Shown piece after piece: positions 1 to 64,000 of a DNA stretch of 64,000 nt. The notes under the pieces were generated by a model, which saw only the letters and a list, made by a program, of their open reading frames with translations, was not told the origin of the DNA and searched no databases. The DNA comes from Isoetes taiwanensis. Its lineage: Eukaryota; Streptophyta; Lycopodiopsida; Isoetales; Isoetaceae. Each line of letters begins with the position of its first letter. Positions within the stretch are counted from its first letter, which is position 1. A program made the position numbers and the translations under genes. The stretch is taken from the NCBI GenBank assembly GCA_021234155.1, contig JAJEKV010000011.1, positions 9,341,712 through 9,405,711 on the forward strand, read 5' to 3'.

Positions 1-2340
1 TAATATTTTGTTCCACTTAAAATCCCAAGCTTCTTTTGAAAATGATCATTTTTCCAATCTTGGTGTTTTTTTTAAGGGAATCTTTGAAACGGGAGTGATG
101 CAACACTCCCGTTTAATTTGCAATCCTGTTAATTGTGTTTATCCATTTATCCTTCTTTTATGGTTAGTCCCTTTAGCAACTAGTTAAGAGCAACCTTCCC
201 CATATGTCTGATACCATTAGGAATCGAATGTGGACAAGAAGCTGCATGCGACAGAGCTCCAAGGTCTCCATGATGTCCAGATTCTCCAGAGATGGTTTTC
301 TGTAAGAAAAATGTTCATGTCTTTTTTTTTCCTTCCTGTTGTTCGTTCATGTTTTGCAAAAAATTTCCACAAACCAGGCAAGGTGGGCAGAGATTTTTTA
401 TTCAAGTAAAGATTTTCTTCTGACATGCTTATGTCAGTAGTAAGGACATTTGCCCAGAGTTTTCCAATGCTGGTTTAGATTGCGATGATTGTAAAATTGG
501 GTGTATTCCTCCAAATTGTCAAAGATCAAAGTTAAGGTAACCTTTTGTGATTTCGAATATGCAAATTTTTGTTTGAGCATGTATTCACAATTGAATCATC
601 CCAATCTCATCTGCAATACATGGACATGTACAATATGCAGGCAATATTATAAATAGGGCAAGATATATACCACGTGCACCAATAAGTAAGCCGGAAAAAA
701 AAAATCCAAAGAAACCGTCAAGTATTTTTCTAGCATCCTCAATTTTCATATCTCCCTTATTGAGAGATGCTTACAGATTCTGGTAAAATCCTTCGTTGCA
801 AGCACGTCCCAATTGTAGGTACCAAGAGTGGCAGCCTCCGCTCTCGCTACTTCGCCAAAATAGGGCAAATTTGCCATTAAAATAATAAGATGGGAAGAAA
901 AATCAAAGGAACGGTCCAACTAGAATGGAAGAAGCAAAAAGAACAAATAGAGGATCCATAGGCTGACTCCCCACAAACACGTGTTGCTACACTAAAAATT
1001 GGCCTTAGCCTTTCCGCATCTAATATACTGATGGCATCGTTATCCTTACACACAAGGCAATCCCTTATTTTGATAATTGAAGGGACACAGAAAACATTTC
1101 TACAGGCTTTCAAGCCAAGTCATATATTTCAAGCGTCCCAGTTTCTTCCATTGTAAGTTTTTGCCTCCAAGCTAGAGATAGTTTAGCATGCTCCTAATTA
1201 TCTCCTTTAAATCACTTGCTTGCTTAATCAGCTGTGTAGGAGAAGTATTTTCTCCTATTCACAGTCATAGTCATGTAATTTGGCATGCGAGCTACTTTGT
1301 TGTCCAGGTACTTAGCTATGTTTGGGACATGGCCTACGGCTACCTGGAGGGATGCCTTAGGTAAAAAGAATCATATGCAAGGAGGCAATTCCAGTAATGT
1401 CGGACCTACCTTTGTTTGGAATGCTTGCATGACTTCATGGTAGTATGGTGTTGCTGCTATCGTGTCTGATAGGTCGAACTCATGTTGAAGAACTGAGAAG
1501 ACAGAGTTGGCATCTGCTTCTGCTACATAGGAAGTGGCGTTGTACCATCCCCTGAAGGATACAGTAGCCATGGTTGTGATGAAGTTGAGAATGTCAAACA
1601 GATGTATGAGTACCTTAGGGAGCTAGAAGATCGGCTTGGAGTGAGGAGCAAAAGTATATGTGGCTAATGAGGGGTACCCTTATATTTTTAGGCAGATTTA
1701 AGTGGGGATTTTTCTAGGGTTTGGGGACTATTGCAATTTTGGAATGGTATTATTTATTTCTCGGGTAATTCGAACAACTAAATATGGGGAGAACTATCTA
1801 ATAACCTTATTGCAACAAATTTTAGATGATTCGGAGCTGTCTAGGTCAAGTTATGAAGGTTCAAAGAGTGACTACTCACGACATGTGCCTCAGGCCCGAG
1901 TGAAATTCTTATTCGTGCTTCTAGCGCACGGCGTGAGTACTGGCAGCCTGTTTGGGCCTGAGATATTGCCAAACTGATGAAATGAGGGTATTTTCTTGCT
2001 CTACTCGATGAATAAAGCCCGAAAATGTCCTTGTTTGCTCGATTTGGGCTACTGATCGACCCCTGATCGACTACTCAAGGCGTGCGCCACAAGGTCGAGT
2101 GAAATTCTCACTTGTGCTCCTGGCACACGACGTGAGTACTGGGGGCTGATTTGATCACAATTTTCTCAAATTAAGTAAAACAAAAAGGTGTACTCTGGAA
2201 ATACTACTTATTTACTACTGATCTAACACACTTGCACTTATATTAGTCAAAATTTTATATATTACAAAAATGTTATAGGACTTCTAACAGTCCTCTTTCA
2301 AGCACAATTTCATTATAATGGGAAAATTTTTAGTAAACTG
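1..2340. other. Low-information flank, no supported gene
   Basis: I see no convincing complete gene. A minus-strand ORF at 1371-1571 starts with ATG and runs into a possible splice donor (CAAAG/GTAGG near 1410), so it could be a first exon, but its protein matches no family I know and no partner exon is clear. Two diverged copies of an 80-95 bp segment occur at about 1869-1965 and 2069-2150; both contain a sequence like CGAGTGAAATTCT and end near GTGAGTACTGG. Function unknown. Confidence 0.4.
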
Positions 2341-2367
2341 GAATTTTTTCATTATAGGGGTTGTATA

Positions 2368-2508
2368 GACCTTATGCAGGGGTTGTATACACGTGTACAG
2401 TACCCTGTATCATAGACCTTATGCAGGGGTTGTATACACGTGTACAGTACCCTGTATCATAGACCTTATGCAGGGGTTTAGGACACGTGCAGTACCCGTG
2501 TATCATAC
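2368..2508. repeat. 47-bp tandem repeat, three copies
   Basis: Copies begin with GACCTTATGCAGGGG at 2368, 2415 and 2462. The first two are almost identical and the third is degraded. The unit contains GTATACACGTGTAC, which is itself nearly palindromic. It is a short minisatellite with no coding role that I can see. Confidence 0.85.
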
Positions 2509-2619
2509 ATACATGAATATTTAGAGAACATAATAACACGGTATCATATACCAACTTCCAAACACAATAGAGACCGAAGTATGAACTATGTATGTCCCTA
2601 GTAACCTTCCCCCAGGTTC

Positions 2620-3222
2620 CTAACCCCTTCCCCTTCCCCTTCCCCTTCCCCTTCCCCTGCGAGGTCTAACCCATGCATCTGGGTTAGGAGTCAAGAGCTC
2701 ACGCTCATCCCAGCCTGATTCTTCCCACCATATGGGGTACCTAGTCATTAGAAAAAGTAATTCCACAGGATGATACTCACGGAATAAGAGCGGACCCAAC
2801 TCCACAAAACCGGTGTACACGTTGTAGTACACCCTAATAAGGCCATACATCTGTCCCTTAGAAATTTCATGAACGAACTCTGATATGTATGCATCCAGAG
2901 AGTGTGCTAAATATCCAGCACGAAGAAGAGGCCTCAATTGCTGTAGCATCTCGTCCAGATAAGGAGGGGGTTCAAGAATTCCCCTCATTGCAAGTCTCCT
3001 ATAACATTCAGATGGATTAATTTCCATCAGTGGCTCATGACCACAATCAAATCGCTCCAGAATGACGTTGATCAACTCCATTGTAAGCTTCTTGGTGGGA
3101 CTATGGCGCAACCTCCACTCCAAGAAATGGTCCCATAGCTCATCCATTCCAGGCCGCACAGAATGCCTGGGGCATGCTCGCAGGCCTTCTGGAGTAGCCC
3201 AGGGAGGATTGGGTCCAATCAT
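2620..3222 (-). CDS. Unrecognised 200-aa protein with Arg-Gly repeat tail
   Basis: An intact ORF of 200 aa. The frame is open further upstream, but the first ATG is at 3222 (MIGPNPPW), so I start there. The body is mostly helical-looking and hydrophobic-rich, with motifs such as MDELWDHFLEWRL and PIWWEESGWDEREL. It ends in an RGRGRGRG tail encoded by a CCCCTT microsatellite at about 2625-2660. RG tails often bind RNA, but here the tail may be only a repeat expansion. Upstream DNA on this strand is a purine repeat (3230-3490). It lies 3-prime of the DUF7869-like gene on the same strand and may be cargo of that transposon. I do not recognise the family, and expression is unproven. Confidence 0.5.
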   Translation of the reverse strand: MIGPNPPWATPEGLRACPRHSVRPGMDELWDHFLEWRLRHSPTKKLTMELINVILERFDCGHEPLMEINPSECYRRLAMRGILEPPPYLDEMLQQLRPLLRAGYLAHSLDAYISEFVHEISKGQMYGLIRVYYNVYTGFVELGPLLFREYHPVELLFLMTRYPIWWEESGWDERELLTPNPDAWVRPRRGRGRGRGRGRG

Positions 3223-3229
3223 TTGCAAA

Positions 3230-3490
3230 AGCAAGCAAGGATCACCGACGGAGCAAGGAACACGGAGCAGAGCAAGTAGCAAGTTCAAGAGCAAGCAACA
3301 AGATCAAGTAGCAAGGAGCACGGGAATGAAGTAGCAAGGAACAAGGATCAAGATCAAGTAGCAAGAAATGAACAAGGAAGATCAAGTAGCAAGAAGATCA
3401 AGGAACAAGGAAGATCAAGTAGCAAGAAGATCAAGGAACAAGGAAGATGAAGGAGCAAGAAGCAAGGATCAAGATCAAGTAGGAAGGTGA
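3230..3490. repeat. Purine-rich degenerate repeat (AAGATCAAGTAGCAAG type)
   Basis: About ten irregular copies of a 12-26 nt unit built from AAGGATCAAGATCAAGTAGC. It lies immediately upstream of the 200-aa minus-strand ORF and could form its 5-prime untranslated region. The strand asymmetry (purines on plus) is strong. Confidence 0.7.
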
Positions 3491-3535
3491 AAAGTAAGAA
3501 GTGAAAACAAGGTAAAAGAATTTATAGCTATGAAT

Positions 3536-3655
3536 CCAATAATGTTGAAGTATAATACCAATAATGTTGAAGTATAATACCAATAATGCTGACATATAAT
3601 ACTAATAATGCTCACGTATAATACCAATAATGCTGAAGTATTATACCAATAATTC
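3536..3655. repeat. 24-bp tandem repeat, five copies
   Basis: Five copies of a unit like CCAATAATGTTGAAGTATAA with single-base differences (ATGTTGAAG, ATGCTGACA, ATGCTCACG, ATGCTGAAG). It ends just before the TATA box of the small plus-strand ORF, so it may form part of that gene's upstream region. Confidence 0.85.
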
Positions 3656-3663
3656 TACAACGA

Positions 3664-3671
3664 CTATAAAA
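3664..3671 (+). promoter_or_regulatory. TATA box of the 79-aa ORF
   Basis: TATAAAAG lies 44 nt before the ATG at 3708, at the distance expected for a short leader. It directly follows the 24-bp repeat array. Confidence 0.5.
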
Positions 3672-3707
3672 GCAGCTCCATTCGGTGGTAGAAGTCATTC
3701 ATCTCCC

Positions 3708-3947
3708 ATGGCTTATAATATTTATGAAGATCAGTTTGAGACCATTCTTTGCTCCATGAGCTACAATGATATTAATCGCTGCATACATAAAGGTGTTAAG
3801 CTGGATCCTTACTTACAATCCAAAGCAGAAGGTCGTGAGTGTCATTGCCCCGGCCTTACTCGTGTTGTGATCCATCTTCTTTGGGTTCCTGAGCGCCATG
3901 CCTACGAGCTGAATGCGATCACAATAGCAGGGATTGATGATGAGTGA
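3708..3947 (+). CDS. Small intact ORF, 79 aa, unknown function
   Basis: The ORF starts MAYNIYEDQF and ends with a TGA at 3945. I choose this ATG over the upstream in-frame start because a TATA box sits 44 nt before it. The protein has Cys and His residues (a CHCPG motif) and an acidic end, and no family that I recognise. It is oriented opposite to the neighbouring 200-aa ORF and the DUF7869-like gene. The intact frame among decayed genes is weak evidence that it is young or was selected. Confidence 0.4.
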   Translation: MAYNIYEDQFETILCSMSYNDINRCIHKGVKLDPYLQSKAEGRECHCPGLTRVVIHLLWVPERHAYELNAITIAGIDDE

Positions 3948-4204
3948 ATCATCGACTCTATAATGCCATCAATAATATGTGCATCTAAATTATATGCATG
4001 CCATCAATAATGTGTGCATCAGATGTAATGATGTGTATTAAACACCTATTATAAAAGATGTAGGGATGTTAGTATAAGCATAATGGAAGCTAATTGATGT
4101 ATCGACAACGTATTAATTGTCCAAAATGCTTAAGTATTATAGCAAAAGAAATTACATACATGATTATCGAGAACATGACTGAGATTGAGAGCTTTTAGCT
4201 AATG

Positions 4205-5701
4205 CTATATCCCCCCACATGTCAACAATGTATTTTGGAATCGAGCAGGTCTTGGTCTTTTGCCATTTGCATCCCATGCATAATGTATGGCATCTAACTT
4301 CTCATACCTTGATGGATCCGATGGATTGGGTCGCCAACGTTTAGTTAAGCAACCCAGATAGTCACGACCAACGGGCATCCACCATGATACATAAATGTGA
4401 CCATAATTGGTAGACTCTGGATCTAGGATGGCATCTTCTTCTGTAAAGCCCAACCACGTTGGAGTTTCATCGTCTCCAAGTCGGACTAAAACGAACATAC
4501 CTTTCGTAACATGTGCATGAGGATCAAACTCATCCATAGGCAACACTGGACGGCCATCTGCTGGCCCACAATACGTAGGCAAAGGTCTTACAAGCACAGC
4601 GGCTTCATCGACCTCACGGAGTAAATGCGACTTTGTAGAGGTTCTTGCCTTGTACGCAAACAAAAGTTGTCATTTTGAGGTCGCCCGGAGATACATCTTC
4701 CAAACACAAAAGAATCTCGCTCCAAGAATCCATAGTTGCTTTGTACTGTCGTGCAAACACACTATCTTCTTGATTTTTGCAGAAGGAATTCCATAATGCT
4801 ATGTATTTGCTGATGTTGTCTGCCAGGCCAGGGAGATCTTTCAATGTCTTCCTTGGAGGGATATTTTTAGGCACCCCTGTTGGTAACGTTGGCTCACCAT
4901 TTTCATCCTCCTTCCACATTCTTATTCCTTTTTCTGGAATCCACTCTTTATGGGTTGGCCGCATCTTATATTGCATAATGGGCCATTTCCCATCCATTTT
5001 AAATCGAATAGCAATGGGTCGGTATGGCTGTTAGGCGTTGGCCTTTATCGGGGATATATCCCTTGACAAAGCCTTTCAAACGGAACTTCATCCACAAAAT
5101 ATGGAACAGGGGAGACTTTGCGTTGCACTTGCTAAACAAGTAAAGCAACTCAGGCAAAGTTAGAGCATCCGATGAACTCATTAACGTCGAAAAGTTCCCA
5201 AACAATGCATCAATATCGTCATGAGTATGCCCAACCATCATGAAGCCAACCTGAATCTCATCGAATACCTTAAGCCATGTCAAATAAGAGAGGTAGGAGA
5301 ACACATATCTATTTTTATTTTGACCCGATGCATTATCCAACTGTAAGTAGAGATTTCGAGGAAGAGGATTGAAGCCTTCTAAGTTGGCAGTAGAAGATGA
5401 AGGCATCTTCTCTTGTGTCTGCGCTAGCTTATGCTGCAGTGGTCGAGTATCTTTTAGGGCTTGCATCAATTTGCAATCTGTAGTTCTGCTTCCACACAGA
5501 TCACCGCACTTGTCTTCTTCCGGCAACTCAAGATAGTGTAGGATCCTAGAAAGTGATCCAACATGAAAGTTTGAGTCATCCTTCCAAAGATCAAGAGAGA
5601 AATGGCCATAAGCCCGTCCACCATGACCATGCGTCAATGCTCCTGTCAAGCTGCTCTTCAAGCGATCTCCTCTCCAAACAGATTTTGCGAGATGGTGACT
5701 T
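4205..5701 (-). pseudogene. DUF7869-like transposon protein, C-terminal part, broken
   Basis: This is the 3-prime part of a gene cut by the CACTA insertion at 5702. In three shifted frames (about 5701-4999, 4997-4614, 4663-4205) it encodes a protein with the motifs LTGALTHGHGG, YLQLDNASGQNKNRYVFSYL, VGHTHDDIDALFGNFS and LPELLYLFSK. These are the hallmarks of the plant DUF7869 family. The acidic residues in QLDN and HTHDDID, with an upstream DKMD motif, resemble the layout of an RNase H-like transposase core; that is inference. At least two 1-nt frameshifts (near 4998 and 4650) show decay. The upstream part continues at 22044-22340, beyond the CACTA element. Such genes are multicopy in bryophyte and fern genomes. 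Confidence 0.8.
5699..5701. repeat. CTT target-site duplication, left copy
   Basis: CTT directly precedes CACTACAAAA at 5702 and is repeated after TTGTAGTG at 22044-22046. Three-base duplications are characteristic of CACTA elements. Confidence 0.85.
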
Positions 5702-5718
5702 CACTACAAAATTAAAGC

Positions 5719-6110
5719 CCTGTTACGACGTCTATTACGACGTCCAGACGTCGTTTAGACGTCGATGATCGACGTCAAAACGTCGATAAACGACGTCTAT
5801 TTCGACGTCGGAGCGTCGATAAACGACCTTTATGCGTCGCTATACGCGTCGCAACCGCGTCGTCTTAAAGCGGCGACGGCGTCGTTCGCGGTTCAACGAC
5901 GCCACGCGATAGGCGCCACCTTGGCCGGGCGGCGGCGTGGGGCGTCGGCGAAGAAGGTTGTTCGGCGGTGGCGACGCGTGTTTGGCGTCGTTTAATGGCG
6001 TCCACGATATCGCGTAACAACGCGCCGGGTAATGGCGGCGTTGCGATGTCGTTGGCGGCGCGGCGACCACTTAAGCAACGTCGTTTAACGGCGTTGTTTA
6101 CGTATTAAAA
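5719..6110. repeat. Left subterminal repeats of the CACTA element
   Basis: A GC-rich run of ACGTC and GACGTCG units, for example ACGACGTCTATTACGACGTC, later shifting to GGCGGCG-type variants. It ends in an AT-rich run at about 6106. ORFs in it (5553-6070, both strands) follow the repeat and are not genes. Confidence 0.8.
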
Positions 6111-7289
6111 AAAATTTTTTTTTTTTTTAATGTTTTTTTTAATTTTTTTTTTTTTTTTATAACTTGAAAAAAATAATAATAACACATTTATTATGAATGA
6201 AGTTAATACATTTAATTTAAAGCCTATAAAATGAATTTAACCAATAAAGAAATATAAGATTTTAACGTCATTAAATGATGTCGCTTTTAAATATATTAAA
6301 AAATACAAAAATAAATGAAGCCCCAATTTTTTTTAGCTAAATACATTAATCAATAAATTAAGCTAAATACATTAATCAATACATTAAGCATGTTGAAAAT
6401 TAAATGCTTACGGTACAAAAGGTGGCAAAGTTGTTTTGCACAAACAACTAATTTGCTAGGAGTGTACATGCAAAACAATAAATTCAATGATTAGTAAAAT
6501 ATTAGTATAAATAAACAACTTAAAGGAAAAAAAAAAAAAATATGGAAAATCAATGGGGGGGGGTGGTTTCAATGGCGTCCCCTTCTTGGATAACAATTTA
6601 ACCTAAATAAAGCATTAGTATTTTATTAGCGTATTGAAAAAATTAAATCCTTACCTGGAAGAGGTGCCAACTTGTTTTGTAAGAACAACACATTTTGCTA
6701 GGAGTGTACATGCAAAACAAAAAATTCAATGATTAGAAAGAAATAGTATAAAACAACTAATAAGGAAAAATTTTGGAAAGAAGAAGGGTCTAGATCTTTT
6801 TAACGACGTCTTCTTAGATGGGAAAAAAAATTAGAAGAAGAATGGAAGAATTCAAGAAGAAAAGGCTAAGAAGAAGAGGAGGAACCCAAAATGGGGAGGA
6901 AGAATAATGAAGAAGATGAAGCAAGAGGAGGATTAAGAGTAAGAATTTGAATAAGAGGAGGAAGAAGTAGTATAAGAGGAGGAAGAATCGAAGAAGAAGA
7001 TGACAAAGGGAATGGAAGAATATGTATGGAAGAAGGATGCAAGAATGGAAGAAGAAGAATGAAGGTTGAAGGAAGAACAAACAACAAATACAAAAAGCCC
7101 TAAATGTACCCAAAAACAAGTTTAGATTCAAAGAACGAGTTGGTTGATCCGTGCACATACCTTATGAAGCTTGTCTTACACTTAGAATAGACCCCAAAGT
7201 AGATCCGCGCCGAAAATCGCCTCAAAAAACGCTCCTCCATAAGCTTTGCTTGCTCGAAAATAAGCGGCGGGATTGCCGCCTGTTTTCGA
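6111..7289. other. AT-rich and purine-rich spacer inside the CACTA element
   Basis: Poly-T and poly-A runs are followed by a GAAGAAG-type purine tract at about 6830-7090. Two diverged copies of a segment containing TTTGCTAGGAGTGTACATGCAAAACAA lie near 6450 and 6690. The minus-strand ORFs over the purine tract are Leu/Phe low-complexity translations and are not supported as genes. Confidence 0.5.
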
Positions 7290-7395
7290 TTTAAATCACA
7301 GGTCGTCGTTTAACGACGTCGTGACGTCGGTAAACGACGACAAAAAACGTCGTTGAACGACGTTTGTAACGACGTTTTTTTTTTTACGACGACAA
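7290..7395. repeat. Internal block of subterminal-type repeats
   Basis: Motifs like GTCGTTTAACGACGTC, GTCGGTAAACGACG and AACGTCGTTGAACGACG recur here, 1.6 kb inside the element, and end at a poly-T run (7396-7421). No TTGTAGTG terminus follows. It is either an internal duplication of an end or a relic of a nested smaller element whose terminus was lost. Confidence 0.6.
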
Positions 7396-7570
7396 ATTTT
7401 TTTTTTTTTTTTTTTTTTTTATAATACACTTGGTACACTTGATACTTGTTCAACTAATAATGGTCCAAAGTGTTTGAGGGATTACGTACAATGTGAAGGT
7501 CAAAAGTGGCTATGAAGCACTGTGCACAGTTAATGACTATAAGAAGCATGTGCAGTGACATAAGGATGTT

Positions 7571-7740
7571 ATCTTTTGGCAGTAACTATGTTCCACATTT
7601 GATGCGAAGGGCATAGGAAAATACCATATGGATTACATTTACATTTAATGGTTCCATCTTTTGGTAGTAACTACGTTACACATTTGATGCGAAGGGCACA
7701 GGAAAACACCATATGGATTATATTTATATTTAGTGGCTCT
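7571..7740. repeat. 85-bp tandem duplication
   Basis: Two adjacent copies start with ATCTTTTGG at 7571 and 7656 and share CACATTTGATGCGAAGGGCA. They differ at several sites, so the duplication is old. The rest of 7396-8800 shows nothing I can name. Confidence 0.8.
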
Positions 7741-8831
7741 AAGAAGCGGATGCACTGGCTAAGACATGGACTTTGGGTAAGGAGTGGTGATGTGACATTG
7801 GCACTGTTAAGATGATTGTCAACCATATCTGAAATAAAAAACAAGGCAAGAACAAGTGTTTTTGAAAATAACAAGGTTTTTTGGACGAAAGTTTTTTAAC
7901 CATCTAATTTTATAGTTTCGACCATGGCAACTTCTTCGGGTGCGCGTTGTTATGGTAGCATAACTACTACAGAATAATGTTGTTATGGCACCAAGGTAAC
8001 GTGGTCCTACTCAGAAAGTTACCTTGGTTGCTTGGATTATTTTATAAGGAAATTTCTCCAAAAACTCAAGCATAGGGACAGTGGAAAGTAAATACTTGTG
8101 GCTGAGCTCAACAAAAATACGAGTACATAGAAGAAATATGCCAGGGCATCTTTTCTGGCGAAAACCATGGTTACGAAATTGGCCAAGTGCATGTATTTGG
8201 TAAGGAACCATGGTTCCGAAATTGGCTGTCTAGCAAAAACGAATTAGGGCAAAATCGGAATACACATTCAGTTTGGACGTAGCTCGGCCCTTAGGTATGG
8301 ATCGGCATTGCAGCTTGTCTATCTTCTACCTGCTGGGTTTTTTTGTCTCAGCCGGAATGTTTCACAAGGAAAAGAATCGGAAAAAAAAGCGGTACTAAGA
8401 GGAGCGATGGCAGTCAATTCCACAGAACTGTGGTAGCTCCTAAAGCAAATGCGGATCCAACTCTGACATAGCTTCACAAGGCATTGGCTCTTCAAATCAA
8501 GCTCACCAGGTCTGGAAGCTTTACAGTATTTTATTTCTTAAAATTCTTTGATTTCTCTCTGAATAGAGATAAAGACATGTACAGGTTCATGCTTAGTAAC
8601 GATTTTTGCCTTGTATTAAATATAGACTAATTAGAAGGATGATTCTATCTTAATATGGCTAGAACTTGTAGATCTACAAAGCAGATGTATAGATCTCATT
8701 ATTCACTGGAAGTGTGAGCATACTTGGCCATTTTGAGGATTATGTTATACCTGGTTGGATAGCAAGGCACCCCAAAGTTCAGATCTACAAATTCTGATTT
8801 GTCTTGAATTTTTGTCTCAAATAAATATTGA

Positions 8832-9790
8832 ATAATGATGAACTCCAGATTATGAATGTTTTACTAATCCAAGCAAAAGCCCTGTCTGACTCTGCTGCTG
8901 TTGATAAGGACGATTCCTCTACTATAAAGACCTCTATGAATTTGGAGCAAGGGAGTGTGCTTGCAAGCACTGCACAAAAGGGATCCGATAAAGTATTTAC
9001 AGGGGATAACCTATATTTAAGGGAAGGTGCCAGCAAATCTATTCCCCCAGGTGTTTGCATTCCAATGGCATCTCAAGCTATGGGCAATCTAGCACCTACT
9101 ACTCAGGTTGGAAGCATAGATAATTTTATTTAAGTATCTTGCTTGCTTAAGAATTTGTTGCCCTTTATGATTATGCTAGTAGATGATTGCTGTTGTTTGA
9201 GATTCAATATGATTCTATACTATGTGCTGGCTTGAAGATGCAATAAAGGGATGCAGTAAGCATATTTCCAGATCTAGTTTTATTCTATTATTTATGTGGT
9301 ATGTCTTTTATGCTTAATGATAAACCTAGTGGATCTAGTGAGTTTGAGGCATTTGCAGATCTCAGTTGTGCGACGCATAGGTCCCTATGAACTTAAATCT
9401 TAAGGGAAATTTTTATGTTTGATCTGACCAGTGTAAATAGTATGCAACTGCGTATGTTCAGGCCTTATTTATGATTGCAAGCTTGACCTCTACGCTATTC
9501 TCATAGGCAGATTATGATGTGCTAAGAATTCTCTGATGTGTTTTGTGGCAAATTCAGTGGTTAATACATGGTAAGGTTTAGGCTTTGTTAATAATTCTGT
9601 GATGAATTCTGTGGCAAATCCAGATAATGGATTACAAGCAATTGATCCAATTTCTATTGCTCAATGCAAAGCAGAAGATGAAATGCAGAAAAGCTGATGA
9701 ATATGTGAATAAACAAGACATTGGTGGAGCTACTAGTAATTTACATATCAACGAAATTGAAGATAATATTGTGGCACAAAGGCTCCTCTC
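8832..9790 (+). pseudogene. Exon-like fragments captured in the CACTA element
   Basis: Two stretches look like coding exons followed by splice donors: 8832-9105 (ends ACTCAG/GTTGG) and about 9623-9790 (ends CTCAG/GTCTGA). The first translates to a Ser/Ala-rich segment containing KALSDSAAVDKDDSS. The second needs a frameshift to stay open, with an early stop in one frame. Codon-like composition and donor sites suggest a captured host-gene fragment, a known habit of CACTA elements, but I recognise no family. The surrounding 9800-11600 is AT-rich and holds no gene that I can support. Confidence 0.3.
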
Positions 9791-11186
9791 AGGTCTGACT
9801 AGTTTCATTTATTGAATGCTTCTAAGAAATATGTATTGTAAATATGACAAAGCTTGAACTTCAGAACAGTTTTGTCTACTTAGTGAATAATGCTTTAGAT
9901 ATGCATTTTTGTGCATAAGGGGCTGCAATTGCTTATAAAGAAGAGCCTAATATGTTTGAATAAGATGTTGTATGAACTCAAGCCTATGGTGAACTCAAGC
10001 AAAGGGAGTAATAAGAAAGCTAAGCCTTAATAGCATTAATTATGGATTTTATGCATGTATCCGTGGTGGCTTATGCTATTTGATTATAAATAATGTGGAT
10101 TGGTTGCATGTTGTTGTGAACTTGAAGTATTAACCTGAGGGTTGAGATGTGATGATTAACCCTGGCATAAGAATCATGTAGCAATGAAAATGCAAATGAT
10201 GTATGATGGGCTTTGAGCTAAGCAGGCGTGAAATTTCCAAGTAGAATATGCTGATCCTTTCTGCTAGAAGGCTAGTTTTCTTGCAGCTGAGATAAGGATA
10301 TATGCATAAGAAAATAAGACAACAGGTCATTAAGGTTCTAAAGTAACCAGGGCCTTGAGTTTAGTAATAGTATGCCATGGACCAGTGTCTTATGTTTAAT
10401 TTCAGGGCGAGCTTTAGAACATGTGAAATGCAAGATTTAAAGGCTTATTGCTGATTGCAAATAGGGTAACAATGCTGTTTCAGGGGATACAAATAACTAA
10501 GTGGGTTTTGAATTATCAGATTAAGTTGAACAGATAAATAGATGCCATGTTTGCATCACCCTTATGTTCTAATGCCTTAATGGTAAAAAGGGCATTAGGT
10601 AGGTCTGCATTTGCTGATGCTAAAATGGTACATGGCTAAATCTACTTCTATTTTGATTATTTAAACATGCAAGGTGAAGGGCGAAGAGCCCAAGAGATCT
10701 GTAGCTTACCTGTGATGGCTTATGTGGTTACCCTTTCCAAGGCTAACATGCATTTGGTTTCATTGCAGGTAACGAGATTTCTTGCTCCTATGTATGTTTC
10801 CCATTCATTCATGTTGGAGAAGCTACAAGAGGGATGACTTTGAAGTCACATTTTTGACAAGGCTGCTGAGTTATATGATTTTGATTTGAAAGACAAGGGA
10901 AATTCTAAACTTCATTTTCAATTTTATGTCGTTTTTGAGTCAATTTTGAATCTTTTAAGGTTAAATATGATGTATTGAACAAGAATATTAATTGGATTGA
11001 CAAGGGGAAATTGGTATTCTTAAAGAGAATCTGGTAATTTCTTTTGATAAACTTTTGATAAATGTTAACCATTTTTAAGGCTTAAGTCAAATTTACACCT
11101 GTTTTGGCTTAAGGCTGCATATTGGCTGGAAGTGGTCTTTGCAAAAGTCCATGAAAGGTAAAAGTCTGTTGAACAGATTTTAAAAA

Positions 11187-11217
<31 letters not shown>

Positions 11218-11599
11218 GTATAGAATGCATGTACACTTGATACATGGGTTTATTTAACTGGATAGGGGTTTATTTGACTTGCTACACCCGTTAAAGTTAT
11301 GAAATATACCACCATGAAAATGTTCAATGTTTTGTGGTACATCCGTTGAGCTATGAGGTATATAATACGATGATGATAACTAGTAATACCTTACCTGCTA
11401 CGATAACTAATACCTTACCAACATGCAAAAATGTAGTTTATCTTAAAATTTTATTTTGTTAGATTTAAAAAGGTTAGGTTTCCACCAATAGTATATGTAG
11501 CTACGTGTTCGCTTGTTACGACGACATATATATACAAGAAATTTAATGCGTCCTACGGTGCATGTTCAAGTTTTAGCATGTTCCTATGCTGCAAGTTCT

Positions 11600-13020
11600 T
11601 ATCGTGCCCTACATTCTAAAAGAATCTCTTGAGAATACTCTAAATTCATAGATTCTAGATTCTACCAAGGTTCTCTGGAGATTTCGTGAGCATTCCTTTA
11701 AATTTTATAAGATTCCCTCTAGATTTCATTAAATTTCCCTAGATTCTCCAAGATTCTATGAAGATCCCCTTAGATCCCTTTAGATTTTATGAGATTGCCC
11801 TAGGTTCCCTTACATTACATGAGATTCAAAGAGATTCTATAAAGATTCCCTTAGATACTCTAAGATTTCATCAACATTTTCTTAGATTCTCTTAGATTTT
11901 ATGAAGATTCCTTTAGATCCCCCAGATTTTAAGAGATTCCATTAGGCTGGTAAATATTTTCCTAGATTCTCTTACATTTTATAAGATTTTCTTACATTCT
12001 ATTAGATTCCTTTGGATTCCTTTACATTCTAGAATTTTTTAGAACATTCTAAGACTTTCTGAAATATTCTAAGACTTTCAAAATATTCTAGAACTTTCTG
12101 GAAGTATTTCCCTAGATTTCCTTATATTTACATAGATTCCCCTACATTCTAGAACATTCTAAAACTTATTAGAACAATTTGGAACTTTCTGGAAGAATTT
12201 TCCTAGATCCCCCCTAGATTCTCTTACATTTTATAAGATTTTCTTACATTCTATTAGATTCCTCTAGATTCCTTTACATTCTAGAACTTTTTAGAACATT
12301 GTAAGACTTTCTGAAACATTCTAAGACTTTCAAAATATTCTAGAACTTTCTGTTACATTCACATAGATTCCCCTACATTCTAGAGCATTCTAAAACTTAT
12401 TAGAACAATTTGGAACTTTCTGGAAGAATTTTCCTAGATCCCCCCTAGATTCTCTTACATTTTATAAGGTTTTCTTACATTCTATTAGATTCTTCTGGAT
12501 TCCTTTACATTCTAGAACTTTTTAGAACATTGTAAGACTTTTTGAAACATTCTAAGACTTTCAAAATATTCTAGAACTTTCTGTTACATTCACATAGATT
12601 CCCCTACATTCTAGAGCATTCTAAAACTTATTAGAACAATTTGGAACTTTCTGGAAGAATTTTCCTAGACCCCCCCTAGATTCTCTTACATTTTATAAAA
12701 TTTTCTTACATTCTATTAGATTCTTCTGGATTCCTTTACATTCTAGAACTTTTTAGAACATTATAAGACTTTCTGAAACATTCTAAGATTTTCAAAATAT
12801 TCTAGAACTTTCTGGAAGTATTTCCCTAGATTTCCTTACATTCCCATAGATTCCCCTACATTCTAGAACATTCTAAAACTTAGTAGAACAATTTGGAACT
12901 CTTTGGAAGAATTTTTTTAGATCCCCCTTAGATTCTCTTATGTTCTAGAACTTTCTAGAAGATTCTAGAACTTTCTAGAGCCTTCCAGAACATTCTAGAA
13001 CTTTCTTGAACTAGTTAGAA
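11600..13020. repeat. AT-rich array of TTCTAGAA-type motifs, period about 231-253 bp
   Basis: Larger units begin with a CCTAGAT(C)n-like landmark near 11961, 12202, 12433, 12664 and 12917. Each is packed with 10-12 nt subunits such as ACATTCTAGAAC, AGACTTTCTGAA and AGATTCCTTT. The motif family is the alternating TTC/GAA pattern of heat-shock elements, perfect only in places. Confidence 0.8.
12941..13010. promoter_or_regulatory. Fourteen-unit heat-shock-element array
   Basis: Seven consecutive decamers all fit nnTTCnnGAA (12941-13010), with a single GAG in place of GAA at 12978-12980. This gives 14 alternating TTC/GAA half sites in one 5-bp phase; three are normally enough for heat-shock-factor binding. 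It could make the element or its neighbours heat-responsive, as in the ONSEN retrotransposon. It could also be a chance product of array evolution. Confidence 0.6.
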
Positions 13021-13096
13021 TGTTATAGTCTATTTTATCTTAATGGGAACATTACCCTTAAGTATATCCGAAACATAAATTATTTATGGAATTAAT

Positions 13097-13160
13097 GCTT
13101 GGTCTAGTGGTTAGAGTGGGGGGTTTGGGGGGTTGAGGACCAGGGTTCGAATCTCCCCAA
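13097..13160 (+). mobile_element. tRNA-derived SINE-like head
   Basis: GGTCTAGTGGTTAGAG (13101-13116) matches a tRNA A box, and GGGTTCGAATC (13143-13153) matches a B box at about the correct spacing. The acceptor stem is not maintained, so it is not a functional tRNA. It lies between the AT-rich and GATC-rich arrays. It may be a SINE relic or part of the repeat unit. Confidence 0.5.
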
Positions 13161-13195
13161 TAACATAAAAAATTTTAAAAGCCTTTCCTTAAGGG

Positions 13196-14455
13196 ACGAG
13201 CATTCAACATGAGCCTTAGGATCTTAGACTCGATCAACGATCAAGATCTCACCATATAAAAGCAATATGAGCCGTAGGATCTATTACATATAATTTCCAA
13301 AGCCACGTAGACCGTAAGATATGTGCCAACGTGAGTCTTAGGATCTCGGATCGACGGTCAGGATCAAGAGCAACCTGGGCCGTAGGATCGATTACATATA
13401 GTTTACAAACAAATTCCCAAGCCATCTGGGCCGTAGGATACGTCCCAAAGCCACGTGAGCCGTAGGATCTCGGATCAACGGTCGGATTCAATGGGACAAA
13501 CATACATATAAGCTACAAACTCACTCCCAAGCCATCTGGGCCGTAGGATACGTCCCAAAGCCCGTGAGCCGTAGGATCTCGGATCAACGGTCGGATTGAG
13601 CGTTACAAACATAAGAACATACATATGTTATAAGATATGTGCCAAGCAACGTGAGTCGTAGGATCTCGGATCGACGGTCAGGATCAAGAGCAACCTGGGT
13701 CGTAGGATCGATTACATATAGTTTACAAACAAATTTCCAAGCCATCTGAGCCGTAGGATACGTCCCAAAGCCACGTGAGCCGTAGGATCTCGGATCAACG
13801 GTCGGATTCAATGGGACAAACATACATATAAGCTACAAACTCACTCCCAAGCCATCTGGGCCGTAGGATACGTCCCAAAGCCACGTGAGCCGTAGGATCT
13901 CGGATCAACGGTCGGATTGAGCGTTACAAACATAAGAACATATAGATTACATATAGTTTACAAACAAATTCCCAAGCCATCTGGGCCGTAGGTTCAATGG
14001 GACAAACATACATATAAGCTACAAACTCACTCCCAAGCCATCTGGGCCGTAGGATACGTCCCAAAGCCACGTGAGCCGTAGGATCTCGGATCAACGGTCG
14101 GATTGAGCGTTACAAACATAAGAACATATATATGTTATATAAGATATGTGCCAAGCAACGTGAGTCGTAGGATCTCGGATCGACGGTCAGGATCAAGAGC
14201 AACCTGGGTCGTAGGATCGATTACATATAGTTTACAAACAAATTCCCAAGCCATCTGGGCCGTAGGATACGTCCCAAAGCCACGTGAGCCGCAGGATCTC
14301 GGATCAACGGTCGGATTCAATGGGACAAACATACATATAAGCTACAAACTCACTCCCAAGCCATCTGGGCCGTAGGATACGTCCCAAAGCCACGTGAGCC
14401 ATAGGATCTCGGATCAACGGTCGGATTGAGTGTTACAAACATAAGAACATATATA
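13196..14455. repeat. GATC-rich tandem array
   Basis: Repeats of AGCCGTAGGATCTCGGATC-type units alternate with AGCCATCTGGGCCGTAGGATAC and with spacers containing ATACATATAAGCTACAAAC. A higher-order period of about 325 bp is visible (13590 to 13917), followed by irregular copies. ORFs with a repeating MFVPLNPTVDPRS translation come from the array and are not genes. Confidence 0.85.
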
Positions 14456-14557
14456 TGTTATGATATATATATTTATTTTTTTAATTTTGTCCCCTGCTAT
14501 GAGAACTAATACCCTACCAACATGCGAAGATGTAGTTTATCTCAACAAGCTAGCTGG

Positions 14558-17500
14558 CTTAGGAAGCTAGCTGACAAAAAATCAGAATTTAAGTCCGTAC
14601 TATGCATTAATTTAATTTATTTAATGTCTTGCCTCCGCAAAAGCGGGCCTTGACTTCTAAGCGCCACAACGGGAGGAGTCTGGTCCAAACTCCATTCCGT
14701 CGGTTCCCGCTTGCTTGGCGTTCTCAAGCGCATGTGATTGACCACGCCCCAAGTGCAAAAGACCAAAACTTCGGCACCCAAAACGCGAAAACCCCGCTAG
14801 AACCCACGGCAACTCATAGGGTTTACGTTTCGAGGCTCTATGCTTGTCAGATTTGACTAGGACCTTGCGTCGTGTCTTGACGTAGAGGGGGTGTTGACGC
14901 CAGAGCACGGACCCTAAAAACCACCCGGAAGCAGCTTGCCCCAAAAGTCCTCTCCCGAAGGCCCTGGCGACGGACGGGCAACTTCCCCTCTCCGGAACCG
15001 TGATCTGTCTCTGCCAATGGACTCAGAACGTCAACATTGCCCTAGGGACCAAGTTTTGTGGCCAGAAGCCCACCCCTTCTCGAAGAAGCGCCAAACTATC
15101 TCATGTGCAACGCACTCGTAGTCAATTGGCCTAGGAGGTGGCTGCTGAATACTGCAATGTAGGGCGTAAGTGTTTCTTTCTTTTGCAAAACTGACCGTGT
15201 AACTTGGTCCCTAGGGTAATTTTGGCATTCCGGACGATGTGGCAAAGTCGGATCGGCATTTGAGCCTCCCGCCTAATGTCCGAACGACAAAACACTTTGG
15301 TTTCTACATCGCCGCTCGGGGACGCCAGCGGTTTGATATGTTCTCCGGACGGATGTTGGATTTTTTGGACCTTCTCGGACCAGGTTCCCGGAACAAAGGA
15401 TTCAACGGTCGGATCACGGAACCGAGATCCGAGAGTGCGGTCTTTAGCGTCGCCCCCGATGAAAGTTGCCAGAAAGGCTGCCTCGGGGAAGCTTTTTTGG
15501 GGCTCGCCTCCGGGGGTTCGGACTCTCCCCTCTAATGAGGAGGCCTTGCAAGGTCGGCCTTGTTTGACTTGGGCAAGTGTGCCGCCTCGGCTGCCCAACA
15601 ACAAAGCTGCCCGGACCGTTCTAGTGCAAACTATTTGATCTAAACCATATCCAAAATTTTTGAAGGTTGGCCTGTATGTTGGCGATGACTTAGGAAGCTA
15701 GCTGACAAAAATCAGAATTTAAGTCCGCACTATGCATTAATTACGAATTTATTTAATGTCTTGCTACATCGCAAAAGCGGCCCTTGACTTCTAACCGCCA
15801 CAACGGGAGGAGTACAGGTCCAAACTCCATTCCGTCGGTTCCCTTGCTTCGCGTTCTCAATCGCATGTGATCGGCCACGCCCCAAGTGCAAAAGACCAAA
15901 AACTTCGGCACCCAAAACGCAAAACCCCGCTAGAACACGGCAACTCATAGGGTTTACGTTTGAGGCTCTATCCTTGTCAGATTTGACTAGGACCTTGCGC
16001 CGTGTCTTGAGGTAGAGGGGGGTGTTGACGCCAGAGCACGGACCCTAAAACCACCCGGAAGCAGCTTGCCCCAAAATTCCTCTCCCGAAGGCCCTGGCGA
16101 CGGACGGGCAACTTCCCCTCTCCGGAACCGTGATCTGTCTCTCGCCAATGGACTCGAACGTCGACATTGCCCACAGGGGCCATGTTTTGTGGCCGAAGCC
16201 CACCCCTTTCGAAGAAGCCAAACTATCTCATGTGCAACACACTTCGTAGTCAATTGGCGTAGGAGGTGGTCACTTGACTACCGCAATGTAGGGCGTAAGT
16301 GTTTCTTTCTTTTGCAAAACCAACCGTGTAACTTGGTCCCTAGGGTAATTTTGGCATTCCGGACGATGTGGCGAAGTCGGATCGGCATTTCGGAGCCTCC
16401 GCAATGTCCGAACGACAAAACACTTTGGTTTCTACACCGCCGCCGCAGACGCGGCAGCGGTTTGATCTGTTCTCCCGGACGGATGATGGATTTTTTTTTT
16501 TGACCTTCGGACCAGGTTCCTGGAACAAAGGATTCAACGGCCGGATACGGAACCGAGATCCGGAGTGTGGTCTTTAGCGTCGCCCCCGCGGAGCGCTGAA
16601 AGGTGAAAGCTGCCTCGGGGAAGCTTTTTGGGGCTCGCCTCCCTGGGGTTCGGACTCTCCCCTCTAATGAGGAGGCCTTGCACCTGGTCCTGGCCTTGTT
16701 TGACTTGGGCAAGTGTAAATTTCGGCTGCCCAACAACAAAGCCGCCGGGACCGTTCTAGTGCAAACTATTTGATCTAAACCATATCCAAAATTTTTGAAA
16801 GTTGGCCTGTATGTTGGCGATGACTTAGGAAGCTAGCTGACAAAAAATCAGAATTTAAGTCCATACTATGCATTAATTACGAATTTACGAATGTCTTGCT
16901 ACTGCAAAAGCGGCCCTTGACTTCTAACTGCCACAACGGGAGGAGTACAGGTCCAAACTCCATTCCGTCAGTTCCCCTTGCTTCGCGTTCTCAACTGCAT
17001 GTGATCGGCCACGTCCCAAGTGCAAAAGACCAAAACTCGGCACCCAAAACGCAAACCCTGCTAGAACCTGGCAACTCATAGGGTTTACGTTTCGGAGGCT
17101 CTATCCTTGTCAGATTTGACTAGGACCTTGCGCCGTGTCTTGAGGTAGAGGGGGGGTGTTGACGCCAGAGCACGGACCCTAAAACCACCCGAAGCAAATT
17201 TTGCCCCAAAATTCTCTCCCAGAAGGCCCCGGCGACGGGACGGGCAACTTCCCCTCTCCGAACCGTGATCTATCTCGCCAATGGACTCTGAACGTCGACA
17301 TTGCCCTAGGGACCAAGTTTTGTGGCGAAGCCCACCCCTTCTCGGAAGAAGCGCCAAACTATCTCATGTGCAACACACTCGTGAGTCAATTGGCCTAGGA
17401 GGTGGCTGGCGAAACACCGCAATGTAGGGCGTAAGTGTTTCTTTTAACGGCCGTGTAACTTGGTCCCTAGGGTAATTTTGGCATTCGGACGATGTGGAAG

Positions 17501-20500
17501 TCGGATCGGCATTTCGAACCTCCGCAATGTCCGAACGACAAAACACTTTGTTTTCTACATCGCCGCCGCAGAACGGGGCGGCGGTTTGATATGTTCTCCC
17601 GGACGGATGTTGGATTTTTTTGGACCTTCTCGGACCAGGTTCCTGGAACAAAGGATTCAACGGTCGGATACGGGAACCGAGATCCGGAAGTGTGGTCTTT
17701 AGCGTACACCCCCCCGGCGGAGCGCTGCCAGGAAAGGCTGCCTCGGGAAGCTTTTTGGGGCTCGCCTCCTGGGGTTCGGACTCTCCCCTCTAATGAGGAG
17801 GCCTTGCAAGGTCCTGGCCTTGTTTGACTTGGGCAAGTGTGCCAGCTCGGCTGCCCAACAACAGGCTGCCCGGACTGTTCTAGTGCAAACTATTTGATCT
17901 AAACCTTATCCAAAATTTTTGAAAGTTGGCCTGTATGTTGGCGATGACTTAGGAAGCTAGCTGACAAAAAATCAGAATTTAAGTCCGTACTATGCATTAA
18001 TTACGAATTTACTTAATGTCTTACTACCGCAAAAGCTGCCCTTGACTTCTAAGCGCCACAACGGAGGAGTACATGTCCAAACTCCATTCCGTCAGTCCCC
18101 TTGCTTCGGCTCAATCGCATGTGATCGGCCACGCCCCAAGTGCAAAAGACCAAAACTTCGGCACCCAAAACGCAAAACCCCCGCTAGAACCCGGCAACTC
18201 ATAGGGTTTACATTTGAGGCTCTATCCTTGTCGATTTGACTAGGACCTTGCGCCGCGGTCTTGAGGTAGAGGGGGGGTGTTGACGCCGTGAGCACGGACC
18301 CTAAAAACTGGGAAGCGACTTGCCCCAAAATTCCTCTCCCGAAGGCCCCGGGCGACGGGACGGGCAATTTCCCTCTCCGGAACAAGTGATCTGTCTCTCG
18401 CCAATGGACTTCGTAACGTCGACATTGCCCTAGGGACCAAGTTTTTTGTGGCCGAAGCCCACCCCTTCTCGAAGAAGCGTAAACTATCTCATGTGCAACA
18501 CACTCGTAGTCAATTGGCCTAGGAGGTGGCTGGCTGAATCACCGCAATGTAGGGCGTAAGTGTTTCTTTCTTTTGCAAAACCAACCGTGTAACTTGGTCC
18601 CTAGGGTAATTTTGGCATTAGGACGATGTGACGAAGTCGGATCGGCATTTGAACCTCCGCAATGTCCGAACGACAAAACACTTTGGTTTCTACAATCGCC
18701 GCCCGCAGACGCTTCGCGGTTTGATATGTTCTCCGGACGGATGTTGGATTTTTGGACCTTTCGGACCAGGTTCCCGGAACAAAGGATTCAACGGTCGGAC
18801 ACGGAACCGAGATCCGGGAGTGTGGTCTTTAGCGTCGACGCCCGGTGGGCTTGGCCGCCAGAAAGGCTGCCTCGGGAAGCTTTTTGGGGCTCGCCTCCCC
18901 GGGTTGGGACTCTCCCCTCTAATGAGGAGGCCTTGCACGGTCCTGGCCTTGTTTGACTTGGGGCAAGTGTGCCATTTTCGGCTGCCCAACAACAAAGCTG
19001 CCCGGACCGTTCTAGTGCAAACTATTTGATCTAAACCATATCCAAAATTTTTGAAAGTTGGCTGTATGTTGGCGATGACTTAGGAAGCTAGCCGACAAAA
19101 AATCAGAATTTAAGTCCGCACTATGCATTAATTACTTAATTTCTTAATGTCTTGCTACAAAGAAAAGCGGCCCTTGACTTCTAACCGCCACAACGGGAGG
19201 AGTACAGTCCAAACTCTATTAGTCGGGTTCCCTTGCTTCGCGTTCTCAACTGCATGTGATCGGGCCACGCCCCAAGTGCAAAAGACCAAAACTTCGGCAC
19301 CCAAAACGCAAACACCGCTAGAACCCGCAACTCATAGGGTTTACGTTTCGGAGGCTCTATCCTTGTCAGATTTGACTAGGACCTTGCGCCGTGTCTTGAG
19401 GTAGAGGGGGGGTGTTGACGCCAGAGCACGGACCCTAAAAACCACCCGGAAGCAGCTTGCCCCAAAATTCCTCTCCCGAAGGCCCTGGCGACGGACGGGC
19501 AACTTCCCCTCTCCGGAACCGTGATCTGTCTCTGCCAATGGACTCAGAACGTCGACATTGCCCTAGGGACCAAGTTTTGTGGCCAGAAGCCCACCCCTTC
19601 TCGAAGAAGCGCCAAACTATCTCATGTGCAACACACTCGTAGTCAATTGGCCTAGGAGGTGGCTGCTGAATACTGCAATGTAGGGCGTAAGTGTTTCTTT
19701 CTTTTGCAAAACTGACCGTGTAACTTGGTCCCTAGGGTAATTTTGGCATTCCGGACGATGTGGCGAAGTCGGATCGGCATTTCGGAGCCTCCGCAATGTC
19801 CGAACGACAAAACACTTTGGTTTCTACACTATCGCCCGCAGGACGCTTCGCGGTTTGATATGTTCTCCCGGACGGATGTTGGATTTTTTTGGACCTTCTC
19901 GGACCAGGTTCCTGGAACAAAGGATTCAACGGTCGGATACGGGAACCGAGATCCGGAAGTGTGGTCTTTAGCGTACACCCCCCCGGCGGAGCGCTGCCAG
20001 GAAAGGCTGCCTCGGGAAGCTTTTTGGGGCTCGCCTCCTGGGGTTCGGACTCTCCCCTCTAATGAGGAGGCCTTGCAAGGTCCTGGCCTTGTTTGACTTG
20101 GGCAAGTGTGCCAGCTCGGCTGCCCAACAACAGGCTGCCCGGACTGTTCTAGTGCAAACTATTTGATCTAAACCTTATCCAAAATTTTTGAAAGTTGGCC
20201 TGTATGTTGGCGATGACTTAGGAAGCTAGCTGACAAAAAATCAGAATTTAAGTCCGTACCATGCATTAATTATAAATTTATTTAATGTCTTGCTATCGCA
20301 AAAGCGCTGCCCTTGACTTCTAACCGCCATAACGGGAGGAGTATTGTGGTCCAAACTCCATTCCGTCGGTTCCCCTTGCTTCGGCGTTCTCAATCGCATG
20401 TGATCGCCACGCCCCAAGTGCAAAAAGACCAAAACTTCTAAGACCCAAAACGCAAAACCCCGCTAGAACCCTCGCAACTCATAGGGTTTACGCCGGAGGC

Positions 20501-21523
20501 TCCATCCTTGTCGATTTGACTAGGACCTTGGCGCCGCGGTCTTGAGGTAGAGGGGGTGTTGACGCCGTGAGCACGGACCCTAAAACCACCCGGAAGCAGC
20601 TTGCCCCAAAATTCCTCTCGGAGGCCCCGGGCGACGGGCCGGGCAACTTCCCCTCTCCCGAACCGTGATCTGTCTCGCCAATGGACTCGAACGCCGACAT
20701 TGCCCTAGGGACCAAGTTTTGTGGCCGTAAGCCCACCCCTTCTCGAAGAAGCCAAACTATCTCATGTGCAACACACTCGTAGTCAATTGGCCTAGGAGGT
20801 GGTCAGGAGAACACCGCAATGTAGGGTTGGCTTTGTAAGTTGGCAATGACTTAGGAAGCTAGCTGACAAAAATCAGAATTTAAGTCCGTCTTTATGCATT
20901 AATTCTTAATTGCATTTAATGTCTTGCTACGCAAAAGCTGCCCTTGACTTCTAACCGTGCGGGAGGAGTATGTGTCCAAACTCCATTCCGCCGGGTTCCC
21001 CTTGGCATTCTCAATCGCATGTGATCGGCCACGCCCCCAAGTGCAAAAAGATTTTTTTCGGCACCCAAAACGCAAACCCCCGCTAGAACCCTCGCAACTC
21101 ATAGGGTTTACGCCGAGGCTCTATCCTTGTCGATTTGACTAGGACCTTGCGCCGCGGTCTTGAGGTAGAGGGGGGGGGTGTTGACGCCGTGAGCACGGAC
21201 CCTAAAACCACCCGAAGCATTTTGCCCCAAAATTCCTCTCCGAAGGCCCCGGCGACGGACGGGCAACTTCCCTCTCCGGAACCGGTGATCTGCCTCTCGC
21301 CAATGGACTCGTAACGCCGACATTGCCCTAGGGACCAAGTTTTGTGGCCGTAAGCCCACCCCTTCGAAGAAGCGTTTAAACTATCTCATGTGCAACACAC
21401 TCGTAGTCAATTGGCCTAGGAGGTGGCTGCTGAATACTGCAATGTAGGGCGTAAGTGTTTCTTTCTTTTGCAAAACTGACCGTGTAACTTAGTCCATAGG
21501 GTAATTTTGGCATTCCAAACGAT
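14558..21523. repeat. 1.13-kb satellite, five full and two partial copies
   Basis: The landmark CTTAGGAAGCTAGCTGAC (one substitution in the 19079 copy) recurs at 14558, 15689, 16824, 17948, 19079, 20217 and 20850, giving periods of 1131, 1135, 1124, 1131, 1138 and 633 bp. The last interval is a deleted copy, and the final copy merges into the right subterminal repeats near 21523. The copies are CpG-rich and differ by many small indels at GC-rich spots. All ORFs inside repeat with the unit in shifting frames and show no family signature. It appears to have expanded inside the CACTA element. Confidence 0.9.
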
Positions 21524-22043
21524 AAACGATAAGCGACGTTGTTTACGTGGGCTCTCTCTGGCCGACAATAGCGTGGCGCGGACGATGCCGCCACGCCGGG
21601 GCAAAACCGGCCGCCCGCCGATATTCTAGGCGCCGTTTAACGACGCCATGTCGACGTGGCGGGACACTTTGGCGTACCGCATGTCGGCAAAGTTTTGGCC
21701 GACCGATTTTTAGTCGCCGCTCAACGACGCCATGTCGACGATGGCGTAACACGGCATGCGCGTTACCTGGCATGTCGCCAGCCACGCGGCCGGATGTGCC
21801 ACGCCGATCCACGGAGACGACGTTAAACAACGTTTTGTGCACGCGGGCACGACACGCACGCGCTTGCCGCCTTGGCAGCCAGCACCATGCCACGCAGCCA
21901 ATCCGACACGCCAGCCCCGAGAAACGCCGTTGAACGACGCCGAACGACGTTGTCGCCGTTGAACGACGATGTCGCCGATATTCGACAACGACGCCGTTCT
22001 TCGACGCCGCGACGCCGTTGGACGCCGACTATCCCTTGTAGTG
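21524..22043. repeat. Right subterminal repeats and terminus of the CACTA element
   Basis: Dense GACGCCGTT, AACGACGCC and ACGCCGTTGAACGACG units run up to the terminus at 22036-22043 (TTGTAGTG). They mirror the left-end motifs in the other orientation. ORFs on both strands here are repeat-derived. Confidence 0.8.
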
Positions 22044-22340
22044 CTTCTTGGTGTGAGTGTTTTGACCGATCCATCTTATCATGTATTATGCAAAGGTGAC
22101 TTTTCTCGGGCTTAACGATGTGATAATGCACGCCAATGCTAATATTGACTTCTACAGAACGCTTGTTCCAACATATGTGCCCGCCGATTGAATTGAAAGG
22201 TTGCGCCTCTCCCTTGTATCTTTTGTTCTTTCCAATTTCTCGCTGATGACTATACATATGTTACACTTGGAGAATCTTTGTATTTTTGCTATGCCGACGC
22301 CCTGAAACTCTTTCTTCCAAATATTGTAAAAAGAGGGCAA
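22044..22340 (-). pseudogene. DUF7869-like transposon protein, upstream part, broken
   Basis: This continues the gene at 4205-5701 across the CACTA insertion. Reading from 22340 down it has FYNIWKKEFQGVGIAKI, then RFSKCNICIVISEKLERT and, in a shifted frame, HIVKPEKSHLCIIHDKMDRSK. This is the pattern preceding the catalytic-looking core in DUF7869 proteins, with Cys pairs typical of the family. The CACTA element entered only about 15 nt after the DKMDRSK codons. A 1-nt slip in an A-run just before the junction is needed to join the two halves in frame. Sequence further upstream (22340-22830) is too decayed to assign. Confidence 0.7.
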
Positions 22341-22841
22341 GGTTACACTCTTTCCTCGTCAATTCTTCCACCACGCAAGCACTTACTTCCTTATGTATGC
22401 TCTTCTTATTAAGAATGGAAGGAAGTTTGCTAACATTCTCCCTTATATCATCCTTCCCTTTTTGCTTCTATGTGGAATGCTCTCCTCGCATTCTCACTAA
22501 TGAAGGTATCAAGCACACTTTTCAGTAGCTAGTGTCACGCATCTAGGCTTCTTAGAGCCTCAGATACCATGCTCCGCCGCTTTTCCACCTAACTCGAACC
22601 TCTTCCTCCAACTATAAAACGTAGACTGAGCAACTCCTAAAGCCACGCGCCATGCGAATTGATAGCACTCCACCCGAGACCATTACTTTCGGCCTCGACC
22701 CGCCAGTATAAGTTACACTCAACACATCAAAAACAAGCGTAATCGCACCGCTTTTGATTGAGAATAAAATTCTTTTCTTAAGGCACATACTTGCTCTCGG
22801 CCAGTTTTTTTTGACACATTCGTCCTGCAAAGATGTTGATT

Positions 22842-23787
22842 TTAGAGCACTCTTGATTGACTTGGAAGCATCATCCTCTCCTCCTTGCTATCCCCCTTTG
22901 GTTCCCTCCTGACCCGCTTCACATATGTATATTTCCTTTTCCTCTTGAATTGCTTCTCAACATCAGCTTCCAAGCACTCAACTTCTAAGTCATCCTGTTC
23001 GAGAGCAGCTCGAGCTTGTAAATGTTGTGAAACTGTCCTACCATCATGAAGCAAAACATCATGGGTCTCCCAGGTTACTAGACTGTTAGCTATAGGCCTC
23101 TCAGCACAAGCATGCCATGACCTGATATTTTGGTTTCCTGTCGGATCTATTATGTTACCCACTGAAAGCCAGACCTTTGATACACCCAAGAACTCATCGT
23201 CTATAGCATCCTGAGGATCACTAAAGACTATATTCACCTCCGAATATTTAGATCCAATGCAGGAGTGAAGAATGTGGCATGGCAAACCTAGTAGATCTGT
23301 TCTGGAGTAGTAGACTATCTCATCTTCAGGCTTAAACAACTTGAGACCAAGACGGGCAGCTAGATTCTCATGACCTCCAATCTCCTCTACTATCTCGTCT
23401 TCTTCATTTGTTGCTGTGTTGCTTGGTTCACCATAGTGAGCAGCGAAACAGAGGTCCGGCGGGCTACTGACAGATGGACTACTAGATGAATCCTCTTCTG
23501 AAGAGGGCAAACTGAGGGATCTCGAAGACGTATCTTCACTTGAGGGGCACTCATTTTGTTTTACATCCCTCATAGGCCACTGAATGAATGTGCCTACTGC
23601 TTCACCAATGTTATCTGCCCCTCCGCAGGGGACTGGAAGCTCGGTCGATAGGATCACGGACTCCGTGACCTCAATTGCTACATTTGAAGGATCTATTTCC
23701 TTCCCATGAAGAGTGGTTCTATTCAAAATATGTCCCCGGGCAACAATTGTCCTTCCGACGAATAGGTTGTACAGGGGAAAATTGAAC
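22842..23787 (-). pseudogene. DUF8039-like transposon-associated protein fragment
   Basis: An open stretch of about 315 codons. It starts after a likely acceptor at 23788 (TTGAAACAG) with YNLFVGRTIVARGHIL, then HGKEIDPSNVAIEVTE and GEAVGTFIQWPMRDV. The VG-I/AVARG, Val-rich strand and EAVGTF-WP pattern is the domain found in plant CACTA-type ORFs (DUF8039, by my recollection). A Ser/Glu-rich linker, a second conserved stretch (SWHACAERPIANSLVTWE) and a Lys/Arg-rich end follow. The upstream exon is missing, because GGCGCC-rich DNA begins at 23861. It may belong to the same original transposon as the DUF7869-like gene. Confidence 0.55.
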
Positions 23788-23860
23788 CTGTTTCAACCAA
23801 GCAAGGCGACACTTTTTAGAACATATTAATTAGACGAAAAGTAAGCCATAAATAAGCAAA

Positions 23861-24140
23861 AATGGCGCCATTTAGTACAATGGACAGAATTTTGGTCTAA
23901 ATTTGGAGCTAATGGCGCCATGGCAGTCATAGGTGTGAATTTGGAGCTAAATGGCGCCATGGCGCCATTTGATCCAAATGTTCACCGTTTCGACCAAATG
24001 GCGCCATGGCACCATTTAGCTCCAAATTTAGACCATTTCAACCTGCACCATTTTCAACCGAATGGCGTTATAGCGCCATTTAGACCAATACACCATTTTA
24101 AGGGTATTTGGAATAGAATGGCGCCCTGGCGCCATTTGAC
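23861..24140. repeat. ATGGCGCCAT palindrome cluster
   Basis: Six or more copies of ATGGCGCCAT-type palindromes occur, the clearest being a 22-bp perfect palindrome at 23949-23970 built from two overlapping copies. Flanking arms such as TTTGGAGCTAAAT and its reverse are also inverted, giving several possible larger hairpins. It lies upstream of the ParB-like gene. Confidence 0.8.
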
Positions 24141-25974
24141 CCAAGTGGGTGCCATTGGGCGATTTACATCCCTCAATCATCGTCTGGTCTGTCTACTTGT
24201 TTCAGTCAGAGTTATTGATGCCTCTGTTACTGATGCCTCTTTGTTGCAGCTATTTTACGTCCAGAAACACAATTTCAATCCGACCAGACTATCATGCTGA
24301 CAGATAGGAACTGGTGCATGGAAATAATGCGGGTGAGCCCCTCCACTGCTTCAGGCTCGAAAGGAGACTGCAGACGAGAGCTCTGCCTGCTGATAAAGGA
24401 GACGGCCACAGAATCAGCCGGAATTTACCAGCCGGGTATCTTGGTTAACATGAAGCTGGCTATCAAGAGCGGTCGCAAAGATTGGATCCGGGTGGTCTGT
24501 GAAGACACTATGCAGCAGAGAATAATAGTCTACTATGTGGACTGGAAGTTTTATGATCCCACAATAATGTCTGCTAGTATCGGAAATGTAGCTGGTTCGG
24601 CGAGAAAGCAAGGGTGGGCGCTGCCATCATACAACAGCTTTGAAGAAGCTGACATCAAAGGTTCACAAGAAATCTTGAGGGGTTTTATGATTCTTCGCAA
24701 TCGTTTGAACGAGTCGAAAAACTCGGCTTCATTCGTTGTCAAGGCATTAGCCCAGCAGAAACTACCCAGCCATTGTGGACACGGCCTGGCTGAAAACAGT
24801 TAGCAGGAAGAAGACAAGACCAACTAAGGAGGCAGCGGCAGCTGCAGCCGAAAAAGACTCCTCATCGGCTACTAAGGATGTCCAGGAAACTGAGCAAGGA
24901 AAGGCGGCGGACAAGGGGAAAGCCAAGAGAAAGGATCACGAAGATCCTGATAAGGAAAAGAAGGAAAGGAAAGAAAGGAAGGAAAAGAAAGAGAAGGAAA
25001 AGAAAGAAAAGGGAAGGGACGGGAAAGGGCAGAAGGAAGGAAAGGCGGGACAGGAAAAGGACGAAGAGGAAAGGGAACCACAGGAAATGGAAGGGAAAAA
25101 GAAGAAGAGGCACAGGCTAGAGACCTCTGAGAAGGAGAGGACACCTAAAAAACAAAGGAGACAGACTCGGACTCCCAGTCCTGCTGGAAGTCCAAGACGG
25201 AATGAGAGAAGCGACGAGCAGGCCAGAAGTGGTGGTGTTCCTCAAAGCCCATCACATATCCAAGATTCTGCGGGCACACCGGCCAAAAGGGTCACCATTC
25301 AGAAGCCAGAGCCAAAGAAGCTCACATTAAGAATAGCTCAGCACTTGCTCGAGGTTCCTGCAAATCTGAAGGTGGAAAGATCAGAAGAGGAGAAGACGGC
25401 AGAGAACACGTTACAGAAGATCATTGATCACCGCCATCTTTTTCCTCTGGGCATCACATTTATAAAACGAATAAATGTGTTCAGCTTATATCAAGGGCCT
25501 GCAAATCTGACATCTAGGCCAAGAAATATGGAGCACGTCAAGAACTTAGTGGAATCCTTAAAGAGACCCACATCCGATGTTCACTCCTGCGGACGTGATT
25601 CCATTCAATCCCCTCACAAAGAAACTACACCCTTGGAAAACTGAAGATGACCTCATGGGGATGCACTATTACATAGTGAATGGCAATCATTCTGTTATGG
25701 CCGCCAAATTTTGTATGTAAAAGTCTCAAAGACAAATAAGTCCCAAGAACAAATGGCAAAGATTTATGAGTATCGGAATTGTCGAAGTCTTGTCCGCACG
25801 GTGGACGAAAGCAAGAGTGCCCGCAGCCTCGCTTGTGAAGTCAATGATATCGCTGCCAAGACTATCTTCAAGGAGCCTTTCATTGATAAAATAACCCAAC
25901 TGCGGCAACAATATGCTCTTTGCGGGAAGCCTGATCCATCGGGACGCGGGCAATCTCGCTCAGAACCATACAAG

Positions 25975-26105
25975 GTACATGTTTTAATTTTCTGCTAGAT
26001 TAGCAAATGGCGCCACGGCGCCATTTGCTGACCAAATGGCGCCATGGCGCCATGGCGCCATTTCATAATCATTTGCATTCAATACTAACTTCTTGTTGTT
26101 TCCAG
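25975..26105 (+). other. Spliceosomal intron containing GGCGCC palindromes
   Basis: Donor AAG/GTACATG, acceptor TTTCCAG/CG and a perfect TACTAAC branch site (26083-26089) are all present, and the flanking reading frames join in phase 0. The middle holds four GGCGCC palindromes (26010-26065), the same motif as in the intergenic clusters. Confidence 0.75.
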
Positions 26106-26855
26106 CGTTATCTGGCTTTGGCTGAAGTTACCATGCGTGGTAAGCGCCCGAAAGATTTCAGCCAGTGGGTCTTCATGCCAGAGGATATTTTTCAGCTATT
26201 CATGTCCCTATGCAAGCTAAAAGATAATAAGGGACAGACCATTACCTGTAACTGGGCAAAAGAGTGTGACTACTTCAGTCAGACCTACCTGAGGTGCATG
26301 AGGGGTATGGACTATGAAGACTGTCGGATTTTGTTCCAGGAGGTGCTGGATGGAAAGACCTACATGAAGGTCACCACTGATTATACAGATAAGCACTTCT
26401 TCAAGACACGAGCAAAGACACTACGATCTATAACGTTCTTGAAGAGGGAGATTTTTGAATATGTGAAGGATAATTTTCCGAGGAAGTTTAAATCCTTCAC
26501 TGATCTCAGTACTGCCGTGGCGGGCTTCGAGGACAGCGACCTTATTTCCATGGCCACCTTGTATAGTAAGTGGGTTGAAGTTGGAGTGACCAAGGAAGGA
26601 TTTTTCGGTAACGTGCCACCTGCCTTGGCAAGATTTATACGCAATGCTGTCTTGCAGAGAGAGGATACTGAAGACTTCTGTTGCGAAGTTGAACTAACTG
26701 ACAGCAGGGGGCAAGTTGTTTGCACTCCTGTACCAGCATCCTTGATAGCCCTGGACACTAGAGGCATAACTCCAATGTGGGACAAAGCCACACTATCTAA
26801 TTTCTTTGATACAGCTGTAAAGAACACCACAGCTGATTCTTTCTGGATAGTGGTC

Positions 26856-26920
26856 TTTGCAAGGCCAGAGCATAACTTTTTGGCTTGCCAGGGGACGTGG
26901 TTATGCTCTGGCCTTGCAAA
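26856..26920. terminator. 65-nt stem-loop with 21-bp perfect arms
   Basis: TTTGCAAGGCCAGAGCATAA starts the left arm (26856-26876), and its complement ends at 26920, with a 23-nt loop. Part of the right arm is repeated directly at 26927-26950. Size and position (3-prime end of a gene) match the other hairpins of this region, but the arm sequence is different. It may act in transcript 3-prime end formation; that is inference. Confidence 0.5.
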
Positions 26921-27075
26921 AGACTTGGTTATGCTCTGCCCTTGCAAAAGACTTTCGAGTCCTTGCCTTTAATGGCAAATTTTTTGATATGCAAATCTAT
27001 GAATTTGGAAATTTTAACTAATTTTTCGATGTTATGTTTTTTTAGCTTCTTTATATGCACTGTTAGTGTTTTTAA

Positions 27076-27125
27076 TGGCGCCAATAAATGACACTTTAGA
27101 GGCATATTTTTTCTAAATGGCGCCA
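27076..27125. repeat. Two ATGGCGCC palindromes between convergent genes
   Basis: AATGGCGCCA at 27076 and AAATGGCGCCAT at 27115 lie in the short spacer between the 3-prime ends of the ParB-like gene and the H3-like gene. Confidence 0.7.
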
Positions 27126-27196
27126 TAATTGCTTACAAATTTGGCATAAAATGAACTAAAAAGGATTTTCGTTCCTAATTGGAATCACGAAATTTC

Positions 27197-27967
27197 TCAT
27201 TTTAATGAAATTGTGCTTTTTCTTAATGAATTTGCCAAGCGCATGTCCTTTGGCATGCATGTGACTCTTTTAGCATGTAGAGCACATGCCAAGGAATCTT
27301 CAAAGTGGTACAACCTTTTGCTAACTTCTTGCAAAGCGAGGAGTATCTCATCCGTTACCCACTTATTCTTGTCGAACTCGTGCAGGACTTCATGAGTCAA
27401 CCTCGCGAATGATGCTCGAGGTATTAGGAGACCGTAGCTGTTCTGAAAATGCCGGATCTCCCTTGCCGCTCGTGAGAAATGCGAGTCTGTGCTCCACTTC
27501 ATAGGTTTCTTTGGTGGCTGTGGTTTCTCTGGGGGAGGCTTCAGGGTGTTTTCTCTTGTTGGCCTCCCTCCTTCAATGTATGTGACCCTGTGCTTGTGGT
27601 AGTATTTTGAATATGTATCATACATTTTCATGTACGCCTTATAGTCCACTAATAACTGCTTGTAAGTCCTGTCCTTCTTCAGGGTGAAGGACTCTCGAGC
27701 AGGTCTGCCATATGTCTTGGGGTCTGACTTGGGCCAAACTAAGGATGGTGGAAAGCCGACAGGTTCTTCTGTATGTTTCTTCCATTCTGTTCCTCCTTGC
27801 TCTTGCCAGATAGGCAGCTTCCACGCATCATCTGATTCAGTGTCTGATGATAATGGGGGCTCATCTGGCTCCCTCTCAATGATCTGCACCCCTTTGATAA
27901 GTGTCCTCTTGGTTTTTCTTGCAACTTCCTTATCCGAGAGCAGGTCCTTGCCTTTCTTTGCCCTCTC
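27197..27967 (-). pseudogene. Histone H3-like protein 1, interrupted by the 10.8-kb transposon
   Basis: The C-terminal 90 residues are a histone H3 fold. They show REIRHFQNSYGLLIPRASF (alpha-N and alpha-1), then LLALQEVSKRL (alpha-2), FEDSLACALHAKRVT and PKDMRLANSLR (alpha-3), matching the H3 signatures FED-L-AIHAKRVT and MPKD. Loop 1 has H3 length, and alpha-2 is two residues short. In front lies a long non-histone tail (E/D- and P-rich, with PPPEKPQPPKKP) and no canonical H3 tail. No ATG opens the frame, because the transposon entered at 27968. The frame resumes beyond it at 38745-38853 in a Glu-rich stretch. Two TAG codons (38854, 38860) further upstream suggest decay or an exon edge. It could be a diverged CENH3-like or transposon-encoded histone. 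Confidence 0.8.
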
Positions 27968-27969
27968 AT
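27968..27969. repeat. AT target-site duplication, left copy
   Basis: AT precedes TAGGGCAG at 27970 and follows GCCCTA at 38742 (right copy 38743-38744). Choosing AT, rather than the alternative TA, rejoins the interrupted H3-like frame without a stop. Confidence 0.65.
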
Positions 27970-27993
27970 TAGGGCAGATTTGGGGTCTCAAAA
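27970..27993 (+). repeat. Left terminal inverted repeat
   Basis: It reads TAGGGCAGATTTGGGG inward and continues TCTCAAAA. 23 of 24 bases match the right repeat. Confidence 0.85.
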
Positions 27994-28353
27994 TGGCTCA
28001 TATCTTAGGTTAAAGATTTCCACGTCAGATTCACCACAACCAATCAGGTTTGCGCCTCTTTTACGAAAGTCAGTATTAGTTGGCAGGTAGAAGAATGAGC
28101 AGGCTTACTTGGCATCCACATGGCGTATTTTCATAGGGGATTCCTGCGCTTTTGTTGCAACCATATTAATGGCCCGTATTTTTCGAGAATCACTTCGCCG
28201 CCCAAAATAATGGTGATTTTGACCGCCTACTGTCAGCGTCACCAACTCGCTTGTCAAATTTTGGCGCCAAACTTCTGTACTGTCACCCCGGCTTTCACTC
28301 CTCATCTGCAATTCATGTCTCCTATAATTTCTGTGTTCTTGCCTCATTTACAG

Positions 28354-28677
28354 AACTCCCAAGGTGAAGAAGTGAGTGGTTTTGTCTCAATAGGTTCGTG
28401 GGTGAGTATGCTGCCATCAACGAGGGGCGAGCATAGAGTTAAGCGACAAAGGCAATCAGATGTGCGGACGCATTGGATAGGTAGGATAAAAGAGTTCAAG
28501 TTGAATTCTAGCGGCCGGAAAGTGGAAAGTATAATAATACGACATGCATATACCCCTTCTGATATGGCCAAAGAGCTAATCTCACCAAAAACAGCTTCCC
28601 AAAATTGCCCTCAAATGGTAACCACCTTAATCAGATCACACGACGCGAAGCTGTCTGTCAGCTATTTAAGTGCGTAG
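28354..28677 (+). pseudogene. Possible BAH-domain fragment
   Basis: An exon-like stretch begins after a good acceptor (CCTCATTTACAG, ending 28353); the frame is open from an ATG at 28120. Its translation has GSWVSMLPS, a basic loop, HWIGRIKEFKLNSSG and IIIRHAYTPSDMAKEL. This resembles the first half of a BAH domain (D-V-V-hydrophobic, then a WIGRI-type strand and a strand ending R-Y-P-D). The second half of the domain is missing. The frame then runs into hairpin 28633-28701, where it meets a stop, so the original end is probably lost. BAH domains bind nucleosomes, which would fit the H3-like neighbour. Tentative. Confidence 0.35.
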
Positions 28678-28701
28678 AAATAGTTTCGCGTCGTGTGATC
28701 T
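28633..28701. terminator. Constant-arm hairpin 1
   Basis: The arms AGATCACACGACGCGAA and TTTCGCGTCGTGTGATCT are perfect complements over about 17 bp around a unique loop. It lies between two plus-strand genes. Confidence 0.8.
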
Positions 28702-28777
28702 CCTTATCTTTTCATTTCTTTCGTTGACACATGTTTACAAACAAATTTATTGTGCAAGTTTATGTTTATCAGACGTC

Positions 28778-29617
28778 ATGGATATCGTTCCGGCCAAAAG
28801 CATTAGTAGTGTCCTTGTCGTGTATCACATAGACATCGGAATTGTCCTTTCCCCAGGTATGGATGCAGTGACCTTGCGGGCTATAGGCATCTAGTTTTAC
28901 GGACATGATTACAACGTAAAGGTCAGGAAACCGAGCTTGAGGCCGGTTGAATTGCCCCCTTTAAGTGAACTTTGTAAGCCACAGACTAATGAGAACAATG
29001 TAATTGCAATGAAGAAATGCCTGGCTGACGAGGTGCAAGCGGGAATGTCTAAAAACGGAGGCGTGAGGATGAGCTTCAAAATCTTCACACCGTTTGAGGT
29101 ATTTGCTAACATATTCCAGATGGCGCAGGAAGTTCGAAAAGCTCCGAAGACATATACATGCTTTTCCCCCCCTGTCGATTTTGTGGATGGCTTATTTTTT
29201 GTTCCAACCTGGGATGTTCGATTCCACGAATCATCCAGTCAACTAACAGAGTGCCGCATAGTTAAGTCCTCCTTTAAGTTCAGATACTTTCTTCCAAAAC
29301 AATATTTATACGTTAATTATCAACCAGAATGAAGGAAACAGAAAAAGAGAGGCGGCACAACTTTTTGGGAGCCGTTTGAGGACCATAGCAGACACTCTGA
29401 TGCGGTAGATATTCGAGTATGGCGAGGGGAGGAAGTCATTTATACATCCACCATGGAAATCGAATGGCCATTATCAGAGCTAAGAGTGCTAATGGAGACA
29501 GAGGAGATTGCTAACGACTTCCATTATTTCATTGATGGCAGTAGGGTTGGCTACAGGCAAGAGGGAAATGTAAAGTTTAGTGAGTTCGTGATCGACAAGA
29601 AATTGTCTATCGCCTAG
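28778..29617 (+). pseudogene. Unknown 279-codon gene with two in-frame stops
   Basis: From ATG 28778 to TAG 29615 one frame is maintained for 279 codons except for TAG at 28892 and TGA at 29330. Each differs by one C-to-T change from CAG or CGA. The protein sense is continuous on both sides: IFTPFEVFANIF before, RGGTTFWEPFEDHSRHSDAVD after the TGA, and a C-terminal FHYFIDGSRVGYRQEG. I recognise no domain. An alternative is that the first stop marks an unannotated intron, but no good splice sites frame it. No hairpin separates this gene from the downstream H3-like gene. Confidence 0.55.
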
Positions 29618-29802
29618 CGCTTTGAATCTCAGTTTTTTATTTGTATTTTTGTCCGATGTTCTTTTAGGGTTCTGTATTTTGTCCGATATTTTTTTAGGGT
29701 TTCGTACAATTATTTAAAAAAGTGACCATCATATTTTACTTTTAACTTCTGTTTTTTACTATTTATCTCTTGTCAGTTGTCTATTTTTGTCAGTGTTCGT
29801 AG

Positions 29803-29808
29803 TATAAA
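29803..29808 (+). promoter_or_regulatory. TATA box of H3-like gene 2
   Basis: TATAAA lies 151 nt before the ATG at 29954, in a 330-bp spacer that otherwise holds two TTTAGGGTT-type direct repeats (about 29668 and 29693). Confidence 0.4.
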
Positions 29809-29953
29809 GCGCCATCCCCTGAGAAGCCACGGCTAGAACTAAGCAAACCGCAAGGATCCATCCAGGTGGTGTAAGGCCAGGTGATTACATTAGTCCGCCT
29901 CCTTCATCCACATCTGAATCTTGAGTCTCTGATAGAGATTCTCCTCCTCGACC

Positions 29954-30649
29954 ATGCCTAACAGAAGCTGTGGAAAAGAACTCCGCATGACAGACGGTGG
30001 GAGAAGCAGCTCGGCAGTAAGTAGGGAGGTGCACTCCGGTTCGGAGACGGAGGATGAAAATGTGAGAGATCGCCGAGCAGAATATGACGCCGGATTAATT
30101 ATTGGGCAGCCGCCTCTTCTTGCTCTTCCTGCTCCTCCTGTGGATGTGCCAGGACCTTCAAATCAAAGGAGGAGGCCCAACGCCAGAAAGGGGAAGGCGA
30201 CCAGAAATGTGAGGAGACGGCCGGAAGAGTCGGCCGAGCAACAGCCTGTAAATGCTGAGGTGGGTGAGGGTAGTGGCCGGAAGCGAAAGTCTAAGCCTGA
30301 CATTAAAGCGCTTCGCGAGATTAAGAAGTATCAGAAGAGCACTAAGATGGTCATTCCGCGGCTCCCATTTGGGAGACTCGTGAAAGAGATTCTGCAAGAG
30401 TGTGGTGCGATACATCATACCAGTTACGGAATTCAAGAAACTACTTTAAATGCTCTTCAAATGGCTTCGGAAGCAGTTGGTGTCGGTCTATTCGAGGACT
30501 CGCAGCTTGCAGCAATACATGCCAAGCGGGTGACTGTCATGCATAAGGACATGCGCCTGGTCTTACGCATAAGGGATCCTGAGTACTATGGTCAAAATTT
30601 TATGGCTGAATACAACAAGAAGAAAGACCCCACAGAAAAAAGGCCGTGA
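29954..30649 (+). CDS. Histone H3-like protein 2, intact, transposon-borne
   Basis: An intact 231-aa ORF. Residues about 123-215 form a complete H3 fold: REIKKYQKSTKMVIPRLPFG (alpha-N and alpha-1), LNALQMASEAVGVGLFED (alpha-2), then SQLAAIHAKRVTVMHKDMRL and RIRD (alpha-3). Loop 1 is about four residues longer than in canonical H3, a direction shared with CENP-A, which also has a longer loop 1. The 120-aa N-tail is unrelated to H3 tails and is rich in Arg, Pro, Ser and Glu, with GRKRKSKPD just before the fold. The protein could form a variant nucleosome on element or host chromatin, or mimic CENH3. Role is inference; the fold assignment is strong. A hairpin starts 135 nt after the stop. Confidence 0.88.
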   Translation: MPNRSCGKELRMTDGGRSSSAVSREVHSGSETEDENVRDRRAEYDAGLIIGQPPLLALPAPPVDVPGPSNQRRRPNARKGKATRNVRRRPEESAEQQPVNAEVGEGSGRKRKSKPDIKALREIKKYQKSTKMVIPRLPFGRLVKEILQECGAIHHTSYGIQETTLNALQMASEAVGVGLFEDSQLAAIHAKRVTVMHKDMRLVLRIRDPEYYGQNFMAEYNKKKDPTEKRP

Positions 30650-30784
30650 AGTGCCTTTGTGTTTTTTTCATATGTATAATATTCTTTAATGTAATGGCTT
30701 TCCTTATAAGCTTCATCTCTTAGTTCATTTCTTTCTTAGAAGCCTAGGTTCGCACTTTGTATTTTTTTTTAAGGTTATACGTGA

Positions 30785-30854
30785 GGATCACACGACGCAC
30801 AACAAGCATTGTGTTTTTTTTTTCGCACATACTAGTTTTCGCGTCGTGTGATCC
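30785..30854. terminator. Constant-arm hairpin 2
   Basis: The arms GGATCACACGACGC and GCGTCGTGTGATCC are perfectly complementary. The loop is T-rich and unlike the others. It begins 135 nt after the H3-like stop codon. Confidence 0.8.
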
Positions 30855-30995
30855 AACCCTAACCCTAAAATGTACGGACAAATCTCCCCACAACGGCTGT
30901 GTCCCCTTTCATAATCAACAATGGCTACTTGAGTTCAGAAGTGACAGCGCCTTACCGCTCCTAAACATCTACTTGCATTCGTCGTCTGCTTCGCC

Positions 30996-32360
30996 ATGGA
31001 TTGTTATGTGAAGTTCCTGGAATGGTATACATCTGCCCCACATGACAACGAGGAAGTTGCGCCGACTGCGATTTATCTGTTCTATTGTAAGGAGTTGGAC
31101 ATCATGGAAAACAGTGGCGAGCTTGGATGCTATCGCTTTAGCTTTCAGCCGGACCGCTTGGGCTCATCGGACGTCCTTTGCAGATGTTCATGGGTCATGG
31201 ATTCCAAAACCAGCTCTAGAGGAAGCGGCTTCCCATTTGCAAGCAGCGAAGACGTTTTTCAAGAATGCTACACAGTGGGCTCCTCCTGGCTGCGTCCTTG
31301 TACTTAAGAAGGTAACTTATATCTCTTTGCCATTTGCATTCGCTAGTTATTGCATTCTGCTCGGCCAAACCGAAGATACACTGGAAACAATGAAATCTTT
31401 AAGCCAAGGGGGGTCAGTTATGTGTGATGATGCTGGCTATGACGTAGAAATGGAGATAGATCTATAAGAAGAAGAGCAAGAATGTAGGAGTTTTGGCATC
31501 GACGCACTAGCCTTGGGTGAACCAGAGGAGGAAGATAATTCTGAAGGTGATGAGGATGAGGATGAGGATGAAAAGAAGTTGTCTGACATAATGCCAATTT
31601 TAGTGGAAGGCAAAGAATACTTATTGCTAAGTGATATAGTGAGGAACCCGTCTTTGTTACGAATGTGTGCTGGTGAAGACGAGCTTATCAGTACCTTGGC
31701 CGAATGGGTAAATCTAGGCCTAGATTTGGTAGAGGACTTGGACAAAGAGATGTTTGAAGTGTCTTCTTATACCGGCAATGCTATAAAGCTTAAAGAAGCC
31801 TATGAGAGGCTGGTCAAGAGGAGGCGAATCTGCCAACGGAAGAAGAATTCCAGCGTCTCCGTGCAAAATTGCCAACAGGATCTACAGGTTTGGCAGGCCC
31901 TTCAGTCAATCGCGGCAGCATAAGCCTCGTGGATAAGGAGAAATGTGAAGAAGATAACCTTGAGGGGTCTTATTTGTGGGAAGTAGATGTTTTTTCTTGC
32001 CGACATGCACGCGAGGGACAGGAAAGATTGAAGGACTCGACATTGTTACGATATATCTCAAGATTCGTTAATGGAGAGATAATCGTCTTCAGCAGAACTT
32101 TCAGTCCAAAAGGTGCAGAGTTTGTCTATTACATCCATGCATTATGCATGTTCGGGAACCATTCCCAATTGGCATCAAACACTGAAAGGGTGATAGCAAT
32201 TCGGCGGGATGTTGTGTTACAATATTTTGACGACCAAGCCGGCCTGCGGGCGAGCAATATGTTAAATTTTTTAGCTGTTGGCTTGAATCACCCAAGGTTG
32301 GAAGCTAGGGTCGATAACATGGGAGTCATTGCCTTGTTGGATCAGTACGGCAGGGATTGA
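30996..32360 (+). pseudogene. Unknown frameshifted gene with acidic middle
   Basis: It starts at ATG 30996 (MDCYVKFLEWYTSAPHDNEE), shifts frame near 31110, meets TAA at 31465 (one C-to-T change from CAA), and shifts again near 31810 to end at 32360. About 450 residues can be traced. The middle has an acidic run (EEEDNSEGDEDEDEDEKK) followed by LPTEEEFQRLRAKLPTG. The C-terminal part has FVNGEIIVFSRTFSPKGAEF and FDDQAGLRASNMLNFLAVGL. A possible donor (AAGAAG/GTAACT) at 31310 means some of this may be intronic. No recognised domain; a chromatin or capsid-like role would be guesswork. Confidence 0.45.
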
Positions 32361-32489
32361 AAGAGCATGAAATTGACGACGAAGCTTGAAAAATTGGAAG
32401 TTATATAGTTTTGAACTTGTATCAGTAAATACTTATGTATGGATTGTATCACCGAAATTATTAATAAAAATTATTTTATTTGTATTTAT

Positions 32490-32551
32490 TCACACCACGC
32501 GAAATACATCAGTCTGATTTTCTGACGAACACGAGCTTTCGCGTCGTGTGA
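32490..32551. terminator. Constant-arm hairpin 3
   Basis: The arms TCACACCACGCGAAA and TTTCGCGTCGTGTGA have one mismatch. It starts 129 nt after the stop at 32360. Confidence 0.75.
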
Positions 32552-32609
32552 TATTTCTCTGGAAGAAATGAATTGTTATTGAAAAAAAAACAGTTAATTT
32601 ATTTATTCC

Positions 32610-32670
32610 TCACACGACGGAGAAGCAACGGTCCATTTTCCAGACCAACGGCATCCTTCGCGTCGTGTGA
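32610..32670. terminator. Constant-arm hairpin 4
   Basis: The arms TCACACGACGGAGAAG and CTTCGCGTCGTGTGA are imperfect near the loop. It ends 24 nt before the TATA box of coiled-coil gene 1. Confidence 0.7.
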
Positions 32671-32694
32671 CTCAAGCTACTACAAAATCTATCT

Positions 32695-32700
32695 TATAAA
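32695..32700 (+). promoter_or_regulatory. TATA box of coiled-coil gene 1
   Basis: TATAAATAG lies 96 nt before ATG 32791. The same spacing recurs in the two paralogues. Confidence 0.65.
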
Positions 32701-32790
32701 TAGAAGACCTTTTATCTTGCCTTCGACCTCCGATCCTCTTCCGCCTTCTGCTCATCTTCCACTTCTGCCTTCTGCATTCTCATCACTCCG

Positions 32791-33190
32791 ATGGCATCTT
32801 CATCTTCCTCTAGCAAGCGACCACGCCAAGATAGCACTCCCCCGCACCAAGAGCTCCCCATGGACATCACCCTTGCAGTGGTGATGAAGAGATTCAAAGA
32901 GATCCACAATCAAAACAACCGACTTGTCGCCGAAAATATTGACGCGGTCGACAGAATTAGCCTTCACAAGGGCGCTCCTGCATGAGCGAGACATTGAGCT
33001 CGCCGAAACATTCGCCATGTACCAAGAGGCGACTAGCTGCAGGGCTGAGGCAGTTGAAACTGCCCACAATATTTCGCAGGCCTTAGAAGAAATGGAGAAG
33101 AAGCTCCGAGCTGCAGAGGATGAGAACACAGCTTTAAGGCTTCAGCTAGAGGATCAGGAAGATCAGCTAGAGGATCATGAAAATCCCTAG
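32791..33190 (+). pseudogene. Coiled-coil paralogue 1, one frameshift
   Basis: The N-terminus MASSSSSSKRPRQD precedes ELPMDITLAVVMKRFKEIHN. A 1-nt shift near 32945 moves to a second frame that continues HERDIELAETFAMYQEAT, then a heptad-rich Glu/Leu coiled coil (QALEEMEKKLRAAEDENTAL) to the stop at 33188. Total about 132 aa. The SSS-KRPR start and LP-DI-L-V-KR helix are shared with paralogue 3, so the two derive from one gene. Role unknown; short coiled coils could oligomerise or bind the H3-like protein (guess). Confidence 0.6.
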
Positions 33191-33303
33191 TCGTTCTATC
33201 TATGTATTTTTTGCTTCAATGAGAAGTTTTTGATGATATATATATTATTGTTTTCGATGATATATTTATTCTCTTGTTCAAATGTATGTTTTGTTTTATT
33301 AAA

Positions 33304-33370
33304 AGATCACACGACGCGAAATGCCATGCTTGCAATTAGGTAGCAATCAATGGATTTCGCATCGTATGAT
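33304..33370. terminator. Constant-arm hairpin 5
   Basis: The arms AGATCACACGACGCGAAAT and ATTTCGCATCGTATGAT carry two C-to-T-type changes on the right. It begins 113 nt after the stop of coiled-coil gene 1. Confidence 0.75.
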
Positions 33371-33678
33371 TTCCATAATGTACACCTCGTTGTATGTACA
33401 AATTCCTGATTTATTAATAGAAAACTATCTGTAACACAAACATCTAGCTAGATTATGTGATATCTTGCAGGTAAATGTGAATTAGTCATATCTAGGTTTG
33501 GCAAGCGCTAGCACTCAAAGCACGTGGCATGTGGATGACAACGTCTACTCACATACGTGGCATGCGGATGACAACGTCATGCCAAGGACGTGGCATGCGC
33601 TGCCACAATAACATCGTCTTTTGTACGACCAAAGGATTGATTAGATGGGTCTGCATACCGTACGGCTAGAATCTGACG

Positions 33679-33743
33679 GATCCCATGATGCCAACATAGG
33701 CTACCGTTGCCTAATTGCATGCTATAATTTCGCCTCGTAGGAT
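33679..33743. terminator. Constant-arm hairpin 6, decayed
   Basis: GATCCCATGATGCCAA and TTTCGCCTCGTAGGAT are recognisable but mutated arms at the usual distance. It lies 60 nt before the TATA box of coiled-coil gene 2. Confidence 0.5.
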
Positions 33744-33802
33744 TATTACACATACTTTATCGGTACTCGCAACCGTAGATTCCAACGTATTTGTAGTTTC
33801 TA

Positions 33803-33808
33803 TATAAA
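33803..33808 (+). promoter_or_regulatory. TATA box of coiled-coil gene 2
   Basis: TATATAAA context; the core lies 96 nt before ATG 33899. The in-frame ATG at 33809 would fall inside the promoter and is rejected as the start. Confidence 0.65.
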
Positions 33809-33898
33809 ATGTCAGACGCCATTGTCTTCTCCTATCTGCCATCTCCTGTTCTACCACATCCATCCTCAGCCATCTCCCCTTCGTTCTCATCTCTTTCA

Positions 33899-34319
33899 AT
33901 GGCCTCCAGCTCCAATTCCATCTCTGTCGAGATCTTGTCTCAAGTTCTGATGAAGGAAATTAAGAACATTCGTGATGAATCTGAGGAACAGATCCGCCTT
34001 CTAAAAGAAAAGAATGATGAAGACGTCGCCAAGCTGGTTGCGGCAGAGGGCCGCCTTCTATAGGGAGGTGCGCGACAATCAGTGGGCTGCCATAGACAGC
34101 GAATTGCGCGCCATGAGATCTAACCTCCAAGAGAGGCTTAAGGCCGCAATTGAAGCGGGCGAGGCTGCCCGAGCTCAACTCGATGAGCGGGATGATAAGG
34201 TTGCAGAGTATGAGAACGTGGTTGCGGGGCAGGCAATCATGTTGGAGGAGCATAAAAAAATTATCAGTGCCCTCCAGAAAGAGCTTGCCCGGCGATCAGA
34301 GGCATCGGGCTCCTCCTAG
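33899..34319 (+). pseudogene. Coiled-coil paralogue 2, one frameshift
   Basis: It begins MASSSNSISVEILSQVLMKE and shifts frame by 1 nt near 34045. It continues REVRDNQWAAIDSELRAM and a long Ala/Glu/Leu coiled coil (EAGEAARAQLDERDDKVAE), ending SEASGSS at 34319. About 139 aa. The Ser-rich start, the length, the promoter spacing and the 3-prime hairpin match its two neighbours. The sequence between has diverged, so only architecture and the first helix support common origin. Confidence 0.55.
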
Positions 34320-34448
34320 AGGGGCCCGTCTTTTTTTAATGTTTGTAATTATTTTGTTTCGCAATGGAAAACGTTTTTGAAAAATGTGCCGAATATTAAG
34401 TTTCCTATTTTTAATTTTCAATATCCGTGGTAGAGAGAATGACAAGAC

Positions 34449-34514
34449 AGATCACACGAAGTGAAACCCTTCATAAGCTTTTAAAGCGCGTGTGCAGATC
34501 TCGCGTGGTGTGAT
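34449..34514. terminator. Constant-arm hairpin 7
   Basis: The arms AGATCACACGAAGTGAAA and TCTCGCGTGGTGTGAT are partly mismatched. It begins 129 nt after the stop of coiled-coil gene 2. Confidence 0.65.
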
Positions 34515-34651
34515 ACAGTGTACTTAGAATAGTTAATGTGTTCCAAACGGACGGTACCATTAATGTGTTCTAGCGGACCGGCGAGAATGTAATTTCGACA
34601 CGCGCGGCAAAGCTGTTTTAATCGTATTTATTATGTTCAAGCGCTAATATG

Positions 34652-34657
34652 TATAAA
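34652..34657 (+). promoter_or_regulatory. TATA box of coiled-coil gene 3
   Basis: TATAAATT lies 95 nt before ATG 34747. Confidence 0.65.
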
Positions 34658-34746
34658 TTGAGGTCCTTGCATTGTGCTCCTTCTGCCGGTTAGAGTCTTC
34701 GCTCCCTTCACTTCTATAATCTTAACGTCCCTTCCATTTGTCATCT

Positions 34747-35223
34747 ATGGCCTCCACATCCTCTACCGCTGATAAGGGAAAACGCCCGAGGATAGAACTT
34801 CCTTCTGACATAGTGTTGGGTGTTCTACTGAAGAGGTTGAAGGAGCAAGACGATCTTCTAAAGAGGAATGCCGTTACAATTCAGCAGAAAGAAGAAGAAA
34901 ATGAATTCAACCTTCTCATGCTTCGTAGCCAGGAGAGGCATATCAGGCAGTTGAACAGAAGGCTGAACAGGAGGGAAAGGTTATGCCCCAACAACTGCAC
35001 TGAGGTGGTTATGACAGCAACGAGGTTGCTAATTCAGGCAGAAGAAAACGTTGTGGTAGTGGGACAGGAGCGGGACATGTACAAAGAGATGGTGGACAGA
35101 TTGGAGAAACGTTTGGATAGGGTGATTGCTGGCTTGAGGAGAAGAGACAAAGACGAAGACGAGGACGAAGCTGATGATGATGATGAAGATAATGAAGAAG
35201 AGCTCGCACTAGAGCAACAATGA
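34747..35223 (+). CDS. Coiled-coil paralogue 3, intact, 158 aa
   Basis: The only undamaged member of the tandem trio. It begins MASTSSTADKGKRPRIE and continues LPSDIVLGVLLKRLKEQDD, which aligns with LPMDITLAVVMKRFKE of paralogue 1. A predicted coiled coil follows (about residues 35-75), then a Cys-containing turn (RLCPNNCTE), a second helix with a leucine heptad (DMYKEMVDRLEKRLDRVI) and a strongly acidic end (DKDEDEDEADDDDEDNEE). The acidic tail recalls histone chaperones, which commonly use such tails, so a chaperone for the element's H3-like protein is possible but unproven. A hairpin begins 82 nt after the stop. Confidence 0.7.
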   Translation: MASTSSTADKGKRPRIELPSDIVLGVLLKRLKEQDDLLKRNAVTIQQKEEENEFNLLMLRSQERHIRQLNRRLNRRERLCPNNCTEVVMTATRLLIQAEENVVVVGQERDMYKEMVDRLEKRLDRVIAGLRRRDKDEDEDEADDDDEDNEEELALEQQ

Positions 35224-35305
35224 GTCGTTGTATTTTGTTTTTCAATGTAACAATTTTCACAACTTTAATCAAAAGTAACATTTTTTTATTATTATCTTGT
35301 AAAGC

Positions 35306-35369
35306 ATCACACGACGCGAAGCCACATAAATGCAAGCAATAGCGAACTTCACTGTTCGCGCCGTATGAT
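35306..35369. terminator. Constant-arm hairpin 8
   Basis: The arms ATCACACGACGCGAAG and TTCGCGCCGTATGAT. It belongs to the plus-strand coiled-coil gene 3. Confidence 0.75.
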
Positions 35370-35377
35370 CCAAATAA

Positions 35378-35442
35378 GATCACACGACGCGAAGCTACAG
35401 TTGTGCAAACGAGCTTGGAGGCAAGTACTCCGCGTCGTGTGA
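35378..35442. terminator. Constant-arm hairpin 9
   Basis: The arms GATCACACGACGCGAAG and CTCCGCGTCGTGTGA. It lies 12 nt beyond the stop of the minus-strand transposase-like gene, so two convergent genes have two hairpins. Confidence 0.8.
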
Positions 35443-35454
35443 ACATACTACACA

Positions 35455-38078
35455 TTACAAGTATACTTTACCGATTTTTAGTCTCTTAGATCTCCACTGT
35501 TGCGATGCTAGTGGGGCCCTAGAATATTGCCAAGCAAGTTTCCGTTTTCTCTTTAGCATTATGCCAATGGTGTTTATGACTTCTGGGTTGCTCCTTAAAG
35601 CGACCTTCTTGTCGTATTTAGCCATTGCCCTTCTATAAAATCACTCTGTCATCTGTCTTAGAGGGTTGGTTCCCACATTTCCACCCCCTCTTTGAGTGTT
35701 ACAATAAAAGGCTATTTTAGCTCATTTATGCGACTTCTCCATGCCTTGTGCACTCCACACTGCTAGGCTTCCATACTTCCTAAAACACCAAGGTGCATGA
35801 GCCCAAAAGATGTGCAAGTAGTGCGTGACTTCACTTTCTCCCCATGCGTCTATGTAAGCCCTAATAAATTTGTTATTCGCTTGCACAAACATTTCTGCAT
35901 CTTCTCTTGTGAGGTCCATTCTCTGAATGTATGGGAACAATTCAGACAATGAATCCCATGCTTTTTTTTTTCTCAATGCCGACCGAACGCCATCTGTGCG
36001 GTCCTGCTCCGCATCAACCAGCAATTTTCCATATTCATAGACCTTTTCTCCCATCTGGTTTCTGTTCAGAGCCTCTCTATGATTCTTTATGAAGCGTCGA
36101 GCTTTCACCCCTCCAATTGGCACCTTATGAGGCACACTTGTTCATCCTGCCCGTTTCTCATCGAGCTCTAATGTTACATTGCCACCATGCAAACCTGCTT
36201 CTGATAGAACATGTTCAACTCTACGAATTCCTTCCTCTCTTCTCTTCTTGTCTGAAATGTTTCACACGAATCTGCAGCTCAAAAATAACATCTTGTCGAT
36301 GATTCTCACAAAGCCGTGCAAAGTGCAGATATGAACCCTCTCTAATGGAATGGGAAAAATGCCATGGAACTTGGGATCCTTTTCTCCTCTATTAGGAGCA
36401 TTTGCTTGGTTAAAGGACAAGGTTGAAACAGTCTTCCCAGTACTTGACTTCCTTGCATGATTGCAGTACAGACAAGTTTTGCATGTTCCTTGTCCTCCTC
36501 CACTTATGTTGTACATTGCTTTCTCAGTTTTTAAATCAGACGCCAAGTGAAAAATTACTTTGTAAGATCCATAATGATCTACTTGCAATTTTTCCCCTCC
36601 CTCGAATCTAGATATTAGACTCAGGATGTCAGTTTGATTGAAAACCCATTTCAATACCTCGTGGGTTTCTTTCTGAACTTTAAAGAGACCTAACCACCAG
36701 GTGTCATCTTCAGATTGACATGAGAACCATTTTTCGGCATGCTTCTTCTCCTCGTCCATCACCTCTACATCTTTTTTATTATTCTTGTTGCTCTTTGATT
36801 TAGCATGTGCAATTGCATTCTCAATTGCTCTATTCATGATGACAACGGATACCCTCTCATACTTCTCAAACTTGGTCAGTTCTATTTCATCCAATTTTAT
36901 GCAAACTTCAATCTCACCATTAGTTTCTGCAACTGTTAAGTCATAATATTTGACAAGGAATTGTAAGAGACTAACCAGGCCAGCCCAAAGATTATTGCGT
37001 TCATTCATTCCAACTATATCACAACAATCCTTGCCATTCTTATCTTTTATGGCTATGGCAGGACCGACACATTCAACATAGTGCATCTCTCCTCATCTTT
37101 GTCCTAGTAACCCTTGTATTCTCAACAATTTATGGACGTGGAGCGAATATTTTTTTTGTGCCCATTCTTTTCAACGCGTCGTGGAATGGCTTGAATAGAG
37201 AACGGTAACCAAGCCTACTGATGCCTACATCGTCACAAACAGTCTGTACTTCTGTCGCTTCTAGCTTCTTATAGATCTCTCCTAGTACCATTTCCAATAC
37301 CATCTTCTTGAGAGAAGAGTTGTAGGGCTGACAAATCATGTCCACTATCTCCCTGTTTGTCGCTACGTAACCAAGATTGCTCCTAGTTTTCCCAGATCTT
37401 GATTGGCCTTTGCTAGTGTTGTAAACGGACCTTGTGGCCGTGACCCTACGTCTGAATGCACCTGATCCAAACTTCAGTTCCTCTATCGGTCGAAAGTGAT
37501 TCTTCCTTTCTCGCAAACCAAGGGGTGTTTTCTTCAAATTCTTTAACCTACATTGAAACCCAAAGTTTGCTCTTTCGAGCTCTCGGATCTTTTCTTGCAG
37601 CTGCCCTATCACCAATTTGGACTTGTCCACTTCATATCTCAAAGAGGTTTCCCTCCCGAAGCTGTCATTCCTTTCCTTCATTACAGTGGAGTAATGAAGC
37701 GAGAGAAAAAAGAGCTGCTGGTTTAAGTTATAACTCTCTTGTGACAATCGGAAGCAGCTCATCTCAAGGAACTGTATTCGATTTCGAATGCCTTCATCCT
37801 CTCTCAATCTCTCACAATATCCCAGGAGGCCAGAGTTACCGTCACCACAAAAATCGGACTAAACTTGAAACGTCCCGAAATGACGGTTTCTTGCCACTCA
37901 ACGGATCCAATGGATATAAATTGCCATTCGCCCAGATGTCGACATTTTTTGAGCCTGCAAGACGCAATACGTCGAGGTCTAAGTTCTTATTTTTTAGACC
38001 TCGTTTTTTGCGATTGAAGACTGGAGCATATTTGTGATTCAGTTGGATCCTTATCCACACATCATTTGGAGCTTCCAT
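35455..38078 (-). pseudogene. Transposase-like gene, decayed, about 870 codons
   Basis: From ATG 38078 the frame shifts near 37830, stops at TAA 37130, shifts near 37095, then stays in one frame to TAA 35455 except for TGA at 36259, 36136, 35722 and 35641. Every in-frame stop is one C-to-T or G-to-A change from a sense codon. An N-terminal coiled coil (about 37807-37550) precedes VQTVCDDVGISRLGYRSLF. A CKTCLYCNHARKSS Cys cluster follows, then the motifs IFPIPLERVHICTLHGFVRI and HYLHIFWAHAPWCFRKYGSL with GMEKSHK. This layout (VG-SR-GY helix, Cys pair, LH-F, H-IWAH and QG-E-SHK) recalls uncharacterised transposase-like proteins of plants and invertebrates. It is probably the element's own transposase. 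Confidence 0.6.
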
Positions 38079-38085
38079 ACTGCGT

Positions 38086-38150
38086 GGATCGCACGACGCG
38101 AAAATAAGGTGTACAATTTGTATGCCTCAGCCCAATTCGCTTCATGTGAG
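38086..38150. terminator. Constant-arm hairpin 10
   Basis: The arms GGATCGCACGACGCGAAA and AATTCGCTTCATGTGAGCC. It lies 8 nt upstream of the transposase-like ATG, the only copy at a gene start with no visible upstream gene ending there. Confidence 0.65.
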
Positions 38151-38718
38151 CCGAACTTCCGTACTAGCCTTGTTTTTGAAATTTGCAACGTGCATATGGA
38201 AATCGAAAAGTCCATTCTCCTACAATCCATGCTTTTATACATTAAGCAAATTCAAATTTTGAATTGTAGGGGGCAGGAATCCTGTATGGGGATGAAGTAA
38301 AGATCCTGGTTTACGAACTTTAAGGCGCAGTTGGAGCGCCTCGAAATAAAAGTCTGATACAAAGCTTCAACCTACATATTCAAATTTTGAAATGTAGAAG
38401 GCGGGAAGCTTGTATGGGCATGGCCTCTAAATGAAAATAGCGCAAGACAAGAATCGGTGACATGCACGCTTGGTATCTGACAAACCAAGAGACACCGTCA
38501 TGTGTTGCCGGTATGCTATAATGCAAGTGGTTTTTTAGAAGCGCCACATGTTGCATCAGTCTGTCTGACAACCAACAGAACTAAATACATATGGCGCCAT
38601 GGATGTGCGATCCCCCTTATTCTGGGAGAATATTCCAAGTAAATCTGTAATTATGAGAGTTTGGTATCCTAGGTGGCATGGGGAAAAAAGAGCGAAAATA
38701 TGACGTGGAATGGCTCTG
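38151..38718. other. Right subterminal region of the 10.8-kb transposon
   Basis: No gene is supported. It holds two diverged copies of a segment with CAAATTTTGAATTGTAG (38250) and CAAATTTTGAAATGTAG (38381), one ATGGCGCCAT palindrome (38591) and TGACGTGGAATGG next to the inverted repeat. Confidence 0.5.
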
Positions 38719-38742
38719 TTTTGAGACCCCAAATCCGCCCTA
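38719..38742 (-). repeat. Right terminal inverted repeat
   Basis: On the minus strand it reads TAGGGCGGATTTGGGG, then TCTCAAAA. It has one mismatch to the left repeat. Confidence 0.85.
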
Positions 38743-38744
38743 AT
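38743..38744. repeat. AT target-site duplication, right copy
   Basis: Pairs with 27968-27969. Confidence 0.65.
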
Positions 38745-38853
38745 GATTGTGCAAATTCATCTCTCGGTCATCCTTCATTTCTTCTCTTCTCTCTTCCTCC
38801 TCCTCTATGTGCTCCTCCTCCTCCTGCATCTCAAAGTTCTGTTCTTGATCTTC
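38745..38853 (-). pseudogene. Displaced N-terminal segment of histone H3-like protein 1
   Basis: 36 codons open on the minus strand, ending at the AT duplication. They encode a Glu-rich stretch (contains EEEEHIEEEEERREEM) followed by DDREMNLHN, and join in frame with codon 27967 of H3-like gene 1 when the transposon and one AT are removed. Two TAG codons (38854-38856, 38860-38862) close the frame upstream; both could be CAG changed by C-to-T, since Gln and Glu codons continue beyond them (EDLQDLAHEQENH). Confidence 0.55.
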
Positions 38854-38869
38854 CTATTCCTAGTGGTTT

Positions 38870-41800
38870 TCTTGCTCGTGGGCAAGATCTTGTAGGTCTT
38901 CGTTTATTAAATCCTAACCAAAGCTCAGACTCATGGGGATCGACTGACGGCTTAGGTCTCCAGAAGACAATGCAAACAGAATTCATGGCAAATAGATTGG
39001 GCTGGCATAAGAACATGGCCGTTGGATAGTCCACTCCATCCACCCCTCCTGTGCATATTTTGCAGATAGGCTGAAAAGTATTGGGGTTGTGACCGTAGTC
39101 TGCCAGGTGCATAGTCAGAGGGACTACTCCTGGATTGCATCTCCCCAGTCCCGATGAGGCAGGAGGGAATCACTCCACTCCAGAAGATCCATGCCAACTA
39201 CAGGTGAGCCAGAGAGCCATTGCTCGTCTACGACTTGAACCCCACTGAGGCGACGCATCACCTAGGAGGTGTCAAGCCCATACCTTGCCCACACTCATTG
39301 CCAAACTATCAGGCCTAGTCCACAATGTTTCCCAGCCATCGTTACGCACCAGATGGATCAACTATAGCCGGACAAGTCTTCCTTATCATCCGGTCTAACC
39401 CCGCCACCCACAGCTAGGCGGGCTCCTATGCACAGGCCGCATTTACTGGGTGATAAGGAGGTTACTCTAGGAGCATCACTACAAAGGCTCTAGTCTCTAC
39501 CTCCCTTCCCAATACACAAGAAGTGCGCACAGAGAGAAACCATCATCATTCAATGAACCTGAAAATACAGAATAACTTTTAATCTATCTGCCAAACATAC
39601 AAAGTTAGGTTCGTTTGTTAGAGGCTGATATCTGGGGATCTAAAAGACTGCTAAAGCTAAGAAAAGATGCAAACTCAGCTCAATGCTGGTCGCGAAGTTG
39701 GCATTGACGTCAGACCGATCACATACCAGATCCTTGGCTAGCTCCCAGTCCTCAGACGACATCCATGCTATCGGGGTGGTTCGAAATGGTCAAAACTTGG
39801 TGATCTTCTTGGGAAAGCAAGCTCCACAGGTGCTGGCAGGTCGAAATAAATATATCGCAGGTGCAATGCGAGCTCTTGAGGCTGGAATCTGAAAGGGACA
39901 CTTTTAGGATTCCAGACTCCTTTTATCATGACGCTTTTAGGGTTGGCATCTAAAGGGTCATTTAGGGTTATTGCCACGTGGCAAGGGTTATAGGCACATG
40001 TTAATGGTTCCAATGGTTATGTTTCAGGGTATAACTCCATACGATTGCCGTGTACATGTCGCCATGTGCCAGTGACATGGCAATATTAGATACGTATTCA
40101 CATCGTACATTGTGCTGGAACATCACATACATACTCTAAGGAAAAGCAAAAAGAAAATTTAGAAAAACAAAAACCTGTTTTCCTTTCTGCCAAGATGCAA
40201 GAGCAAAGCTTTCTCTTCCCTTTCCATTGTTCCTTCAAATTCCTTTGCAGAGAAGAATACGTAAAAATAAGAGTAGTATTATACATTACTTCGTTTTGTG
40301 TACTTGAATGATTCAATTACATCAGCTCAAGAAGATAGAAAAGGGTACCTGGACAGTTAATGTGGCAAGAGAAGGAGAGCAATCCTTACTGAACTCAAGC
40401 ATGGAACAGGATTAATGAATATTTGTACTTACAGAATTAAATTTTCGAGTTCCGAGCCTCATATAACTACATATCTATTCAAACATTTGGGGCTATTACA
40501 ACATTGATCTAGAACTATAGGTATATGCTATGGATCTCCCAAGGACTAAACAATGAAGGGAATGAAAGTGTATTAGAGGTTAAGTATTCTTATAAGCAAG
40601 CGCTATAATATAGTGATGGATGGTTAGTAGAGATGAAGAATTCTATATTGACTTCATAGTGGAGATCATAACATATCGGAATAGCTCATGGATGATGCCG
40701 CCTTTACAGACTCCAAAATGAAGCTTTTACTGAGAACATTCCAATGTTCCTACTTATCTTACAAGAAGTCCTATGTGATCGTTATTCCACCACATCTTAC
40801 GTATTGGATAATTTGTGCCATTAGACATTTTAACCTTGCAAACTATCATGGGATTTTATCATGGCGGGTGAATAAGGTAATATTCATATGGTGACCTTGA
40901 TTTCCCCCAGTGGCAAATACGGTAAAACATCCTCCCCTTTAGCATATGCCATGTAGATTTTCCAAAGAGCTATTTTTGGAGAATGTTTGATGTGAGGTCC
41001 TATAGAGAGAAACTGTGCTTTATAACATGCAAAATCATATATTATAGTATGTTTCATAACCTTTTGATCTCCAAGTACTTCCAGAATTATACCATCACAA
41101 ATTCGTTTTAGATGACTACTTCTACAATTCCATCATCTAGCACCTGCTAATGGCGCACTTCTGTTTCTTACGTAAGGTTTGTTAATTGCATCTTGATAGA
41201 TACTTGTTGGGGATTATTGCATAAGTAGTTGCAGAGTTGTCAGATCATTATCTGGCAGTTAGTTGTCTTTGCCAGATCATTATCTGCAGATTCTCGCATT
41301 AATTCGCATACGGGTAGAGAGCATTATCTACAAAGACAGGTTTGTTCTATTTTAGTGTGCTTGATATTACGAGGCTTTCCAATGCTAGGGTCCATTCTAT
41401 ATCATATGTGTAATTGAAGGATATTACAAGTGCAAGATACCCCATTTTAGGATTACTATTGGGGTATACTGTGAGGTGCAGTTACTTTAGATAGATTCTA
41501 AACATTAGTACAAAAATTGAACCCAAAAATAGCCATGGCACAATATGGAAGAAAGTTCATGTATGTGACCTTGCCACTGAAACACAAAGATTCAATTACA
41601 TAAAACAATATATTAGTATGAAGCAATATTTGGCATAATAAATACAAATAGACAATGTTGTTTTGCTCCCAGGTCCACATGATGTTTTTGAGCTAGCCAG
41701 ACTTCTAGTTACAAGGTTGGTTCGAAGCTACCTAACAAGATGAACAAATGTATGGGCATTGTAGGAAGATGTTTGTTTGTACTTAGGATGGGCGCTCGTG

Positions 41801-43376
41801 ATGTCGGTGCTTGGGGCTACCGGCATTTTTCTTTGTATCTTGAGCATCTGGACTCCGTTTGTTATGAAATTTAGTTCTTGGAAAGCTTGTTTCAAGAGCT
41901 CTCCGTCAACATCAATTTTGCTAGGGTTTGCTATCAGGTTAGGGGCCCTATTTGGTCTGTTTGATTTCGGCCACTTATAGTAGGGATGGGGAAGACAGAT
42001 ATTGGTCCAACATCCAAGGCAGCGGAAAAACAGTGTGAGTCTACCACCAGTTTGGTGATACGTGATCCCCCAGTTGCTGCACAAAAAGAGGTAAATAATT
42101 CAGTTGGAAGTTTTTTGCCTTCGGTGCGTGGCAGGCAGATGGGTTCGGCTGGTGTTTAAATGGGTTATGAGAATTAGTCCAATTGTTATGCATACTCTAA
42201 TATGCTAATGGAAGGAAGCGCTAAGCTGGGATCAAACTCAAAAGGTCGTTGTTTTGATGAAGGCGAGCTCTAAATTTTAGGCAAACGATGAATTTCTCCA
42301 CCGGAATTTAAACGGAAGGCATGGATTTGCAAAACAGATCTGATATCTCTACCCTCTACTATCTATTAAAAAGGAGCCGGAATTAGCTGGCTTTATGCTT
42401 GCGAACAGGGAGCAAAGTTTGGGCCAAATCAAAGTGTTGCCATCACAGATTTAACCCGATGTAAAGCCATCACCTCCTAAATCGAGGCGATGCTTTTGAT
42501 CAGAACCGGCAGTTCCATCTATCTCTAGAACTGTGTATTTATCTTGCCCTTTCCTTCAAGTGTAATAGCCAGGGCTCTAACAGCAGCGTAATACAAAAAC
42601 CAGAGATAGATGCACCACGCACCCATCCATCGACCCTAAATGCTTCTGTTTCGAATCCACGATGCCACCGTCAGCAATGTATGCCTTCTCATATGAATAC
42701 AACTAAAACGCATTAACAATCATATGTTATAAAAATACGCTTTGATTGTGCAAACATTATCAGTTTGGGCACTTCCATATTCTGTTTGGGCTTCGATTAA
42801 ATTTGCACTTTTTTTTTCGCTTTTTTGATTAAATTTGCACCTTTTTTTTCGCTTTTTTTTTACGCTTCCAACCATATGTTCGGTTTGGACCATTGGAAGT
42901 GACAGGCAACTTCTTGATGAAAAATTTAATGGCCTTTGATCTGGTATAAAACACGGAATATTCTAGAGATCAATGGTCAGAAATAAAAGTTGCAAAAAAA
43001 AGGCCATATAAGCAAAAAAAAAATAACGAATTACACCATAATAACGAATTCTCAAATCCATATATCATGTCAATTATGGGTCTTCGAATCCTGTAACAAA
43101 TATGACAATACAAATTTGATAGGTCCTTTATATTACATTGCAATAACTTTGATCGTTTACTAATGCCATGATTATGATATCAATTCAGGAACAACATATG
43201 AAAAAATTGAGGAATAAAAGCACTAGTTTACTTTGCGTGTTAAAAACGAAAATTGCCATACCTACCAAAGAAGAGTCAGGTTCAACAGCTTTTGATTTAT
43301 AATTTATAATTACAATAGAACTTACACCATGAGATGGTTCGCCATGCCATGGCCACCATTCAATCACGTAACATAT
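38870..43376. other. Intergenic, no supported gene
   Basis: ORFs of up to 118 aa (for example 41728-42084, minus) show no family signature. A duplicated CAGATCATTATCTG motif occurs at 41240 and 41275. A T-rich segment with two CTTTTTTTTTCGCTTTTTT runs lies at about 42810-42865. The last few hundred bases (about 43000-43376) probably include the IFT172 3-prime untranslated region. Confidence 0.5.
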
Positions 43377-44671
43377 TCAGGAATATATTGGAGACTGAGA
43401 CTCGTGACACCAAGGACAGATTTGGAAATTTTGGACAAATGTGTTCCAATCTTCTTTATTTGCTGAACAACCACAAAACTTGCAATTGATTTCCTCCAAA
43501 ACTGGATACCCCGTAACACAACAAGCTTTGCTTTCCACCTTCATTTCAACGACACAATGGTGAACATACCAAACATGAACAAAAGAAATGCTTTTTAATG
43601 ATTCCAATGGTTAAAACGTGGACAGCCAGTAACCATTGATTGATCGAAAATGAAATTAATTTTATGATAAATGAGACAGAAAAAGGGTGCTTAAAGACAA
43701 TCTTTTGAATCACCTTACAGGAGAAACATGTAAGGCTCGCAACATAGTTTACATTACCACAGTTCTCACACTGGCGTGTAGACAAAGTTGGCTCCACCTA
43801 CATATATTGTACAACAAAGCATAACCATTACTAAATGAAAAATGTACCCACAAACCATTTAGTTTTCCATCTATGGGAGGTTGACAATAACCTTCTGATC
43901 CATACTAAGCTGAATTACCCAGTCCCGAACTTGTTCCCTCTTCTCCTCTGTCAACAATAGGAGGTGATATTTTACTTGACTGCTTCAGAATTCTTGCACA
44001 ACGTTCAACATTTGCACAGTGCTTACCATTTAGAAACTGCTTGACTGGTATGGGAAATTCTTGTGGTATATCACTAGTGTCTAGCCCAGAGGTGTCCATT
44101 GCCGTTACACCATCTTGACTTTCAATGGCATCAGCTATATCTAAGTAGTTGTTAAGATAGACAAATGCCATATTCTGCCAACCAATCTGCAACCATTTTT
44201 TCCAAATAAGTACGCTTTTGAATCTAATTAACATAACCAATAATTGAAAACAGTCACCTGTTTGCAAAAAATTCCGGCTTCATAAAAGGCTTTATCTGCC
44301 GGAACAAGACCAACATATCGCAGCAAAGAAACACTGACCTTCGCTACAAGTTCTGACAGGTCCTATTTACACATTCAGAGCACGCCCATTCATATGCGGG
44401 CAACAGAAAACTATCTAAGCAGCAATAGACATGTCTGTTATGTATAGAACCTTTCTTCTTGCAGCCGTGCGTAGACAAGTATAGTGTGCCACTAAAAATA
44501 GTCTCTCAACTTCCATAAAAACTGCAAAACTCTTTCAAACGTCCTAATTTACACAAATGTTTTGGAAAGATTAAATAGCATCAAGGAACATCCTAGCAAA
44601 CCTGGGCGGCTGCTTGAATCCAAAGGCTGTGTTTGGCCTGTCATTAGTTGGTAAAGAACACTACGAAAATC
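43377..44671 (-). other. IFT172: IFT172 exons 43-49, zinc-ribbon C-terminus
   Basis: Blocks: 44602-44671, 44451-44521, 44258-44362, 44027-44186, 43892-43947, 43714-43797, 43377-43538. Exon 48 carries CENC and CFSC pairs, and exon 49 carries CKFCGC and CPWC. The Cys pairs would bind zinc; animal IFT172 has largely lost them, while algal forms keep similar pairs. Confidence 0.85.
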
Positions 44672-47600
44672 CTGAGACGCAAACGGGATCAAAACCACTT
44701 TTGCATTAAGGTCCTATGATCTGAGAGCTGGAATCTTCTAGATACCGAACCTGAATGGACCGTTCCATAATAGGGGATTCCTCGTTTGAGCTAAGCAACT
44801 GGCAACCAATAAAGCAGCAGAGTTCATACGAAGGACTTGTTCCAGGTGCTCCAAATTGTGCAAGGATAGAAGTGGCTTCATAAACCTGATCACGTTTGAA
44901 AATTTCATCAAACTCCAATGCATCGATGGAAAACAAAAAACTCTGAGTTCATTTATAACCTTCATCTCTTGAATGCATTGTTTAGCATGTTTAAGTGCCA
45001 TCTCCTTTTCCTTCTCTGGTCCCAGCAATGTAGCTAGCTCATGCACCTAAGGCAATCACTTTATGAGATTATGAAATTATGGAATGGTGCTAACTGCCTT
45101 TTGTTCGCAATAGTGTCAATACCTTGTCCCAGTTGGACTGCTGAACATACAGTTCCATAGCTTCCGTCATTTTTCCAATTTCTACAAGCCTGTCAGCTTC
45201 TCCTCTTCTCATTAAATGTTGCTTATAAAGATTATCCACATGCTAGCACAAACCAGTAGAAATTAGGAATAATCACACCACTCTTTCTCTAAGCGTCACC
45301 AAATTTTCTTTATGTTACGAACAAAACACTTTGGGCTTTTGCAGCAACGATTATATTGCTGTACAATCTTACTTTATTGATATCCGTAGGCCCTTTGAGG
45401 AAATTATAGGTAAAGTAAGCAAACCTCTTGCACTTGGTGGCTTGACACAGCCGCAATCTTGCGAGCTTTATCCCATAAACCAGCCATAATACACATCTCT
45501 ACTGCCTGAAAAGAGATCAATAACAAATAGCTTATTATCAAAGGAAATACACATAAGAGTACATGGATGGATTCTTGAAGTAATAATTATATGTATACCT
45601 CTTTATGAGAATCGATCTCCTCATACAAATCTGCTGCTTTGTCATAGTGCTCTGAGGCTACAAATCTGTTAGCTACTGTCTCAACTACTTCCGTTACCCG
45701 GGCCTGTACATATGTCTTGGCCAAATTGACGGCTTTTTCCCACACCTGGCACCAAGAACAAATCTCTTAGCATGAACGTGAAACTGGTAACATACTCGAA
45801 AATAGATGAGTGGCTATACTTATATGCTCCTATCCAAATATTAAACAGGCTACGAAAACTGCAGTATAGAAATGCAATAAACCTGGTGAAGCTGCTTTAG
45901 ATCATCTGTATGATTGTTATCAAGCTGAAGATAGATGTCAATGGCATCAGAATAGTTTTTATTGTGTTCCATTGCTGTGGCACGGGCAATAAAGCCATCA
46001 AAGGTCTCTAAGCCACCATTCTGCCTGCCATCCACAATTGCTGTGTATTTATTTCTCTGCAGATCATCCCATTATACACAAGACCGAGCGCTAAACACAT
46101 GTATTGGAAAGCATACCTTTGCATGAATGCAGCTAACTCATCATGGATATCTGAAATTCCAAGGGGAATGTACTTCTCAGCAACACGAAGGGCATCTTCC
46201 CAAACTAATTTATCTTTGTACATTTTCACAGCCAACTCTGGTCTTCTGGCCTGTCCAATGATGTTCTTTCTCATTATGACTCATGGATCTCATTAAGTAA
46301 TTAGGTAAAAGGAGCAACCTTAATAAAAAGAGCTTCTGCCTTTAGGAGCTCATTTTTCTTCATAAGATGTTCTGCTTGAGAAACCTGCCAGGACAAGATG
46401 ATTTATTACCTCGAACTTCTTGGCCCTAAATGGAACAATGGCATGCAATAGCTAGGACAAGTTTCCTAAGTGTTTGTTACTGAGGAAAATGGAAGTATTA
46501 GTTGTTCCTTTACCTGCACATCGCATATTGATGATGGATCATAAAGATCTGCCACACGTATGGCTGCTTGCCAGTCTTGTTGGTGAACATACATCTCGAT
46601 TGCTTCTCTTGGTTTTCCTGCCTTCACAAACTCATCCTCTGCTTCTCCAAATCGTCCCTCATCTTCGAGGAACATAGCAAATTTTAAATGTACCTGCCCC
46701 ATTCCTTGTCAGGATTAGTAAGCATATCTAGTCCATCGTAAGGATTTCTGGTTCAAGGCAACTGTCATTAACACAGTGATATAAGGTAAGGAAGTAAACC
46801 TCTGGTATCTTATGCTTCAACGAGTAGTTGCAAAGGTCAAATGCATAGTCAAAGGAACAAGTATCTAAAGCATATTCAACTGCCTGTTCAACCAGCCCCA
46901 GTTTTGCTAGGAGTTGTGCGCCAGATTCTCCACCAAGGGACATTGCCCATGCATATGCTACCTAAATAAATTGCAAAATTATCATAAGAAGTTGAATTTC
47001 AATATCCCAAGACAATTGCTAAATTGGAAGGTACCTGTTTAGCCCCGTTCAGCCCACCAAAAAGTTTTGCGATGCGCATAGCATCCTCCCACATACCATG
47101 TGCTCTGAACATCTGCATACCAAAAGTATCAGGGCCATAAAATATTAGTCTTTGTGTAATCTGCGGTACTATGAGTATTCTTTGAGTCTAGAACTAGGAT
47201 CCAGTTGTATAAAATAGTTTAGCGCCAAGAGGATTATCTCAGGGATTCTGGCATTTAATGGCTTTTAACCTATGGCAAAAAGTGTGGCCTCAAACAGAAT
47301 CTTATCAGGTATATATAGAGAACACCAGGGATAGGGAAAATACAAAAGCAGTAAATATGAACATTCTGCAATCCTTTGGACGCTTTGAGTTGAGAGGTTT
47401 CATATAACTATGCGTGCCATTACAAACACATTGGAATCTCATAAAACAAAGACAGTATTCCTCTTCTTTCTTCGGAACACTCAAATATGTATACCCTACA
47501 TAAATCTCATAAAGATGTAAAACATAAGTGACTAGCATGCATACCCTTAAAACGCTCCTCCAATCTTCAGCTTCTAAGTAGTGTTGTTCTGCTTCCCTTA

Positions 47601-50600
47601 AAGAGCCTACGATGTAATTTGTGATCATGATAAGTTTTACGTGAAAGAAATTCCACTTACGCAGTGCCTTTTAATAGATCATTTGACATCTAATCTAAAA
47701 CTACCATGCTTAATACTCATTGTGATAACATGCAAAAGAAATGAAAGCACTCACCCTCATGTTCTAGCTGCTGAGCAAGGTCCAAATGTGTCTCGACAAG
47801 TAAATCCTATAAGATTTGGGCCTGAGTATTGAGTATTAAGAATAGAAGTCCAGCCCAGAATGCTAACCTTTCGATACTGCTTAATGAGACGTATCATTTG
47901 GTCAAACATCCTTGCTTTTTTGTACATATTGATAGCTGAATCATGCTCCCTCACTTGAAGGAATAGCTTTTCTGCATCTTTGTAATTGCACAAGGATTCG
48001 AGCTCAGTAGCCCGTCTTAGGCACAAATTTTCTGCTTCTTTTTGGGACAAATACTTCATGGCAACCTTGAAGAAAAGAACGGTGTCAGGATGCAATGCTT
48101 TTATAAATAATTCTACTGAATTCTATCTTGTTGCACTTTATAGGAGTAGATATTATACGAACTTGATGGGCGGCTTCCCATTTGTTGCCACGTATATACA
48201 TCTCAATAGCTTCATTTGGAATTTTTGCTTTAATAAATAGTTTTTCTGCAGCAGCATAAGACTTGATGGCTTCAAAGTGCCGGGCCAATCTTTCAAGGTA
48301 AGATTGTTTCACCTGAAATTGTGTGGGGGGTTTCTAGTTCATTCAGTGTGTTTTTCAGAAACATTTTTTGTAATGTTCAAACAAAAAAGAAAAGAAAAAA
48401 CCTCAGACTGTTCAGCCTCTACAATTTGCAGGGCTTTAGACCATTGAAATGAAGATATAGCGGCTTCTATTGCCTTCTCACTGCATCCAGCATCTATGAA
48501 ATGGTTGATTGCTATATCAATCTGCATAAATGACAATGGATCTTCATTACTTATAAGCAACTGCCAAAATTAAATCCCTTCACGCATGCCTGATTCTGAG
48601 ACACCAGCCAGTCACCCCATTGCTCCTCAAGTGATGTTACTTCCTTAGGATATTGTCTGTGTGCAAGATCGACTGCCTTCGCATAACAATGCCCTTTCTT
48701 GTAACAATCTTTTGCACGGTCAAATATTTCCAACCTCTCCAGAAAGTCACCAGCCTGTAATATGAAACATGACTAGATGTCCATAATTTATTTACAAAGT
48801 TACACTGTGGCATTTTCTTTACTTTCAAATTCCAATAGCAAATGGCTTACCTGTACTGCATAAAGAAGTTAGTAAAGTAAAGGGAAAACAAGTACCTTTT
48901 CAAACATTTGACCCTTGATAAGGCCTTCTGCTATTGTTTCCGATACATTTTTCTGGCAATATTTGCACTACTGTTAAAAACTCCATAATGATATCAACTG
49001 CCATACGTTATACATGGAACAGGTTTACTACCTGAACTGGATAGGCATGAGATATCACACATTCTGCAGCATGACCAGGAAGTCCACCTCTTAAGAATAT
49101 GTTGATGGCACCAAGAATATCTCCTTCTTCTTCTTTCAGTTTTCCAGCTTCCTCATACTGTAGAAAGCAGTAAAAGGCTTTCTAAAACAATTCTGATGGG
49201 ATGTATGGCGCCTAACAAGGATCTTTACCCCTTTTAATAGGTGTCCAAGAGCGGACAAAAGTTACTATAATACCTTTCTAGAGTGCAAAAATAAGATGCA
49301 AAGCAGGGAAAACCCAGAGATGCACTCACTCTAACAAAAGCGCAAACCACAAAGAACTATCTGTCTACTTCCAATTCTGTGATGCAACAGTAACGATGAT
49401 CAATCATGATGATAACATTATCTATCACTTCAGATTATGCTACCAATACTTTCCCTTAAAATGAGGAAATCCTGCTTAATATCTATGGTCAGCCTGTCTG
49501 AATGCGGCACCAAGAGGAAATTGCAAATGCTAAGAGGTTGAGTATTAGATTACTGCATGATTAAGTTATCAAGTATAGCTTTGTCAATTATGCTGCTGAA
49601 ATCAATTTTGGCTTGAAGGAGAACCGTTTACTGCTGCACCAAGATTCTTTAAAGTGTTTTTGATGATCTTTGCATTAGTATATCATTGATGCCACCAGGT
49701 GAGGATGATACATATGATGGTATTCCCCTGTCTAAATTATGATTTCGAACAGTCCCATTATTCCTCTACGTGGTTTATCTTGGTTCAAATTCAAAAAACG
49801 CAGGCAAACAAAAGGTTATTCTACACAAGTTCACTTCATGAACAGAAAAGTTCAACAGCACAAAGCAAAGGATATTCAATCGAAAAGCACTTCCATGATC
49901 CAACTACAGGCATAGTCTAATTACATACCTGGCCTGTTTCGAGAAGCCACTTGTAATGTCTTGTTCTTAGAGAATAAGAATCTGGATAATTGTGGTTGAC
50001 TGCAACTCTTATTGCATCTCTCCATCTGAAAGAAAATAAACAGTGCACAAGAATACTAACTCTTCTGGATATGACATATTCAATACAACATGAAAGTACC
50101 ATCAATTTTCATTTACAGCATACTTTTGACATTCGGTGTACATTTGAATTGCTTCAGCAAGACAGCCGTGCTCAAGAAGAATTGCTTCTGCATGCTGAAT
50201 TGATGTTTAGCATTAGTATATGCATGGTCTTTTCAGCCAAAGAGACTATAAAACATCCACGATATATGTAAAGATCTAATAAAGATCTAATGTACACTAG
50301 TAAATATGTATTGGATATTGCACTGCGTCAAATATCAGAATATATCACCTTTAGTGTCAAAATATGCAGTCAGAGATGATGACACAGCAGACTGACATGT
50401 GGCAGGCTATAATGGCAGTTGTTCCAAATTGCCTAGAAAGATGCAATCTCTCTCCAAGTTCGACTGGACACCAGTAGACAAATGGATAAAAAAATGAGGA
50501 AATTTCCCCCTTATATTATAAAGGATAAGGCCACTTTCCCTCACTTTGAAATTCAGTTTGAGGCCTCCTGCCTTTGCTGAAATTCCAAGGTATGCTTTTC

Positions 50601-53600
50601 AACATCCTTCTGGAGGGAAGGCAGAAGGAAGCAGCTGCAGACAGGAAGAAATTTTCAGGATCAGGGACAGCCAAAGTTGCCAAGCAAGAACCTGGTGAAT
50701 TGTATAAACTCATGGACCATCCAAGTAGGAAACCCTGCTTGCAAGCCAATCATTTTACGACTAAACCCCTTTGTGTTAGATTAGATTACTCCTCTTGACC
50801 ACATTACCCAAGCCTTTTCATTTAGTCCAGTTCTTGCACTTGCATCCTTGCAATGTACCAGCCCTGAGACTCGCAGCTGGGTATCAAACCCAGGAGATCC
50901 TAATTTTGGGATCAAACTTGCTCTTTGGAGGTGCAGGTAGCAGACAATGTAGGTATAAATTAGCGGCTATCTTTTAGAACTTGGCTAAAGTTTAGACTGG
51001 AAATTAGGATTCTGGCAATTAATCATGTTTTAGCCAGCATATCTACATGTATTCAGCTTCCCAGCATACGTCCAATTTCATAAAGTGCAGCTTCCTAAAT
51101 TGTATTACTCATGTAACAAATTGACTTTTGCAGAGACCAAGCTTGGCATACAAAATCACAAGACAATGGTGACATGTTGACCTTACTGACATTTATGCTG
51201 CAGCACTCTCATAAATAGGGATTGATGTCGATCAGGCTTTTCCTTCTGATATAGTCCCACAGAAGAGTACAAAACCTCAGGAATGACAGATCTCTCTGAA
51301 GGAGAAGAAAGGCAGATGTCTCAACCAATCAAAATGGCTTCTTACATGAAGACATGCCCCAGGAAGCTGGGTGCGGCTAAATCCATGAACAAAATCACAT
51401 GTTGATGGCACAGCTCATTGATACTCATGAGCTTAACTCTTTAGGAGGCCACATTGAGTGAGCATCATGATGAGGAATTTAAGATGCCACTTGCAACTTG
51501 ATGCCTTTCCTGAAGCATAATTGTATGTAAATAGGACATACTTTAGGTAAAATTGCAGACCAGAATCTATGTATCTTAAACAAAGGAGTAAATTGGTAAT
51601 TAATGATTAAATTGCATGTTTCACCAGTAAAGCAGAAGACAACAATCACCTTCCACTCGCCATGAAGAAGAGCTAACTTCGCTTTTACAGTATAATAATT
51701 GATACCTTCTATACCCATTTCTTCAGTCGTTGCTTCAACTAATTTATTTATCTGCAAAAACGGATAGCATAATATTTATATATATTGTGCCCCTCTGTGA
51801 TTTATCATGTTAGGGTATAAAGAAGTAGGAACCTTATGTAGGTAACGAGACTTTGAAACATCCCCAAGAGCTGCGAAGCACCGCTCTGCGATGATGAGTT
51901 CCTTGTCATTTAAAGCCTTATCTCCTAGCTACAAATGCATAGATTTCAGACTTTATTGCAACAGTGTCATATCTCACTAAATACAATGTTGTAGTACCAG
52001 AGAGAAAATAAGACCTCAGAGGTCCATGTCATGGGTCAAATTGAGAATTACCTAATGTTAAAACTTATTAAGAAAGGACATTAAAATCATCTCCACTATT
52101 ATCAAATTTTCAGCGTCAATTCTGGACACAGCAACATTTCATATGGACTTGCAAAAGGAACTCTGTTTTCAATTGACATTTGCTTATAGGCCAGCAAGAT
52201 GGGGAACTCTAGTTTCAACACTTCTGGTTGAGAATCTTGTAAAGCCACTTTGCTAGTATTTTAAATCTAGCTACATCCTCGGGAATCAAACAATTGATGC
52301 CTTCTTTCCTGCCAAATGATAAAAACCCTCTTCTTTCTCCAATCCAAAACTATATGTTAAGACACAAGGATATAAGCATTCTGCTGTACAAACATAAATT
52401 ATTTTTTTACTTTCTTTTCATTCCTTAGAGAGCGAGCTGCTGCAGTCTTGTTGGATCTCTAAAGAGGCATTGCTATCTTCTTTAGGCAGGGCATGTAAAG
52501 ATGGTTTCACAAAGGATATAAGCATTCTGCTGTACAAACATAAATTATTTTTTTACTTTCTTTTCATTCCTTAGAGAGCGAGCTGCTGCAGTCTTGTTGG
52601 ATCTCTAAAGAGGCATTGCTATCTTCTTTAGGCAGTTTATATGGATCACAAATTATGCACTGATGAATTCCCCCAATTAGAAAGGCTTCAAGTTTCCATG
52701 AAACATTGCTTGCCCCGTCAGTTTCAGATTGCATGCCGCTAAGTTGTATAGAAAAGTTGGAATATTATCCAGCCCATGGAGATGAAAATATGGCTGTCTT
52801 CAAAAATCCCTTACCTTGGTCAGCCGAGGTAAATGATAAAAAATAGCCAACTAAGGGAGTCTCTTTTGCTGTAAATGTGATCCCCAAGAGATGTAACTTA
52901 TGTGAATATGATACTGCTTAGAAGGCTGTTTCAAGTTGCAAATGTTTAGCATTAAATGCAACAAGCACATGCTGGTGAAAACAGCAGCTTTATATGGATC
53001 ACGAATAGAGAGAGTTAATTTGTTAACTGATGAATGGTCTCAACTAAAAAGTCTTCAATTATTTCTCCTCTCAATAATGATCAGGACCAAACCACCGCAT
53101 GGTCCAAGTAACTCATTCCAGTTGGACCTTTAAGACTGGCAATGGTTTGCTGTTCTTTTATGGCATGCGGACCTGCTATGATGGTCTCTTTGTAGTGCTC
53201 AAGTAAGCTTGCAAAAGACAGAAGAGATGGTCCTTAACACCTTGAAAGAACGAAGAGTATAACCTTTGTTTCACACGCAACCTGTGGAAATTGTATCTGG
53301 GTATACATACCTGAGAATGGATTGAAGAGTGCAAATCAAGACCTGAACCCTGGCTACCTTATCCACAAGCAATAGCAATTACATTTCCCTAAGTTGTTTG
53401 CTTTCCAGCAGGTCTGATCATGTTCCAATTGCTGACTACAAAATTGTATTTGGCTCCATCACACACTATTTCCATTATGCTATTGATTTTTTTTTGATAA
53501 TGCTTCTTCCCGTGTGCGCTTATCATTCAAGGTTCCAGAAAGAAAAGGTACCAAACCTGCTTCCACATGGCTCGAACCTCACTTGTGAGTTCAAGAGGCT

Positions 53601-56600
53601 CAAGTATAGATAAGGCAACCTTGTACTGAAGACTTTCAAGTGCTAAACCAAAATCCATTAGCGCCTCATCTAGGACATAGCTTACCTGCAAAATTCATAT
53701 ACTTCAAAAATACAAAGATAAAATAAAAAAGGACAAACACTAGGACTATATTAATAAAAGTCGTCGCATGACTATAATACAGAAGCTATTAGCACAGCCG
53801 TTTCGATTCCAATTGGTCAACTATATATAAAAAGCAAAACTAGGGCTTATTTATTTACTGCATAGTCCCATCCCTTTTTAAAAATAAGTTTATAATCCAA
53901 TTCTAGTTTTTTTAAATCCAGGATAAATGAAATTGCAGCGTAAAGAATGAAAGAAAGATTCTAGCTGCTGGTGCAAAATATAAAGTAATATCTGCTTCAT
54001 TTGTCTGGTTTAAGATCTGTTTACGAGCAAAGGATCAATGAGGGCACTTAAATTGCTAATGGTTTCAGAATTTAGACAAATTGACCTGATTTTGGCTGCT
54101 TGCATCTGATGGCAAAGAGGGAGGTAGAATTATCTTAGGTTTGTACATCCTTTTTATAACCCAGCTGAGCCCATAGCATCTATGATGTCCTCTGTTCAAT
54201 AAAATTTTATTTATAGTGAAACCGATGAAGAAACAAAAGTACCATAGTAGGTCCAAGAGTTACTTACAGTATTCATGCCCTCATTCACAATAACTTCTGT
54301 CCGTCCTTGTGCCCGATCAACTGCTTCAATATCTCCCTGAAAAATTAATTGCTTAAACTATATAAACCAGACATGGTATCGGAACTTTAGTTTCACTTGA
54401 AAAGAAGGGAGGGAGGGAGGAGGGAGGGAGGGATGGAGGGATGGAGGTTTATTAACGTCTACGTAAGGCCCGAAGGGTCTATGAGACCATAACACATACA
54501 GAATTCAAGACCTCCAAGTGGAAAACCCTCCTGTTGTCTAGAATATACAAACAAAAATATTAAGTTAACAGAACTTATAGTAAAAATCTAAAAATCTGCT
54601 CAGGTAGGCAAAGAAAAAAGAAAGAGTTTATAATGTCTCCGGGAGACCGATGCTTTGTACATGCCTATTGTCCCTTTTCTTCTTTCGGGGCTGTCATTTC
54701 CTTGCCTGTTTGGCTATTTTCTGATTGTCTGCAGCGGAAGTGGACCTTTCTGACTTCCTTTTCCTATTACTATTTAATGGTGCTGGATCAAGGACGAAAA
54801 AAGAAGTCAGCCCTGTTTGTTTTAAAGGAATTCTGGTCTGGAGAGTTCATGAACTGCCTTAAAAGTAGTTCGGTCCCTAAAAAGACAGTCGTGCCTTCCT
54901 CTTATTTCATGGTATGCTGGACACAGAAAGATAAAGTGTCTTCAGATTCCACTTCTCCGCACATTTGACAGATTCTTTGTTCACGTGCCCTATCGTTAGC
55001 GCACCCAGCTTATGAGACGAGACCCAGAACTGCCCCAATACATTCCTGAGTTTATATGACAAGTGGGTATCTAAGCACCCAGGACGTCGAAGGGAATCAT
55101 CTCTAGAAATTCATGAAATTGTCGTTGTAGAATTGTCTTTTGGTGGATAATCTTTGAACAGGCCCACTTGTCTGCCACATACATATGTTCTAACTCGTGC
55201 GAATATTCATATTACCTCATGATGTTTCAAATGATTGTCGGGGACTGAGCAGGTGTTGGTAGCTGCACGACTGTGCTTGAATGGTAGAAGGTGATATATT
55301 GAGACGCCCATTTTGTTGTAAGAGTTTGCATGTGTGGGAAAACCAGCTATCTTTACCTGAGTTGGCCAATGCTTTGGATGACCTAATGCCAAGTGAGGGA
55401 GCCTTTGCCTGCCCTCTTGTGCAGCCGAAGACTGGAGTCTACAGGAAATAAGACACCATCGTAAGCACGGCTTTAAGTTTTAGAGGATTGGCTGCAAATT
55501 CTGCCAATACTATGTCATGTGGGACAGACGGTTTGTTCCTGATTATATTCTTGACCTCATTTCATTAATATCTAGAGCCTCACGAAATGATTTCATTCAT
55601 CTCCAGTGAGAGCAGGGGCCCAAACCCATATGTCATACAAAGCCGCTGGTCTAACCAAACTATAAAACAAATGATGTCTAATATTGTCTCTGGAAGCAAA
55701 GTCACTCCATAAGAGCCCATGAAATGTAGCCTTTAGCAAGTCTTTTCTGTGCTGCTGCTTTCAAACTAAACCTCAGTCCTGAAAACTCCAATCCAAGGTA
55801 TGTGTAGGATGAAAGAGTTTCCACTGGTTGCCCTTGGAAAGAACATTTATTTCAATGCATAACAGGCCTGGAGGTGTTGAATATCATCACTTTGGTTATC
55901 TGCAAGTCTTGCAATTCTATATCTTGGCAAAAGGCATCGAAAGCCAATAAGTGTTTCTGGAATCCTTCAGCGGACGTGAAAATTAAGACCACATCATCGG
56001 CATAGAGCAGGAAATGGAATGCAACCTTGATCTAGCATGCATCCTTCTCCACCAAGTGTATTGATGAAGTTTCCTAACTCATCGATGTAGAGACCAAACA
56101 GGGTTGGCAAGTGGACAGCCTTGCTTCACCCCAATTGTACTCAACCATTTGCCAGCCATTTTAATCTGCCTGAAACATTCTCATAAAGAGAGAACTGCCC
56201 AAATAAGTTCATTTGATAGCCCTAATGATTCAACCTCTGAAATAGCTTGTTTTTAGGAACAGTATCAAAAGCTTTATGGAAACCAGCAGAACACTTCCTT
56301 TTTATTAGCTTTTGCTTCCTCAATAACAGCTCTTAAAGTAAAGATATGATCCATGGTGGAGAAGTTTTTCCAAAACCCAGCTTCGTCTCTAGCTCTTTAA
56401 GCATTTTTTTCCCTCTGCATATGTCCGCTGACAATCAGCTCTAAAGCAGTCCCACATAGCTTGGCCATTACATGTCCAATCATAATCAACCGATAGTTCT
56501 CAGGATTCATGCTTTAGAGATTGGTTTTATAACATTAGAAGATTAATTCTCTGGAAATCCAGCACATATGGCTTCGTTAAAGAGATCACTGCTGATTGCA

Positions 56601-59600
56601 ATGAGAGTATCAATGCCATGAATGAACTGTTCTGACTGTAGGTCCTCACAGTCCTTTGCCTTTCTCTTGTTTAGTTTCTCAATGGCCTTTTGGATGATCG
56701 ATATGCAGAAGAAAGATGAGGAATCTGGCCTCTGACCAACTATTTCTCCTCCACCAATCTTTCGTGCGGAAACATCCAAAAAAGATGTGGCATAAAACTT
56801 CCAAACCTGGAGGTCCGCGAGTGGGCAGGCTGGTTTTATCAGCATTAATTTCTTCCAAAACTTTGCCGAATTGTTGCTACATAGAAGACTGAGCATGTCC
56901 TCTCGTATCTTGTGTTCAAAAGCCTGCTTCTTCCTCTTGAGCAACTGTTTATAAGCTCTGCAACTGACTTGTGATCACAAGTGAGTGCTGTTCATGGAGA
57001 GCCTCACCTCATACCACCCAATTTTGCGGCATCTGCCTTCTACTGGTTTGAGGCCTTTGGGACCGAACTTTGCAAAGAAAGATACATAAAGCAGCTTGAT
57101 GTAATGTCCAGGAAACTTAAAGAAGGAAAAAAAGAAGAATGAAATATTTATTAACATCTACTAAGGACCCATGGGATCTATGAGACCATAATAAGCACAA
57201 CATGTGTAGGCCTGTCGACTGGTATTGTCCTCCTTATGGCATTTAACATAACTAAAATAGATAAAGAAAACATAAACATAATGCTAGTTAATTGCTTTTA
57301 CATAGGTTTGATATCAACTTTTGGTCCTTTGCTAGTTTTTGATCCGTTGCTGCCATGTCTTCTCCTTTGGAAAGACTGCTTGTGTTGTATTACTGAATGT
57401 TTTACTCTTGTGGAAACCACTAACATCGCCCCTTTTGGATCAGGGCATTTTCTTTTCTTTTACAAATGATTCAAGATCAGAAAACTAAATAAAGGAAGAG
57501 ACGTTTTTAAGGAGGAGGGAAACAAGGGAGAGAGGAAAGGCAAAATATTAACCTTGATTTGAAAAACAGTGGGGTGCTCAGCATTCTGTATACTGTACCA
57601 TACATACAAAGTACTCTGGCTCTGTCCAAAGCATGAAATGATTTCAGATATCAGAAATGCTGATTACAGTTACAGAATTGAACCAAATGATTCCAGAAGA
57701 AATATTGGACCATGTTTGGCATGGTCATCTTGTAAATAAAACATTGTACAACGTTATTTAAGACACATGTCATGAATTACTTTAGCAAACATCATGATGT
57801 TCAATATGCACTTCATATGATTATTGTCCACCAACAAATTGGTACTTTTTCCAATGTATATGCACAAGGAGGATGCTTGATTATTTACATCCGGAGAAAA
57901 TATTACCAAAATTAAGAACTGAACATTATCATAGAAATGTGACTGCAGAGTTGTTTTGCCCTCTCAAATGACATATACTAAAGCCAAACTCAGGTTCCAC
58001 ATACGTTTCTATCTTTCTTTCTGACAGACTTGAAACTTCTTTAGGATTTTGGACATACGAGGAATGACATCATGCATCAGCCAACCAGATTGTACACATC
58101 AACAAATAACTTCACAAAGACTTGTACATCTCTCAAGACAGTTATAAAACTGTCTGTTATCCATGCCATCGTCAATAACATAGTTCACTCACTATTCACC
58201 ACTATAATCAGTTTTCAAACACCTAAGGCATCAAAAACTGACGTTCTTTTTAAGTTGTACATCCCTCTTTCATAAGATTTCACAGATAAAGCATTCTACC
58301 ACGTTAGCAGGGAAATCAAACAAATTTAAAATGCATTTATCATTAATGCCCGTTACTTAAGCAAGGTATATGTACTACCCGTCCAAACATATGATACAAA
58401 CCCTACAATCCCTTGCAATTAAACCATCCGAATTATTTCATGGCAGGCCTCACATAAATATGTCACAATTTTCCCTTTCACATCAATTTCCTAACTTGAG
58501 TGATTAAACGTGTCAAAACAACGTAATCTAATTGGAAACGTATTGTTCATATTTAAGATAGGCCTTTCAAATGGCAGTAAGAATCCTTCTTCCTCTTTTC
58601 TAAATGATGACATGTTTAATAGCTACCTCTATCAGAAACTGGGAATGGGTCATCTGAGGTATTCAATCCAGAACTTCTTGCTTGCAAACTGTGGACCAGG
58701 CAATGGATTATATTAGGAAGAGGTGGGCTTAAGCCCTAAATCTCCTGGTTGTGTAAACCAAGTACCCTACTCAGCGACTCTCCATACATGTCTGCATACA
58801 TTTTCCAACAAATCCAACCAAATACCCATACAGATATGGTGCACCACAGTGAAGATGCAGCGCTTAGAAGAGATCAAGACCTAAGGTCATAAGAAGTTCA
58901 CAACTTTATGGACAACATTGACATTTTAGATTCTACCTTTAGATATAAAATCAACAATGGTGTTTTTGACAAGAAGCTGTGGCATAGAAGCGCTACCTGA
59001 GCAACAACAACATCACTTGAAGGTACCCAATTTACAAAACTACATGTATTCAATAACTTCGTTTTTTCCTGCATTATCCAAGGATAACAAGGGATCAGCC
59101 CCGTACATTATAACTGCAAAGACAATGACAGCATCATACCTGGCGATGAAGGTTAAGAAGGTATAGATGATGTTCCTTGTCATGGAACAACAAATAGCTT
59201 ATCTGTTGGTTCAATCCAAGCCACTTTATTTCACTGTCATTGTTTACAGTTGTGATAGTAGCTCCACTGGACATGTATAGTAGATGCCCGGTCAGCATCT
59301 GAAAAGTTTCTTATTTCTACTTGCTATAGCTAAAAATTTGACAACATGCCTGAGCAGATCCAAGACCTTTATCGTTTGCATGTCGATCAAATATGCCACT
59401 GCCTTAACTTCCTCATGCATTTGAAGGCCAAATCTGAGACGAACACTAATCAAGGATGGACTTATGTAGTCGGTTCGGCATGTTGCAAGCACTTCATTAC
59501 ATCCATATTCCACTATTGAAAGGTCACCATCATTGTAGATCATGCATATTAAGGGATTATCAAAAAGAAATTTTTCATGGCCTGTATTTGACCAAGGAAC

Positions 59601-62600
59601 CTGCTCCAAATATAATAGTATAGTATTAAGTTCTTTCCTCACTTATGAATTTAAATTTGCAAAATGCTTTTTATGTTCTATTGGAAAAATGAAACATATT
59701 TGCAGCTTAGAATGCACCTCAGAAAACGTTGCACTAGGAAGATTTCCAACCAGGACTGTCTCCGAAGTATGTGCAACAAGATACTGCATTGGAAATGTTA
59801 TACTATCTTACATGTAAATTTCATGCGCCATGAGAAAGTAGCAATCATTTTACCTGATCCTTGTAAATATTTAGCTTTAGAATCTCCAGACCAAACTGGG
59901 AACCAACATGGCATTTTAAGCGGGATGCAAGATGGGTTATAGAAACCTGTTATTCATAGCAGACGTTTCCTGTCAACTCTAGCTGTTCAAAATAGATAAC
60001 AATACCAAATTTACGAAGTAATAAGCTGGGGAGTTACTGTCCAGCTAACAGTGCCATACAGGCCCCAGTGTTAATCATTGCAATCTTAATGCACAACAAT
60101 TCAGATATGTGCTTAGCAGGTAGATGACATCTTCATCATATACAAGTTTCCTGTACTTCTTATAACAAAGTTTACAGAGAGGTCAAATCCACAAGCAATT
60201 TTGCATCCAGCTTCTCCTTATCATCTTCAGTCTTAATAAATCATCTTAGTACTCTTGCGTGTCTGAAAGGCAAGGACCTCAAGTCCTTTATAACTGAGGA
60301 AACTACAAATTTACGTTGCTCTTATTCTCAATTGTTAATGTCATGTACCTGAGATTTTGATATATACGTAACATCGAATTTGCCTAGGTAAAGTTGCTTA
60401 CGAATGCAAACATCAAAAACATCAACTCTGCCACAAAGACTAGAAGTTGCCAGCTGACTGTAATGCAAGCAAGGAAAGCAAATAAACAGAGGGTACAGAA
60501 GCATATGAAGGTGTAGGTTCAAATCTTGACGACCTGCCATCAGGCTTCCAAGCTAAGGCTGACACAGCATACATGTTTTGCGCCTTGTTCTCTGACGTAC
60601 TTTTGCCTTTGTGGGTTTCTAACAATCTGTTTGATTCCATTAGGCTATGCACAGAATCCACTTGAATGTTAGAACGGACACAACATACCTGAGAATATTG
60701 AATCCAGAAAAGTGACCAAGGGCAACCATATCACCATTGGGGTTGAAGCAGCCAGAACTAAGCTCTTGAGTCTAAATACTTTCAATTTTTAGCAGTACAA
60801 ACAGAAAGTTTATAACCAACTGCAAAACAATTTCCCTGAACAATTACCTGTATCTTCTCACAATCAATTTCATGCAAAATTCCTCCATTTGGATCATATA
60901 ATGTAACCTACACATCAATAAAAATAAAGGAAACGCGTGCAAAATTAGTGTAAGATCCGAACATTTGGTCGGCCCTTAAGTACATTGTTGGATGAGGTTG
61001 AAATTGTGACTGGCTGAAGAACATCTGCTAAAAACTGTTTGAGCATGAAAAGGGATGTACAAATTCACATTGGCATATGAAGCAAGAGAACCAGTTGAGA
61101 AATGAAACAAGTAAATGTATGCCTATATCAATATGATTACGAATCACCAATACTAAGAAAAAAATGCCAATGAACTATAGAATGTGTAATACATGAGATA
61201 ATACCTTGCAGTCTGGCCCAGCTGCAACTACGCTCCCACCCCAGGAAAGTATTAAGGGTATACCGCCTGGCCAAATACGACAAATAGACTTAGAAGTCAG
61301 CGTAAAAGCTTTTCCGTAGCTTCAAAAAGCAATTTGGACAAATAGATGAAATCCTATTATCAGGTAATATCACAAACCCATCAAATGGTTCTAAGAATGC
61401 TATAAATATTCCTGACCGATCCTGAGATGACTTTCTATGCAATCTAATTATTTAACAGCTATGATGAGACATACAAGTCATACCATAAGTGGCAATCTTC
61501 AGTGATGCAAGTCCAGGGCTTGAGTTATTAAGCATGAACCTTCATATGAGCAAACAAAGGCTGTCAAAAACAGAGTATACAAAATACCATGCAGCGCCAA
61601 TCAATTTCTAATAAGCAAGATCACCTGTATATAGAACCATCAAGATGGCCCACGACACAAGCAGAACCATCAGGACTGCAAGCAAGGCTAACTACTGAAC
61701 TGCATCCTGCATATACTGTGATAGATCTGTTCGTTTTCAATTGTCCCATCTGTCCAGGATAGACAAATGTCTTATAAACATAGAGCAACTCAAATGGCTC
61801 CTAATAATAATTGTAGAAGAATGGCCCGAGGAATAAAAACCTTCACTTTTCCATCTGAAAGACCAAATAGCATTTCATGCTGATGCTGGCTGGGCCATAT
61901 GACTTTAACAACTGAACACATCTCCTGAAACTTGTTGCAAATAGTCTTTTTTTCACCCCAATCTAATCTGAAAAGGAACCATACGGTCAATCATTATGTC
62001 TTCAATACAATATGCATCATACAAGTCATCTGTTTTAGATTGGTGCAGCAATGCATAGCAGGAAATGTTGGCACATTGACCACAGCAAAGCTAACCAAGT
62101 TATCCAGGGAATCAAGGTCTTATAAGATTAAAATGTGAGATGTTTTTTATACACATGTGCTGAAGAATGCATAAGTATACAAAATCAGATAAAAGGAAGA
62201 TAGCCATTGTCTTAGCAACCTGGAGGACTTATCAATGATGGCCATGAAAGAGTCTCCTTAAAGAAAAGGAACTTGAAGTCCATTATGTGGAAAGTTTTCA
62301 CAATGTTCCTGTCTAAATTCATATGCATTGTATAACGTTCTACGACCTTGCACGGGTAAGATGTTGACATGTCTATTCACATTTGACATACTTGGAACCC
62401 CATTCACAACAAAACTGTTTGTGACCTTGATGAAACAGAGACATGCCGTACAACTTCACTTGAGTGAGAGCCAATTAGCCTGGGCTACTGATATGAACAC
62501 ATAAAAAAAAGGAGGCTTTCTTAACAAGAATTATCAATACAGTGCTTGGTCATGACAAAAGTGATTGATAAGATGGGGCAAATACACGGGGGAAAATGGA

Positions 62601-63699
62601 AGATATCAATGAGATATCAATCCCATGATTATTTACACCACTTTGCAATATTTCCTTCATTCGCTTGCCAGTAGCTGCTAGGTGTCATATCTGTAGAATT
62701 AGTTCCCATCTACAGATCGAAAGCAGGCATTGGGGAACAGTCCAAGAGTTGTTGCCTTCATTCAGAAGATCTCAACAATGTGTGTAAGATATTACATTTT
62801 TTAAAAGTCCTTTTATTGTTCTATTATGTAGTCTTGTCCTCCTGCTAGACAGTTAGTCTTTATGAAATAGTGATATATTCATGTCTTATGTCTTGTTGGA
62901 CATCCAGTGAATAGCCTTGGAATGCACTGATTATTATCATAGACTTAATACAGTTCTTGAATAGAACAAATCTTCACTAAAGTACATGGCATCATATCTT
63001 TGATCAAATGAAGGATGGAAGGTAAAAAGGATACCCGAGCTTGTAGATGAAGACAATATCATCACTTTGACCAATTGCGAGCTTGGAACTATCAGGTGAG
63101 AAAACCATAGATGTTACTATGTAGGACTTGCTCCCCTGGAATGGAAGTCAGATATGTCAGGTATAAACAAACAAAGTTGAGACCTCCTTGCTAGAATAAA
63201 TGATAAGTGTATATGCCTTCAAACGAATTACGCAACTTCTTACCTTGGAATCTGCGGGTTTTGTGCTAAATTTGTCTTTGAGTTCTCCACTTTCATTAAA
63301 AAGAAGCACAACTCTGTTGATTGTAACAACAGCGAGCCTTTGCCTGAAGAGTTAAGTTAAATCAATAAGGATGAGAATGTGCCGTATGCAGTTCAGTGGT
63401 CACAGGCATGAAGATATTTCATTTTTATTCAAAAAAAAAATCCCAGAACATGCAAAAAGTGCGAAAAGCTGGGGGCGTACCAGCCAATTACTCAAGTTAT
63501 CATCAAGTATTAGCTGGGAAATTGTTAAAAGGAGGTTGTAGATAGATGCATATTAGATTTGCTAGGTAGTAAGAACCCTGTACAATGACCAAGTCGTGAG
63601 ATATAAAGACGCTTACCCGTTGGGACTCCACGCCAGAGCCGTCACCTTGTTGAAGTTGGAACCCCCAGTTACTACGGTCTGGGAGTGCCTGATCTGCAT
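43377..63699 (-). CDS. IFT172: Intraflagellar transport protein IFT172, 49 exons
   Basis: IFT172 is the large IFT-B peripheral subunit that runs on ciliary microtubules and controls turnaround at the tip. I traced 49 exons, about 1741 aa, close to the usual 1750. Exon 1 starts [13 protein letters not shown] at 63699; the stop TGA is at 43377-43379. Diagnostic stretches are [13 protein letters not shown] (exon 4), [13 protein letters not shown] (13), [12 protein letters not shown] (16), [19 protein letters not shown] (34) and VTGYPVL (49). Order: two N-terminal WD40-type beta-propellers, a long TPR-like alpha-solenoid, a Cys-rich C-terminus. Splice phases agree throughout except at exon 25 (48897-48952), which is 1 nt short. 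Two introns use GC-AG. No other ciliary gene is in the window. The gene implies motile-sperm biology. Confidence 0.95.
44751..54336 (-). other. IFT172: IFT172 exons 18-42, TPR-like solenoid
   Basis: Blocks: 54268-54336, 53557-53685, 51833-51928, 51650-51751, 50124-50194, 49929-50025, 49032-49157, 48897-48952, 48590-48754, 48402-48521, 48163-48312, 47868-48065, 47755-47806, 47545-47606, 47035-47112, 46800-46961, 46514-46693, 46319-46384, 46117-46250, 45883-46054, 45599-45745, 45425-45505, 45123-45242, 44960-45046, 44751-44885. Exons of about 35-65 codons follow the helix-pair repeats (A-x-D-x-Y, AA-L-pattern). Exon 26 ends at an AG/GCATG donor. Large introns 19, 21 and 23 hold no gene that I can support. 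Confidence 0.85.
52364..52634. repeat. Direct duplication of about 121 bp in IFT172 intron 19
   Basis: GGATATAAGCATTCTGCTG starts at 52368 and again at 52514 (146 bp apart). The copies end at CTTTAGGCAG (52488 and 52634) and are nearly identical, so the event is recent. The rest of the intron (51929-53556) shows nothing else. Confidence 0.9.
54404..54452. repeat. GGGA microsatellite at the LINE 3-prime tail
   Basis: A GGGA/GGATGGA run; on the minus strand it is a (TCCC)n tail directly after the LINE end motif, which fits a LINE with a simple-repeat tail. Confidence 0.7.
54453..57115 (-). mobile_element. Decayed LINE retrotransposon in IFT172 intron 17
   Basis: On the minus strand, frames with many stops encode LINE reverse-transcriptase landmarks. 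[16 protein letters not shown] and [12 protein letters not shown] (linker, 56944-56800) come first, then [20 protein letters not shown] and [27 protein letters not shown]-type motif follows near 56500, and the catalytic [11 protein letters not shown] lies at 55990-56015. The 3-prime end is GTTAATAAA plus a TCCC tail at about 54452. The apurinic endonuclease part is missing, so it is 5-prime truncated. It lies in the same orientation as IFT172, without visible damage to the exons on either side. Confidence 0.8.
57116..57195 (-). mobile_element. Second LINE 3-prime end fragment
   Basis: Minus strand TTATGGTCTCATAGATCCC through GTTAATAAATA matches the 3-prime end of the neighbouring LINE (54453-54495), whose copy reads TTATGGTCTCATAGACCCTT. 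Thus two LINE tails lie in tandem, either two insertions or one element inserted into an older copy. Confidence 0.65.
57553..63699 (-). other. IFT172: IFT172 exons 1-17, beta-propeller half
   Basis: Coding blocks, high to low: 63617-63699, 63244-63343, 63035-63135, 61841-61967, 61625-61749, 61484-61539, 61205-61266, 60848-60907, 60689-60771, 60534-60644, 60349-60457, 59854-59946, 59718-59783, 59350-59600, 59140-59233, 58997-59068, 57553-57621. The total is 1662 nt (554 codons) in unbroken phase. The acceptor of exon 10 is ambiguous (60644 or 60632, both in frame). Exon 14 ends at an AG/GCATG donor. Confidence 0.85.
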
Positions 63700-64000
63700 T
63701 TTATTATGTTTCCAGATCCAGTAGCCTTCTGGGGTTTGGGGTTTCTGACCTGATTGCTGCTCTGAGCAACTAATATCCTCAACGACTAACGGTTTTTAGG
63801 AAACCAAAGCCGGTTCTGTCTCAGTCAGCCACGTATAACACCCTTATGCTTACATGGCAACGCACTTGACCATATGCATGCTTACGTAGACTTGCTGAGG
63901 TGGCGGCCTCGCTGACATGGCATCCTCGCATACGTCACTTCGACCTTGGAGTGGGAAAGGGCCTATTAGGCCGAGATACCATTACAAAGGTTCTTGCTAG

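Follow-up and report, generated by a model that had tools for sequence, protein, structure and literature searches.

Organization of the element and its insertion site

The window, i.e., the whole stretch of 64,000 nucleotides of Isoetes taiwanensis DNA that was analyzed, contains a complete transposon copy of 10,779 bp (positions 27967..38745, without assigned strand), the ends of which are as in other copies. It is bounded by terminal inverted repeats of 27 bp, located at 27967..27993 on the plus strand and at 38719..38745 on the minus strand, the right one differing from the left by one mismatch. The initial annotation had described inverted ends with a single mismatch correctly, except for their length, which it gave as 24 bp. 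A subterminal repeat read in the sequence, TTCCACGTCAGATT, occupies 28018..28031 (plus strand) and has an inverted counterpart at the right end (38697..38710, minus strand).

Between the ends, plus-strand genes face one minus-strand transposase gene, an arrangement that had been recognized before, but counting by hand gave six plus-strand genes instead of seven. Gene 1 (28895..29617) consists of pieces of a decayed frame with no Pfam match at the cut-off, and the histone H3 variant gene (29829..30649) follows it. Gene 2 (30996..32360) encodes a strongly acidic internal stretch and probably contains one intron with its donor at about 31312, its span and intron having been set by eye. Genes 3 (32791..33190), 4 (33899..34319), and 5 (34747..35223) appear coiled-coil-like by eye; gene 5 ends in an acidic C-terminal tail and matches gene 3 over 20 aa (E 0.002). 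Genes 3 and 4 each carry a frame change, and the similar positions of the two changes suggested a programmed +1 frameshift. This was rejected because gene 3 is open at that place in copy c1 and gene 4 in copy c2, and the frame changes are thus attributed to decay. As for the chaperone-like acidic tail proposed earlier, acidic stretches do exist, but no chaperone domain reached the cut-off; in the frames covered by the Pfam scans, nothing supported the proposed BAH domain. An Rfam scan of the window gave no match.

The exact 27-mer end occurs in the host genome at 406 forward and 409 reverse places (reversed control, 0 + 0). CATTAG is the start of 10 other copies with unrelated flanks, seven of them also in a second comparison; the left end of copy c8, for example, is CATTAGAG. 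Among 40 left ends scored, the window’s own included, 37 reach the C of CATTAG. For the 10 other long copies starting at CATTAG, no recognizable right end was found within about 15.9 kb. Copy c1 (L009+L010) matches the window element at 90–93% over most of its length, lacks about 270 bp (35927-36197) as well as the final 13 bp, and stops inside the right end. End pairs were found at 23 of the first 100 listed places by a search pattern that fixes the terminal C of CATTAG, and 22 further pairs, from which the 26.8-kb pair C458 was left out, were read; their flanks look unrelated. Most end pairs are shorter derivatives with the same ends, including ~4-kb derivatives. Among the matches listed, one of the 23 pairs encloses an H3 place (C778, 11.6 kb), with both exact ends and the H3 match lying in C778:347838-359466, and no listed transposase place falls inside the 23 exact pairs.

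Identical inverted ends are present at many unrelated places, as expected of a class II TIR transposon. The scenario that the initial annotation had set against its own proposal, namely that no other copy has both ends, is at odds with the 22 further pairs read, and the hundreds of ends, together with the repeated H3–transposase linkage described below, strongly support a TIR transposon that carries cargo, including an H3 gene of its own. The window element is best explained as a single decayed member of a large family of DNA transposons in I. taiwanensis.

The insertion splits a second H3-like gene, different from the H3 gene of the element. The main part of this target gene lies at 27197..27966 on the minus strand (PF00125, E 2.2e-15), and its detached acidic N-terminal part lies at 38746..38856 on the same strand, the frame being open over the joined flanks. 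Outside CATTAG...CTAATG, 20 of the 22 further end pairs show no duplication and two match over 2–4 bp; the window flanks (left, ...CTCT; right, ATTG...) do not match each other. When the flanks are joined with CATG, 40 open residues precede the shared KKGKDLL, compared with two when no duplication is assumed and nine with a TA-type joint. Either there is no duplication, or AT was duplicated within a CATG target; AT inside CATG agrees with the reading frame of the interrupted gene, and the AT duplication is favored, not proven. Taking a 37-nt inverted repeat with a TTC duplication as the outermost end likewise restores the frame, but this reading was rejected, given that other copies start at CATTAG. 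Inverted ends around the surrounding set of H3-like genes were also considered; a single 13-base match between 20500-23000 and 38743-43500 was not convincing.

The histone H3 variant

The H3-fold gene had initially been called intact. It is a real gene, with a Pfam Histone match (PF00125, E 4e-29) and many copies, but its 5′ end is damaged in the window. The lesions fall within the first ~125 bp: the start codon is lost, and there are one stop and one frame change. The gene start is placed at 29829, and ORF 29954-30649 represents the open 3′ part, the fold being open from 29954. The family protein is 273–276 aa long and begins with MARTKQTARIHPGGV..., followed by a long Ser/Pro/acid linker and the H3 fold. 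Complete frames of this length exist at four loci. Among the 24 H3 stretches first read, that of L036 was the only complete one, and most copies read are decayed.

The fold is that of histone H3 by sequence: copy L053 matches PF00125 with an E-value of 1.4e-33, and in PDB the family profile matches canonical H3 best. A structure prediction of the variant had a mean pLDDT of 42.3 and was unusable. The variant shares with canonical H3 the ARTKQTAR start, GG12-13, 58 of 90 fold residues (64% identity), and the HAKRVT and MPKD motifs. It differs in that K9 is replaced by I and K14 by V or I, the rest of the tail is the Ser/Pro/acid linker, loop 1 has four extra residues, and there is a C-terminal extension. 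Long copies begin MARTKQTAR-I-HPGG-V, in which residues 1–8 of the H3 tail are followed by I in place of K9. Tail residues were counted in 36 aligned H3 copies, 35 of them readable; the short fragment L034 was left out of the alignment, as were seven of the 20 loci L049-L068, which were duplicates. Position 9 is I in 33 readable copies and T in two, position 14 is V in 31 and I in four, so that K14 is replaced in 35/35, and both K4 and R8 are kept in 35/35.

A longer loop 1, shared by the variant, is a hallmark of CenH3, and the best match of the window ORF, S. pombe cnp1 (93.8 vs. 91.4 bits for H3.2), first suggested a CENP-A/CenH3 identity. This was rejected, as the family profile prefers canonical H3 (115.2 bits for H3.2 vs. 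108.9 for cnp1). The variant tail also keeps ARTKQTAR, whereas CenH3 tails, to our knowledge, are without it.

On terminal branches of the H3 copies, the ratio of nonsynonymous plus stop changes to synonymous changes is 645:236 (neutral expectation about 2.83), while on internal branches it is 142:81 (p = 0.006 vs. terminal); 33 stops fall on terminal branches and two on internal ones. Purifying selection on the older branches is weak, at about 0.6 of neutral. Values of dN/dS are 0.39–0.84 among the four complete copies, with a median of 0.58 among 30 lesioned copies, and because these ranges are similar, the complete copies are not distinct from the lesioned ones. Plant transposons are known to capture gene fragments, and the H3 gene might be such a passenger, a host H3 captured once and copied without function. 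The stops or frame changes in most H3 copies read, the neutral appearance of terminal-branch changes, the similar dN/dS of lesioned and complete copies, and the lack of a listed H3 place in most exact end pairs all fit this account. Yet the complete frame persists at four loci, older changes are constrained, K4 and R8 are kept in every readable copy, and H3 recurs beside the transposase, all of which make a passenger quite improbable.

The presumed transposase and the paired inverted half-sites

The minus-strand gene facing the H3 gene (35458..38078) comprises several frames joined by eye (37845-38078, 37133-37858, 36265-37092, 35725-36141, and 35458-35640). Frame 35725-36141 weakly resembles a stretch of RAG1 over about 40 residues. 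Up to an E-value of 10, PDB gave 15 matches, each of them to RAG1 and over these same residues (E 0.024–0.2); the best E-values, 0.017 in Pfam and 0.024 in PDB, do not reach any cut-off. Beyond this stretch, the searches gave no match for the rest of the protein, and its structure prediction (mean pLDDT 29.5) was unusable. Being distantly RAG1-like, the enzyme is probably of the DDE type. The gene is itself repeated, with at least 145 matches and open frames of up to 669 aa. Linkage was assessed with 131 H3 and 140 transposase places taken from the matches listed, second pieces of one copy being excluded. At 32 of the 131 listed H3 places, the transposase gene follows downstream at a distance of 4.6–13 kb and in opposite orientation (chance, 0.08), and any other arrangement of the two within 13 kb occurs at two of the listed places. 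We infer from this recurrence and from the weak RAG1-like stretch that the repeated gene opposite H3 is the transposase of the element.

This linkage could also mean that the H3 variant serves transposition itself, by tethering the transposase complex to nucleosomes or by steering it to certain chromatin, instead of shielding the element from silencing. The insertion of the element within another H3-like gene, the four additional residues in loop 1 of the family, and the higher score of cnp1 for the window ORF alone point in the same direction. The family profile nevertheless ranks canonical H3 over cnp1, and a tail that retains ARTKQTAR but has lost K9 and K14 is more in keeping with a role in tail marks than with one in transposition. 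Moreover, a single insertion site makes no targeting pattern, and the 22 paired flanks look unrelated. A transposition role is therefore considered rather unlikely.

Histones and intergenic hairpins are found in some large viruses, and the element likewise combines several unrelated genes, inverted repeats at borders, and one histone gene. Derivation from an integrated DNA virus is still very improbable, as the 27-bp inverted ends occur at hundreds of places, short derivatives share these ends, and the transposase contains a RAG1-like stretch. No viral hallmark gene was found among the element ORFs scanned with Pfam, and the viral contigs scanned contained no confirmed relatives of the transposase exon, H3, or the ends.

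Ten pairs of inverted half-sites with spans of 63–66 are distributed along the element, none assigned to a strand. Pair 1 (ATCACACGACGCGAA ... TTCGCGTCGTGTGAT) lies at 28635..28699 (span 65) and is followed by pairs 2 (30787..30852, 66), 3 (32489..32552, 64), 4 (32609..32671, 63), 5 (33306..33370, 65), 6, which is weak (33680..33743, 64), 7 (34451..34514, 64), 8 (35306..35369, 64), and 9 (35379..35443, 65). Pair 10 (38088..38150, 63) is located 10 bp upstream of the presumed transposase start. None of the pairs falls within the gene spans, which were set by hand. Pairs are found 83–138 bp beyond the stops of H3 and of genes 2, 3, 4, and 5, and one lies 15 bp beyond the presumed transposase end; the gap separating gene 1 from H3 contains none. 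The arms of the pairs resemble one another (0.79), while the loops are no more similar than shuffled sequence (0.49 in both cases). Between copies, the arms are not better kept than the loops (279/300 vs. 328/350), and copies c3–c10 have 0–3 pairs each.

The positions of the pairs past five plus-strand stops and past the transposase end, together with their absence from all hand-set gene spans, would suit transcription ends or insulators between genes, unconnected to the histone. Similar arms, unrelated loops, and a fixed span would also suit a protein that occupies two sites at a set distance, and the missing pair after gene 1 and the pair directly upstream of the transposase start are not what transcription ends or insulators would predict. 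We hold this reading to be a real possibility, somewhat short of even; it is compatible with the anti-silencing explanation developed below.

Comparison with known systems and a possible anti-silencing role

Transposons are known to encode anti-silencing proteins. The VANDAL elements of Arabidopsis are likewise plant DNA transposons that carry a further gene in addition to that of the transposase. Their VANC proteins are reported to bind noncoding repeats within the transposons that encode them and to cause the loss of silent marks (PMC10398659). VANC acts via repeated noncoding sequences of the element, and the present element also has repeated noncoding sites, the half-site pairs. In contrast to VANDAL, no MULE match is present in the transposase frames scanned, and anti-silencing is a proposal here; VANC, as far as we know, is not a histone. 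The similarity to RAG1/Transib is confined to the about 40 residues aligned in 15/15 PDB matches, which we take to surround the catalytic glutamate of RAG1. Transib and RAG have CAC-type ends and a 5-bp target duplication, whereas the ends of the present element are CATTAGGG, not CAC-type, and no 5-bp duplication was seen in the 22 pairs.

The earlier suggestion that the element may control its own chromatin state gains weight from the histone tail, in which K4 is kept and K9 and K14 are absent in the 35 readable copies. As judged from sequence, there is about an even chance that a family with a RAG1-like transposase carries the H3 variant as a long-standing gene, and that nucleosomes methylable at K4 and unmarked at K9 keep the element expressible. 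Under this anti-silencing explanation, the variant protein would enter nucleosomes; these could bear K4 methylation but not the silencing K9 mark, and they would keep the DNA of the element expressible long enough for transposition. The ten half-site pairs of fixed span at gene borders would be the best candidate binding places for an element protein that focuses this effect.

Besides VANC, an oncohistone offers a precedent for this explanation: in fission yeast, H3K9M has been reported to block K9 methylation in a dominant manner (PMC5030085). The effect of K27I is reported to be smaller than that of K27M (PMC6562757). The variant resembles these K-to-M and K-to-I proteins in that a methylated tail lysine is exchanged for a non-polar residue. 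Oncohistones, however, are point mutants of full H3, whereas in the variant residues 10 and 11 differ too; the changes S10H and T11P next to I9 might prevent K9 enzymes from recognizing the site, and inhibition is putative. A stronger form of the explanation, in which a natural K9-to-I histone, deposited on or near the element via the half-site pairs, both escapes K9 silencing and ties up the host K9 methyltransferase, is unlikely. If it were true, a transposon would overcome heterochromatin by means of a nucleosome of its own.

No description of a DNA transposon that encodes a core histone variant, with the silencing lysine K9 replaced and the activating lysine K4 kept, was found in the open-access literature searched, preprints excluded. 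If the variant enters nucleosomes, the family would make it possible to ask in a natural setting whether a parasite directly alters the histone code of its host, and a new place in which to seek the origin of odd plant H3 variants.

Borders, copies and insertion site of the element

The element (window 27967–38745, 10,779 bp) carries inverted repeats at both borders. When the left 101 bases were used to query the assembly (1,658,258,908 bp in 1110 contigs), 543 first-look candidates were obtained; the 40 that were scored matched at 92–96%, and the window itself at 100%. Ten other copies, c1–c10, were read for 16 kb each. All ten begin with CATTAG and have unrelated flanks, and in none was a right end found within the 16 kb read. 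The longest match of the ten is c1, whose alignment stops inside the right end. Genome-wide, exact matches to the 27-base end number 406 forward and 409 reverse, versus 0 and 0 for the reversed control, which bears out the initial annotation in taking the inverted repeats as the borders of a repeated element.

Other copies share both ends: among the first 100 exact-end places listed, 23 convergent pairs were found, spaced at 0.1–0.6 kb (five), 3.9–4.6 kb (12) and 6.5–26.8 kb (six). The 22 pairs fetched all carry CATTAGGG and CCCTAATG at their ends, as the search pattern itself demanded. The initial annotation had envisaged many full copies with the same ends and an H3-like ORF; the ends agree, but only one of the 23 pairs (C778:347838–359466) encloses an H3 place among the matches listed, and none encloses a listed transposase place. 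Short derivatives of ~0.1–0.6 kb (L101–L105) share the 27-bp ends.

On the minus strand, the element interrupts a second, different predicted H3-like gene (27197–27966 and 38746–38856), whose N-terminal tail is long and acidic. Its left-flank protein matches PF00125 (E 2.2e-15) and is 42% identical to the element H3 over 90 residues. When the flanks are joined with CATG, i.e., with an AT duplication, the frame remains open over 40 residues ahead of the shared KKGKDLL and continues into the acidic N-terminus beyond the element, which indicates that another H3-like gene was interrupted. Joining without a duplication leaves two residues before KKGKDLL, and a TA-type joint leaves nine. A TTC duplication with longer ends also preserves the frame; it was rejected because it conflicts with the ends of other copies. 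The proposed AT duplication, lying inside a CATG target, is thus the preferred reading without being proven; in 20 of the 22 pairs fetched, a duplication outside the ends is absent.

The H3 variant and selection on its gene

The ORF at 29954–30649 on the plus strand contains a Histone domain (E 4e-29), as expected for the intact H3-fold gene initially annotated, but the window copy is not intact: its 5′ part has lost the start codon and has one stop and one frame change. The H3 gene is present, whole or in part, in 24 of the copies inspected (the window plus 30 others, 10 long and 20 short stretches), and the upstream frame reads ARTKQTAR or a close variant in all 24, with a stop inside the motif in two. 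A genome search for the gene proposed 7640 candidates, and the 150 that were scored gave 219 matches. Complete frames of 273–276 residues occur at loci L036, L052, L053 and L058; L050, L023 and L066 have long frames with an altered C-terminus or fold. The family almost certainly encodes an H3 variant. In copy c8 (L023+L024), ~6391–6498 contains part of an H3 gene that is closer to the canonical form and lies a few kb away from a damaged element copy.

Of the 36 copies in a tail alignment, 35 have letters, and all of these keep K4 and R8; at position 9, 33 have I and two have T, and at position 14, 31 have V and four have I. Between residue ~17 and residue ~160, where the fold begins, lies a linker rich in Arg and in Ser, Pro and acidic residues, whereas the remainder of the canonical H3 tail is far shorter. 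The fold is identical to canonical H3.2 at 58 of 90 positions and has four extra residues in loop 1. With the family profile, canonical H3 scores higher (115.2 bits) than S. pombe cnp1 (108.9 bits), whereas with the window ORF alone the order is reversed (cnp1, 93.8 bits; canonical H3, 91.4 bits).

Selection was assessed from non-CpG variants as nonsynonymous plus stop to synonymous (neutral expectation ~2.83). Single-copy variants (298:96) are close to neutral; those in two or three copies number 138:56, and those in four or more 48:32 (p = 0.0056 vs. single-copy). Branch counts from a FastTree tree with parsimony were 645:236 on terminal and 142:81 on internal branches (p = 0.006), with 33 and 2 stops, respectively. 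The dN/dS values were 0.39–0.84 between complete copies, with a median of 0.58 for 30 copies with lesions. The selection signal on the H3 gene is modest and real.

Putative transposase and recurrent half-sites

The putative transposase gene (35458–38078, minus strand) points toward the other element genes. A genome search with one of its exons proposed 2809 candidates; the 140 that were scored gave 145 matches, whose open frames reach 669 residues. When 131 H3 places were compared with 140 transposase places among the matches listed, a transposase lay 4.6–13 kb downstream on the opposite strand at 32 of the 131 (chance, 0.08), and another arrangement within 13 kb was seen at two. The family is repeated in the genome and retains the H3 gene near the transposase. 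The 561-residue frame of locus L108 has no Pfam match at the cut-off, and the 478-residue frame of c1 has none in the PDB. The next 130 residues in L108 weakly match RAG1: all 15 PDB sequences at E ≤10 (0.024–0.2) are RAG1, and their alignments cover one shared stretch of ~40 residues, which holds the catalytic glutamate. Below the level of proof, these alignments suggest that the transposase is distantly akin to RAG1.

Genes 1 and 2 belong to no recognisable family; an acidic stretch in gene 2 is more extended in c1, and genes 3 to 5 appear coiled-coil-like. Copies c1 and c2 lack the frame changes of genes 3 and 4, respectively. Ten inverted half-site pairs (ATCACACGACGCGAA/TTCGCGTCGTGTGAT, ≤4 mismatches; span 63–66 bp) all lie within the element, with only single weak half-sites outside it. 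None falls inside the hand-set gene spans (p ~3e-5 for ten random positions), and the interval separating gene 1 from the H3 gene has no pair. In c1 there are ten pairs, ordered as in the window, and in c2 twelve, but the decayed or interrupted c3 to c10 have 0 to 3 each; the span is 63–68 in 41 of 43 pairs from the window and ten copies. The short derivatives L101–L105 have none. Within c1, arms are 79% alike and loops 49%, equal to shuffled loops, so half-sites and spacing recur while loop sequence does not. Between the window and c1, arms (279/300) and loops (328/350) are equally conserved. Such recurrence fits a protein that binds two spaced sites or a transcription border element.

Other repeats were observed nearby. 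At 23853–27135, repeated palindromes ATGGCGCCAT, some in an apparent intron, border frames 22842–23726 (minus) and 24294–26969 (plus); they form a second, different gene-border set adjoining the H3-like gene, and no convincing inverted ends were found around this gene set. A perfect 21-bp inverted repeat TTTGCAAGGCCAGAGCATAAC with one near-copy (26856–26948) lies at the end of frame 26007–26972, and diverged internal repeats make up a G+C-rich stretch at 14600–21640. A DUF7869 protein at 4999–5661 (minus; E 8.3e-37) presumably belongs to another transposon.

Precedents and possible role

Cargo-bearing plant DNA transposons are known, but histone cargo was not met, nor any description of a transposon-encoded histone found, in the open-access literature searched (without preprints and most subscription journals), which is weak evidence of absence. 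The word “histone” is missing from the main text of the I. taiwanensis (PMC8566536) and I. sinensis genome papers. VANC proteins counter silencing via noncoding repeats in the transposons that encode them (PMC10398659), and a K9M histone acts dominantly in fission yeast to block K9 methylation (PMC5030085); these precedents make an anti-silencing role reasonable. The family variant has I9 with H10 and P11 and is a candidate inhibitor; K27I is reported to have less effect than K27M (PMC6562757). We consider the whole proposal evenly balanced, anti-silencing being its weakest part. The H3 variant would be incorporated into nucleosomes that would take K4 methylation but would be unable to take K9 methylation, and this missing mark would delay silencing.
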